Origin: Peribolospora baueri
Lineage: Eukaryota; Basidiomycota; Peribolosporomycetes; Peribolosporales; Peribolosporaceae
Reading direction: 5' to 3'
Assembly: GCA_029717555.1 (NCBI GenBank)
Contig: JAMDHS010000027.1
Coordinates: forward strand, 62,001-126,000
Length of the DNA stretch: 64,000 nt
Below, piece by piece: positions 1 through 64,000 of this stretch; position 1 is the stretch's first letter, and each line of letters begins with the position of its first letter. The position numbers and the translations under genes were made by a program. Under the pieces are notes generated by a model that saw nothing but the letters and a program-made list of their open reading frames with translations, was not told where the DNA came from and made no database searches.

Positions 1-691
1 CGCGGTGGCGGCGGCGGCAGTGACGGCGACGGGGATGCGGACGAGCGTTTCTGGCATCGAGCCTTCGGGGTTTTCGACGGCTGGAGGAGAGAGAGGGATA
101 CGATAGACAGGACGGGACGCGCGGGGTTAGGAAGCAATAGTCAGCCCGTCGCGTCGCGCTGGGTTGGAAGAAGCGGCGACGACGACGGTCTCGGCCGCTC
201 AAGCCGGATTACGGGAACTTACTCTGCGCTATTCGCATGGCGCGAAAGATGCCCTGCCAGCTCGCGAGGACGGAGGCGACGGCTGATAAGGAGGAGAGAG
301 GGAAACGGAGGGTTAGTCAGTCAGTCAGTCACTCAGTCGATCATTGGTCGGCCGAGTCGAGGTGGAAGATTTCGATTCAAGAGACCAGCTACGAGTAGTA
401 CGAGGTCGGGCGGGCCTCGCCAAACGCCTCTGCCACTTTGCTTAAAGCCAGCGAAGGACCGATCGACCGACCGGACAACTCACCTTGGCCGCCGTCGGCC
501 AAAACGTCCATTTCGTCGCCCAACCGCTCGACCTTGCTTACGAGCTGAGCGCTGGCCTCCTTGAGCGCCAAAAGCCCCTCCAGCTCCCGTTGCTTCTCTT
601 GAATCCGACTGGACGCCGAGGTGTGCGAGGCGCCCGCGCCTGCGAAACCGCCTACCGAGCTGTACGTCGATGGGCGAGGAAACTGGGACAT
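1..691 (-). CDS. DAD2: DASH complex subunit Dad2 (3' end beyond window)
   Basis: Subunit of the DASH/Dam1 ring that couples kinetochores to spindle microtubules in fungi. Exons on the minus strand are 691-484, 282-223 and 80-1. Donors are GTGAGT and GTAAGT, acceptors TCAG and CCAG, and the frame holds across both introns. The first exon has a Ser-rich start, then a coiled coil (EKQRELEGLLALKEASAQLV) ending in LGDEMDVLADGGQ. The second exon reads AVASVLASWQGIFRAMRIAQ. The order (coiled coil, LADG, then VL.SWQ..FRA) is the Dad2 signature. Family proteins are about 100-140 residues, so only a short tail is missing. The small, conserved second exon is only 60 nt. Assignment rests on motif memory, not a database search, but the fit is close. 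Confidence 0.86.
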
Positions 692-1077
692 GGTCTCGAT
701 GGTGAGGCGACGACCGGGCGACGACGACTGATGATGGCCGACGCGTCGTCCACCTCATCCGCGCGACGCGAGGCTGCCGCAGCAAGGACGAGAGCTCGCT
801 CCTGCCCAGCGCCGATCACGATGCTCATTCCCAAGATGACGACGGCGCCTTCGAATTGCAATCGGTCCCCGTCGGCGACGGTCGCACACTACATGAGTAC
901 AAACAGACAACAGACAGACTGGCAGCTAGAGTACATCGTGGCTTAACAACGGCCGAGGCAAGAAAAGACGAGCGACGGCGCGGAAAGAGAAAGTATAAGA
1001 TATAAAAAAAACACATGTGCCGGGCTGCACTGCTAATGGGCACCTCCATCCGGCCACATTGCCAACCTATCATATCA

Positions 1078-4000
1078 TTACCGTCGCCCCCACCCTCCTC
1101 TCCCTCTCATCCACTCTCCCCTGCCACTCCGGCCCATCCAACCGCCGCCTCGTCCTGGAGGTGGAGGCGCGCTAAGACGGTCGCTTCCTCCGCTCCCGAC
1201 GTCCCTGGGATCCCGACCCATGTTGGCAGGCCCTTTCGGGACGCCTGCGAAATCGCTGATAGAAGGTCCGCCCGTGCCTGCGCTGCCGCCGCTAATGGCC
1301 CCACCGCTCGCTCCGGCATCACCGCTTGCCCTCCTGAGCCCGCCGGGAGGACCTCCTGACGCTCCCACAGACCCTCCTCGGCCGCCTCCCAAAGGAGGCC
1401 TACCTCGAAAACCACCGCCCAATCCTCCGCGCGGACTGAATCCAGGACGAAAGCCGGTGTTGGCAGGATTCTGAAGAGCCCGAGGCGCCCGCGGAGGGTT
1501 GAAGGATCCAAAGCCCCCAGCCCCGGGCGCCGGGCCCGCCGTCGTTGACCCCAGACCACTCGAGCCTCCGCCACCAGCGCCGGCACTGGCGGGACTGGGA
1601 GAACCCCCTGTGTCCGACCCACCACTCCCGATCCCACGTCCGCCGCTGCTGCCGAGAGGCGCAAACCCAGAAGGTCCAGACCGGCCCACGGTTGCGAATC
1701 CACCTCGGCCGAAGCCGCTGCCTCCGTGCCCCCTGCCGTGCGAAGGTTGTGAAGGTGGACCCGGCAGCGGGGCGAGGTGAGGCGGGAGATCTTTTTCCAA
1801 AGGATCGCCCACTGGCTTGCCGACAGGTGGCCTAACGGCCGACTGAGGCGGGAGCGGAGCACGCGCGGGAATCGACGGTGGGCTGCGGCGCGGTGAAGGC
1901 GATAGAGAAGATTGGGTCGATGTTGACATGGACGTAGAGGTGTAAACCGAAGATAGCCCGGCAGGCCCACGTGGTGGGTTGATGGCGGCGGCCTCGACTT
2001 TGTGGACCGATTCCCGTCTTGCGACGGGTCGGACATCGATCGGGGCGATTGATGAGGTGGGAAGATGAGCGTCCTGGGTTGCACTCCTGAAATCCGTCGG
2101 TGCAGCAAAGTAGGAGCTCGGCGTCGGTTGTGAGTGAGGTATGTCCGTTGGCGACCTCGGCACCGGAACCGTTGAGGTCTCTGGAGCCGACGGAGGCAAT
2201 TCCTTCGTCCCCGGAGCAGGTGCGCGTAATGCCGGAGCTTCCGGTGATGGCGACCGGGCGATCGTAAGTGTATCCGAGGTACCAAATGTGACCACTGGGA
2301 AGTAGTCGGTCGAGGGCGGGGCTGTTGAGCGAGACTCGGAGGGGACTTCCGATGCAGGGTCGGCTTTGGACGTATGAGCGGAAAGATGTCCCTCTTGAGT
2401 AACAGGAGTATCAGCAGGTGTCGGCGTTCCGCTTGTGCTCATTTTCGGAGGCTCTTCCGTCATTTCTGGCGTTGGCATGGTTGCCAACTGCGAGACAGAC
2501 AATGAAGCAGGTGTGAGGGGCGTCATGGGCGTCTCGCTAGTCGTTGAGGACCGCCGTTCCGCCAAGCGTTTCTTGTAATCGGCCAATGAGAGTCGTGCCC
2601 GTGGCTCCGGCCTCGGCGGAGGGGGTGGGGTTGGCTCCTTTCGCGTTTCCCTTCGCGCTTCCGCAGATCCAAAACCGGTTCGGACCCCCAGCTGAGCGTC
2701 GTCGGTCTCCATCTTGACGTTATTCGATTCGTTTTCCTTCCGAGCATTGGGCGTCTTCTCTTCCGCAAGTTCACCCTTCCCATCGCTGGAAGACGGTCTT
2801 GAGCTGTCAGCCTTTGACGTGCGGGCCAGTGTCTGCTGCTGGGGCGACGTTTTATGCCCTTTGAGCAGGAGTGAAGCCCCCTGCTGAGGCTTCGAGGTCG
2901 TGTTCTTGGCGGCAGAAGGTTGATGCTCTTCGGTAGAGGAGACTGGGGAGAGTGAAGAAGCTCGTGATGCGACATCGCTGCCTTCCTCATCGTCCTTCTC
3001 GCCATGGCCCTCCGGAGAAGGCACGGACGACAACGGGGAGCTCGGCTCGACTGCCTGGCTTGTCTCCACCTTTCCTTGACTAACACCGCGTCCACTCGAC
3101 TTGGCTTCGGCGAAATTGCCCTTTTTCTTTACCGCAGCGGGCACTCGTACCTCGTCCGTCTCCTCGGCTCCAAGCCTGGCGATCTTGTTCGCCCGTCCAT
3201 TCGTCCCGCCGACCACGCTTCGTCGGCGCTTCCTCGAAGGCGAAATGTCGACAGCGATGGTGTCCTCATCGAAACTGTGCTCCGCAGGAGGAGAGGGCGA
3301 CTCTGGGGCGCGCAATGCTGACCGTCCACGTCGCGTCAACCCGGTCTGTCGACCACGACGTCGGGCGGGCTCTTCATCCTCCTCCGACTCTGACTTATCC
3401 TCGTCAGAATCAATGATTCGTCGGACGACCTTGGTCCGCTTCTTGTTTGCCTTGGTGGGACTCTTGGTCAGGGGTCGGGCCATATCATTACGCTCTGAAT
3501 CGGACTCTTCCTCTCCGCTGAAATGTGTCAGAGGCGCAGTGAGGGTGCTGGCATCAGAGTCTCCTTCCTCCTCTGCTTGTGGAGCCGTGTGGACAGAGCT
3601 ACGCCCCGCGTCAAAGTCATCACCACGGCCTCTCAGCTGGTCAGCCGTTGTCATCTCTGGCACAAGTCCATCATCGACGCCAGCAACACAAGTTGATACT
3701 TCGGTTGCCACTTTCATCTCCGCCGGCGATTTGATCGATTCCCCAGCCGAGGCAATGGCCGCAGCTTCGTCGGCGTCCGATTTTGCTGCCTGAGATGAGC
3801 CATGCGAATCCGGCGAATGGCGGTCTTCTTCGTCCTCAGAGCGTTCCGACTGGGATGCTTCGCTTGACGAATCGGACCCACTCTCGCTTGCCGAAGCCAT
3901 TTCATCGTCAAGAAGGCCCTCGTCGTCCGGGATGGGTTCTGGTTGACCAAGCACCTCTTCCTCCGACCTCCTCTCATCGACGCGCACCGCTGCCCTCGTC

Positions 4001-6333
4001 CAGCCCCTCTTGGCACCTACAAGCGGTCCCAACTCCGGCCGCTTGGGTCTTCGCCCGCCCCGTCCGCTGCCGGGCATGAACACGTTGTACATGGGCGACC
4101 CTTGAGCGACCCGGTGCATCTGCGCGACGGCGCAGTGCTGTTTCTTCTCGCAGGCACAAAGGCATAGGCCCAGAAGCGTCGAGCAAACGGCGGACATGGC
4201 GGTCGAGAAGGGGAGGCCGCGATAAGGTCGGTCAGAGGATGGGTCGATCAAGCCGAAGCGAGACGACTTGAGGTCCCCGGAGTGATGGGTATCGGAGGAG
4301 CCGTGTTCCAAACGATCGCCGCCCACGTCTCGATTACTCTGCAGGAGAGGGTTTTCGAGCAGGTCGAGGAGGAAATGCACAACGTGTCCATCGTCCCATT
4401 CCCATCCCAGCACGATCTCCTCCCGCCGAGGGATATCTCGCAGCGCGAAGATACCAAAGAGCAACTCCGGTGGACTAGTTCCACGAGCAGAAGTGTCGAA
4501 GGACGCACCATGCTCGGATTCTGAAGCGAAGGTGGTGGCGGCCGGAGAACCGGGACCGGAACCGGGCTGAGGTGTCTGAACTTTACTAGAAACGGCGTCG
4601 TAAGTGGAAAAGGCTCCTCGACCGGTGCGTGTGAAGAGAATGGGACGCAAGACGGCGTTTGGGTGGCAACCGAAGCGTGCGAACCGTGACTCAGCACCAA
4701 ACCTGCGCGCGTCGATGGCCATGTTGAGGGGCGGAGGGAAGATGTGAGTGTGAGGTTTCGACGCGCCAAGTCGCCGGTACTGGTTGATAGGGTCGGCGCG
4801 GTACTTGTTGGCGTCCAGCAACTCGCCCTTGTATTCGGCAATGAATGAGCCCGCGGGAATGGAGTGCTCGGAAGCGAAAAGGCCATACGTGGCGGGCCGC
4901 GGGTAGACGCGGGTGGCAGGTAGACGATGGCCGTGGGAAGCCGTTGCGCCGGGAGTAGCAACTGAGGGAAACGTCGTTGTGGAGAGCATTGCCGACGTGT
5001 CTGGGATCTGCTTGACCACCGTCTTGGCAGCCAATTCCGTGAGAGAGGGACCTTCGAGTTCAATGGGCCAGCACTCGTTCCCGGTCACCGTCAGGCCATA
5101 CGCGTCCAATCCGGAAGAGGGCGAGGCTCGCTTGGTCGCGTCAGAACGTACGGAGGAAGCAGGGCTCGCTCGACCGTTGCCTGCTTTGCCGGTCGGCTCT
5201 GACTCCATCGCTTTCCCCGTGCTTGGGCTGATGTGATCTCTCCTCGCCCAAAAATTCATCCCAGATGCCTTCGCCCGCCTGGCCTCCGCCCTATCCTCCC
5301 ACTCGAGCATGCACACCGTCATGGCACCCAAGATGGATCGGTCCACCACCACGTTCTTCGAGATCGGCGTGAATTCAACGTTCCAAGCCTCAGTCCTCTC
5401 CAACGCCTCGAGTACTTCGTCCATCGGGTCCTCCGTCCGCTCGCTTCTTGGCGTAGGAGTAGTCAGTAGTCGAGTCGAGGCGACAACTCCAGCTGGGGGA
5501 TCTGGCCCGTTGCTGGCGCTGCCAGTGAAACGGCGGGCAGGTTTGGCGACACTCGACTTTCGACGGGATTTTGCGTCACGAGCCCCCGTCGATGTGGGGA
5601 GTTCGGGGACGGCGAAGCCGGTGTTCGAGAGATCGATGGGGTGACTCGGTTTCCTGCCCTTCGCCTTACCAAATGCATCGGAATGAACCAGACCAGCATC
5701 CCTCGCAGCAGTGGCGGCGGCTACAAGATGTCGCTTGCTCAGCAACTTCCGCGCCTCTGCTTCGCGGCGTTTGAGTTGGTGTTCGACGGCATATTTCACG
5801 TCGACCGGCCTGGGATCGCACAGTTCGCAAAGCCACTCCTCAGGAACAGAGTTGGAGGACATGCCGAAGCAGGCGCAGTGCTGCCAGACGAAACATCGTT
5901 CGCATTGGATGGTGAAACCGTCGTCGTCGTCGATGGAGCATATGCACCTGGATCACACGCGAGGTAGAAATGAACATAAAGCTCCTTTGACTATTTCCTC
6001 CTATGGATTTACCACTCACCTTATGACGCCCTCATCCTCATCCACCTTTGCCGACGACATTCCATGCACAGGAACAGGCGCGGTGATCGATGGACTCGCA
6101 GCGGTGGCGGCCTTGCTCCCGTCCGTCCCCGATGTCGGCCCGGCGGGTAGGGAAGGTGACGAGGTTGAAGAGCGGGCTGGTGGCGGGGACGTGTGAGGGG
6201 TTGGTTGAGACGATGAGGCAGGCGCGGGCGCGAGGTGGACTGGTGAGTCGGTTGATGAAACCACGGCCGCCGCGGCCGCCGCCGTGGCAGAGAGCATGGC
6301 GAGGGCCTCTGCCGCCGAAGTGGACGAATCCAT
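1078..6333 (-). CDS. SET3: SET3-like PHD finger and SET domain chromatin protein
   Basis: Scaffold-type subunit of a Set3/UpSET histone deacetylase complex. Exon 1 is 6333-6020 and exon 2 is 5947-1078, joined in phase 2, giving about 1727 residues. The junction completes a PHD finger: VIRCIC, then [19 protein letters not shown], then [10 protein letters not shown], with all eight zinc ligands visible. A SET domain follows roughly 300 residues later ([19 protein letters not shown], then [20 protein letters not shown]). The NHxCxPN catalytic motif is degenerate ([11 protein letters not shown]), as in Set3, whose SET domain is thought not to be a methyltransferase. After it come a Cys-rich patch, a long acidic/Ser stretch and an unusually long Gly/Arg-rich (RGG-like) tail. 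A start 58 codons upstream (6507) is also open; the MDSSTSAAE start was preferred because the upstream part looks like leader. Divergent from BRR2. Confidence 0.85.
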
Positions 6334-6524
6334 GGCGGACGCTTGAGGGTGAATGCGCGCCTCGGGCCCGGACGCCGGAAGTGAGGATGATGTCGACGGT
6401 CGACGGCGAAAGTCCCAGGGCCATACGCTCGATGTGTGGTGGTGTGAAGCAGAAGACGAGACTACATGCACCAACGAGGCGATCCACAACCCGACCTTGA
6501 AGGTCACCTGGTCAGGGAGACGCG

Positions 6525-6552
6525 AGTAGGGTTAGGGTTTTTTAACCCTACT
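6525..6552. promoter_or_regulatory. Telobox palindrome in SET3/BRR2 divergent promoter
   Basis: A perfect 10-bp inverted repeat (AGTAGGGTTA at 6525-6534, TAACCCTACT at 6543-6552) separated by 8 bases. The left arm and loop together contain two TTAGGG-like units (GGGTTAGGGTTTTT). It sits in the 318-nt gap between the SET3 and BRR2 start codons, so it could serve both genes. Telomere-repeat motifs in promoters are bound by Myb-type factors such as Tbf1/Teb1 in fungi. Binding here is inference. Confidence 0.6.
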
Positions 6553-6651
6553 AACCCCGGAAGTTGTGTGATCTCCAGTCGATCGCCACTGGTCCATGCT
6601 TCTGCTGTCACCTCTTCGCCACCGCGACCGACCGCCGAGGACTTTTTCATC

Positions 6652-9600
6652 ATGGGTCCCAAAAAACCTGACCTCTCCGGGTACCAGTACTCGGCGTTGC
6701 ACTCCCTTGTTATCAACACAGGTGCGTTTGCGAAGGTCTTTGACCTGGAGACTGTTTACGCGCACGAACGAACGCGTGAGGTAACTAACCCCTTCGCGAC
6801 CTCCGTGTCCAACAATTTCTCCAGATCGCACCAATCTTCCGCGCGTGGCCAATGAACCAACGGGCGAGCCGGAAACACTGGTGGGGCGGATTGACCCCAA
6901 AGCGATGGGATCGCGGGTGAGGCGGGAAACCATCAAGGATCTGGACAAGAAGAAGAAGAAGGCGGAGCGGGCCGACGCGGACGAGAGCGACCGTGCGTTG
7001 CGGCGGCGCGGTGCGGACCTGGGTCGGACCATGGGAGGGTACACCGACATCCTCCAGGCTACCGCGGACCTTGAAGGGTTGCGATATCGTCCTCGAACAG
7101 CGGAGACGCGACAGGTTTACGAGCTTATGCTCAGCTCCGTTCATCAAGCGCTCGGCGATCAAGCACAAGACGTTGTGCGCAGTGCTACCGACACCATCCT
7201 TGAAGTCCTCAAGACGGATACGCTCAAGGATTTTGACAAAAAGAACGAGATCGAGGATATTGTCGGCTCGCTTTCCTCCGAATCATTCGGACAGCTTCTC
7301 GCGCTGAGCAAGAAGATCACTGACTACGAAGAAGAGGGTGAAGGCGCAGAGAAGGATCCGGACGCGGAGAGGAAAGAGGGGGACTTAGATCAGGAGGGAG
7401 GCGTGGCGGTCATGTTTGAGGACGAGGAAGAGGAGGAGGAAAGCGATGGCGAGGAATATGTCATTCGGGATGAGAGTGACGAGGAGGATGAAGAAGGTGG
7501 CCGAGGCACGCGGGAAGGCGAGGAGGACGTGCCAGAGGAGCAAGACGTTGAAAGAGACGAGCTGGTTATAGGTACCGGCGCTCCGTCTGCCGCCGCACAG
7601 GGCGTTGCCAAGGACGGCCGGCTCTCGGCCCACGAGATTGACCCGTTCTGGCTTCAGCGGAACATTTCGCAGCACTATCCTGACGCCCATGAGGCATCCG
7701 CAAAGACGACGGAGGCTATGGCCATTCTCTCCTCTGAGTCCAACACTCGTGACGTTGAGAACGCGCTCATGGAGCTGACTGATTACGACAAATTCAATCT
7801 CGTCCAGCTGCTCTTGCGCAACCGCGAGCTCATTGTTTGGTGTACGCGTCTCGGTCGCGCGGACGCTGATTCGAGAGTGGATATTGAGGTGACGATGAGG
7901 GAGAAGGGAGTGGGGTGGATCTTGAAGGAGCTACAGGGCCGAGCACCCGGAGATGCCCCTGCCGGCGGCGCATCCAAGAAAGGACCAGTGTTAGGTGAGG
8001 ACGCGATGGATGTGGACCAGGCGAAGGAGCGGGCTCGGAAACTCGCTTCGCGCGCCACCGTCGCGCCGGGGACGACGGTGCAGCCGAAGCGAACGGTCGA
8101 TCTGGACAGCATGGCGTTTAGCCAGGGCGGCCATTTAATGAGCAATTCCAAGGTCAAGCTGCCGGAGGGTAGCTTCAAGAGGAGCATGAAAGGCTACGAG
8201 GAGATTCACGTACCCAACCCCCAACCGCCGAAGACCGAGGACAAGTTGATTCCCATCTCCGAGCTGCCTTTCTGGGCCCAAAAGGCCTTCGGAACGGCAC
8301 CTTCGCTCAACCGCATCCAGTCTCGCGTCTATCCTGTCGCTTTTGGAAAGGACGTGCCTATCCTCCTCTGCGCACCGACCGGCGCTGGAAAGACGAATGT
8401 GGCGATGCTCACCATTCTCAACGAGATGGGCAAGTACCGGGACGAGCAGACGGGCGAGATGGACGTGAGCGCTTTCAAGATCGTCTACATTGCCCCCATG
8501 AAGGCTCTCGTGGCTGAGCAGGCGGCCAACTTCAGAGCTAGGCTGGAGCCCTACGGCATCACTGTCAATGAGCTCACTGGTGACAGCCAGCTCACAAAGC
8601 AACAGATTGCCGAGACACAGATGTAGGTGCTCTTCGCAGACACCCATGCCATTCTCGCCTAGCTTTGTCGAGCGATCATACTCACGTTTGCCTGGTCGTC
8701 GTATTTGTTCAGCATCGTCACCACACCGGAAAAGTGGGACGTCATTTCTCGCAAGTCGACCGATACGTCGTACACCAACCTCGTCCGATTGATCATTATC
8801 GATGAGATCCACCTCCTCCACGACGACCGCGGACCCGTGCTCGAGTCCATCGTTGCGCGCACAATCCGACGGATGGAGCAGATGGGCGACTATGTTCGTC
8901 TTGTCGGTCTCTCAGCCACTCTTCCCAACTACCAAGACGTGGCTACCTTCCTCCGGGTCAATCCCAAGGAGGGACTGTTTTACTTCGATGGAAGCTTCAG
9001 GCCTTGCCCGCTTCGTCAAACCTTCATCGGTGTCACGGAGAAGAAAGCATTCAAGAGGTATCAGGTCATGAACGATGTAGCCTATGAGAAAACGGTCGAA
9101 CAGGTGGAAAAGGGAGATGCGGTTATCACTTTCGTTCACTCGCGGAAGGAGACTGCCAAAACTGGTGAGTTGCCAATGGCTACGACTAACGGTCAATGGG
9201 GTTATTTTAAGTAATTTTTTCGGTCGATGGTCTGCTTTTTTTACAGCCAAGCACATCAAGGACAAGGCGATGGAGAAGGAAACTTTGACGAGTTTTCTTC
9301 CACAATCTGGCGCTTCAAGGGAGATCCTCGCCGAGGAAGCTGAGCGCGCTACAGACCCTAACCTCAAAGAACTTCTGCCGTTCGGTATTGGAATACACCA
9401 CGCCGGCTTGAATCGTGCCGATAGGAGCGTGGTTGAGGCGCTGTAAGTCCTGTTTTGGGCCATAAGCCATTAGCTTTGGGCGTGAGTAAGGCTCACACCT
9501 GCCTTCGTCCCTCGTTTGCTGCCTCCACCAGGTTCGGTGACGGACATCTTCGCTTGATTGTGGCCACCGCCACGCTCGCTTGGGGAGTCAACTTGCCTGC

Positions 9601-12600
9601 ACATTGTGTCATTAGTGAGTTCTCCTGACGTTACCCTTTGCCACTGCATTGTGCTATCAATGCTGATGTGCCTGTTTTGCTTGTGACACGAACCTACGCC
9701 GTCTTGAAGTCAAGGGCACGCAGATTTACAATCCTGAGAAGGGGCGCTGGATGGAATTGAGCCCTCAAGATGTGCTGCAGATGCTTGGTCGTGCGGGTCG
9801 GCCTCAGTACGACACGTTTGGCGAGGGCGTTATCATCACGAACCATACCGAGCTGCAGTACTACCTCAGCCTCATGAACCAGCAGCTGCCCATCGAGAGC
9901 CAGTTTATCTCCAAGTTGGCCGATAACCTCAATGCCGAGATCGTTCAAGGCACAATCAGGAATCGCGATGAGGCTGTCCAGTGGCTCGGATATACGTGAG
10001 TGCATTGATTACTAGAATTGCCTCTGCCGAATCACGCTCACAGCTTCTTGCGTTTTTCACGCTCGCAGGTATCTGTTCGTCCGTATGCTCCGCTCGCCCT
10101 CCCTTTACGGCGTCGGTACCGACTACCAAGAGGATGACCCTCTCCTCGAACAATTCCGCTCCGATGCCGTCCATACCGCAGCGGTGTTACTGGAAAAGAC
10201 GCAGTTGATCAAATACCAGCGTCAGTTGGGTCTGTTCCAGAGCACTGAACTCGGCCGCATCGCTTCGCATTACTACATCGCCCATACATCGATGGCGACG
10301 TATAACAAGCACCTCAAACCCTACCTCAGCCTTGTCGAGCTGTTTAGGGTGTTTGCGCTAAGCGACGAATGTAAGTTTGATGAATACAGTGTGCGTTTTG
10401 TTGGTGTGAACATTCTGCTAATTTATATCGTCTTACTTTTCCTGATTTCCCTTCTAGTTAAATATCAAACCGTACGAGCAGATGAGAAGAACGAACTGCA
10501 GCGTCTTCTCGAGCGCGTGCCCGTCCCTGTGCGCGAGTCATCAGAGGAGCCTATCGCCAAGGTTAACGTCCTGCTACAGACGTATATCAGCAATCTCAAA
10601 CTGGAAGGTTTCGCTCTTGCAGCTGATATGGGTGAGTGATTTGCTCGTCACTGCTTTAGAGGCGCGAACTTAGTTACTCAATTATTCCGTGCCTGCTCGC
10701 TTTTCACAGTGTACATCACGCAAAGCGCCGGTAGATTGCTTCGGTAAGTGCTTGTTCCCGTTCAGCCCATTTATTGTTTGGCATCTCGATGTGCAGAGCC
10801 GCTCTGACCGAATTTGCCGCCCTGCAGCGCTTTGTTTGAGATGGCCGTCAAGCGCGGTTATGCCCGGCTCGCACGATTGACGCTCAGCTTGTGCCAATCT
10901 GTGGAGCGAAGGCAGTGGAGCGTGAGTAGCAGTGGCTGTCACCTGTCGATCGATGTTTGTGGCTTAACGTATGGCTCTCTATTTTGGGTATTCACAGACT
11001 ATGACGCCACTGCGACAGTTCCGTCTGCCGCAGGATCTGATCCGAAGGTGAGCTTTTTTTTCCCTGTCAACCATTCAGGTTCCAGAGCTGATTGGGATTC
11101 TTCACTCTTATCACTCTTATCACATTCATCATAAAGGCTGGAGCGGAAAGAGTTCCCCTTCAACCGCCTCCTCGATCTTGCGCCTAACGAGCTCGGCGAA
11201 CTGGTTGGTGTACCGAAGGCCGGACGGTTATTGCATGAGACCTTGCACAAATTCCCCAAGGTATGCTTTGCATTTCAATGTCGTTCTGCTTCGGGTAAGC
11301 GAGCAAGCGCTAATGCTTTGGATGTGATGACAGCTTGAGCTTCAAGCGTTCGTCCAGCCCCTGACGCCTAGCCTGCTCAAAGTCGGTGAGTATGTGGCGC
11401 TCAGACTACGTGCGTCACAGGGCCTTTGCTGAGAAGTGCAATTGCCGATTCCCTTACCTTCAGATGTGACCATCACGCCGGACTTCCAGTGGGACGAAAA
11501 GTGAGCGTGCCCATATCTCGGGCTATTTATCAGGAGGATATAAGACTGATATATTGTCTGGCTTTCCGACATCCAGAGTGCATGGTACTGCGCAAATGTT
11601 CCACCTGTTTGTCGAGGACCCCGACGGCGAGCAACTTCTATTCGCCGACACGTTTGTGCTGAGACAGCAGTTCAGCGAGGACGAGCACACTATGAGTTTC
11701 ACCGTGCCACTGACCGACCCGCAGCCGCCGGCCTACTACATCTCCATCCTTTCGGTTAGTCTGTCTTGTATTGTCTTTGGGACCGGGCTTTTGTTTACTC
11801 CGACACCCCTTACTTTCTTCACGCAGGACCGTTTCTTGTCTAGCGAGACGAGATTGCCCGTTAGCTTCATGAACCTCATCGTGCCCGCCAAGTTCCCGCC
11901 CCCGACGAAGCTGCTCGATCTTCAGCCCCTGCCCGTGCAGAGCTTGGCCAATAAGGAGTTCGAAGCCCTATACAAGGATCTTACGTCGTTCAATAAGATC
12001 CAGACACAGGTGGTGAGTTTTCGTTAGCCGATGGGCTTTCTATTTTGATGCACCCTGACCGTATCGCCCCTGTCCTGTTCTCAGTTCCATGCTCTTTACC
12101 AAGGAGACGACAACGTCCTTGTGGCGGCACCGTCTGGCAGCGGCAAAATGGTTGCGGCCGAATTCGCGCTTCTGCGTCTTTGGGGTTCCAAGAAGCCTGG
12201 GCGGTCGGTCCTTATCGTTCCTTACCTATCCATGGTCAGCCAGCGCGTGGCCGAGTGGCGTCAAAAGTTCGGACAGGTCCGGGGTGGCAAGACGATCAGC
12301 GGTCTGACCGGCGACACTAGCGCAGACCTGCGATTACTCGAAGAGAGCGATGTGGTCGTGGCGACGCCCGAACAATGGGACGTGCTATCACGCCGATGGA
12401 AGCAGCGCAAGAACGTCCGCGAGGTTTCGCTCTATATCTTCGATGAGGTGCAGCAACTCGGTGACAGTGGTTCGCTGGGAGCCACGTACGAGATGATCGT
12501 GTCTCGTGCGCGATATGTCGTCGCCCAGAGCAAATTCCCGACTCGTATCGTCGCTTTGAGCGTATCCCTGGCCAACGGCGTGCAGCTCGGCGAGTGGATT

Positions 12601-14902
12601 GGAGCGTCACAGCAGACGACATTCAACTTCGAGCCCAGCGCGCGACCGATCCCAATGGAAGTCCACCTCCAGACGTTCTCCATCCCCCACTTCCCCTCGC
12701 TCATGCTCGCAATGGCGAAGCCGACGTACCTCGCCATCGTCGAGCATGCCTCCACGGAGCCGGTGATCGCCTTTGTGCCATCGCGTAAGCAGGCCAAGCT
12801 CACTGCAAACGACTTGCTTTCTTACGTCCTTGCGGACGAGAGCGAGGACCGGTTCTTGAACATCGAAAAGGAGGACCTCCAGCCTCATCTCGACTACCTC
12901 GAGGACAAAGACCTTGCCGAGACTTTACAGTGCGGTATCGCCTATTACCACGAAGCCCTCAGTCGGCAGGACAGGCGCATCGTTGAGCGGCTCTTCCAAT
13001 CGGGTGCGATCCAGGTTCTTGTTGCGTCCAAGGACACGGCTTGGAGCATGCCCATGACGGCGCACATGGTTATCATCATGGGCGTCCAGAGCTATGAAGG
13101 CAAGGAACATCGCTACGTCGATTATCCTATCGCCGACGTATTGCGTATGGTCGGAAGGAGCCTTCAACCTGGAGAGGATGGCAACAGCCGAGCGGTGCTC
13201 ATGACGCAAGCGACCAGGAAGGACTTCTACAAGAAGTTCCTTAGCGAGGGCTTGCCGCTTGAAAGCCACTTGCCGCACTATCTTTATGACCACTTCAACG
13301 CCGAGTGAGTTACACTTCTTGACCGACGAGTGTAATTGTTTGCTTACTTCCACTCACGTCCTCTTTACAGGATCGTGTCGCGCATCATCGAGAACAAGCA
13401 AGATGCGGTTGACCTGCTCACTTGGACGTATATGTGTAAGTGCTCGAGTCTGCTACGGTTTGTTGCTTTGGCCCCAGCTTTAACAGCAGATTTTCTCCTT
13501 TGGTCAACAGACCGCAGAATGACGAGCAACCCTCAGTTCTATAACATCAATGGAACGACCCACCGTCATCTGTCTGACGCTCTGTCTGAGCTCGTCGAGA
13601 ACACGCTCAACGACCTGACGAACGCCAAGATGATTTCGATCGAGGACGAGATGGACACTACTCCGCTCAATCTGGGAATGATCGCCGCTTACTACAACAT
13701 CAGCTACGTCACCATCGATGTGTTCAACATGTCGCTAAAGGAGCGGACGAAGATGAAGGGTCTGCTCGAGATTGTGAGCTCCGCAGCCGAATTTGAGGAC
13801 ATGCCCATCCGACGCCACGAGGACAGCCTCCTGCGGCGAATCTACGACCGCGTACCTGTCAAGCTCGACAAGGCCGACTTCAACAGCCCGTACTTCAAAG
13901 TGTTTATATTGCTGCAAGCACACTTCAGTCGCCTCGCATTGCCGGCGGACTTGGCCATCGACCAAGAGGATGTCTTGAGGAAGGTTCTCAATCTGCTGAG
14001 CGCGAGCGTGGACGTGATGAGTTCCAATGCACAACTCAACGCAATCACCGCAATGGAGCTGAGCCAGATGGCGGTGCAGGGTGTGTGGGAGCGCGACAGC
14101 CCGCTTAAACAGATTCCTCATTTCGACAAGGAGCTTATTTCAAAGGCACAAGAGAAGGGTGTGGAGAGCGTGTTCGATTTCATGGTGAGTTGGTGTTTGG
14201 GTGAGAGGCGAGGGGGAATTGCTGGACTTTTAGAGAGACTGATGTGGATTGTCCTTGTTTCTCACAGGAACTCGAGGATGACGACCGAAATCATGTGCTG
14301 GCAGGTCTGACGCAGCGCCAAGTGCGTGACGTGGCGACGTTTGTCAATGCCTTCCCGTCCATCGAGGTATCGCACGAGCTCGAGGAACCTGAAGAGGGCG
14401 AGGGCTACGCGTCTGGGACGCCGATCACGTTGAACGTGACGTTGTCGAAGGAGGACGAAGACGAGGAGGAGGAGAGTCAGGACGATGGAATGGCCATCGC
14501 TCCGCTTTACCCAGGCAAGAAAATGGTCACCTGGTGGCTTGTCATAGGCGACCCGGCCACAAAGCAGCTCCTTGGCATCAAGAAGGTGACCGTAAAACGC
14601 AAGATCGAAACGCGGCTCGACTTCACGCTGCCCAAGGTGGGCGAGTACGCTCTCAAGCTCAGCCTCATCTGCGACAGCTACATTGGCGCCGACCAAGAGT
14701 TCGACTTGCCCGTTTCTGTGAGTCGCCAGTTTCTGTTCTCTATGCGTCGTCTCGTCTCCTTCAGTTGCATCGACGTCGCCCATGCTTACATGGTCACCTT
14801 TGTCTCCTGTCGCCCGCACAGGTCACCGTTGAAGGCGAGGAGTCTTCAGACGAAGAGTCGTCGGAAGATGAGGAGGATACGGAGATGAAAGACGCAGAGT
14901 GA
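6652..14902 (+). CDS. BRR2: Pre-mRNA-splicing helicase Brr2 (U5 snRNP 200 kDa)
   Basis: Ski2-like RNA helicase that unwinds U4/U6 to activate the spliceosome. Twenty-one exons: 6652-6721, 6825-8622, 8713-9164, 9247-9442, 9532-9614, 9710-9995, 10069-10370, 10458-10631, 10710-10743, 10828-10921, 10998-11047, 11137-11260, 11334-11385, 11464-11500, 11577-11754, 11827-12012, 12085-13304, 13371-13435, 13511-14184, 14268-14717, 14822-14902. They sum to 6606 nt, or 2201 residues, the usual Brr2 size. The N-terminus has the Brr2 block [19 protein letters not shown]. The first cassette keeps [13 protein letters not shown] and [10 protein letters not shown], then a Sec63 unit. The second cassette is degenerate ([12 protein letters not shown]), as in all Brr2 proteins where only the first is an active helicase. 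The C-terminus ends in an acidic tail after the second Sec63 module. Two exons are only 34 and 37 nt. Confidence 0.96.
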
Positions 14903-15690
14903 CGACTGGTTTCGGTTTGGTTGTGTACGATAGATGACGTCTCGTCAAATGATCCGAACAAGAACGTAATGTTCCATATGGACGCTCAATTTCCCCCATG
15001 ATGGGCCAAGAGTCGACGTCAGGCGTGCAAAAGTTCCGTATCTATGCCATGCAGGGAGCAGCTGCCGCCTTCGTTCGGGATGGATCTCCCAGAGACTTGG
15101 CATGTCTAGTTAGCTCCAGCCCGGCGAAGCGGATGTCTGTACGTACGCTGTGAACGTTGAGATTTAAGGATCGCTCCTCGCGCTGCGCGCTATGTATGTA
15201 CCAAGCCACCAGTGCTGCATGCAGCCCGTAAAACACCGAAGCCCCGGATATGCCTTGTCTCAAACCCTAGTACGAAGCGCGTATCCAACCTAGTTGTCCC
15301 TTCGTCTTTCGTCGTCGTGGCGTAATGACTTATAGACGAAAACGTGTAAGGAACGAGGCGGTAAGCCGGCTCGGCGTTGTCGCGTCTTGGGCGGCGAAGC
15401 ACGTGGCTTAGCCGACGATGGACGCGACGTGTCTCTGCGAGGTGGATGGTCGTGAAGTAGAACGAGGCTGGGACTCGTTGGGCTAGACCTTGTCGGACGA
15501 ATGAGATTGCGTCTCCCGGTATTGTAGACACGTACATGGTCTGACAGCCGAGCCGAGTCTGAGTGTTTGCTTAGTGAGGCGAGGGGACCGACATGATTTA
15601 GAGACCCGAGGCGACTCTGCGACAGAGCAGATCTGCTCGCCGCCGTCGTGCAAGGTCATCTCTAGCCACAGCGAATCCAAGTTGGCGGAT
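14903..15690. other. Intergenic, BRR2 3' end to sulfotransferase start
   Basis: Nothing recognised. Several minus-strand reading frames of up to 115 codons are open here but none shows a known motif or convincing splice structure. The segment must hold the BRR2 3' UTR and the promoter of the next gene. Confidence 0.4.
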
Positions 15691-17886
15691 ATGGTGAGCG
15701 AAGCGCGCTCAGAGGAGTATCGGGCTGACTGCCTCGGTCGCTGACCTTCTTTTGCTTGTTTCGCCTCCACCCTACGTTCACCTATAGTTGCGTTCCTTCG
15801 GCTTCGCCGTCGCCCTGCTGACTCTCGTCCTCGTCTGTTCGCCGGCTTGGGCCGATTGGAGGACCTACTTGTCTCGGCCAGACCTTAACCCTCCAAGCTT
15901 CAACATCGCCATTCCCGCCACAGCTCAAGTTGCCCCAGGCTACCTGTTCGCCGCCCCTTTCGCTGGCAATCCGGAGCACGGCATGGACCTCTTCAACCCG
16001 CGCCCTACATCTTCACTAACGGCGGCGACCTCGTCTGGACCGGATTTGCTCAGTACTTTTCCATCTGGGCCGTCAATTTTCAAGCGAGCCAGTATGACGG
16101 CAAGCCTGTCGTCTTCGCTTTCCAAGGCAAGCAGTGAGTCGCACACGAAGAGGGGACACGAAGAGGGGAACTGTAACGGCGCTGCCAATGGTGGCCAACC
16201 TCGCGGCTGAAAAATATCTGTCTTCTCCCTGCGCATGGCTTCTCCGCTGTTCTTAGCAATGCTCCTCACGGCCACGGCCACGGCCACATCAAGGTCCTCG
16301 ACGACTTGTACCGTCCTGTCGCGGAGGTTAGAGCCGGCCACCACCGCCGTCATCTAACGATGCCTGCACGTCTGCTTTCTTGATTTGCAGTCATTGACAA
16401 ACACGAAGGTCAAATCATCGACGGAGAGACCGCGCTCTATCAAATCTACCATCCGGTGCCGCGCGATTTGAGCGCTTACGGGGGTGACGATCAGCATCAG
16501 TGGATTGTAGATTCCCAATTTCAAGGCGAGCCGTTGTTGTCTTTCTTCATCGACGTGAGCACATCGCAATTCGGGACTAAACGCGCCCGTCTTCTGTCTA
16601 CCTTTTGGCACGCGTTGGTCGCGCCAGAGCTCGACATCAAGACCGGCAACGTTATCTTTGAGTGGAACTCGCTGGATCACGTCCCGCCGTGTCGTGCGTT
16701 CTCCGCCGTACGAGTGTAGATATTGAATGGTCACATTGAGAGCGCCTCTCGTCCTTCCATTCGTCCTTGTTACAGATTCCAATCTTTCCCTGACCAGCGG
16801 CCAAGCTGGAAACGGATTTGGCTCGCCCGAAGCTTGGGGCGAGTGATTCTTTCTAAAATTGCTGATGTTCTTCATCCATGTGCGGTTTTGCTCATCGTCG
16901 TGACTTTTTCCTCCGGCCGCGCCCCCATCTCCTCGCAGACTACTTCCACATCAACTCGGTTGACAAGGACAGCCAGGGCTCGTACCTGCTCTCAGCGTGT
17001 GACGTGAACAGCGTGTACAAGATCAACGGCACGACCAGTGAGATCATTTGGCGCTTGGGCGGTCGCAACGATCACACGGATTTCAAGCCCCTCGACGAGG
17101 AGGCGCACTTTAGTTTCCAGCACCACGCTCGATTCCATGGCATCGACAAGAAAGGACGGGAGATCATTTCGCTGTACGACAACAGTGCACACGGAACTGA
17201 GACGGACGATGGACGTGAGGTGAGCGAGAACGTCGTCCCTGCCTTCCCAGGCGCGTTTGCTTTTTGCGCAAATGCTGACCCGTCGGCGCCCTCGGCGACC
17301 CGCGCTTAGGTCCACGACGCCCCGACCTCTTCCGGCAAGATACTTGCCCTCTCCACGTCGGGCCCTCGGTCTACGAGGACCGTCGAGACGGTCCAGGCTC
17401 TTTATCCTCCCGATGATCTCCTCTCAAAGTCGCAGGGTTCGACGCAGGTCTTGCCGAACGGCAACGTCCTCGTCAATTGGGGCTCCGAAGGTGCCGTGAC
17501 CGAGTTTACTCCAGACGCCAAACCGATCTTCCACGCCTACTTCGATTCGGGAAAGATAGGCGAAGGCGTGCAAAACTACCGTGCAACCCGATGGCACTTG
17601 CTTCCTCCTGGAACGGCGATGGACCTGGCGCTTCCACGGTGCGCGAAGCCGCGGGGGTCCACTCGAGCTTCTGGGCGAGGCGGCTCGGACCGGCTTCGAG
17701 ACCCGTCTGGAGCTGGCGGGAGAAGCGGACGAATGGACCGAGGTGGCGGCGAAAGGGGTGGATGAGCACGGCGCGGTAATCGGGGAGAGCAGGAGGGAGA
17801 GAGTTGAGACGGACCATCCCAGACCTCCGAACGAGGAGATACCGGAGGCCACTCCCCCTTGGCGTTCATCGTGCAGCCCGCGCTGA
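15691..17886 (+). pseudogene. Arylsulfotransferase (ASST)-like gene with frame breaks
   Basis: Fungal ASST-family secreted protein. The start codon appears to be an exon by itself (15691-15693, followed at once by GTGAGC); the next exon at 15788 encodes a signal peptide (LRSFGFAVALLTLVLVCSPA). Further exons run about 15788-16133, 16257 to about 16348, 16391-16525, 16628-16690, 16776-16838, 16939-17219, 17310 onward. Family blocks are clear: VAPGYLFAAPFAG, APYIFTNGGDLVW, LIDKHEGQIIDGETALYQIY, LDIKTGNVIFEWNSLDHV, DYFHINSVDKDSQGSYLL, FQHHARFHG, TQVLPNGNVLVNWGS. The reading frame changes near 15980-15995 and twice around 17595-17625, where SSWNGD and then TWRFHG lie in different frames. At least two introns use GC donors. 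Either the gene is recently dead or the assembly has indels here. Neighbouring genes show no such breaks. Confidence 0.7.
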
Positions 17887-18424
17887 AAAGCTATGGGAGG
17901 TGGCGCTGAGCGCAGAGAGCGTTCAAAAGCATGTGTACACTGTGACTATCTAGACCTGCATAGGACACCGCGAGCGCCGCTGTATGGTAGCTAGGTAGTC
18001 AACGAGCGCTGAATGGCGAAGTGTGCGAGAGGCAAAGATGGAATGGCGTCTCGCACGCTAATGGTGTCGCGTGGCTCGGTGATGGTGCGATACGCGTTAC
18101 ACGTTGCGTGCGCCAGCTCGTGCAATCGAACGGCTCTTCACCCAATCACGTCTTCCCCGGCTGGACGGTTTGGCACACCACCCATTGTCAGTTGTTCCTC
18201 ATGCTCTTCCTGGCGTGCGTGTAATCACCGGCACTGCAGTGATTCACCGTTTCGTCCGTCCCTGATCTTCGCAAGCCCTTGCAGTCAAGAAGCATCCACT
18301 CCCAGGCTACCGATAGACATTTTTCTTAGTGTCTTTCTTTTTCTCTCGTTCTGTTTTGTTTGGAATCGGTCAACTTCTTGCTCTCCCTCTCTACTTCTCT
18401 CCCACCAAGCCCAAGACGGACCGA
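17887..18424. other. Intergenic, upstream of MFS gene
   Basis: About 540 bases with only short open frames. It becomes pyrimidine-rich near 18320-18420, just before the MFS start, as expected of a fungal promoter and leader. Nothing else recognised. Confidence 0.4.
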
Positions 18425-20878
18425 ATGGCGGCCCGACCGGAAACCTCTCCTTCCGACCATGAGGGACAATGGCCAGCCGCTCATGACCCTTCTGTCGGAG
18501 AGGATACGCCTTTGCTGCAAAGTTCCGTCTTGAGCCCACCGACGAACTCGAACGGATGTGCATATGTAGAAGACGAGGATTGGACACCGCCGAAAGGCTT
18601 GAGATGGATTCAGGCAGGCGAGCGTCCCTTCCTTGGGTGTAAGGACCATGGGCGTGAAGACAGCGCAATGGTGACTTACGAACGTTTTTATCCTTATGAC
18701 CGCCACTTCTCTCGCCTATAGTAACATGGGCCAACGTATTCCTTACTGGCTTTGATACCACCGTCGCGGCGTCTACGTACGCCGTGATCGGCTCTGACTT
18801 TGCTTCTTCGAACAATGCTGCGTGGATCTCGACCAGGTGAGCAAATGGGCTCGTTTCGCCCTTGTAGAATAAAGCATCAGGTTCTGTTCCTTCAGACTGC
18901 TTCGTCACTGAGCAAGATGATATGAACGGCTCCTTCTCTGAGTCTCTAACTTTCTCGTTCTGGACGCTCCCGCTTCAACCAGTTACCTCATTACCGCTAC
19001 CGCATGCCAGCCTCTCTATGGGCGCTTTTCAGATATTCTCGGTCGTCGGTTCTGCTTTCTCGTTGCAACCGGTATTTTTTCCGTCGGCACTCTTTTTTGC
19101 GGTATGGCTCCAAGCATGCTCACGCTTAACCTGGCAAGAGCGCTGGCAGGCGTGGGCGGAGGAGGTCTGATGACAATGGGTACTGTCGACATTTGCTTTA
19201 TTTCTAATTCGGTCATTTCTCCAGTTTTTGTTCACTGTGAGGCCAGCAAAGCTAAGCCGCGCGGCTTGCCGTTCTTTTTCCTTTTGACTTTTAGCCACAG
19301 TCATCCTTTCCGACAACGTCCCGTTCAAAAGGCGAGGTATCTATCAAGGTACGCTCACTGACTTGCGGTCTTGGAAGTCACTGGTGTTGAACGACGACGT
19401 TACTTTCCTGGGTTCTACTTGACAGCTGCGAACAACCTCATGTATGGCGTAGGCGGAGCGTGTGGTGCTTCTCTCGGAGGCGTGATTGCCGACAGTCTAG
19501 GATGGCGCTACGCCTTCTTCCTCCAGATTCCCATTTGCACCGCCGCGATGCTCGCCGGCGCTCTTCTCATTGTCAGTCCGGACCACTCCACCCACTTGGG
19601 CCAAGTCAGACACATCGACGTGCTGGGTTCTCTCACCCTTGTATGTGGTCTCACGACCCTGCTTGCGGCGGCTAATATGGGAGGCAACGAAGTACCTTGG
19701 AGCTCCCCGGTCATTGCCGTGCTCTTCCTGTCCAGCGCCGTTCTTCTCGCGGCTTTTCTGATGGTAGAGAAGCATGCGGCCGCGCCCATTATGCCGCTCC
19801 GGATGTTGAAGGCGGTCTCGACCATTTTGACCAACTTTTTCTCTGGAATGAGCGTGTACACCGTGCGTGTCATTATCCGCCTTATCATCCTTTGCATGAC
19901 TGCCGACGTTGTATTGACCGTCTCCCTTTGTCTTGCTTCAGTTCCTCTTTATGGTTCCTCTTTACTTCCAAGGTTCGTGCTCGGTCGGCTTGAGTATGGC
20001 TGGTGTCTGAACTGACCGTCGCCTTTTATCGTTGTCATCACAGCCGTGCGCTCCGAATCCGCTTCCCTTGCTGGCTCCCGTCTCATCGTACCCGCCCTCG
20101 GTTTCCCCTTAGGAGCAATTATTGCCGGCTATGTCATGTCCTACTATGGCCAGCTCAACCGACTGGTTCAGCTCGGGTGTGCCATCCTCTTCGTCGGCAG
20201 CTGTCTCCCGATCGGCTTCAGCACGGCCGGCGACGACCCGGGTTGGAAGTACTTTTGGTATCTGGTGCCGACCAACATCGGCCAGGGATTTGTCAACCCC
20301 AGCAGTCTCTTTACGATGCTGGCTGCCTTCGACCATACAGGTGAGGTTCAACTCACACCTCGGCCTTTTCTTTTTCAATGTAGGTAGGCCGCTTGACGCT
20401 CTAACCGGCGCCGTCTCCTTTCAATGCCTCTCTCAGACCAGGCCGTCGCTACCTCGACCGTATATCTTTTCCGGGCGATAGGTCACGTCGGCGGCGTCTC
20501 AATATCCTCCGCAGTGCTGCAAAACGTTTTGACTTTCCAGCTCCCGAAGGCTTTGGCTGGCTTGCCAGAAGCGGACGAGGTGACTACTACGGCCGGCGAG
20601 ACTCATGTGACGAACGATCCTTTCAGCGTGCGGACGGTTCATACTTCATCTCTTTCTGCTGTGTTCATCAGGTCATCGACAGAATTCGTCATTCTGTCGA
20701 AGCCATCGACTCGGTACCGTTGTCATATCAGCATCTCGTCAAAGAGGTCTACGCGAACGGTCTCCGAGCCACATTTGTCGTTTCTGCCATCTTCGCCCTG
20801 GTAGCTCTCATCAGTAGCTTCTGGGCCGAAGGAGGAAGTTTGCGTAGATCTAAAGACCATGTGGTCGAGGCAAACTGA
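18425..20878 (+). CDS. MFS transporter, vacuolar basic amino acid (VBA/Fnx) type
   Basis: Drug:proton-antiporter-type permease, most like fungal Vba/Fnx transporters that move basic amino acids into vacuoles. Nine exons: 18425-18638, 18722-18836, 18983-19179, 19295-19348, 19426-19862, 19942-19972, 20044-20340, 20437-20579, 20672-20878, summing to 1695 nt (564 residues). A hydrophilic N-terminus carries a dileucine-like motif (EDTPLLQSS) of the kind used for vacuolar sorting. The first membrane span reads TWANVFLTGFDTTVAAS, then the family block WISTSYLITATACQPLYGRF and DILGRRF (MFS motif A). GVGGGGLMTM, RRGIYQAANN and LGWRYAFFLQIP follow the family order. The C-terminus has the RIRHSVEAID segment typical of this family. 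One exon is 31 nt. Substrate is inferred from family only. Confidence 0.85.
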
Positions 20879-21606
20879 TGCGTTTTCGCAACAGAGATAG
20901 AGGAAGGGGCGCCAACAGGACCGGGGAGACCTAGAAACACGATGTAACACCACTCGCTCGCGGCTCTAATGTCAGCGGACTAATAGAGCAAGATGTGCTG
21001 GATCGCTATATCGAAGGCGGTGGCGATCCCGGCATCGGTGTGCTGCTCTCTACCAGCATTGGCGTGAGCGTGTCGTTGGAGGTGACGAAGATGGCGCCGA
21101 CGAACGCACCGACAAGGGAGTTGTTGTGGCCATACTGGCCATTAAGTTTCCTGTTGCTCGAGCAGCTTGAAGTTGATGACACGAGGGCCGATGTACGATT
21201 CGCAAGAGACAGCTTGAGCACCTACCTGAAGGGACGCGTCCAGCCGCCGCAGTTGAGGCTGGAGCGGCCTAAAGTTCGTCCACTGTCATGTGTGACCTCG
21301 TATCAACGCTGGAGAGCGTCGTTTAGCGGTCAGGGAGCGAGCGGAGTGTTCGTTTCTGCTTGCATTCCTCCACGAAACCTATCCTCGTCGTTGAGAACGA
21401 TGACACTGAAACTTGGCGGCGAAGATTTGGCGCTGGTCGACGCCTGTTCGACTCGGAGAAATCTAATCTTCTTCGGGATCAACCAACGCGAGTTTGCCGC
21501 AGCTTAGCATATTCTTGTTTGCGGCAGGTCATCCTTGTTCTCGTTGCAGTCTTAAAGAGAGGCTGTATCAAGGTTGGGATTGGCTGGCTGGGCGCCTACT
21601 GATAAC
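20879..21606. other. Intergenic, MFS gene to asparaginase
   Basis: A 170-codon plus-strand frame (20995-21507) and a minus-strand frame over the same bases are open, but neither shows a domain, a conserved block or splice sites that extend it. I do not call a gene. Confidence 0.4.
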
Positions 21607-24600
21607 ATGGGGTCTGCAGGTGAGTGGGTGGACGGGCACGGCTCAACGAGAGCATGGGGAGGGCGCGTGAAGACGTCATGCAGTGCGACGGTTTACACTC
21701 ACGCTGCGATGCTCTTGAATCTGTCTTTCCTCAGCAGGCGAAGCTCTCGTCCTAGTCCTCTACACGGGGGGGACAATCGGCATGATGCACTCCTCAGGAG
21801 GTTACGTCCCCTATCCCACCTTTATCACTCAGGCGCTCCGCACCCAGAGCCGTTTTCATGACCCTCTAGCCGACTCGATCTTCTCTCACTCTAGCTCCGT
21901 CGAGCGGTATCGTGTTTGGAGCGAGAGCAGAAGCCCAAGCGGAAGTACGACCCCTGCTGATGGTGGCGGTGGCGAGGCTGCGGCCGGGAAGAAGGCTTTG
22001 CCAAGGTTGAATTTCTCCAAGCTCTCCACATCCTCGTCCTCTTCGCCGCCCCATGGGCCTACCGCTACGCCATCGGCGCACTCGTCCTCTATTTCAGGCA
22101 GCGTTGGCGAGGAAAAAGCGTCTCGACCACAGTCGTCTGGCTCTTACTCCCACCTTTATCAGGAGCCTTTTGGGCCTACCGTGACGGTCCGCTCCTCCGC
22201 GCCGAAAGGGACGAGCACGGCGACCGCCTCCAGCTTTAAAGAGGTAGACGAGGGACGAACGCTGGAGCTCGAGTTGCTCACGCTGATCACACCGGCTATC
22301 AATGGACGGCGCGTGCGCTATGCTGTTCTGGAGTATGATCCCCTGCTAGACTCTAGCGAGATGGGGCTTGATGGTAGGTTTACCTTGGCGCTCTTCAGCT
22401 TCGGTGGAACGTACATGGTTTAGGAGTAAAATTGATTCTCTTTTCCTTTTCGTACCGGCCTTCGTGATCTGCTCTTTGTCGACCATTTCTCAGAGTGGAG
22501 CCGAATAGCCGAGGATATTGCCCTTAACTACCGTTCTTTCGACTCGTTCATCGTCTTACACGGAACCGACACCATGGCGAGTCCCCCATACGTGCTTCTT
22601 CTGCCCCGAACCGACCTGCGTCTGCGAACGTTTTGCTAAAGCCAGGACCCGGTCATGAATCCGAATTTCATACCATCTCATTCCAATTTTCGATCTTTCC
22701 AGGCATACACTTCGTCGGCCTTGTCCTTCATGCTCGAACACTTGGGAAAGACGGTCATCTTGACCGGCGCGCAGATTCCCCTTTCCGAGGTAAGTGAGCG
22801 GCCCTGCTACCTTCATCCGCTTGAATCCTACCGTTTGCTTGCACGAATAACGTCCAAGTGGCGCTGACTGCGCAGGCATCCTCCCCTTTCTAGCTGAGGA
22901 ACGATGCAGTGGAGAACCTTCTCGGCGCACTGACTATTGCAGGCTCGTACATCATCCCCGAGGTCACCCTTTATTTTAATCATTGTCTGTTCCGAGGTAA
23001 CCGGGTGAGGACCCAGTCTCTACGCACTGTCGTCGCCGAACAGCAGAGCAATGATAATCCATTTGCCGCTCACATATGTTCCCTCCATCCGTCTCGGCGG
23101 CGCTCCCTGTGGTAGGTCTCGAAAACATCCAACAACTCTTTCGACGCTTTTACGACGCCCAGTGAGTTTGAATCTGTACCACCGATACACCTGTACCGCT
23201 TGACTGTCCTGATCGGTCGACGCCGTCCAATCCCTCTCTTGTAACAGACATGCCAACGCCGCTAGTCCGAGTGGGCATCGACATCGACGTCAACTGGAGC
23301 CTCATACGGAGGTCCAAGGAGCTCAAGGCATTTAGGACGCATACACGAATGTGCGCAAACGTGGGTTAGTATGACGCAGAGGCGACGTCAAGCGAACGGG
23401 TCGGGTCTCGTTTGGAGAACCGTTTGCGCCGTCTTGGCTCGTGAACCTTTCAAGGAGCGAACGGCTAACGTCTGTCCTTTTCGCGTATTCGTGCCTTGTT
23501 TCCGCTGGCGACATTTATTTGTTCCGACCGCTTGCTTGCCCTGATTTGTTTGTTTTCCTTTAAATGGTCGCTGTCTTGCTCGTCCCGATGCTCCATTCCG
23601 CTGCGGCCTTCACGTCATCACAGCGGCGCTCCGTCTCTTTCCCGGCCTGTCCTCCTCCACGGTTCGCTCCTTTCTTGCCCCACCCCTCCAAGGCCTCATT
23701 CTCGAGTCCTTTGGCGCAGGCAACGCTCCCTCCCGTCCGGATCTCCTCGAGGTTTTTAGAGAAGCAAGCGAGCGGGGCGTCGTCATCGTCAACATCAGCC
23801 AGTGTCAGAGAGGAGAGGTCAAGGACATCTACGAGAGTGGAAGGAAGCTGAAAGGCGTCGGCGTGGTGGCGGGAGCGGACATGACTCCAGAGGTGAGCTC
23901 TGGCTCCACACACTTGGAAATTCTGAGGCGACCATCGTTTATACGACATACGAGACTGACGTTGGCGTGCTCCTTTGCCCGTAATTGTCGCAGTGTGCAC
24001 TCACAAAGCTTGCCTACCTCCTTGGAAAACCCGAGCTGGATCCTTCGGCGGTGCGCGACCTGATGGGCGCGTCGCTACGAGGCGAGCTGACACCAACCGG
24101 TACGATTGCACTTCTTCCTCTCTCCTCAACACTCGCACCCACGTCAGAGGCAGCCAGCGCGAATGACCTCGTCACCAAAGTCCTTCGGTCGGCAGGTGTG
24201 ACCCCGGCGCCCAGCCTTGTCGTTTCCTCCGCCTCCCCCTCTTCCGTCGCTGCGGAATCGACAAAATCGGTCACAGCCGCCATTGCAGATAGCGCGGAAG
24301 CGGTCGCAGCAGCCGCGTGGGAGCCTAGTCGAGCCGAACTTATAGCCGCCGAACGTACCTTGCTGCCCTATCTGATCTACCTCTCCGCAAGCAGAAACGA
24401 TGTGCAAATGCTTCGTACGCATGTCGACGCTCTTCGCTCTTCCGCCTTCGATTCCGCCTCCGTCGCTAGGCCAATATTACATGATACGTCTTCGCCATCC
24501 ACGCAGTCTGGAGCCATGGCCCTTCCCACTGTGGACCTTCTTGATGCCATGTTCCCTCTCCACGCAGCGGCGCGATTTGGCCACGTAGAAGCGACGCAGA

Positions 24601-24788
24601 CTCTCCTCAGTGCAGGGTCCAGTGTTCACCGTCGAGACGCGCTGGGCCACTCGCCCATGTACGTCGCTGCGAGGCACGGCCATTCAGGAGTGGTGAAGCT
24701 CTTGAGAGAGGCTGGCGGACATCTGCGCGATGACGAGGTGGACCTCGCTCGCTGGTCTCTCGGGAGGGAGTCAACTGGTGTAGAGTAG
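21607..24788 (+). CDS. Cytosolic-type L-asparaginase with C-terminal ankyrin repeats
   Basis: Hydrolyses L-asparagine to aspartate and ammonia; related to the long animal/fungal asparaginase/60-kDa lysophospholipase (ASPG) group. Nine exons: 21607-21619, 21735-22373, 22494-22576, 22703-22789, 22894-23004, 23116-23161, 23248-23364, 23624-23892, 23994-24788, total 2160 nt (719 residues). The first coding exon is 13 nt. Catalytic blocks: LVLYTGGTIGMM (first Thr) and VLHGTDTMAYTSSALSFMLE (HGTDT), then TVILTGAQIPLSE, LRLFPGLSS, VIVNISQC and GADMTPE. A roughly 110-residue Ser/Pro-rich insert separates the first catalytic block from the next. The C-terminus has at least two ankyrin units (LHAAARFGHVEATQTLLSAG, then YVAARHGHSGVVKLLREAG). 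The intron after 22576 has a GC donor (ATG|GCGAGT). Confidence 0.9.
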
Positions 24789-24891
24789 GTAAATATGACT
24801 AGACTGAAGACATTTCACTTTGATCGCGTCGGGATAGAGAAGGCTGGAATACGACGTATTCAACGACGGTGCCCCCCCGATGCCGAGCAAA

Positions 24892-27800
24892 TCAGTACGC
24901 GGGATACTTTCGATGAGCGAATTGGTCCTGTGGGTGCAATGTCGTCGTTGAAGAAATGGGAAGGGAAGCTCCACCGTGAGCCCTCGCATCAACATCAGCT
25001 TCTCGAGAACAGCTACTTGCCCATCTAATGGACTCACCCACGGTTTATCCGAGTTTGTGTATTTCTCCACCGGCCTCCTCCAAGTGGCCATTTCACTCGC
25101 CTCTCGCTTCGCCGCTTGCTCGTCCGCCGAAAGTGGCAGGACGACTCCGAGCTCCCAGTTGCTACAGCTGATACTTGGCGAGTCGGCGGTGCCGGTCAAT
25201 CTGCCCCTGGGGAAGAGGCAGTTTGTAGTGAAGAAAAAAAAATACGCGGAGTAAAGTGACTGAGGTCAGATCTACTTCTTCACAGGAAGACAAAATTGAA
25301 CGCTCACCAGGCGGCAGCTGTCAAATTATGACTGCCAACGTAGAGCCATCCTAGAGGGATACATTTTGGGGCCGATCTTTGGCCTTTCGTCTCTGCTGTC
25401 GCAAGAGCCGGCCCAACATCCTCATCCGTCTCGCTGTCGTCGTCCAATACCACCGCCTCCGTCGCATGATCTTTGCCGGCCACCGATCCCGGCGTCTCAG
25501 CCCCCAAGCGTGGGTGCAGCTGGGCGAGGATCATCTTGAGGAAACAAATGGTCGCGAACGACGGATAAAGGTCAACTTCCGCTCTCTCCTTGCCCAGAAT
25601 AAGGCGCAGAAGATAATGTCAATGACGAAAAAAAGCCAACCAAGACGCACTTTGACGTGCATGAGCACATTTCCCCTCTTACTTTTAGGGCAATACCAAA
25701 GATGTTTCGGGAAGCTTTGACGGGGAAGGGAAGCAAGAGACAAAAGTATGGTAGCAATGAGCGAACAAGGCCAGTGCGCCATGGTGAAGGAGAGTGAACG
25801 AGGGATGGGCTGGGTACACACTCCGGTTTCTGAAAATTGGAGTTGCTGGCTGCTCGAAATAATCGCATAGAGGAAAAAGGAAAGATCGAAAAGGAACGCC
25901 CACGCGCGAAGGAACCGACGATCAATAAAGCGAGACCATGAGAATCGAAGCGGGATCACCTGTCCCGCGTACAGCGCAAGAGACTGATTGCACAAAGCGG
26001 ACGCAGGCAACGAGACGATCGGCTCGGCCCTCAGCAGTACGTCCAAGACTCACCAAAGAAGGTGCCGCCGCCACCGGGACCGAGAATACTCTCCTCGATG
26101 ACGAACTTCTTCGTAGGGAAGAGAATCTTCACGTTCGGCCATCCCTTCAATTCCTTCGTGGACTCGTCCATCGTCAGGCTCTCCGAAGATCCCGTTTGTC
26201 CTTTTGCACCGCTGCCGCCGCGAAAATGGGTTAATAGAAATGCTTGCCCGCCCCTCTTGCTCAAGGCGATGTTTCGGAGAAGAGAGTTCTTGTGGTCAAA
26301 CCACTGAGAGAGAGGAATCCCGGTGGCCGCGGCGTGGATAAGGGCCAAGAAAGCTGCGTCCGCATTGCCTGTCGACGAACCCTATGAAGGGAGACGAACG
26401 GATGGGCGGAACGAGGTGAACAGGGGCCTAGCGCGTGCGTGCGGGCGCCGAGGGAGAACGCGCCGATGAAGGAGCGAGCGCTTTTGAGCGACGGCAACCC
26501 ACCTGGCATTCTAGCGAGACCCGACCATTCAACTCCTCTTCACCGCACCATCCAATCTGCCTGACGACAAATCCCAACCTCCCAGCACCGACCTCACAAA
26601 CCTCGCGCTCTCCCTTTCTCTGCCCAGGCAGACTCGCCACAATCGTCGCCTTTGCCTTGGAGAAATCGTATCCGCGGGAGAGAATGGGGAGGGCTGGGTG
26701 GGACGCGGGCAGAGAGAGCGAACGAAGGACGGCGAGAAGTTGGTTTTGAAAGTCCGTACGCGGGCGAGGTGGAGATGAAGGAGTGGGGGGGGAAAGGGCG
26801 GGGAAATCTTGAATGAATACGCACTGGTCCATGAGATAGAGAAAATGGAAGGGGTGCGGCCAAGAGAAGAAGAAAAGAATGTAGAATGAGCGAGGACAAC
26901 GAAGGGCCGTTGGCGACGGGGGAGAAGACTGACGTTCTCGATTTCGTCCCAGTCGTACGGTACGAAGTTTCCGGTCATGATGGCGACGCGGAGGTAATCG
27001 GGGTGGAAGAGCTGTCGGAAGAGACCGCCAAGAAGTGCTGATTGGTATGGCGGGCCATCAAGAGCGCAGAAGGGGAGGGAGCTCACTAGCATAAACTTCA
27101 TATGCATCACTCCATAACTCCTCTGTCCGCCAGGTTTGCGCGGAACGACGATCCCCCATCCTGGGAATTCTTCACTCTGGAAGAAGCCTGGCTCAGAGTC
27201 TTTGGGAGGATCGACGATCATGGTGACGGTGGTATGGGAGGGAAAGTGAGAGCGGACGAAGGCTGCGTCGGTGCAGAACGAGGATACGACCGCTGATAGG
27301 AGGTCTGAAGTCTGTGAAGGCGAGTGCGGGGTGAGAGGAGATGAGGCGGAAATGCGGACGACGACGACGACGACTAGTGGGAGGGGAAGGAAAGGAGAAA
27401 GAGGACACACATCGCCGATGATGTCTTTGAACTTGACGTTCTCCTCGCTCGAACTGGGCACCAGACTGCTGTAGCTCGACTGTTTCGTCGATGGTCGGCA
27501 AGAGAGAGAGAGAGAAACGAGTGGGAGAAGGCAGTCAACGGCCATTCACAACAGTCGGAAGCCGAACGAAGCAAGGGAACGCACCTTGAGCGCGCCTTCC
27601 CAATACCTCACGTCTTCCATCCTCGCCTTACCTTTTCCTTTGGCACCAGAAGCCGCCGAAGCGCCCATGACCGACGATGAGGACGGCGCGGAAGGCCCTA
27701 CGGACGGGAGGCGCCTGTCAGGATAGATCCGTCTCTGCCTCTTGCTCGCCGCCGTCGCGCCTGTTGTCTTCGCAGCGTCCGTCGCCGATGAAGAAGCCAA

Positions 27801-28262
27801 ACCTGGATCGCCGTCGCCGTCGTGCGAGTCGGTGACGCCTCGCTTCCGGGCTAGTCGCTCCAACCGAGCGGCCTCCAAAGCAGCTCGCTCCTGAAGAAAA
27901 CTCTGCGCTCCTCCTTCTCCTCCTCCTCCACTTCCCACCTTTCCCGACGCTTCGGTGTCGCTTTCTGAAGTCATCGCATTCTGGATAGAGGCCGGGGCCG
28001 GGAGCGGTGTAGAGCGGGAGGCAAGGGCGGAAGAAAGGGGCGACGGACGGGGTTGGGAGGGCTTACTGGCAAGAGGGCGGGGAGAAGCGGACGGCGTGCG
28101 AGAGAGCACGTCGGCGCGAGTAGGCTTATTGAGTCGACGACGTCCAGCTTTCTCCCCATCGTCCTCGTCCTTCTCGATCGCCTCGGCATGGCTCGACGGA
28201 GACTCGTCGTCGGTTCGATCAGAGTCGTCGTCGGATATCGCAATCACCTCTGGTGGTGGCAT
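24892..28262 (-). CDS. TDP1: Tyrosyl-DNA phosphodiesterase 1
   Basis: DNA repair enzyme that removes topoisomerase I peptides from 3' DNA ends. Minus-strand exons: 28262-27585, 27479-27411, 27311-27087, 27011-26934, 26823-26503, 26381-26054, about 25829-25651, 25534-25308, 25206-25038, 24927-24892. The first 226 residues are a disordered, acidic/Ser-rich N-terminal region (ISDDDSD) as in other Tdp1 proteins. The first HKN set is HMK (in YGVMHMKFML) with MTGNFV downstream. The second is LMHVK with GWLYVGSHNLTAAAWG. ISCSNWELGVVLPL and KPW mark the C-terminal domain. The start of the seventh exon is unsure: a two-exon version with a 10-nt exon (25829-25820) plus 25714-25651 gives a smoother family sequence (ETGVFPKHLWYC). 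The last short exon is also inferred from splice sites. Protein about 720-770 residues. Confidence 0.88.
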
Positions 28263-28673
28263 GCCGTAAAGCGGGCTATGGGTGCGCTCAAAAGTTCGAT
28301 CTAATGTAGTCCGAATGGGCAGGCCCCGCGACCAAGTGATGGCTGGTCGAGGAAAACGGTGAAGTGATGATGTGCACGCATACATAGGAATGGGGACCGC
28401 GGCCACTTGTCGTTCTAGGATCACGACTCGAGCTACTGAGACCGTCGCGGGGTGGTTGCCGCAGCAGGTCCACGATGCTCTCTCTCTCCCAGGAAAGGCC
28501 GAAGGGGAGTGACGAGCCTTGTTTTGTCTGCGTCGCGTGCTGTGTACATACATGCGATGTAGAGGAGGCATGGTATAGTCGCAGAAAAAGCAAGGCGTCT
28601 GGCTACAATAAAGAGCGCGGCCACACCGGTCATCTGAGGAGAACGTCCCCCTCCCTCCGTTGGACCCTCCACT
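28263..28673. other. Intergenic between two minus-strand genes
   Basis: About 410 bases forming the promoter and leader of TDP1 and the 3' flank of the upstream acidic protein gene. No feature recognised. Confidence 0.4.
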
Positions 28674-30399
28674 TCACTCCCAATCGCTATCCTCCTCCTC
28701 CACCTCTGCCGTCGCCTCCTTCAACGCCATCCTTTCCTTCTCCTTCTCCTTGTCCGACGCTTGTCCCGCGCTACCTGTCCTGCTAGCGTCTCCACTCCTC
28801 GCGCCCACCACGTCGTAGCTCTCCGACGAATTCCGGCTGGACGCCGAGGGAGAGGTCACGCCTGCGCCCGCGCTAGCGTCGGCGAGCGTTTTAGACGGGG
28901 ACGTAGAGGCGGCCAGATCGACCGGACGGGAGGGGGGGCTGTCCTCGAGAGCGGGAGGAGGAGGCTTGGAGATGGAAAAGTTGCGAGGATGGCGCCCGGG
29001 CCTCGCAGCAGGTTTGGCGGGCTCCGCCGTCGGAGCGACGCTTGCGCCCTCGCCGTCGTCATCTGACCAGTCAAAGTCATCATCGAACGAGTGTTTTTGC
29101 GACGCTGCGGAAGGGGACGTACAAAGAGGAAGAGAGAACGCGTGAGCGAATCGGCGCGCGTTTGCCCGGACGGGCGACCGTCCCGATGTACACACCTTCG
29201 AGAATCTGTTTTCGCCTGGCTTCAGCCTCAGTCGCGGCAGCGGACGCCCTGTCCGACGCGGCCACGGACACCTGGCTCGGATCGGGGCAAGACTCGGTAG
29301 GCGTCGAAGTGGCACGATAGTCGTCGGGCGCCTCTTGCTCACTCTTGTCCAACGCATCGAAGAGCACTTCCTTCTCCTTTCCCTTCTCGCTCTCCCCACC
29401 GTCATCGCGAGCAGCTGGCTGTCGTCCCGTGTGCTCTTCAGGCGGCACGAGACGAAAGAAACCTTGCTCTCCGTGCTCCTTCCACAGAGCGTCGATCTCC
29501 TCACCCCGAGCCTTGACCCATTCCTCGCTCACGTGCAAATACTGTTCGGCGAGATGCCGACTCTCCTGGACATCAAGATGAGGAATGTGGCTCTGGATGT
29601 TGGCGGCAATCGTCGCCAATAGCTGTTGCGGCTTAGGCCTTTCCTTTTCGTCCCCTGAACCTTCCGTCGTCGTGAGCGTTGCGAGAGAGGAGGACAACGT
29701 ACGCTGGAGCTGTTGCACGTTTGCGTTCGACGACAGCTGGTTTGAGATGCGAGCGAAGAAGGACGTAGTCTGGGAGGCAGTTGAGTCCGACCGGCCGGGG
29801 GCGCTAGACTCGGCCGCTACGGAGCCCGTGGCCACATCGACGCCCGTCGTTTCCGACGCCGAAGGGACGTCCGTCTCCGCGTCAGACGCCGTCGGCCCTG
29901 CTTCCGCCGATCGAGAGACCTGGGCAATCTCTTCCTGTTTCCGATTCAGCCGCTCCATCTCCGCCTTGGCCCTTCCCACAAGCGCCTCGACCTGTGGTCC
30001 GGCCTGATTTTGGGCTGCAGCGGCCTGTTTTTGTGCGTACTCGAGAGCGGCTTGGGACTGGTGATGGGAGAGTGAGAAGGGAGGAGCGAGGGGTCGTGAG
30101 AAAACGCGTGACGGTCCGAGTCTCGCTCGCTCGCGGATGACAAGAAGCTCTGCGATATCACAGCGCGATGAAGATGACCGTAGAGCGCAACGGGCTGAGC
30201 CGGCGTCCGAATGAAGAGCAATGCGGGCGGTGCGCACCTGTTTCCGAAAGCCTCCCCAGAGAGAGGACAAGCCCTGCTTCAACTGACGCATCTCCTCGTC
30301 CAGTTCCATGCGAGAGCTCGTAAGCGCCTCGGAGCGGCTCTGCTGACGCTGAGCGTCGTCATTGTCGGCGATGGCCTCGGTGAATGCGTAAATGTCCAT
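28674..30399 (-). CDS. Acidic coiled-coil protein ending DSDWE (BSD/Dos2-like, unsure)
   Basis: Minus-strand exons 30399-30238, 30057-29196 and 29104-28674 close to 1455 nt (484 residues). The N-terminus has SSLWGGFRKQ, then a Gln/Ala-rich coiled coil (QAALEYAQKQAAAAQNQAG) and KAEMERLNRKQEEIAQ. The middle holds SFFARISNQLSSNANVQQLQ and a conserved-looking helical block (HLDVQESRHLAEQYLHVSEE followed by a Phe-rich FFRLVPPEE). The C-terminal half is acidic and Ser-rich with DDDFDWSDDD and ends in DSDWE. An N-terminal GGF/W segment, a central helical block and a terminal DSDWE resemble fungal Dos2/BSD-domain proteins. That is a guess from layout, not a firm identification. Confidence 0.72.
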
Positions 30400-31669
30400 G
30401 GTGAGCCAGACGGTTACCTCGAACGCTGAGGAGGAGAGGGGGATCGACGACGGCGGCCGCTATCTAATGATCGGTCCGTCGCGTGCCTGCTGCGGCTACG
30501 GGTGTCAGAACCGCTCGCCCCTTTTTAACCGCGTACTTCGTCCCTACGTGCGGCTGGCCACGACGAACGAACGATGGACCAGTATCGGCCGGACATGAGC
30601 GAGGAGGTGCATCGATGGAAGAGGCTCCTCGTCGAGACGGGCAGGTGGAAGCGACCAGAACGGGGTGAGGGTGGCGGAGGTGTAACAGTAGATCGCCCTG
30701 ACAGCACTATGACCGGCGCAACGCGGCAGAGGCCGTATTTCTGATATGGTACATCCTCGACCGTTCCAACACCGCTTCGGCCTTGCATAGGTTGGGCGGC
30801 TCGACTGGAGTGACTGACCATGCACAACTTGGACCTCGGAGCTTGCAGGTTGCGCACGCAACCGAAGCGCCAGCACTGATAACGCCGTCCAAGTCACCAG
30901 CGTCTACTAAAGTCAGGAAGCAGGCAGGTCCAATAAATATGTTCTGGGTTCTGGGACTCCTACATTCAAATGATAGTGTCGCTGAAGGCACCGCCTGAAT
31001 CGCGCGCTTCAACTTGCTCGTCGACTTCCGAACAAATGGCGGATCCGACCGAGCCGCCCTCTACCTTCGCTACCGGCCGCCAAGCCGAGCGTTTTCCTCT
31101 CCTCCATCTCCTCCGTCACTTCTCTACTCTTTCCTTTCCCCTCCCTCCCCGTCGTGCCTCCTCCGGGACGCGGACCCGGTCCTCCGCTCCCCCTTGGACC
31201 AGGGCGTGGTCGTTTGACAACTGATTGTGGAAATGGCCGATTTTTGATTCTTCTTGCCATTTCAAGTCGTTGTGGAGGCTTTGGAGGACTGGTAGGACGT
31301 CATCCTGCGCATGACGGAGAGCCTGGCCGATAATGACGAAGGCGACGACGGCTTGAAGAGGATCGCTAAGATCGACGTGTTGTCACCTAGCTGACCTTCT
31401 CCAAGGAAGTCGAACGGCAGGGGAACGGCAGGGGAACGGCAGCCGAACGGATCTGATGGATAAACGAAAACAACAGGACGACGTATCGGATCGGCGCTCG
31501 TATCTCATAACGACGCTTCTTTTCACTTACGATGCCATTGTCTGGAGAAGACAAAAATGCGCATCTTTGCGTCCTCAACCGCGAACCCGACAATGGCAAA
31601 GTTGACGCAGCCTGCTCTCTGATGCGAGAGAAGAGCTGTTGCTGCTAACGTTATTGCGCCTTTACGGGG
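30400..31669. other. Gene-poor stretch
   Basis: Promoter of the acidic protein gene followed by about 1 kb with only short frames (for example one opening at 31036 with MADPTEPPSTFATGRQAERF). A short repeat of GGGGAACGGCA type lies near 31418-31445. No gene is supported. Confidence 0.35.
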
Positions 31670-33000
31670 TCATGCGTTTGACGGACCAGGGCGTCGAGCG
31701 CTGTCGAGCGAGCCTCTTTTCGACTCGCCAATGCCTGCCGCGAACACCCAGCTTCTGTCAGACGATGGCGTCAGTGGTGTCACGTAGAGAGGAAGCGCGG
31801 GTCCGGAGGAGAACCAGGATGCTGCCGAGCTAAGGAGATCAGCAGGTCGAATAGGGGCCGATTCTTCAAATTCCTTCACGACGAGCAGGTTGTCTGGCCG
31901 GATTGATCCGATGTCGACGGCCTCTGTGGTTGCCTAGGCCGGTACGGGCATGTGCAAGGTCTGCTCAGGCCTTGCCAATGTCGAGGAGGAACCTAATAAG
32001 CATCCAGTGATGGCCAGTGAACGGAAGAGGCACCAACTTACCTCCAATCCAGGTAGGGACGTGTACCGCCTGCTGCCATGTAGCTCATTTAATGTGGCAA
32101 TGTACCGGAGGTTATCTTGTCGATAATCTTGAAAATGTGAACCCAGATGGACCTCGGTGATTGAATAATTAAATCACCCGGCGGATCCCTCCGGTCTGCT
32201 CTAGGGTCGTCTCGGGCGAGTGATCCTGCGTCCGCATTGAAATGATTGCGTTGCCGTTGTGTTTCAAGGCTAGCTCTCAAGTCATTGGCATGACGCCCCT
32301 AGACCGTGAGAGAATGGGCGACCAAGACAGAAGTAATAAGTAATGGGCACTGACGAGTCAGAGAAAGCATGAGATGGATAGCGAACACTGCATACATCGA
32401 ATATGTCTAGGCGTATTTTGCGGTTGATATCCACGAGCTTCCTGGCCAGGCCGTACATCGATGTCGGAGGATGTATGCCGTTGATGTCGAACTCATTTGG
32501 CGACATCTCAACGACATTCCTCGCGTTGATCCAGGCATTATAATCGTTCCGTTCAGATGCGGCCCTGTGAGTGCGAGAAAAAAAAAGCATGCGCAGGGAA
32601 GTAGTCCCAGGCGAGAGTGGGAGGGAAAGGATGACAATAGAGCTGAACAGCCCAGGGAGCGGTTCACTTGGTTGCCTTGAGGAACGAATTCACCGAGTGG
32701 GACGAGGTAGGTCGGGTTAAAATAAGCGCGAAAGATCAGAAGAGTCGGTGAGAAGCGGAGGAACGAAAAGAGAGAAAGATTTAGGCAAACTGGTGAGAAG
32801 AGGGAAGAAATGATCTCGCCGGCCCACATTCGTCAGACCATTTTATAGGACCATCGATGTGCTCGACCGCCCGGTCGACACAACAAAACAACTGGGCAAG
32901 CTTGCTGGTCGTTCGGGCCTTGATTATAGACCTTATTTTGTCCACCGTCATCGGCATCACGTCGTTTTCGACTTGCGAGAGAATGAACGAGGCTCGGTGC
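31670..33000 (-). pseudogene. Unrecognised multi-exon gene, probably decayed
   Basis: Several minus-strand segments look coding. One reads VENDVMPMTVDKIRSIIKAR near 32960. Another is AYFNPTYLVPLGEFVPQGNQ near 32720. A third runs 32580-32385 (NDYNAWINARNVVEMSPNEF, then GLARKLVDINRKIRLDIFD) and is followed by a GTATGC donor. A fourth starts at about 32285 after a CTAG acceptor. A fifth, in a different frame, reads EVHLGSHFQDYRQDNLRYIA and TLNELHGSRRYTSLPGLE, ending at a GTAAGT donor near 32050. This splices in phase to ATTEAVDIGSIRPDNLLVVK, and an open frame continues to the stop at 31670. No intron of normal size explains the frame change near 32160, so I think the gene is broken. I recognise no domain. 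Confidence 0.45.
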
Positions 33001-34467
33001 CTGATCGGGAGGGAGTGAAGGATGGAATGGCAGGCAGATGTCGACGTCGTGGGTAGCAGAGGAAGGAGGCCGGGTCGAATGAAAGCGCTTCGGTTTTATT
33101 CGTCTGCGCTGGTCCGAGTGCAATTGTAAGTGTCCACCGTTCGCACTCGCGACTGCGTACCAAGACGAGACAAAGATCTGTCTGAGACGGTCTTTATCGT
33201 CTTTGCTTCTGCGTGCCTTTATCGGTAGGGTCTGTCATTTAGCGGACTGCGGCGGAGTGTAGATAAGACGGCGAAGGCGCAAAGGGGGGTCGACACTGTA
33301 TTCGATTCGAACATGGAGCATGCCCTTCGAGCTTGCGTTTCGTCCTGTCGTCCTGATCCCCTCTCGTCCGGCCCGTTGTCGTCCTTCGCCCCCGCCGCTC
33401 CTCGGGCAATCGCTCGACATGCCAACTACGTAGAGCGCATTCTAACTTTATCTACGCCCGACGGGATCAGACGACGTCGTATGGCACGAGTCCTTCCAGA
33501 CCAGACTACCGCCGTCCGCTCGCCAACGTCATCAGCCGAAGACAGTCGAGTCGACCGAAAAGCGGCGCGCACACGCACCGGCCGATCGGGTTCGCGCTTT
33601 GCTTCCTTCCTTCTATGCGGGTCCACATGCCCGTCTTTCTTTTCTTCTGCGACGTCGGAGAGAGAGAGACCTGGGTTGCACCGCCACTCGACCCTCGCTG
33701 GATACGATCCTCTCCTCCGCTCTTGTCTCACCACAGCGCCTCCTTCCCGCATCCCGTAAGCAGGCTGCAGCATCATCGTCTTCTCGTGTCCATCCAGTCA
33801 GTACCCACTCGCTTCTGATTTCCCTTTCTCCTAACCCTCATCACGGCCACCGTTATTTCGAAACAGCCGACACATGGCGGCTGGGGTTGGGATTAAAAGA
33901 AAGAGAAGAGCCGAGGCGAGGCGAGGGAGGGGCGCGCAAGATGGTGTATGCGTGTATTGTATGTAACTCTACTGTACGGGCAGCGCCCGGCTCCGCGTAG
34001 CTAGCTAGTGGACCGAGGGCATCGAAAGGGATGGTTAGTAGGGATGACGAGGAACTGGTTGGGTGGCAGCCGAAGGGGCGAATTTGCCGCGATACGCATA
34101 CACGCGGCGGTTGGCTCGATATCGAGTGGGAGGGAGGGAGGGAGGGGGACGGAGAGGAGAGGAGAGGAGAGGAGAGGAGAGGATGGTTCCGTGAACGGGA
34201 GGAAGGAAGGCAGCGGGGAGCGGAAAGGAAATAAAAAGTGGAGGTGGCTGCGATGGAGACGGCGAGGATGCCGCATCGATGACGATGACGACGACCCCGA
34301 GCGAGCGAGCGAGCGAGGCGGCCAAGGCGACCGAGAACGGCGAGCGCGAAGCAAAGCGAAAGCAAACGCCGTCGATTCGTCGAGTCGGAGTCGAGTCGGC
34401 TGTCCCGTCAGCCGTCGGTACCTTCCTTGTACACGCCCGCCCTCGGCTCCGACAGACCATCCACTCC
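33001..34467. other. Gene-poor, repeat-bearing stretch
   Basis: No gene supported. It contains a G-run motif and a GGAGA pentanucleotide repeat near 34127-34183 and a low-complexity Asp/Arg codon tract after 34260. Confidence 0.4.
34127..34183. repeat. G4-forming run followed by (GGAGA)n
   Basis: Five G-runs in GGGAGGGAGGGAGGGAGGGG spacing, directly followed by about five units of GGAGA. The first part matches the G3+N1-7 quadruplex pattern on the plus strand. Whether it folds in vivo is unknown. Confidence 0.7.
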
Positions 34468-34716
34468 ACAGGGACATTCTGACCGGCCTGGATGCCTCAG
34501 CAACCTGGGCAATTCACTGCGAACACGCTTCGAGCGCCTCAGCAACCTCGGCGATTCGCTGCAAACGCGCTTCGAGCGCCTCGGGGACATGGACGACCTC
34601 GACGCTTCCATCTCGAATCTAAAGCAAGCGGTAGACCTCACTCCCCATGGACATTCTGAGCGGCCTGGGCACCTCAACAACCTCGGCAATTCGCTGCGAA
34701 TGCGCTTCGGTCGCCT
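34468..34716 (+). pseudogene. Fragment of TPR repeats as in fungal TPR-CHAT proteins
   Basis: One open frame carries two and a half tetratricopeptide-like units of the expanded basidiomycete type. The recurring blocks are HSDRPGCLSNLGNSLRTRFE, LSNLGDSLQTRFERLGDMDD and HSERPGHLNNLGNSLRMRFG, with DLDASISNLKQAVDLTPHGH between. In full-length family members dozens of such units lead into a C-terminal CHAT protease-like domain. Here neither an N-terminal domain nor CHAT follows, and the frame runs into unrelated sequence, so this is a relic. Family assignment is from the repeat signature (GHPDRP..LNNLGNSL..RFERLG) I know from such proteins. Confidence 0.65.
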
Positions 34717-36423
34717 CGGGCTCGACACGTCATGCGAAAGGTCTACAACGGCTCGAGCCGAGCACCGTCTCATTGTGGGTCACACTACCCGCAATACCAA
34801 CTTTATTCGCCTACTTCGCAGCAGAATCTGACTCCCACTCCCCTCGCCCTCCCTGATGGACGACTTCTTCTGTTCATCATTTCAGCTCAACCTCCACAAG
34901 CTGCAATACCGAAACGATGAGCCAGTCTGCGTCCTCTGACACCTCTTCGCAGTTGGCCGGGCTCGCCGCTGTTTGTGCACAAGTCGCAGTCAAGCTTTGT
35001 CACTAGAGCTAATATTTTAAGACGAGCCCAGTCCAGCACGGACGGAGCGATACTCAACAGTCTAAATCCGTCAAAGTTATCGCAGAGCCTCTGCGCGAGA
35101 AGCTGTACTCAGAAGAGAATACACGCTGTGACGCGTTGGCGCCAACTCCCTTTGTCCTCTTCCTTGTATCTACGTTCCTTTGTGATCGTCCCTTGTTCTA
35201 TGATGCCTTGTTCTAGTATTGGGACAAACGTTCACCAATTCCTCACGGTAGGCTTCATGTATATAAGGAGCTCTACTATGGAACTGAAGAGGATGGGGCA
35301 AGGATGTTTCCCCGTCCTTTCAACATCCCAAGTGCAGCTTCGCATCCTATATCCACGTCCGTCCATTCTTTCCATATTCGCTCGGTTGGTATCCATCGCA
35401 TCGCAAGCCAAGGCGAGCGGAGCGCTCTTGCTCGCCATAGCCGCCCGCGAGGGGTTTATGCGGTGGAGAATGTAAGTATGTACGAGACACTGCTCTGCGG
35501 GCTCGAACTGGAATCTGGATAGAGAACGTGGGCGATACAGAGGAAAGGAGAGGAGGGGACGAAGAGAAGAGGGCGTAGGCAGACACTCGAGCGTCTGTCT
35601 GTCTGTCACGCCGGTGCGAGTCTCGGGAGACGACACCAAGGTCGAGGAAGAAGAGCAAATAAAAACAAAAGCACAAGCCGGCGCGGGGCGGGGCGGCGGG
35701 CTAGGGCGGCCGTTGGCCCGGAGCCTGGCTGACGCTTGTCGGCTCTGCTCTTGGGTGAACGTGGCCTGGCTTCGCTTCAATTCGCATCCATCTGCCCCGG
35801 ACGGGACCGGACGGCGGGATGAAGGGAAGGAGATAAGTCTCCGCCCGACGGCGGATCGTTGGAAAGATGGGGGGTGAATGCGTGACGTTCGTTTCGTCCG
35901 CGGTTCAAGGCCCAACCAAGCCTAGCCTACGCGACGCTCCTCTCCTCATTTCCAGTGCTCGCACCGCAACGCAGCGGCAACGACGCGACCCGACCTCGCT
36001 CCATCCACCCCGGAGTGAGATCAGGCGGCGAGATGAAGTGGGCGCGTGGGCGGACGCGCGGTCTGTGCATGCGGCACGCACGTTCGTGGGCAACGACGAC
36101 CACGACCGCCGTGGACGGGAGGACGGACGACGACGATGGGCGGTGCTGCAGTCTTGGAGACTGAAACGGGCCAAAATACGGTGCGGCGTAGTAGTACGAT
36201 AGGCCCAGACGCGCGCATGGATGGACCAGAGCATGTTGGACGAGGACGAGGACGACGATCACTCTTCTTGCATCTGTCTGTCTACATACGGTATAGGTAC
36301 AGCGCCCGTTCCAGAGCGGCGAAAGAGCGGGCCGGCGACGGCGGCAAGGACAGCGAGGACAGCTGCGACGGTGCGAAGCTAACTAGCGAGATGGTCGCAA
36401 TGATTGTCGCTAATGGGGTGGCA

Positions 36424-36460
36424 CGCAGCAGCAGCAGCAGCAGCAGCCGCAGCAGCAGCC
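36424..36460. repeat. (CAG)n trinucleotide tract
   Basis: A GCAGCAGCAGCAGCAGCAG run broken once by CCG. It lies outside any supported coding region. Confidence 0.7.
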
Positions 36461-37599
36461 CCTGGAGTGCGCGGTCGCCGAACTTGGAGCGACTGCGACA
36501 GACTAGACAGACACGTGTTGGTCCGAGCTCGCTTTGCAAACGCCGCTGCAGGGCTCGGTGGCGCGGAAGGAGACGGTGGCGCGGAAGGAGATGGGCGACG
36601 GCACAGGGCAGGAAAAGGTCGACAAGGTGGCAGGACAGGCGAGAAGAGAGTTCGTTAGCGTCGGGCCGCCGTGACGGGTCCGCTAACCAAGATCCTACGG
36701 GGCCGCGGTCGCCTTGCATACATGCAATGGTGGTAGTGGTGGTAGTACATAGTACAGTTACTGTAGTAGCAAACGGGGACGCGACAAGGCGTGGCAATGC
36801 GTTCATGCGGATGGACGTACGCGGACTAAGAGGCTAGCCCAAAATAAGTCGAGTGGCTTGGTCGATGTGAACTTTGCTGCTGCTGGTGCCAGCGAGCGGA
36901 CCCGTCGGCGCCTTCGCTTCGCTTCGGTGGGTGTGCCTCGGCCCCGCGGCCGTGTCTGTGTCTCGCCTGCGAGCGCGCATGAGATGGAGGACTGCTCGCC
37001 GTCGCTCGTCGTTGGTGCGACCGGGCCGGCTCGAGCTGGAGCTGGAGCTGGCGTTGGCGTTGGATCGCGCCTCGCTCGCTCGCTCGCTCTTCTTCCTCTC
37101 ATTATGTGTCGTCGTCGTCCATTTAGACGCGCTCGCGCTTTGCCGCCGCCCGTATACGCGCTCGCTCGCGCGCGACCCTGAACAAGTAAAGTAACCGCCG
37201 ACGCGCTCGATCGTCGTCGTCTTAGTCGGTCGCCGCCCTCGCCTCCCTTGCACAGCATCGCCCCGCCGCCCCACCTCGCTTTCCCCGAACACTCGTGGGT
37301 CGCACTCGACTCGGCGCCGCCGCGCCTCGGCAGCCGCTGTTCCTGTCACCGGACGGCTTGTCGCGAGGCAGACTAGCACGAGACGCGACACGACGGCGGA
37401 CTCGGTCCAGTTTATCGCTGCACGGTCCGTCATGCCCTCCGTCGCCGTCTCGCTCGTCCCATCTCGTCCCGGACGGCTTGCCTCGCTCGGCCCGAGACGG
37501 ACGTGGCGGCGCTCGCCCGCTCGTCGCTTGGTGGGACGGACGGACGTCGGTCCAGTCCGACTGGCGATGACCGACTGGCGGGGCGATGTGGGGTACACC

Positions 37600-37620
37600 G
37601 GACGGACGGACGGACGGACG
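37600..37620. repeat. (GGAC)5 microsatellite
   Basis: Five tandem GGAC units. It is one of several tetranucleotide repeats between 35590 and 45560. Confidence 0.8.
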
Positions 37621-37779
37621 ACGGACTGGCCGGCGGCCTGGCCTGGCCTGGTCTGTGGCCTTGCCTCGCCTGTCTGGCCGACCCTGCTTGACTCGACGGC
37701 CGGCTAGCGCCGCGTCACCGCGTCAACGCCTTGCCATCGTCCTCTTAACTGTCTCCACCTCACGCACAGCCTTCTCTTC

Positions 37780-37890
37780 CTCTCCACCACCCCCCCTCCG
37801 ACCTCCCCCTCCCTCCCCTCCCCTCCCCTCCCCTCTCCCTCCTCTTCCTTCTTCTTCTCCTTCTCCCCCTTTTCTTTTTCTTTCCTCCCC
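37780..37890. repeat. Polypyrimidine tract with CCCCT repeats
   Basis: More than 100 bases almost entirely C and T on the plus strand, including four tandem CCCCT units. The minus strand therefore has regularly spaced GGGG runs that fit a quadruplex pattern. Confidence 0.7.
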
Positions 37891-37985
37891 CTCTCGCGCC
37901 AGCGACGCCCGCTCCTGCCCGCTCCTCTTTCTTCTCCTTCCCCTTTTCCACACCGCCCTTTCCTGCGCATCCTCCTCTGTCTAGG

Positions 37986-38032
37986 GTGAGTGAGTGAGTG
38001 AGTGAGTGAGTGAGTGAGTGAGTGAGTGAGTG
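37986..38032. repeat. (GTGA)12 microsatellite
   Basis: Forty-seven bases of perfect GTGA repeat preceded by CTAG. Because the commonest 5' splice site in this window is GTGAGT, the repeat is also a tandem array of perfect splice donors. It lies about 0.9 kb upstream of the bHLH start codon. Confidence 0.9.
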
Positions 38033-38179
38033 TCGCCGTTTCTTCGTCTCCGTCTCCGTCCACGTCGCCTTACTCGGCCGGCGGATCGCCCTGGGCCATG
38101 CAAGCAATGCACCCGCCGATGTCGTGTGCGAGGTACTGCGGGCGATGCTACCCGAAGCCAGCGTCGCGGAAGGGCGGAG

Positions 38180-38208
38180 AGCGAGCGAGCGAGCGAGCGA
38201 GCGAGAGA
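38180..38208. repeat. (GCGA)n microsatellite
   Basis: About seven GCGA units within the leader region of the bHLH gene, close to the GTGA array. Confidence 0.7.
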
Positions 38209-38906
38209 CAGAGAGACAGACGGACAGAGCGAGCTCGCCCGGCGTTGGGCTACTCGGGCGTGGCTTGGCTTGGCCGATGACGACGACGACGAGGAGGACG
38301 CCGAGGACGGTGATAACGGAAACGGACGGACGGATGACGACGGATAGTGATGCTGACCGACGTCCATCTTTCCCCACCGTCGACCAGCCTCGTACGCTTG
38401 AGCGCCAGCTCGTGTTCAGGTCTCCTCTCGCCCTCGCACTCGCCCTCGCCCTCCCCTCTCCGGCCGCCTTGAGCTTGACCGTCTCGCTCGGCGCCCGCCC
38501 TCCTCCCACCGCCCCCTCCCAGCACCACCACCCACACCCCTCACCTCCCACACACGTCCTCGGCCGTTCGCTCGCTTCGCCTCACCTCGCCAGGCCAAGC
38601 TGATCGCTGGACGTCGACCCCCACCCCCCCTCGCACTCGGACGGTCTCGCTCGCAGTGTCGCGTCCCTCTCTCTCCTTCTGTAATACTCGAACGGTACAC
38701 CTGCCGGGTTCCTTTTCGCCATCCTAGCTCGCCCCTCATCGACTCACATCAAAGAACAGCCGATAGCCCCGCCCCGTCTAAGGCCCGCTTTTATTCGAGA
38801 GCCAACGATCGCACCTATACAATCTATCCCAGCTATCGCCTCGAGGCGCCCTCCGTTCGGCGCGCCCAGCGCATCTGTCGACCATTCGCCTTCTCTTGCG
38901 CTCACC

Positions 38907-40953
38907 ATGACTTCCGTCGCCGTTTCCACTCCCGCATCCTTCACCCCCGCCTCTGCGTTCGAGTATAAGACGCCGGACCCGCGCATTTGCGACCCGTCCG
39001 ACGACCCTTTCTTCGGTCTCCGTGCCAACTTTGACGTATCCGACCTCAACCTCCTCGTCCACGCCGCTCCCATCGGCCTCTCTGCAGGCGGTGTCGGCCT
39101 GTCTGATTCCACCCCCTGTTCTGCTGCTGACGCCTGGCTTCCCACGCCTGTCGCCCTGGACCTTGTTCTCGGCCCAAACCCCTCTGGCGACGCGCTCATC
39201 GCTACCACCTTTAAACCCACCCTCGACGCTGTCGGCCCCGCCAGCCCGGCGAGCGACAGCGGCGCCTCCCAGTCTTTCGACGTCTCCAGAGAGGTCTCCG
39301 TCGCCGCCTCCTCTGCCCTCGCCATGTCTCCCGAGACCCCCTTGCGCAAGAGCCCCCGCAAGGTGCTCCGCTTCACTCCTTTCGCTGAGGACGCCCTTCT
39401 CACGCTCAAGGGCTTAGACCGCGACTTTCCCGACGACGCTCCTGGCGAGCCCAACGCCAAGTCGTCTGCCGGACGCAACCAGTCCGGCGTAGGCCCCGTA
39501 CGGACGAGGTCCGCGGCGGCGGCCGCTGCCGACGGCGGCAACGGTGGCACCAGCGGAGCCTCCGCTCCGTCTGGCCACCAGGCACGCACTCGCCCGTCTG
39601 GCTCGAGCAGGCCCAGCAGCGGTAACACCTCGGGTACCGGCGGCGGCTCTGGCTCTGGCTCCGGCTCCCGCTCTGGAGGCTCTGCCGGCGGGAGCGGCGA
39701 CGACGATCGTGACCGCGACGACAAGGACAAGCAGAGGCCCGAGAGGAGGAGCAATAACGCCGAGAAGAGGGCCAACCACAACGCGGTCGAGAGGGCCAGG
39801 AGGGAGAGTCTCAACACTCGGTTCCATGTTCGTGTCGTCCCGGCTCCATTGTCGTCTTTCCTTCGACCTTCACGCTTAACGCTCGCCGTCTCCTTTTCTG
39901 CACCCACAGGCTCTCGCTAAAGCTCTCCCCGGCCTGCATGACATCCGACGCCCCTCCAAGTCGGTCATCGTCAACAAGTCGCTCGAATTCATCAGGGCCG
40001 CCTATGCCCGCGACGTCGCTCACAACGTGCTCCAAAACGCCTTACGCCGCGAGTTCGACGACATGATTGCCGAGGTCAACATGTACCGCCGTGAGCGTGG
40101 CGCCGACGCCTACGACCGCCGTATCCGCCTCCCCGACGAGGCTGGCGGCGAGGGCACCATCCCACCCTGGGTGCCTGAACCGCCCGCCGGCTTCGACCCC
40201 ACCTCGGTCTTCGTCTCCGGCGGGCCCATGCCGTCGGCCATGTTCGGCGGCGTCGACCCCTTTGGCGCCGGCCGCTCCCCAACCGGCGCCGGCCACCCCG
40301 GCTTTTTCGACTTTGGCGCCGTCGATCAGGACGACGCGGACGATGCCGACGACAGCTTCGAAATGGACTCGGAAGTGCCCGGGACGAGCGCTCAGCGGGC
40401 GATCGTTCACGGCCTCCCTGGCAACCTGTCCGCCTTTCCCACCTCTTCCATTGTCTCGGGCCTAGGCCTCTCCGCCCAAGGCCACCAGCAGCAGCAGCAG
40501 CATCAGCATCAGCAACACCAGCAGCAGCACCAGCATCATCACGCCAGCCTGCTCTCCGCGGCAAACCCGTTCGCGTCGCCTCAGTCTCTGCAGACGCCTC
40601 TGCAGACACCTCTCATGACCGGTACGCCCATCCTCGGCGCACATGGCCACCTCTCCGTCTCGTCGAGCCCGGGCGCCGGGAGCGGTCAGTACGCACTCTC
40701 GTCGAGCCCGGCGCCGATCGACCCGCTCCAACAGACGCAGACGCCGATGCCCTCTTCCGTCGGCTCGGCCAGTGTGATGTATCCGCACTACCTGCCCGTG
40801 TCGCCGCACGGCGCCTATAGCGTTGCCGCCCACCATCACCAGCAGCAGCAGCAGGTCCAACAACGACCAACGAGCTCGCGGCAGTCGAGTCAGCAGAACG
40901 TCAGCTTCACTTACCAGGACCTGCTCGACGCCGGCCTCGGAGGTGGCGTTTAA
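38907..40953 (+). CDS. bHLH transcription factor
   Basis: DNA-binding regulator, target unknown. Two exons, 38907-39827 and 39910-40953, close to 1965 nt (654 residues). The intron falls inside the bHLH domain, between the basic region/helix 1 (AEKRANHNAVERARRESLNT, then RFH) and the rest (ALAKALPGLHDIRRPSKSVI, then VNKSLEFIRAAYAR). The His-Glu-Arg spacing of HNAVERARR predicts E-box (CACGTG-class) binding. Upstream is a Ser/Ala-rich region with a KSPRKVLRFTPF basic patch and a Gly/Ser linker. Downstream are acidic patches (DQDDADDADDSFEMDSE) and long Gln/His runs near 40487-40545 and 40838-40860 typical of activation domains. The donor is GTTCGT, weaker than its neighbours. The gene stands alone with several kb of upstream sequence, as is common for regulators. 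Confidence 0.9.
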
Positions 40954-42094
40954 TCCTAAAACGTCTGTCCACCAGTGCCCTCCCCCTTCGTCCTATACCC
41001 TCGGCCCTTTTTTTTTTTTTTTTTTTGTCTTTCTCACCCATCCGGTTCCTGGGCGCTCTTTGAAGAAGACATCTTCCCTCGCATACCTCGTCGTTCTCTC
41101 TCACCGTCCGATTCCCATCCTATTACCATTTCCTTGTATTCCAATCACCCCGACCCGCTCTCGCTCACGACATCGTGTGGATACCCTACCTACACCCCCC
41201 GCTGAAAGCGTCGTTCCGCCTTTGTCCTCACTTTGGTCTTCCTTCGTGTCTTCTTTTTGCCTTCTGTGGATGTCTTTTGGCCTCTGAAAGGCTCTTTTCC
41301 CGTTTCTCTTCCCAGCCCGGCCTTTTATGATTTTCCTTTCATTTGGTCTTTTTTTTTTTTCCATTTCCGCCCCTTCGTCTCCTCCGTCTCCTCCCTCTTT
41401 TCTGTCTCGCTAGGCTGGCCCATGCTCCCGCGCTCAAGTTCAAGTCGATGATGGCTGTCGTCTCTGTATCTCTCTCATCTCTCTCTTTTCCCTCCGCCTT
41501 TTCCTTGCGCCCAGTCCGGCCGTGCCCTCCCTGCCCTTGCCGTGTAGTTCGTTCGCTTATCGTCTGCTCGTCCAAGGGCGCTGAAAGGAATCCATCGAAT
41601 CGAATCGAAGCTACGGCGGCGATGTCCGGCTTGTCCAGTTTGTCCGAAGCGTCCCAATGATCCGTCGTTCGTCCGTCCATTGTGTGATCTGCGATCAACT
41701 GAGAGGAGCCGAAGGAAGGGAAGGTGCCGGGCAGCTAGCTTGCTTTCACTTTCTTCCTTCTTTCCCTTCTTTCTCCCCGCTCGCTCCCACGTCAGCTGCT
41801 AGACTGACTGACCTCGACGAACGAACGAACGAACGAACGCTGGACAGCTCGATCGATGCTCTTCCCCTCCTCCGCTCGTCTCACACGCCCTTCCTTCGCC
41901 CGTGTCTTCTTCCCCTCGCGTGTCACTTCCCCGTACACCACCGCCTCCATCCACAATCTTGTCCTCCGTCGCCCCACCACCACTACCACTACCACTACCG
42001 CCACCGCCGACTTCGCCCGCTCCACCGACACAGCAAAGGTGCGCTCGCTCGCTCCCTTGACTCGTCTTTGTCTTTGACCGGGAACCGCCGTCGG
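40954..42094. other. Intergenic, bHLH gene to aminopeptidase
   Basis: Contains homopolymer T runs near 41011-41028 and 41350-41361, and a (GAAC)5 repeat near 41818-41839. The rest is pyrimidine-rich promoter-like sequence for the aminopeptidase. No gene supported. Confidence 0.4.
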
Positions 42095-45000
42095 ATGCCG
42101 CATGTCGCGCGTCCCTTGCCTTGCTTGTCCTGGACATTGCTCATCGCCGCCCTCGTCGCCCTCTTCGCCTTCCTCGCCTCCCATCCTCCTTCCCTCGTCA
42201 CTCAGCTCCGTCCCCTTTCTCATCTAGGGACACGCTCGACGACCACCGCACGCCGCTTCTCCTCCCTCGCCGCCATGTCCGCCCCCGCCCCCGCCCCCAC
42301 GTCTTCCCACGTTCCCGCAGATGCAAGTTCAGATGGAAAGGACGACCCCTTCCGCCTTCCAAAGCATGTCAGGCCGGTACACTATGATTTGACGGTCAAG
42401 ACGGATTTGGAGAACCTTAAGTATGATGGGTTTGTTGAGATTGAGTGAGTGGGCGAGCGTCTTTCCTCGGTCTCCGCACCGTCTCATGCCGCCCGCACCG
42501 TCTCACGCCGCCGTGCATCGATCGTGTGTGTCGTCGTCGTGGTCGCCGGTCGCCGCTTCGTTCAGCATCGACATCCTCCAGCCCACCTCGACGATCGTCC
42601 TCAACGCCGCATCGCCGCTCCGCGTGACGGCCGCAAGGGTGTCCAGCACGGCGCTCAAGACGGACCAGACGATGAACGTCGAGGTCGTGTCAGATAAACA
42701 GCGCGAGCGCGTCACTCTGTCTTTACCCCCTGGTACGCTCCTTCACCCTGGCTCCAAGGCCAAGGTGTGGGCGTCGTACGAGGCCGAGCTGACCAAGGAT
42801 ATCATGGGTGAGTGATGAGTGGGCGCACAGGACTGGACGGCCGGGCAGGGTGTTGGGTGTAAGAGAGCGCGGCGCCAGCCTTTATTCTTCTCCTTTCCCC
42901 CGCGCCCCTTCCGCAGGCTATTACCGGTCGACGTGGGAGCACGAGAGCAAGAAAGGGTGGATGGCCATCACCCAGTTCGAGCCCACCGCTGCCCGGCGCG
43001 CGTTCCCTTGCTGGGACGAGCCGGAGCTCAAGGCCACCTTTGAGATTACCATGATACACAAGAAGGTCAGTCCCCCCGCATTCTTCCCGCCCCGTCAGCG
43101 CCCACGTTGAAGCTCCATCCTCTTCCCTCCTTCCCCTTTTTTCAGGACACCGTGGCCCTGTCCAACACGCCCGCTGTATCCTCAGCCCCACTGTCCACCG
43201 CTCAAGGTCAGAGCTTGCTCAAGACCGAGGGCAAGACCGAGGGCAAGACCGAGAAGGGCACCGCAGAGGACTCGGATTGGGTCGTGACAAAGTATGAGCG
43301 TACGCCCAAGATGAGCACCTACCTTGTTGCTTATGCCAATGGTAAGTTTGCTATGAATGAAGGACTGGTGGGGTGGCCTGGGACGCTGATTCGCTTTCTC
43401 CCTTTGCCCTCCTCCTTCTCCCCTCAGGCCCGTTCAAGCATCTCGAAAGCTCGTTTACCAGCCCGCTCACCGGCAAGCAGGTGCCGATTCGCTTTTACGG
43501 TGAGTCCACCCCCCTTTTCCTCGTCGTCGCCCGTTCCGCACTCATCCCCGTCCGGCCCGCTCGCAGCCACGCCCGAGTACATCCACCAGGGCCACTTCGC
43601 CCTCGAGGTTACTGCAAAGATCATGCCGGTGCTCGAAAAGATCTTTGACATTCCTTACCCGCTCGCCAAGCTCGATACGCTCGTCGCGTCCGACTTTGAC
43701 GCCGGCGCGATGGAGAACTGGGGCCTCATCACTGGTCGAGCCTCCATCTACCTCTACGACCCTGAAAAGTCCGGCTTGGCGGCCAAGAAAGCGACCGCTG
43801 GCGTGCAGTCTCACGAGTGCAGCCACATGTGGTTCGGTGAGTGCTTTTTTTGTCATTCGGCACCGGCCCCGCCTGACGTGCCGCGCTGTCCTTTCTTGAA
43901 AAAAAAAAAAAGGCAATATCGTCACCATGAATTGGTGGGAGCAGTTGTGGCTCAACGAAAGGTGAGACGACGCGGTCCGATCGTCGTCTTTGCCGTCGTT
44001 GCTCACGAATCTGCGTTCCCGCCCTTCTCCAGCTTTGCCACTCTCATGGGCGAGGTGATCGTACTGGACCGGATCTTCCCCGAGTGGAAGTCTTCGTCCG
44101 AGTTTATCGTTCACCACCTCGACCGCGCCCTCGACCTTGACTCGAAGCGGAGCAGTCACCCTATCGAGGTGCCTCTTGAGGGCGAGAACGTTGAGGATGC
44201 TATCAACCAGGTCTTTGACGCCATCAGCTACAGTCTGTAATCCTCCTCTCTCCTCTTTCTGTCGCGAACTACGTGAGCTGACGACCGCGCACATCTCGCA
44301 TGCAGGCAAGGGCGCGTCGGTGCTGCGCATGCTCAGCAACCAGCTCGGCCAGGAGACCTTCCTGAAGGGCGTCAGCATCTACCTCAAGAAGCACCTCTAC
44401 GGTAACGCCGTGTCCACCGATCTCTGGAACGGCATCTCCGAGGCGAGCGGGCTCGACGTTGCCAAGATTATGAAGAACTGGACGCTCAAGGTGAGTTCCC
44501 CCTGGCGCGACCCTAACCATCGATGGGAAATCTCATCAGCCCTCCGTCTCCTTTGATCGCAGGTTGGTTTCCCCGTCGTGACGGTCACGGAGGAGGAGGA
44601 CGGCCTTCGCATCCGTCAGAATCGGTTCCTTAGCACCGGCGATCTCAGGCCGGAAGAGAATACCACGCTCTGGTACGTCCCTCTCGAGCTCAAGACCGTT
44701 GGGCCCAACGGCCCGGTCGTCCAACACGATGCCGTCCTGGACGAGGAGCGGGAAAAGTTCCTGCCGCTCCCCAACGCCAAGCAGGCCACCTTTAAGCTCA
44801 ACGCGGAGACGACGGGCGTGTATCGCGTGGCCTACACGCCCGAGCGCCTCTCCAAGCTGGGCGAAGAGGCGGCCAAGCCGGACTCTGCGTTCACCGTCGA
44901 CGACCGTCTCGGCCTCGTCTCCGATGCCGTGACGCTCGCCCAGAGCGGCTACTCCAAGACTAGCGGCGCGCTCAACCTGATCGACAAGCTCAAGGGCGAC

Positions 45001-45950
45001 GACGCCTATTTGGTGAAGAGCGCCATCAGCGGTCACATGGCCTCGCTCGTCAGCGTCTGGTGGGAGCAGCCCGACCAAGGTGAGTGACCCCGCCGTTTCG
45101 AGCCCAAGCCGAACGATTCGATCGATCGATCGATCGGAGCTGTCTACTGAAAACGCTTTCGAACCGTAGTGCGATCCTCCATCAACGCCTTCCGCCGGGA
45201 CATCTTCGGACCGCTCGCTGAAAAGCTCGGCTTCGAGGTCGGAAAGGACGACGACGCAGAGCTCCGTCAGCTTCGCTCCGCTACCATCGCCGCCGCAGCC
45301 GCCGCGGGCCACGAGCCGTGAGTAAGGAACCTGAACGTGGTCGTTGGGCCTCTTTCTCCGGCGACGCTTTAGGCCGCCGCGTCACTCACGTCGGCTTCCC
45401 TCCTGTCCTTCGGTCACACAGGACCCTTCGCGAGATTCAGAGGCGGTTCAAGTTGTTTATGGAAGGCGACCAGTCGGCGGTGCCGGGTGACCTTCTCAGG
45501 TGCGTCCCACGTCCTCCTCCCGCCTTCTGTCTGTCCGCCCGTCCGTCCGTCCGTCTTTTAATCCCGGTCGCTGAGATTTGTCGGGACCCTTCTCCAGGAC
45601 CATCTTTGTCGAGTCTGCCAAGCACGGCGGCGAGAAGGAGTACGACTTCCTCCTCTCCGTGATCGGCAAGCCTGCGACGCAACAGCAGAAGGTCCTTGCC
45701 ATGCTGGCGCTCGGATGGACGCAGGATGAGGCGCTCATTGGTGGGTACGAGCGAGGGAAATGAAGCCAGTCGTCTTGTCCCCCCCTTCCCCCGCCCGGCC
45801 TGCTGACCGAATCGAGTCGTGTCGTGCATGCGTATGGGACGTTTGGACAGAGCGGACGCTCAAGTACACCTTCAGCGACGAGGTCAAGGAGCAAGACTTG
45901 ATGTACTTCTTCGCCTCGCTCGCCGCCAAGTGAGCACGCTGGACGTTGTG

Positions 45951-45981
<31 letters not shown>

Positions 45982-46121
45982 GCCGTCACAGCGATCAATC
46001 CCACAGCTCGCTCGTCTCGTCCCCCATCCCCTCCCCGTCTTCCCATAGTCATGCCTCAGCTCTCCCAAGCATATTGCATCAACTGAAGAACTTTTCAACC
46101 AGCAAGTCTGTTCGCTCTTAA
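42095..46121 (+). CDS. M1-family aminopeptidase (Ape2/Aap1 type) with replaced C-terminus
   Basis: Zinc aminopeptidase that trims N-terminal residues from peptides. Exons: 42095-42444, 42566-42807, 42917-43065, 43146-43341, 43428-43499, 43567-43836, 43913-43961, 44033-44232, 44306-44490, 44563-45079, 45170-45317, 45422-45499, 45598-45740, 45851-45929, then probably 46049-46121. Key sites are visible: DAGAMENWGLIT (GAMEN exopeptidase motif), SHECSHMWFG (HExxH) and LNESFATLM (third zinc ligand Glu). Two starts are possible. ATG 42095 adds about 60 residues with a hydrophobic segment and RSTTTARRFSS; ATG 42275 (MSAPAPAP) gives the cytosolic form. Yeast Ape2 also has an N-terminal extension. The family's last roughly 90 residues (after the LAAN position) are absent. 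Instead a 23-residue unrelated tail (HASALPSILHQLKNFSTSKS) reads to a stop. Confidence 0.9.
45951..45979. repeat. Poly(T) run, 29 bases, in last aminopeptidase intron
   Basis: An uninterrupted T29 tract just upstream of the point where sequence resembling the aminopeptidase ends. It could be a pyrimidine tract, or the tail of an inserted retroposed sequence in reverse. I cannot tell which. Confidence 0.8.
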
Positions 46122-46800
46122 GAGCAATGGGAAGCCTTATGGCTCTTGCAATCTTCACAACAACAGGCCTCAGAAGTTCCTTTCTCTTCCAACACATGAT
46201 CTGGACGCATGCAACAGCTCTGAAGAGTCAACAGAAGATGGCTGGTTCGACAAGCACTCAATTCACCGGCCTGAAATGGTAGATGAAGTTGAGAAAGAGT
46301 TGGGAGAAGGAGATAGTGAATATGAAGCGGGAGACGCTGTCTCAGTAGAGGAAAATGGGAAAGAAAACAAAGCGCAGCACAAAAAGTGAGGGACTTCGCG
46401 CTTTGGCTGGTAGCACAAGCAGACAACCAAGACGAACGCTTTGTGGGAGGGGATGTGTTTGGCTCCATCAAGGCAGGCTTGGAATCAATGGAGAAAACGG
46501 AGAAAGAAAGAGCGCTGCATCTTCCTCCTACCTCTTCACGGTAGAGCACGCTTTTTCATGATCCCAGTCTCTAGCCAAAAAAATGATCATTAATGTAAAA
46601 AAAAAAAATACGCCGGCAATGGTGAGGCTTGTGAATGCACTTCATGAGGAAGAGGATTCAACAAAAAAGGCTTAAAATGGACTGATGCAAACTGAGATAA
46701 AAAGATTGAGATACAGAGGTTGAGAAAAAGTGGTTGAAATGAAGAGGTTGAGATGAAGATGTTGAGATGGGACTTAATGTGAGGTGAGGATGGGACGTAG
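46050..46800 (+). other. AT-richer foreign-looking segment with a coding-like frame
   Basis: Base and codon use change abruptly after 46050. One plus-strand frame (about 46125-46388) reads SNGKPYGSCNLHNNRPQKFL, SLPTHDLDACNSSEESTEDG and an acidic tail to a stop. A second frame continues with VRDFALWLVAQADNQDERFV and GGDVFGSIKAGLESMEK. Together they suggest a fragment of an unrelated gene, interrupted between the two. It ends near an A12 run at 46599-46610. No transposase motif, terminal repeat or target duplication was recognised. Confidence 0.5.
46692..46775. repeat. Degenerate 14-bp tandem repeat, about six copies
   Basis: Units of the form TTGAGATGAAGAGG at 46706, 46720, 46734 and 46748, with a diverged copy before (46692) and a partial copy after (46762). 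Found only in the AT-richer segment. Confidence 0.8.
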
Positions 46801-47421
46801 TGATGTGCACGAACCAAATGATCAGCTGCGGCCTGTATCCCTGGATTCGTGCTCTTTTATGTGATTGCGCTACGGCGTTTTTTGGTTGCCCTGTAACACA
46901 GGGTGTGCGGACAGGAGTGCACGTGAGACAGGGCACGGCCCTCCCGTCCCTGGACCAAGCGAGACCGCCTCCCGCACCAGAACGGTTCAAGGTTGGAGAG
47001 CTACGGCAGAACTACGTCTTCCTGTTCCCCCTTTCCTATGCGTAAATAATGGCTTGCCAAGCTTTCCAAAGAAGCCAAGCTTGCCCTCCTCCGTCAACGC
47101 CAGGCCGTTGGCAGTCACGCTCGGCTAATTCGGGACGGTGATCGCTGCTGCGGCGTATCGCGGATGGACACCGGCCGGGAGAAGGGTTGAGGCGGACGAG
47201 TGCGGGGGGTGAACCGAAGGTGAATGCTTGCCGGGTTCACTTTCACCCCGAACGAACGGAAATCGGATGGCCAAAGTCGTCCCCCGATTCTCTCTGGCCG
47301 GTTCATCTCCCTCACGTCCTCCGATTCTCTCCAGCCGATCCATCTCCCTCCACCCGCACCACCACACCCTTTCCTCCCACTTCCACCCCAGTCAGCCTCT
47401 CTTGCTCCACGGCACAGCACC
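46801..47421. other. Intergenic, upstream of thiolase
   Basis: Return to GC-rich sequence. A CCCTGT-AAC-ACAGGG inverted repeat lies near 46889-46903. The pyrimidine-rich part from 47270 is the likely thiolase promoter and leader. No gene supported. Confidence 0.4.
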
Positions 47422-49479
47422 ATGTCCTTCCGCGCCTCTCCCGTCGTCCGCTCTGGACTTCAGAATATCCTCAAGAAGCGGCCTGATGATGTCGTCTTCG
47501 TCACCGCCCTTCGCACGCCTATCGCAAGAATAAAGAAGGGTTTCAAGGATGTGTGAGTTCACTCAGCGGCGCACCCGGCAATTGGGTTGCGAAGAATGTT
47601 AAGGAGATCTGGGATAAGTGACGTATTTCGCATTTCTGACCGTTGCAAAACGATCTTGAATTTTTATTGTTTTCTGTTTGTGCATTCGACAGGGTGAGTG
47701 GCTTTCTTATTTAGAGCTCGCGCTCGCCGGCTTCGCATTCTGGAAGGCCGCGTTTCTGAACGTCCCCATGCTTCACTTATCCTTGTCTTCCTACGTATCA
47801 GTACCCAGAGGAGCTTCTTGTGCACGTCTTGCGTGAGACGAGGCTTCGCCTCGAGTCCCAAGGCGTGAACCCTCAACTGATCGAGGACATTGCTACCGGT
47901 ACGGTGCTAATGGAGCTCGGCGGCGCAAAGTCCGGCAGGATGGCCGCTCTGCACGCCGGCATGCCCATCACTTCTGCATACCGCTCTGTAAACCGCCAAT
48001 GCAGCTCAAGCTTGCAGACCATCACCGACATTGCACAGAGCATCATATCCGGTTCGATTGACGTTGGCGTGGCTGCTGGCGTGGAGAGCATGACCCGAAA
48101 CTACGGCGTGAGTGGTCCTAACCTCCCCTCTTTCTTTCAATTCTCTCATCCCTTCGAAGCAAAACTAGTGATTTGATTTTTTCCGTCATGGCTAACTGTT
48201 TGTGTTTCGTCTACCCCTCCTAAATGGCTCCTCAGACGCGTGCCATTCCTGTAGACCTGTCGCCTACTCTGAAGAACAGCCCGAATGAGCACGCTCGCGA
48301 CTGCATCCTTCCCATGGGCATCACGAGCGAGGCTGTGGCTGAGAAGTGAGCTTTTCCTTTCCATCCTTTCAGAAAAATGGTGGTGATCTCCCGCACGCAA
48401 CTCGAATGCGTTTTGCCTTCACATCGCGCCTCTTTGAAGGACAAAGAGCTGACGTGCTCGTTTCTTTTCGTCCATTTCGTCCCCTGTCGCCAAAAGATAT
48501 GATGTAGGCCGCGAGCGCCAGGACGAGTTTGCGCTGCAGTCGCACCTCAAGGCTTCAGCGGCACAAAAAGACGGCCGATTGGCCTCGGAGATCGTACCGA
48601 TCAAAGTACGGCACATCGCCGAGGACGGCACGGAAAGCGAAAAGCTGGTTGAGCTTGACGAAGGCATTCGACACACCATTTCGCTCGAGAAGCTCTCTCA
48701 GCTCAAGCCGGTCTTTAAGGAGACCGGTGCGAGCACCGCAGGCAACTCGAGCCAGGTCAGCGACGGTGCTGTCGCTCTTACAATGGCCAGGAGGAGCGTT
48801 GCGGAGAGAGAAGGCATGCAGATCCTTGGCAAGTGGGTCGGTGCCGTTACGGTTGGCGTCGAGCCCAAGTTGATGGGTGAGTCTTTTCACGTCCTCAGTG
48901 TTGGCGTGCTGACGCAATCGGCAAGTGAGAGAGCATTGTCTAAAGACATGTACTTGACATCCCATTTTAGGCATCGGCCCCGCCTATGCGACCCCGAAGT
49001 TGCTCCAGCGCTACCAGCTCGGAGTGAAGGACGTGGACTTTTACGAGTTGAATGAAGGTACGTATCCTTTCTTTTGATGGCAAGCTTTGTACGCGAACCG
49101 CCGTACGCGCTCGACTTATCTTTGTTCTCCCTCTTCCTTAGCCTTTGCGAGCCAGTCGCTAATGACGATTGACCATGTCGGTCTTCCGATGGATAGGGTC
49201 AATCCGAAAGGCGGAGCCATTGCGCTTGGGTAAGTGTTCCTTCGTGCCTCGTCGCTGCAACCAGTCTCCCTCCAGACTCTAATAAAGCTTTTTTTTTCTG
49301 TGTACCCCCCCGTCGTCCCCTTTTCTCTTTTCCTTAGACATCCTCTTGGCGCGACCGGCGGTCGTCTTGTCACGTCGCTCCTTACCGAGCTCCGCCGTAC
49401 CGGCAAGGACGTCGGCGTCGCGACTCTTTGCTGTGGAACCGGGTACGGCAAAGCGTCTCTCGTCGTCGCCGAGCTCTAA
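47422..49479 (+). CDS. POT1: 3-ketoacyl-CoA thiolase (peroxisomal POT1/ACAA1 type)
   Basis: Last step of beta-oxidation: cleaves 3-ketoacyl-CoA to acetyl-CoA. Exons: 47422-47552, 47693 (one nucleotide), 47802-48107, 48236-48345, 48497-48876, 48971-49057, 49142-49229, 49338-49479, total 1245 nt (414 residues), the normal size. Catalytic blocks: SVNRQCSSSLQTITDIAQ (nucleophile Cys), ELNEAFASQSLMTIDHVGLP, GGAIALGHPLGATGGR (His) and LCCGTGYGKASLV (second Cys). The N-terminus (RSGLQNILKKRPDDVVFVTA) lacks a clear PTS2 nonapeptide and the C-terminus (VAEL) lacks PTS1, so targeting is unclear. The single-base exon restores the residue pair between FKD and PEELL that relatives have. Skipping it and using a weaker donor at 47551 also keeps frame but loses one residue. 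Confidence 0.92.
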
Positions 49480-50103
49480 GGAACTCGAGTCGTCCGAGGC
49501 CGGACCACGGTGGAGTTTTGGTTCAGCATTCCCAGAGGTGCCAGCCTCCCAACCTTTTTTTTTATTGTCGTTGGGAAGCCGTTCGTTTTGCGCTTATCGA
49601 AGAGAACAATGTGGGCTTGGCCGGGTTTGCTTTTGTATCTTGCCGTGGGTTTCGGTGGAATTGACTTCCAGAGGTACAAGTACAAGTGCTCCCCCCATTC
49701 TTAACTCTATCCGACACAATAACGACCCCATGGGGACGTGTGCGGCACCATTTAGACTCCAAGGATCGAACAAAGACGAGAGCGAGAGGGAAAAATCCAA
49801 GGAAAGATGGAGCACACGGAAATCGTGAAGAAATGGCGGTGCGGACCCGCTTATAACATATCGTCCCTTTTTTTGGAGTCGTAGTGTAGTGTCCGAGCGG
49901 CCAGAGCTTGTAATAGGCTGTTCATACCAGATGGATGGATCGGCAGAGACGGTCTGAGACGACGAGCTGTGTCCAGTCATATCTGCAAGACGGGGAGGGA
50001 AGCGTGCGTGTATACTCTTTTTTTTTCTTCTTTACGAAACGCCACGGACAGGGGAGCCGTCGATTGCTCGCAGGTTGTCCATCAGCAGGGTTAGGATTCC
50101 CAT
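49480..50103. other. Intergenic between convergent thiolase and BTB genes
   Basis: 3' flanks of two convergent genes. Short T runs occur near 49556, 49868 and 50019. No other feature seen. Confidence 0.4.
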
Positions 50104-51461
50104 TCAACCATCCTTGTCAGACATGGCTTCCGAGTCGTAGCCATCGTCGTCCTCCGCCTCGCCCTCGCCCTCGCCCTCGCCTTCGCCTTCGCCTCCGCCT
50201 CGGCCTTCGTCGTGAGTTGCGTCGGACGCCTTTACAAATGTCCTCCACCATCGGCCAAGGAACTTTTTGACGTCCGAGCCGAGGCCAAGGTACTCGGCGT
50301 TGCTCACCAGGCCTATCCATCGCGCTTGCCCTTGCGCAAGAGAGCATTCTAAGACGCTGAGGTCGCCGAAGTAGAGGTACTGGAGGATAAAGATGAACGA
50401 GGCAGGGTCGGGGAGAGGGAGGAGAACGACTGGCCTGTCTGTTGGAGAGGAAAGGAGTCGAGGTGCCTCGGCCGGCGTAATCGACTTTCGGTGCGCGAGT
50501 GGGAGTCGGCTGGGCCAGGGTGGTGTCGGGCTGCCTGGAAGAGACATCGGTAACGAAGGTAACGAGGTCGACGTCGTTGGGGCGGCGCTCAAGGAATCCA
50601 GGGTGCCCGAACTGCAGAGTAAGTCTCGCTAAAGACGCGATCACAGCCCCGGATCGCAAGGCAATAACAAGGAACAAGGATCAGTCGGCTGTCTGTCTTG
50701 AAGTAAACCTCCGTTTGGTGTGGCGCAGAGAGAAGGTGGAGATGGGCCGAGTACGTTTTACTTACCAGCAATACGCTCTGTATAACGAGATAGTCCTTGT
50801 GCAACTGGAAGGTTAAGCTGTTACTGGAAGTTGAACTCGACTTGTCGTCCAAGTCTGACGACGGAAAGTGCGCTGATGATCGGCTCTCGAGACGTAGCGA
50901 AGGCGTCATGGCTGGAAACCGGAGGTCATCCGTTGGTGGGGACATGCTCGGCGGACTTGAGCCTGGAAAGAAATTCATGGCGTGGTGTGGGCTCGCCCCA
51001 AACGCTCGGATGTCGGGCGATCCGGAGGATCTTCGGAAAAGGCTACTGTCGTCGACGGGAACGATGACGGTACAGTCCGACGTCTCGTCTCGGCCCCAGA
51101 AATAGCCCGCGAGCGCATTGAGACTGTCAATGACGTACGGCAGCGGTACGCTCTCGAGGTTGTCTGGGTCGAGCTGTACCTCCAGCGACAAGGTTGGGGA
51201 CGGTGATGGCGGTCCCAACGACGACGGAGAGGACGATGGTTTTCGAGCCGCGCTGGATCGAGGCTTGTCCCAGTCCATCATCATTTGCGCGGCCGTACCG
51301 GTACCTGTGCTTGGTGCGCTCGCCGGCTTTGGAGCCGGGGCCAGCACGGAGAAGCTGACGTTCCCTTGCGGCACGGTTGGCAGCGTGTTGGTGATGACTC
51401 TCAAGGCGTCGGCTCGAGAAAGAGTGTGCCAGAGCTCAGATCCGGGGGCGGCGGCGACCAT
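50104..51461 (-). CDS. BTB/POZ-domain protein
   Basis: Protein-interaction domain protein of unknown role. Minus-strand exons 51461-50766 and 50628-50104 close to 1221 nt (406 residues). The intron splits the BTB core: FQLHKDYLVIQSVLL before it, RDLLCSSGTLDSLSA after it, followed by VVLLPLPDPASFIFILQYLY and GDLSVLECSLAQGQ, the usual BTB helices. The first half has Ser/Pro-rich insertions and a WGRDETSDCTVIVPVD strand. The C-terminus has alternating Gly-Glu repeats (GEGEGEGEGEGE) and ends acidic. No kelch, MATH or zinc finger was seen. Fungal BTB-only proteins of this size are common. Confidence 0.8.
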
Positions 51462-51639
51462 CTTACTGCTCCTGCTGCTGAGTGGCGAGTGAAGAGGTGC
51501 AAAAGTTCAACAAAACGAAAGCATGTAGTGTGTCGAGAGAGGGAGAAGGAACAAGAAATCCTCGCGCGAACGTCGCACGAAGTCGATCTCCTTATATTCT
51601 CCAATTTGGATGAGGAAGAAACGGGGTATCGGGCTCACC

Positions 51640-52256
51640 ATGCGGCCGTTCGAGAGAGCCCTCGTCACTATCGCTAGCTCCTCGGTGACAAACAATACGG
51701 AATTCGATTCGGAGGCGGTCAGCAGCAGCGGGCGCTCGACCAGCGGGTCATCTACTCCCAAGCCGCCCTCGCCCGCGAAGACCGGTGTTCTCTCTTTGAA
51801 AAGGTAAGCTGCGTGCTGTGCATGGTCTCCTCGACCCTTGGCGGCTAGGGGGAAGGAAAGAGCCGTCCATCTGCAAGATCTCGCGTCGGTTAAACCTTCT
51901 CACTCAACCTCTGCCCTCCCCACTCTTCGCCCCCCGCGGTACAATAGCCTGCCTTGGCCATGGCGTCCCGGCTCGGTTGGCCATACTTAGGTTGCACATT
52001 GTCCGTGCGGTTGTCAGTTTTCCGCACCATGTCTTCTCATTCTTTCGTCCTATGGATGGCGGCTGTTTCGGCGTACCCTCGGCCCGACCCGTCGCACACC
52101 CGGCAAAGGATCGATTTCGAGAACGATCATGACAGGGCCAACACGTGGGTCGCGACGGTTGAACGGAGGCTGACTCCGCCCAGTCAACTTGATGCAGCGT
52201 GGATGACCTTGAGGGATGATGTGGACGATGTTGAGGTCGTACGGCAGAGAGGCTAA
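51640..52256 (+). CDS. Small hypothetical protein, model uncertain
   Basis: Divergent from the BTB gene. A first open piece (51640-51803: MRPFERALVTIASSSVTNNT, ending in SLKR at a GTAAGC donor) and a second (from a TAG acceptor at 51947 to a stop at 52256: MASRLGWPYLGCTLSVRLSV, then VERRLTPPSQLDAAWMTLRD) look coding. The simple splice between them does not join these two frames, so either the intron is different or only one piece is real. Not recognised. Confidence 0.3.
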
Positions 52257-54230
52257 GAACAAATGGAGATGCCCGAGGGGCAAAGAGGCGACGTGGCGCC
52301 GACCCTGCTGCGTGGGCCTGTCGACCGAGGAAACGTGAGACAAAAAGGGTCATAAATCATACACCCAAGGAAACGTTTGGCCACCGTGGAATAAGCGACG
52401 GCGGATGAGCCTGAATGCGAGCAGAACCAAAAAGAAAATTTGTGACAGGGCAAGCGATAAGGAGGCAGGAGGGCCGTGCCCAAGGTGCGCGATCCGGCAC
52501 ATGCGGAGCAGGCCGAACAATGGGAGGCGGTGGCGAAGGACATCGCAAACCGACAATAACTGCGCCGCCATTTGGGCGAACTGAATCGAGCCCTTGCATC
52601 GGACCGCATGAGTATGTCCAGGCAACCAGCCAGCAATATGTCCATATCGATCATACATGAGTAGGCACCCGTATGAAAACCTGATCGAAAAGAGACATGC
52701 TGCTCTGGACGGCGCCAGCGCTCCCGTCTTGCACGTGCGAAGAGTGCGCGACGGAGCGCCCACGCCACGGGCCACACGCTGTGCGAGAAGATGAGCGATG
52801 GGACCAGAGGGGCGCAGACAATAGAGGGAGGTGGCCACCGGCAATAACGGCGGTGGCCGAGTGTTGGTTGGCTGACGCTCGAGCGCTGTACCGCTCCACG
52901 CAAGGAAAGGATACTCGGGCGATCAGTGGCGGAGAACAATTGTGCGCAACCCTGCTGCGGCAAGTCGTCGAGATGAGATGAGATGAGATTCGAACTCCGA
53001 GATTGCTCGGAGATTGTGGAAGCGAGCGAGGGCTTGCCTCCGTTCCAGTCACTCGAGCCCCGATGCTTGCAGCCCTCGCTGCAGGGAAGAGGGTCCCGTT
53101 CGGGCGGGGAGAGCGGATGGAGCGGATGGACGCCCACTCGCCACTAGAAGTGGACTAGCGACGCCGTTTATCATCTCTCCATCGCGGCTGTGGTCGTTAT
53201 GCAACCCCTTCCGTCGTCGCAGCAAGTTCACACAGTCGCCAGAAAGCGTTTTCTGTCGGAGCGCATGACACTCGAAATCATTTCACAAGCGTCCATGCAA
53301 GTCTGACGCCAATTGCTGAACCTTGTCTCTGCACACATGGGGCCAGCACGCCCCGTGACCCGCTGGGCCGTGGCCGCGCGCGTCGCAATTGTTGTCAGTG
53401 GTTATGGAGATGAGCTTGTCGACCCGGTCCTTACCTGACTTACTTGACCTCCTTCCGCCTCCGTCTATGTAAAGCCTTCGACTGTGTGTCTCAACAAATG
53501 CGCCCGTCCATATTGGCCGCTTTGTCTCGTCAAATCGCCACATCGTCCACCGACCGATCGACCGACCGGCTGCTTTTCGACACGACTGCCCAATGTGCCG
53601 GACCGTCATGGCGACTATGAGGCGATGGCAAGGAGCTCGAGTGACGATGGCCAGCCGCCACCCCGATCCATGGCCTCAAAGGGTCGTCAAAGGCGAGAGG
53701 AGCGTGCTATTGTCATAATCGAATTAGAAGCGACGTGCCCGTCATTATCAGCAAGCCACGACGGGTTGACTGAAGCAAACTACAGAGAAAAAGGTTTGGG
53801 AGAGAGAGGTCTCAATTGTACGTACGCGCCAGGTGAAGACACAGAGGCGCCATGTGTAAAAGGTGGCAACGAGAACTTCCAACACACCTTCGCTCAGTGG
53901 ATCTCGCTCCACCCATTCCGATCTTTTTTTCTTCTGCTCGCATCTTCACGAAGCCCCTCCCAAAAAGAAGCGTCCCAAGAACTGCCACTGAACCTCCTGT
54001 CGCATTCACAGCCATCGGTATATCACCACGGAGAGAAACATCCCGTCGCCCTTCTCCTACTCGGTCGACGGCGAACATACTCGCAAGCGTCTCGGAATAT
54101 ACAATGCTCCATCGGGTAGCACACGTCCACGCACACGCACCGCCCTCTTCGCACATACACGTCATATGCTCATGCCAGCTCTGCGCCACGCAGGAGGTCG
54201 TAAGCAACAATGGCCTCCTTCCCGAAAAAC
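52257..54230. other. Intergenic, about 2 kb
   Basis: Only composition-driven frames. The longest, minus strand 52253-53137, has no recognisable motif and an irregular Cys/Ser/Arg make-up. A (GAGAT)4 repeat lies at 52970-52989. No gene supported. Confidence 0.4.
52970..52989. repeat. (GAGAT)4 repeat
   Basis: Four perfect tandem GAGAT units in an intergenic stretch. Confidence 0.8.
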
Positions 54231-57101
54231 TCAAGCAGTCGGCTGGACGGTAAGGGCAGCCATGTCCGGCAGATCTTCTATGCGCTCGATGAGCTGCAAA
54301 ATGCGCAGGAAGAACACAGACAGACGTAATCAGCTTTGTTTTTATCGCAAAGCGCGCATGACCACCTAATCATTCCATCTCGTCAAAGCGAGATCGTGTT
54401 GCTCACCTTGGTGACTTTGCCGACTGCGATCGTCTTTCCCTCGTCTCGAAGGGTGAAACGACCAAGCTGTGGAGCAAGCATGCGAATATAAGTAAGTAAG
54501 CGAGCGAGCGACACGATCGTTTGATGGTTCGATAGGCAAGTCTGTGGACGAGCAAGGTCAAACGCCGCTCACCTGAGGGTAGTCGGAGAACTTTTCGATG
54601 CAAATCGGAGCCGTCGTTTCGATGAGCGCGACGACCTTTTGACCTGTATAGGGCAGCACGGATACGGAGACCAACGACCTAGTCAATAAAGTTCCGTGAA
54701 CGCGGAATTACGCGAGTACAACTACGAGTGTCGAAGATGGCCCGCACCCTTTTTCGCGAACTGCGGCGGTCGCTTCGACTTCCTTCCCGTCTTCCTGTCG
54801 AAGTAGTGGAGAAGGGACTGGTGTGATCGTATCGACGATGTCGCACAGAAGATGCGAAGGACGAAAATCGAGTGAGCGAAAACTATCCATCCAAGGTCGA
54901 CGGAGGAAAAGGGGAAAGGAAGAGAGGTCCCTCACGTTGATCGTGATCTCCTCAGCGAGAGTGTGAATGTGCATAACGGCGCTATAACCTGCGGTGATGA
55001 TGTTCTTACTCTCGAGGATGGCCAGCTGGGCCTCAAACTGGGTGACGGCGTGCACGGGCTGGCGCACATCGGTGAGCACGAAACCGACCGAGACATCCTC
55101 GTCGTCGACGCCCTTCAACCGGATGCGCACGTTGTCGCCGCAGATGGCCGCAGGGACTTCGTCTTCCATTTCGTTCATGATAGCAGTGGCTTCCACGTTG
55201 ACCTGCGAGGACGAAGAATGAAGGACGAACGCGGCGTGAGCAATGGCCCGAACGCAGGAGAACATACACGAGCCCGCCAAGCAGGAGAAATCAGTCACCT
55301 TGTTGGGCATCAACAACAGCTGGTCGCCTCTCTTGATCTTGCCCGCCTCCAGCTTCCCTACGACGATCGTGCCCATCTCCTTGTACTTCTCCGAAATGGG
55401 CATCTTCATCGGCGCATGGAGCTTGCGGTCCTGCATGGGCAGGTCGTCGAGATACTCGAGCAACGAGGCGCCGCTGAAGGGGAATCGAAAGATGCAGTCA
55501 GGTACGTGGCCGGGTCAGGCGCGATTAATTTAGGGCTAGGGATTATGAAGCCCGCTCACGCAGGAAAGCCTACTCACTTCCACCAGGGGGCCACGTCCTT
55601 GGACACGCGGTCCTTGAGGTTTTGACCCGCATACGCTGAGACGGGAATGAAATGCAGGTCCGTCTTCGGATTGAAGCCGGAGGCGCGCAGGAACGGCGTG
55701 AGCTTGGACTCTATCTCATCATACCTTATCGAAATAGAACGGGAAGGTTGAGAAGTTAGCTTTGGAAGAGAGGACTCGATCGAAGGAGACAAATGGAGAA
55801 GACAACAACCTACCTCTCCTTGCTCCACTCCACGGTGGGGTCGTCCATCTTGTTGATGACCACAATAACCTTCTGCACGCCGGCAGTCTTGACCAGCATG
55901 GCGTGCTCACGAGTCTGACCGCCCTTCTCGAAACCGGTCTCAAACTCGCCTCTGCGCGCCGAAATAACCTTAATCACGACGAGTGTCCGTTCACCATCAG
56001 CGAGAAGCTGGCCGGGACCAGGCGAAGCAAAAAGGAGACTAAAGAATCGTCACTCACGAGGATGGCGATATCCGCCTGAGCGGCACCGCTGATCATGCTG
56101 GGGACGAAGTTCTTGTGACCAGGAGCATCGAGAATGGTGTATCGCCTCTTTCCGGTCTCGAAATAAGCCCTGCCAACTTCCACAGTCTTTCCCTTGGCGC
56201 GTTCTTGGGGGGTCGAGTCAAGGGCCCAGGAGAGGTACCACGACTCTCGACCGGCCTCCTTGGCCTCCTTCTCGTACTTCTCCATCGTACGCTTGTCCAC
56301 CATGCCGCAGAGATAGAGGATGTTGCCGCCCATCGTAGACTTGCCGGCGTCGACGTGGCCGATGAACACGACGTTCAAGTGCGTTTTGACTGCGTATGGA
56401 GAGTGAAACAAGGTATGACGCATGTGTATCCTTTTCAACAATGACAAGCTCGTTCTCGGCAAAATGAACGACTTACGCTCCTCTCCGAGATCGCCGTACA
56501 GGTCTTTCAGAGTCTCCTCATCCGCCACCTCCTTGGTCTGTTCCAGCACCGTGTCCTGGTTGTTCGCCGAAACTTCTGACACTCTCGTTGGCGGCTTGGT
56601 GGCACTGTCACTGGCGCTCTTGGAGACTGGTTCGCGATCCTGAGAGGCGGCGCGGGGAGGCGTTGATGAAGCGCTCTTGGCCCCGCCACCGATGGAGATA
56701 GACACGGGAGCGCGATTCTGAGCCGCCGCCCCAGCGGGGGGAGGCGTTGACGAAGAGCTCTGAGAATCGCCGATGGAAAGGGAAACGGGAGCGCGGTTCT
56801 GGGCGGCCGCTCCAGCGGGGGCAGGCGGTACGGGTGAAGGGCTCTGATAACCGCCGATGGAAAGGGAAACGGGAGCGCGGTTCTGGGCGGCCGCTCCAGC
56901 GGGAGCAGGTGGTACGGGTGAAGGGCTCTGATAACCGCCGATGGAAAGGGAAACGGGAGCACGGTTCTGAGCCGCCGCTCCGGCCGGAGGAGGTGGAGTA
57001 GGCGTGGGTGAAGGACCTTGGCTGGGTGGTCCACCTGGGCCGCCGAAGTTGAAGGCCCGTGCGTTCGGGTTGAAGGAGAAAGGGCGTGCGTTCGGGTTCA
57101 T
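54231..57101 (-). CDS. SUP35: Translation termination factor eRF3 (Sup35)
   Basis: GTPase that works with eRF1 to release nascent chains. Minus-strand exons: 57101-56477, 56389-56058, 55968-55814, 55724-55578, 55473-55299, 55202-54936, 54817-54748, 54643-54573, 54466-54407, 54293-54231, summing to 1965 nt (654 residues). G motifs: GHVDAGKSTMGG, DAPGHKNFVPSMISGAAQAD and, later, NKMDDPTVEWSKER. The C-terminal barrel has GRFTLRDEGKTIAVGKVTKL. The N-terminus starts with two overlapping PAM2-like motifs (MNPNARPFSF, FNPNARAFNF) for poly(A)-binding protein, as in animal eRF3. Then come four copies of a 28-residue repeat (AGAAAQNRAPVSLSIGGYQS...) instead of a yeast-like Gln/Asn prion domain. All splice joins keep phase. 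Confidence 0.96.
56652..56984 (-). repeat. 84-nt tandem coding repeat in eRF3 N-domain
   Basis: Four in-frame copies of an 84-nt unit (27-28 residues). The first two are nearly identical; the last two diverge at their C-terminal parts. The common core is AGAAAQNRAPVS(L/I)SIG. Near identity at DNA level points to recent unit duplication. Confidence 0.85.
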
Positions 57102-57578
57102 GGCGGACTGCTGCCGACGGAAGGCAAGAGAGGGAAGGAAGTAGGGCGATCAAGGTTTCCCAAGTTTTTGTGGAGCACCGAATGCCTCTCTGAACAGGCG
57201 ATGGAGGGATGGAGAAGTGGGAAGTGCTGGAGGTGATCTTCGCCTCGCAAGTCGACCTGACGATAGGCGAAAAGGTTCGAGCGCCCTTCGACTGCGGGTT
57301 CACGTGATGTGACTGCGGCCACCGCCGCCTACGTCCAACCAGTGTTCGGACTGCGGCAGGTGACGTCGGCTTGTGACCGGGCGTGTGATCAGACGGGGCG
57401 GGGATTGCAATGCAGCAAGCAAGGACGACCAACGTCCATCCGTCGTCGCTCGTCTTCCATTGCCTTTCACGCTCACCACTCTCCGCCCTTCCACCCGTGA
57501 CGTCCGCCTCAGCCCCGTTGTCGCTCCTCCTCGCTTTACATCCTTGTCAACAGCCCCTCCGCGCTTCACTCGTCCAAC
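57102..57578. other. Divergent promoter of SUP35 and GLC8-like gene
   Basis: About 480 bases between two divergent start codons. Nothing specific recognised. Confidence 0.4.
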
Positions 57579-58979
57579 ATGGCGGAGACCACACAGCCCC
57601 GGCCCCCGGTACCCTCCAGCCAAGCGCCCAAGCCCAAAGGTATCCTCAAGAACCCCAAGCCCGGCCCAGAGGGTCATCAACATGGTGATAGACCCACTCA
57701 GTGAGTGGTTGCGTAACACGTAATAATATGTTGTAGTTGGTGGGGGAATCTGTGTTATGCGTTCTTTCGATTAGAGCGACATTGGCTAGAGGTGGAGGAT
57801 ACGGTTTCTCAGTGGACCACCCGGGCCTTGCTGACCTTCTCGTCAACTCCACTCTCGCCCTCTTCAGTCTTGCATGGGACGAATCGAACCTGACGTTGCA
57901 CGAGATCGAACGCGAAATGGAAGGAGCGAGGATGAAGATTGACGAGCCCAAGACGCCGTTCGTAAAGTACAACGCCGAGACGGATGAGGTGGATGGAGGT
58001 GAGTGGTTGACAGCAAGAGGGGATCAGCGCTCGCTATAAAATGTTCTTTTTGACTGAAAGAAAGTTTCTCACCTGGGTCCTTGTCTGTGCTCTCTTTCAC
58101 TCTTCTCCTCATACCAGGCATCCCCGACTTCAATCTCTCCGGAGGCGGCAGCGGCTCGTCCCCCTCCTCCCGCTCCTCCTCCTTCTCCCTTGGTTCCCCA
58201 TCCTCCCCTACGGGCCCCACCTCCCCTACTTTGCGCACGGCGACGAAGAAGACGACGCAGGAGAACACGCGCGCCAACGCCGCCCTCGGTCGCACCGCTC
58301 CCCTCTCCACTTCTTCATCCGGAGGATTCAACCAAACGGAGTCAGACTTCTCTTCCCTCAGCTCCCCTCCATCGTCCACGGCACCTGCGAGCGCGGACGT
58401 TCCCGCCAGCTCGACGTCCGCCCACAGCACCGCTAGCAGTCGGAGTGCTAGCTTCAGCTTGCCAGATTGGAAGGACGGTAGGGACGCTGTGCGCAATGCT
58501 GTTGGTTCGATGGGAGCGGACGAAGTGGAGGAGGAGGAGGATGAGGAGAGTGAGTGACCATTCTCGGTGTCGTTTGTTGTCTTATTTGTCATCGAAGAGA
58601 AGGGAAGCGCGTCCCTGCATACTGAGGCGTCACCCTTTGCTCTTTCTTTCCCGTTCTCTCGCTCACAGCCAAAGCCAAGCATGCCGCCTTTGCAGCTAAG
58701 CGCAACCAACATTACGGCAACGAAGGCGAAGCAATGCGTCTGGCGCAGCAGCTCATGGCTCAGGAGGACGATGATGACGAAGAGGACGAGACCGCTCCCG
58801 CCGACGATGGACGGCGTCCGAGGACGACGGCAGATGACGGGGAGGTGGTCGTCGGTTCTGTGGACGACGAGGAGGACGAGGAAGATGACGAGGACTCGAA
58901 TATGCACGACGAGAGAGAAAGGAGGATACCGCCTGTGCCGCCCATTCCTGATGGTCTCAACGGCGTAACTAGGGGATGA
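57579..58979 (+). CDS. GLC8: Protein phosphatase 1 inhibitor-2/Glc8-like protein
   Basis: Regulator of type 1 phosphatase. Exons 57579-57700, 57868-57998, 58118-58549 and 58669-58979 close to 996 nt (331 residues). The three inhibitor-2 contact regions are present in order: KPKGILKNPKPG near the start; LAWDESNLTLHEIEREMEGA followed by MKIDEPKTPFVKY; and KRNQHYGNEGEAMRLAQQL (the K/R-x-x-HY helix that fills the PP1 active site). Between the second and third lie long Ser/Gly-rich, disordered stretches and an acidic run; the C-terminus is very acidic. The third exon encodes most of the extra length compared with yeast Glc8 (about 230 residues). Confidence 0.88.
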
Positions 58980-59726
58980 GGCGTAGGTAGAGGATCGGTT
59001 GGTCGATGAGACGACGAGGTGGGAAGGAACGAACGGGACGAGCAGCAGACACTCACCCTCGAAGCTTACGTCCAAGGAGCGCCTTTTCATGTCACCGTCC
59101 CTCACTCTCCTCCACCGGCGTTCGCCTGCAGGCCCAAGGGCGTCGATGCACGCCATCCAGCGTGCGCTTTCCGTCGATTCATCAGGCTTTTCGCCCATCT
59201 GCTCGCTCGAGACTCTGACTCTACCTCCCACCTTCCGCCGCATGGTCCTTCCCCTTCCTTTCCAGTCGTTCCCTTCCTCTCGCCGTTTGTCCTATAGTCT
59301 CTGTCCGGCCCTGTCTCGCGCCGTCCGTCCATTCGTTCATCCGTTCGAACGGAGGCTGATTCAAACGAACAGTTGTCACATCGCTCGTGCCGTATGGTAC
59401 GCACGCAACCCCTTAGAGACAAGCAAGCGATGGGTCTAAAAGCCTTCCCTTTCTTCTTCCTCTTCTTCTGCTTCGTCACCTTCATCGTCGTCGTCGCATC
59501 CAGCGGGTCCGGTCGGTTTGTGAACGCAAGGAACGCACGGCTCCTTTCTCTTCGCGCCCGCCGGTCGGTCGGGGTCGGCGACGGACCTCTCCCTACTACC
59601 TTAAGCGGTCTCTCCGCGCTGGGACGACAGACGGAGGGTGATAAGAGGAGGAGATATCGGATGCCTAGAGTCGAGGCCGGCGCACCGGCGCGCTGGTCTG
59701 AGAGAACGAAACGCGGCAGGAGGCGA
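58980..59726. other. Intergenic between convergent genes
   Basis: 3' flanks of the GLC8-like and NUDCD1-like genes. Open frames here look accidental. Nothing recognised. Confidence 0.4.
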
Positions 59727-62565
59727 TCAGAGCAAGCCGCGCAAAACGAGCAATAACCGCTCGCACAGACACAACACCACCTCTTCCTCCCTCTCCTCTT
59801 CTCCTTCCTTTTCCTCTTTCTTTGTCGACTCTCCCTTCAGAGCCGAAGAGGATGGCGGGGACGAACTCGAAGGGATCCGAACGATTCCGAAACCCATCAT
59901 GAACCCCGGTCCCTCCTCCCCTCCTCCGCCTCCGCCGTCGCCCCCAGAGAGCCTGACGACCCTCTGCTTTGCGTAAACGTCCTTGGCGCGCTCGGGAGCG
60001 TAGTAGACGAACAAATTCCCCGCTCCGCTCCCCATCATCCCTGCCGCTGGCGCTCTCGAGCGAGCGGAAGAAGAGGATGCGGAAGAGGAAAAGTGCGAGG
60101 CGGGCGCAAGGGGACTTTCGAATGCGAAAACGACCCCGCCTCCTCCTCCGCCTTCCCCACCCCCAGGGGTCGTCCCGGGCGTAGGCCGCGATCGGGTTAC
60201 AGTCGGGGGGATGTGATGAAGGACGTGGTGAGCGTCTTTCTTGGAAGCGAGGACGAACGCGAGCGCCGGGAAAGTGGAAATGTGCGTCCATTCGTCGTCC
60301 TCCATGTCTTTTTCTGTTCTTTCCCCTCGCCCATCGTCCACGAGCCCGTTTGTAGAGGCGGAGAAGGACGAGGAAGGAGGGGGTCGGAAGACGAGGCCGT
60401 CGATGTCGGATTTGATCACTGCGGGGTCACCTTGCGAAAGGCTGGATGGGCAGGAGGACGACGACGGTTTGTGGTCGGAGAAGGAGGAGGGGGATGAAGA
60501 AGGGACATCGAGGGAGACGGGAAAGGGCCAGGCCAAGACGGTGGAAGGCCGAGCGGAGGGAGCGGGGCTCGTCGTCAGGCGCACCGCCCGCCCACGAGAA
60601 CTGGAGGAAGAAACGTCGTGGTCAGGTTCAGGCCCAGGCTCGACCCACGTCCACCGCGTGTCCTTGCCGACGCTCCCGTCCGCCTCTTCGTCGCCTTCTC
60701 CGAACAAGCCCGCAGACCCGGCCGCCGACCCCGCGCCGGCCGCCATTCCCATCCCCACACCCGGTCCCCGACCAGAAGCATAGGCCGCCTCCTCATGCCT
60801 CCTCACGACCTCCTCCGCATCCAACTCATCCTCCCGGTCGATCTCCACGGTGTACTTGTCCAGGGAAGCGGCGATGGAGCGCAGGTATTCCGACGAAAGC
60901 GTCTCGTGCACTTCCGGCGGTTCGTCTTCGTCCGAGCGTAGGTTGCTCGTGGGGGTGAGAGAAAAGAGGTGAGGCCAGCGTGTGCCCTCGTTCGCCTTGG
61001 CGAGGTGGATCGTCAGCAGGCCCTTCGCTTTGGTCTCCCCGCCTCGCTCTTCCTCTCCTTCCTCCATGCCTTGCTCCTGGCCTTGCTGCCCCTCTTCCTC
61101 GCCAACCTTGGGAGAGGGGGGCCTCTCCCACTCCCATGTGCTCGCCTCCGCGTCAATCTCGTCCCACGTCCTCCTCTCTACGCCCCTCCCCAAAGAGTCT
61201 CCGTCTCTGCGCCGGAAATACGCGGCGAGCCCGGATTTTCGCGTCCACTGCTCCACCGCCTCGTCCCGGAAGACGAGGGAAAGGCCGGTGCTGGTAAAGC
61301 GTGCATCGATGGAGCGTTTGGGCGTGGTCGAGGGCAGAGGGATGGAGAGGGAGACGGTATCATGCGACTGGGTCCACGAGAAGGGGGAGGGCGCTGGCTG
61401 GCCTGAGGCTGAAGACGTCGAAAGAGCAGCCGCCGCCTCCGTTGTCGTCGTCGCCTCCGCTTTCTTCCCGTCAGGATGCGCTTCTGCTGGAGACGGGCGG
61501 GAAGACCCGGCTCCGGGGTCACGAACGGCGGTGGACGGACTATTTCCGCCAAGGACGTGGAACGTGTTTGGGGCACCCAGGAGGTGTCTCCCTGACAGCG
61601 GGTCAAGATGGACGTACGATGGCAGCTCGTCGCCGCGGAGCCTCCATACCGTCTCAAGTGGGGTGTGGGCGACCTGCTCCCCAGTGGGCGGGGACGCTTG
61701 GCGTGGACGAGCTTCTTGAGCGGCGGAAAGAGGGATGCGGACGAGATAAAGATCGAACACCGTCCGAACGGGGGCCCGGAGGTGACTTTTGGGGAGGTGA
61801 GGTCGCTCTTGCTCTGTGAGTCGTATCGCGGACGAGAGGAGGGCGAGCGCATGGGGTTCCGTCGGGTGGGGCTTCACGGCGTGAACCTTGGTGGGACGGA
61901 GAGCGGAGGTGGACGGGTCGGCGTCCGTGTCCATCGCATCGCCTTGACCGTCACGCACTGCAGGATAGTGCTCAAGATGCTCAAAGACGGTGAGCACGTC
62001 GGCGCGCCATGGGCGGTGCTCTGAGTGGACGTCGGGGGCGAGAGAGAGGAGGTAGAGTCGTCCGGTGCCGTCCGAGACGAGCCACAAGCGGGGGTCGATG
62101 GCATGCGCGGAGGGTGGCTCGGAGCTTGTGTCGGACGAAAACGACGAAATGGGGGAGGGGAGGGTGAGGAGCGTGGTCAAGGAGGGAGTGGTAGAACGCT
62201 GGTGAGGGGAGAGGGATGAGCAGCGTCAGGAACGGTCGGGTCGCTCAGGCGGAAGGGCCTCTGTGTGGCCTCGGCGAGGGAATGCGCACCCCTGTAAAGT
62301 AGACGAGCACGACGTTGAGCTCTTGGTCGACGTACATCGCCTGCCCGGGCGCGCCAACGCCGAGATGGTTGTGTAGCAGGGTGCTCTGCACCTGCTTGAA
62401 GCCGATGGTCTGTGCGGTGCGGCCGAATGCGAGGCCAGGAGGGGGGAGCGGGTGGGCAGCGACGACATGGTCCTGGTCAAGCGCGGCGTCGAGCCTGTAC
62501 GCCTCGAAGTGCGGATTGAGGAGCGTACGATTGCGCCGCATCGGGTCGACGTGAGCGGCCGCCAT
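59727..62565 (-). CDS. CS-domain protein like NudC domain-containing protein 1
   Basis: Probable Hsp90-type cochaperone adaptor of the NUDCD1 (CML66) group. Exon 1 is 62565-62290 and exon 2 is 62198-59727, joined in phase 0, giving about 915 residues. The N-terminus has NRTLLNPHFEAYRLD, the NUDCD1 opening block, then RLWLVSDGTGRLYLLSL from a beta-propeller-like region. The CS domain is PFSWTQSHDTVSLSIPLPST through DARFTSTGLSLVF. The rest has Ser/Gly/Glu-rich insertions; human NUDCD1 is 583 residues, so roughly a third of this protein is low-complexity insert. The exon 1 donor (GTGCGC) is weak, and a shorter gene starting inside exon 2 cannot be excluded. Confidence 0.78.
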
Positions 62566-63363
62566 GATGGATAGAGGGAGGTGAGTGGAAGCTTGGTCAC
62601 GCACACACGCACGAACCGCACGAACGTCGCTCGCTCGGACGCTCCCTTGCTCGCGCGCACGTGATCGGATCGCCGTTGCGCCTGCCGCAGTCGGCGACAT
62701 TCATCGATCACCGGCGGCCCATTTGTCTTCACGTGGCGCGCGGGCTGCTGACAAACCGGGCGGGTAGATTGAAATGGTGGTTTGAATTGGCGAATAGAGG
62801 GATTGAAAAGGGAGGTTAAGATTATGTCATGGTTGAAACGGTCTGACGCCGTCCGGCTCGCCTCCTTCGCTCCTCTCCTCCTGGCGGTGACCGGACGGTG
62901 ACGACCGTCGTCTCTTTCCTCTCTCCTCTTCTCGACGCTCACATCTCGTCCCCCTCCTACTCCCTTCCTCCTCCTCCTCCTCCTTCTCGCCTCTCGGACC
63001 GCCGCCACGCTCCTTCCATCTCACTCGTCGCCCACACGCAGCCCGTCCTCGCCGCCTTCGCTGCGCCGAACCACACGCCGTCTTCGACCGCATCTTGCGT
63101 GCATCGCTGCCGCCTCCTCCATCCATCCATCCCATCCCCCTCCCTCCAGCCCATCGTCCGTCTTCCTTCCTCCGCCCCCCATATTCACTACCATCGGATC
63201 GCCCACGGAAAGACAGAAGAGAAAGCTCACGAGCGCCCGCCCCATCGTCCACGCCAGCAACCACCCTGCCATCCGCCGGGGCAACTACCCTGTCCCAGCC
63301 TGGCCGTAGGACACCCTTCGCTTGCGGATACAGACCTGCTCGCTGCCGGGGCCCCTCCGAGAG
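62566..63363. other. Intergenic, pyrimidine-rich leader region
   Basis: Promoter of the minus-strand NUDCD1-like gene, then about 500 bases of C/T-rich sequence that suits a promoter or leader of the gene to the right. Overlapping Pro/Ser-rich frames are compositional. Confidence 0.35.
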
Positions 63364-64000
63364 ATGCCCGATCATCTCCCCCTGCCCCGCCAGCTCTCTC
63401 GTATCGTCTCCCCCTCGCCTCCTCTCTCCCACTCTCGGTCCGCCGTCGACCACCACCTTCACCCCTCAGACGCCTCCGCTTCTTCTTCCCTCTCTGCCGC
63501 CGGCCCCGCCGTTAGTGGATCTGCCGCAGGACCCTCCAGTTCCGCCTCTCATCTGCCCCCAGGCATGTCCGCTCCCGGTGCAAGCGCTTCTGCCGGCCCC
63601 GGAGATCAGAGAAGTCCGAGATACCCCGGGCCGGGAATGGCGTATCCCAGTGTGCCTTACGGTGAGCTCTCGCCCTCTTTCGTCTTCGATCATTCCACCC
63701 ATCCTTCGCCTCTGCCCCATTGCCTCTCCCGTTTCAGAGGGTTTTTTTTCTTCTTTCGTGAATGTTCGTTCAATGGTAGAGCAACGCCTAGCCGTTCACC
63801 ATGTCCGCCCGCCAGTGACTGGAGGGGGATCATGGCTGGGGCGTTCTACGGCGTGCCGGGCAGCGGACAAGCTCGTCCGACGGTATTGATTGGTCGTTGT
63901 TCATACCGACTGCCTAGACGAATACCCTCTCACACCTCTTCTTTTTCTTTTTCCTTCTCGCGCGATCCTTTGTTTACGTCACGGGATGCGACCTCGGCTC
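63364..64000 (+). CDS. N-terminal part of an unknown Ser/Pro-rich protein (partial)
   Basis: An ATG at 63364 opens a frame (MPDHLPLPRQLSRIVSPSPP) that runs through HLPPGMSAPGASASAGPGDQ and YPGPGMAYPSVPYG. A GTGAGC donor follows at about 63661. The frame happens to stay open to the window end, with IMAGAFYGVPGSGQARPT near 63830, but an intron from 63661 to about 63807 is likely. No domain is visible in the part present, so the function is unknown. Confidence 0.4.
   Translation, partial: MPDHLPLPRQLSRIVSPSPPLSHSRSAVDHHLHPSDASASSSLSAAGPAVSGSAAGPSSSASHLPPGMSAPGASASAGPGDQRSPRYPGPGMAYPSVPYGELSPSFVFDHSTHPSPLPHCLSRFRGFFFFFRECSFNGRATPSRSPCPPASDWRGIMAGAFYGVPGSGQARPTVLIGRCSYRLPRRIPSHTSSFSFSFSRDPLFTSRDATSA

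Follow-up and report, generated by a model that had tools for sequence, protein, structure and literature searches.

A single guanine at position 47693 (+) is probably a complete exon of a 3-ketoacyl-CoA thiolase gene, and likely a constitutive one, lying between two U2-type GT-AG introns. Splice-site strength, intron length, reading frame and conservation of protein length all favor this assignment of G47693, as the original prediction had held. The sites themselves, their strength relative to predicted introns, the frame and the constraint on protein length are established here from a 64-kb stretch of intron-rich eukaryotic DNA, referred to below as the window.

The thiolase gene lies at about 47422-49479 (+). 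Its predicted protein matches Pfam Thiolase_N with 224.1 bits and Thiolase_C with 142.4 bits, and its best chains in the PDB are 2c7y, 2wu9, 2iik and 1afw, at 46 to 49% identity. We take 2c7y, 2iik and 1afw to be the peroxisomal thiolases of Arabidopsis, human and yeast, respectively. Both the domains and the best solved relatives identify the predicted product as a 3-ketoacyl-CoA thiolase of the ACAA1/POT1/KAT2 type. Five downstream introns of 84 to 151 nt are clear from homology, and the gene is laid out as follows.

47422-47552 (+): coding exon 1, from the ATG to GATGT (phase 2 end); translation MSFRASPVV...IKKGFKDV
47553-47692 (+): intron 1, 140 nt, GTGAGT...CAG; CTGAC lies at 47636-47640, and the acceptor is preceded by a run rich in T
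47693-47693 (+): predicted one-nucleotide exon, a G that completes a Val codon (GTG); from the reading list, site scores and leave-out runs
47694-47801 (+): intron 2, 108 nt, GTGAGT...CAG, with possible branch sites CTGAA at 47756-47760 and CTTAT at 47776-47780
47802-48107 (+): coding exon, 306 nt, YPEELLVHVLRE...ESMTRNYG; from thiolase homology and the gene finder
48236-48345 (+): coding exon, 110 nt; from homology and the gene finder
48497-48876 (+): coding exon, 380 nt; from homology and the gene finder
48971-49057 (+): coding exon, 87 nt; from homology and the gene finder
49142-49229 (+): coding exon, 88 nt; from homology and the gene finder
49338-49479 (+): last coding exon, 142 nt, with the TAA stop ending at 49479; from the gene finder

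The start codon was placed at 47224 when the full window was decoded and at 47422 in all 12 leave-out settings described below, which were given 47301-49700 only. Peroxisomal proteins can carry a PTS2 signal, with the consensus R-L/V/I-x5-H/Q-L, or an SKL-like C-terminal signal. Inspection of the thiolase translation by eye, with its start uncertain, revealed no PTS2-like motif near the start and no SKL-like end; targeting of the enzyme may be unusual, or the true start may lie elsewhere.

Several other genes were recognized in the window. A gene for the spliceosomal helicase BRR2 occupies 6353-14902 (+), with 22 introns called and long exons that match the Brr2 plug, PWI and DEAD domains. Its exon at 12049-13308 matched chains of 6qv3 (687.7 bits) and 5m59 (687.5 bits), and two further chains with 620.6 and 440.7 bits; the first two are presumably from Chaetomium, the 620.6-bit chain the best human one and the 440.7-bit chain yeast BRR2. 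For the exon at 6785-8626, chains of 8ro0 (362.4) and 3jcr (350.6) ranked above 5m59 (250.1, from a chain covering part of the exon). We take the DNA to be fungal; an assignment to Basidiomycota would be a guess, made from the intron density of BRR2. That a splicing gene shares the window with a predicted one-base exon is most likely coincidence. Upstream of the thiolase, a peptidase M1 domain was found at 43044-44240 (+) in a called gene at 36979-46561 with 26 introns, a call in which two or more genes may have been fused. On the other strand, at 54231-57101 (-), lies a gene whose product resembles the translation release factor GTPase eRF3, with 5lzt eRF3a and 1r5b as best PDB matches.

Splice sites and reading frame at G47693

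Exon 1 terminates in ...TTCAAGGATGTGTGAGTTC and has two possible donors, 47551 (GAT|GTGTGA) and 47553 (TGT|GTGAGT). The predicted donor GATGT|GTGAGT, with the intron starting at 47553, was located to the base. Within the following stretch, CAG at 47690-47692 is followed by G47693 and by GTGAGT at 47694-47699, and the acceptor CAG at 47799-47801 is followed by TACCCAGAGGAG, so that the internal site and the next coding exon, at 47802, also stand as originally described. G47693 thus has a usable acceptor immediately on one side and a usable donor immediately on the other.

Readings of this region were listed from GT or GC donors at 47536-47559, final acceptors 47802, 47809 and 47811, and zero or one middle exon, with middle acceptors from 47580 onward, GT middle donors and introns of at least 45 nt; those that were in frame and free of stops were kept. 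Every listed reading with a one-base exon places it at G47693, and this exon gives the sole reading in the list to retain GFKD with two residues before PEELL, the spacing after FKD that had been claimed for it. Apart from the single intron and a 4-nt exon, both discussed below, the other readings add unrelated residues or lose conserved ones. With the one-base exon, the predicted mRNA reads GAT GTG TAC CCA (FKD-V-Y-PEELL), with the cDNA GATGTGTACCCAG; a single intron at 47551-47801 would give GATTACCCAG, and a skipped base GATGTTACCC. The base is required for frame or conserved protein length: computed translations showed that skipping G47693 from donor 47553 shifts the frame to a stop, that retention of intron 1 gives FKDV-stop, and that retention of intron 2 after removal of intron 1 leads to a stop six codons on.

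A home-made gene finder, restricted to GT or GC donors and AG acceptors, was trained on the window, in which it called 12 genes and 119 introns (median, 92 nt). The finder is crude, and its training introns are themselves predictions. Decoding the full window, it picked the one-base exon unprompted. New site matrices were made from the window's 117 other introns, all predicted rather than observed. On this scale, donor 47553 scored at or above 78 of the 117, and donor 47694 at or above 112, its rank in the sequence left by removal of intron 1 being the 92nd percentile; acceptor 47692 scored at or above 57 and acceptor 47801 at or above 30. The two-intron model led the single intron by 14.6 nats, or by 11.0 nats with a wider length distribution.

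Leave-out runs, trained without 46600-49700 and given 47301-49700, combined four values of the intron prior with three of the length spread. All 12 settings picked the one-base exon; when the internal acceptor was disabled, the best path left trailed it by 4.1 to 10.8 nats. The same runs misplaced the next intron in all 12 settings, at 48168 (exon end 48167) rather than at the homology-backed 48108. Because one-base exons are very rare, a low prior was assigned to such an exon, by our own estimate about 1 in 100000 per intron. The A of the CTGAC in intron 1 sits 53 nt from the intron end; the introns of the window show no sharp branch-point motif (CTRAY in 33 of 115), so little weight is placed on it. 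A search of the rest of the window for introner-like copies found no match to intron 1 and, to intron 2, only matches of 12-14 bases.

The arrangement was next set against controls from the same DNA. The bare motif YAG-N-GTRAGT is not rare, with three occurrences on the forward and two on the reverse strand of the 64 kb. The two strands together carry 403 AG|N|GT sites, of which two score this high: the thiolase site, ranked second, and 37985+. The latter sits in CAGGGTGAGTGAGT (37982-37995, +), a doubled GTGAGT from which an ordinary intron was called at 37990; the two GTGAGT donors, 4 bases apart, are a possible alternative donor pair. When the outer donors were kept and the interior was shuffled, 1 of 20000 sequences gave a lead over the single intron as large as that of the thiolase; with random slices of the window in place of the interior, 11 of 20000 did. 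Any positive lead was common in these controls (44% of shuffled interiors and 25% of window slices), because the single-intron model is poor here. One-base candidates were also present in 4 of the 58 other introns of at least 92 nt, and none of these gained from being split (best, -3.5 nats).

Outside the locus, the finder's calls of exons of at most 9 nt numbered nine at the laxest prior (one of 0 nt and two of 1 nt), none at the prior of 1/70, and two (0 nt and 3 nt) at both of the strictest priors. With full-window parameters and no overlap filter, one-base exons appeared at 27776 and 50089 at the laxest prior only (gene scores, 13 and 15). At all four priors the finder also called an exon of zero length at 26502 (-) and one of 3 nt at 388 (-). 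Zero-length exons, in which two introns adjoin as AG|GT, were called at 26502 (-) in four of four settings and at 57360 (+) in three of four. Their acceptor and donor scores sum to a modest 8.1 and 5.7, and these calls may be artefacts.

Protein length and the single-intron alternative

Protein length around the exon was compared with that of 82 relatives, namely, 79 bacterial loci and 3 PDB sequences. A scan of genome contigs, which bears on protein length and not on introns, matched at least 594 stretches, at least 592 of them relatives; the best 80, bacterial by title, were kept, and one (L006) was dropped by pattern. In viral contigs, also scanned for relatives, the pattern matched seven times, and none of the seven was a relative. 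The scan pattern FKD[VT][YTN][PT], which fixes the spacing, is absent from all 79 loci, and their recovery therefore did not depend on it.

The leading alternative, which we consider unlikely, is one ordinary intron at 47551-47801 with the donor GAT|GTGTGA, the protein FKDYPEELL and CAG-G-GTGAGT as a chance decoy. Such an intron is in frame, has canonical GT-AG ends and makes a rare event unnecessary. It would measure 251 nt, the figure originally given, a length reached by 1 of the 117 other introns (259 nt), which offers a precedent for it and also marks it as exceptional. Its donor is the poorer one, as predicted, with 4 of 117 others scoring at or below it; a better donor lies 2 nt downstream, and the strong internal acceptor-donor pair would be left unexplained.

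The protein comparison also bears against the single intron. As the original prediction had noted, this reading loses a residue (FKD-Y-PEELL), and it does so within a block, G40-L50, that is free of gaps in 82 of 82 relatives. The surrounding segment A29-V53 has 25, 26, 27 and 28 residues in 20, 59, 1 and 2 of the relatives, respectively; it has 25 with the one-base exon and 24 with the single intron, for which MAFFT placed a gap exactly at the missing residue. In line with this, the protein with the one-base exon scored 224.1 bits against Pfam Thiolase_N and 443.4 bits against a profile of the 82 relatives, compared with 217.7 and 437.1 bits for the single-intron protein, a cost to the latter of 6.4 and 6.3 bits. 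On the other side, the thiolase is already one residue shorter than three aligned PDB thiolases just before FKD; the complete loop is therefore not of fixed length, and some change is tolerated.

The residues themselves were also compared. Val occupies the position of the G47693 codon in 23 of 82 relatives, including the yeast chain, and is second in frequency to Thr (31 of 82). Tyr at the next position is rare, seen in 1 of 82, Arabidopsis KAT2, but is present in every reading that ends at 47802.

Other readings and the proposed order of splicing

The original prediction offered the cDNA GATGTGTACCCAG as a test of the one-base exon. Such a cDNA would indeed support it; however, it would fall short of proof, because a single non-canonical intron, either TG-AG (47554-47801) or GT-CA (47553-47800), yields the identical mRNA. 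Either would explain protein length equally well, and read alignment alone cannot separate them from the one-base exon. A non-canonical intron is nevertheless very improbable in our judgment: it would be 248 nt long, would leave the well-scoring internal CAG|G|GTGAGT unexplained and would need ends of a kind that is generally rare among introns.

An equally slight chance is given to a longer middle exon within 47553-47801, or to alternative splicing there. When the internal AG was disabled, the finder picked a 35-nt middle exon in 8 of 12 settings, a 45-nt one in 2 and the single intron 47551-47801 in 2, but these are the paths that fell 4.1 to 10.8 nats lower, and longer-exon readings bring unrelated residues in or take conserved ones out. 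A 4-nt exon at 47619-47622, which would give FKDVDYPEELL with one extra residue, was rejected; its acceptor is below all 117 others, and it scored -11.9, versus +3.8 for the one-base exon.

A nested arrangement like the [D2,3] stwintron, with intron 1 internal and the external donor rebuilt as GAT|GTGGTG, shares intron 1 with the best model and belongs to a type documented in filamentous ascomycetes in the available part of PMC5639578, but we regard it as highly improbable, since the rebuilt donor is below every other donor (0 of 117 at or below it), GTG|GTGAGT three bases further stands at the 92nd percentile, and the conserved residue would be lost. A [D1,2] stwintron, in which an exonic G ahead of the internal intron would act as the first base of the external donor, was likewise rejected: a T precedes each possible internal donor, 47551 and 47553, and GG comes after the internal acceptor.

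For the one-base exon, we infer from the DNA how the RNA would be spliced, how constantly and in what order. Introns 1 (140 nt) and 2 (108 nt) would be recognized individually, by intron definition; one base is too little for cross-exon binding of both inner sites, so each intron is presumably recognized alone. Because the two inner splice sites share that base, their sequential removal is likely. In a likely first step, intron 1 would be removed and the G joined to GATGT, giving GATGTG|GTGAGTGG with the second donor intact; intron 2 would then be removed from GTG|GTGAGT, which is still a strong donor. This is the likely route to the one-base exon, and the reverse order, with intron 2 removed first, is a possible alternative. 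The corresponding intermediates would read GATGTGGTGAGTGGC / GATGTGGTGAGTGG, with intron 1 out and intron 2 in, or CGACAGGTACCCAG, with intron 2 out and intron 1 in, and a single non-canonical intron would yield neither GATGTGGTGAGTGGC nor CGACAGGTACCCAG. Such an intermediate would make the order of steps directly testable. Failure of either step would be harmful, through a frameshift or a premature stop.

Relation to known one-base exons

The original prediction also named a recursive-splicing point as an alternative. It is not really one: in a zero-length site AG is directly followed by GT, whereas the sequence at 47691-47695 is AG|G|GT. Recursive splice sites are zero-length AG|GT sites in large introns. 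The thiolase resembles the recursive sites discussed in PMC4674806 in that a donor lies directly at the end of the spliced acceptor and stepwise splicing is possible; unlike recursive sites, its AG|G|GT falls within a stretch of 249 nt, and the intervening base would remain in the mRNA. Likewise, the [D1,2] and [D2,3] stwintrons described in the available text of PMC5639578 are fungal, have nothing between the two introns and are spliced consecutively by intron definition. There, the internal intron splits the external donor after its first or second base; in the favored reading of the thiolase, intron 1 ends one base before the donor, so that the base is exon. The thiolase pair is accordingly not a stwintron, though it would work much like one.

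Plant APC11 had been cited as the one known precedent. Its one-base exon is confirmed in the literature, but it does not stand alone, as cases in VPS55, CYP621A and mitochondrial rnl have also been reported; each is compared here on the basis of part of the published account. As in the thiolase, one base lies between AG and GT in APC11 and the frame depends on it (PMC4674806), and the authors favor intron definition with stepwise removal. The APC11 base differs in being an A, its flanking stretch is 422 nt long, and it was proved by cDNA and by base-change constructs in protoplasts. Plant VPS55, treated together with APC11 in a plant survey (PMC8831610), likewise has one base followed by a GTRAGT donor, in an exon missed in annotations. 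The VPS55 case differs in the support reported for it, from conservation across land plants, RNA-seq and RT-PCR, and in having intron retention isoforms in some lineages.

Single bases between adjacent introns are also described for mitochondrial genes. In the fungal rRNA gene rnl of Ophiostoma and Ceratocystis, a single A lies between two group II introns (PMC12308204), which resembles the thiolase in having one base between adjacent introns in a fungus; there, the introns are of a self-splicing type in a mitochondrial rRNA gene, while here they are spliceosomal and in a coding gene. A one-base exon case is also reported for placozoan mitochondrial cox1 (PMC5436844). In the portion of PMC8208691 available, the term occurs only in the reference list. 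Among titles and abstract openings on basidiomycete microexons and stwintrons and on fungal recursive splicing, a search that most subscription journals fall outside, no nuclear fungal one-base exon was found.

In Fusarium CYP621A (PMC12940212, in the part available), AG|G|GT is found in 24 genes, within a 139-nt stretch compared with a median intron of 56 nt, and is supported by reads. The thiolase has the identical pentamer AG|G|GT, also in a fungal nuclear gene and inside a conserved motif; in both, the unsplit intron would be more than twice the usual size, and the base is needed for frame and motif length. The cases differ in that CYP621A is a P450 gene backed by SRA reads and by 20 orthologues (given as 24 genes in places), while the thiolase is represented by one sequence and no reads; the G is the third base of a Val codon in the thiolase and the middle base of a Gly codon in CYP621A. 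The Fusarium report presents its exon as the second of one base and the first in a fungal gene, VPS55 being absent from the main text as available. Its authors suggest that G is favored as suiting both splice sites, an idea that fits G47693.

Taken together, these comparisons make G47693 of the thiolase a probable further case of a known but very rare kind, most likely spliced sequentially. More tentatively, it could be the first one-base spliceosomal exon in a fungal housekeeping metabolic enzyme, beyond the Fusarium P450s and possibly outside Ascomycota, in which an intron gained one base upstream of an existing donor would have led to obligate two-step, stwintron-like splicing, with either failure frameshifting or truncating the thiolase; we hold this fuller account to be possible rather than probable. 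Over-long introns in conserved blocks are suggested as a way to find one-base exons. Each independent case indicates that spliceosomes can join two introns one base apart, presumably by intron rather than exon definition, and a second fungal gene with the AG|G|GT of Fusarium suggests that such exons recur.
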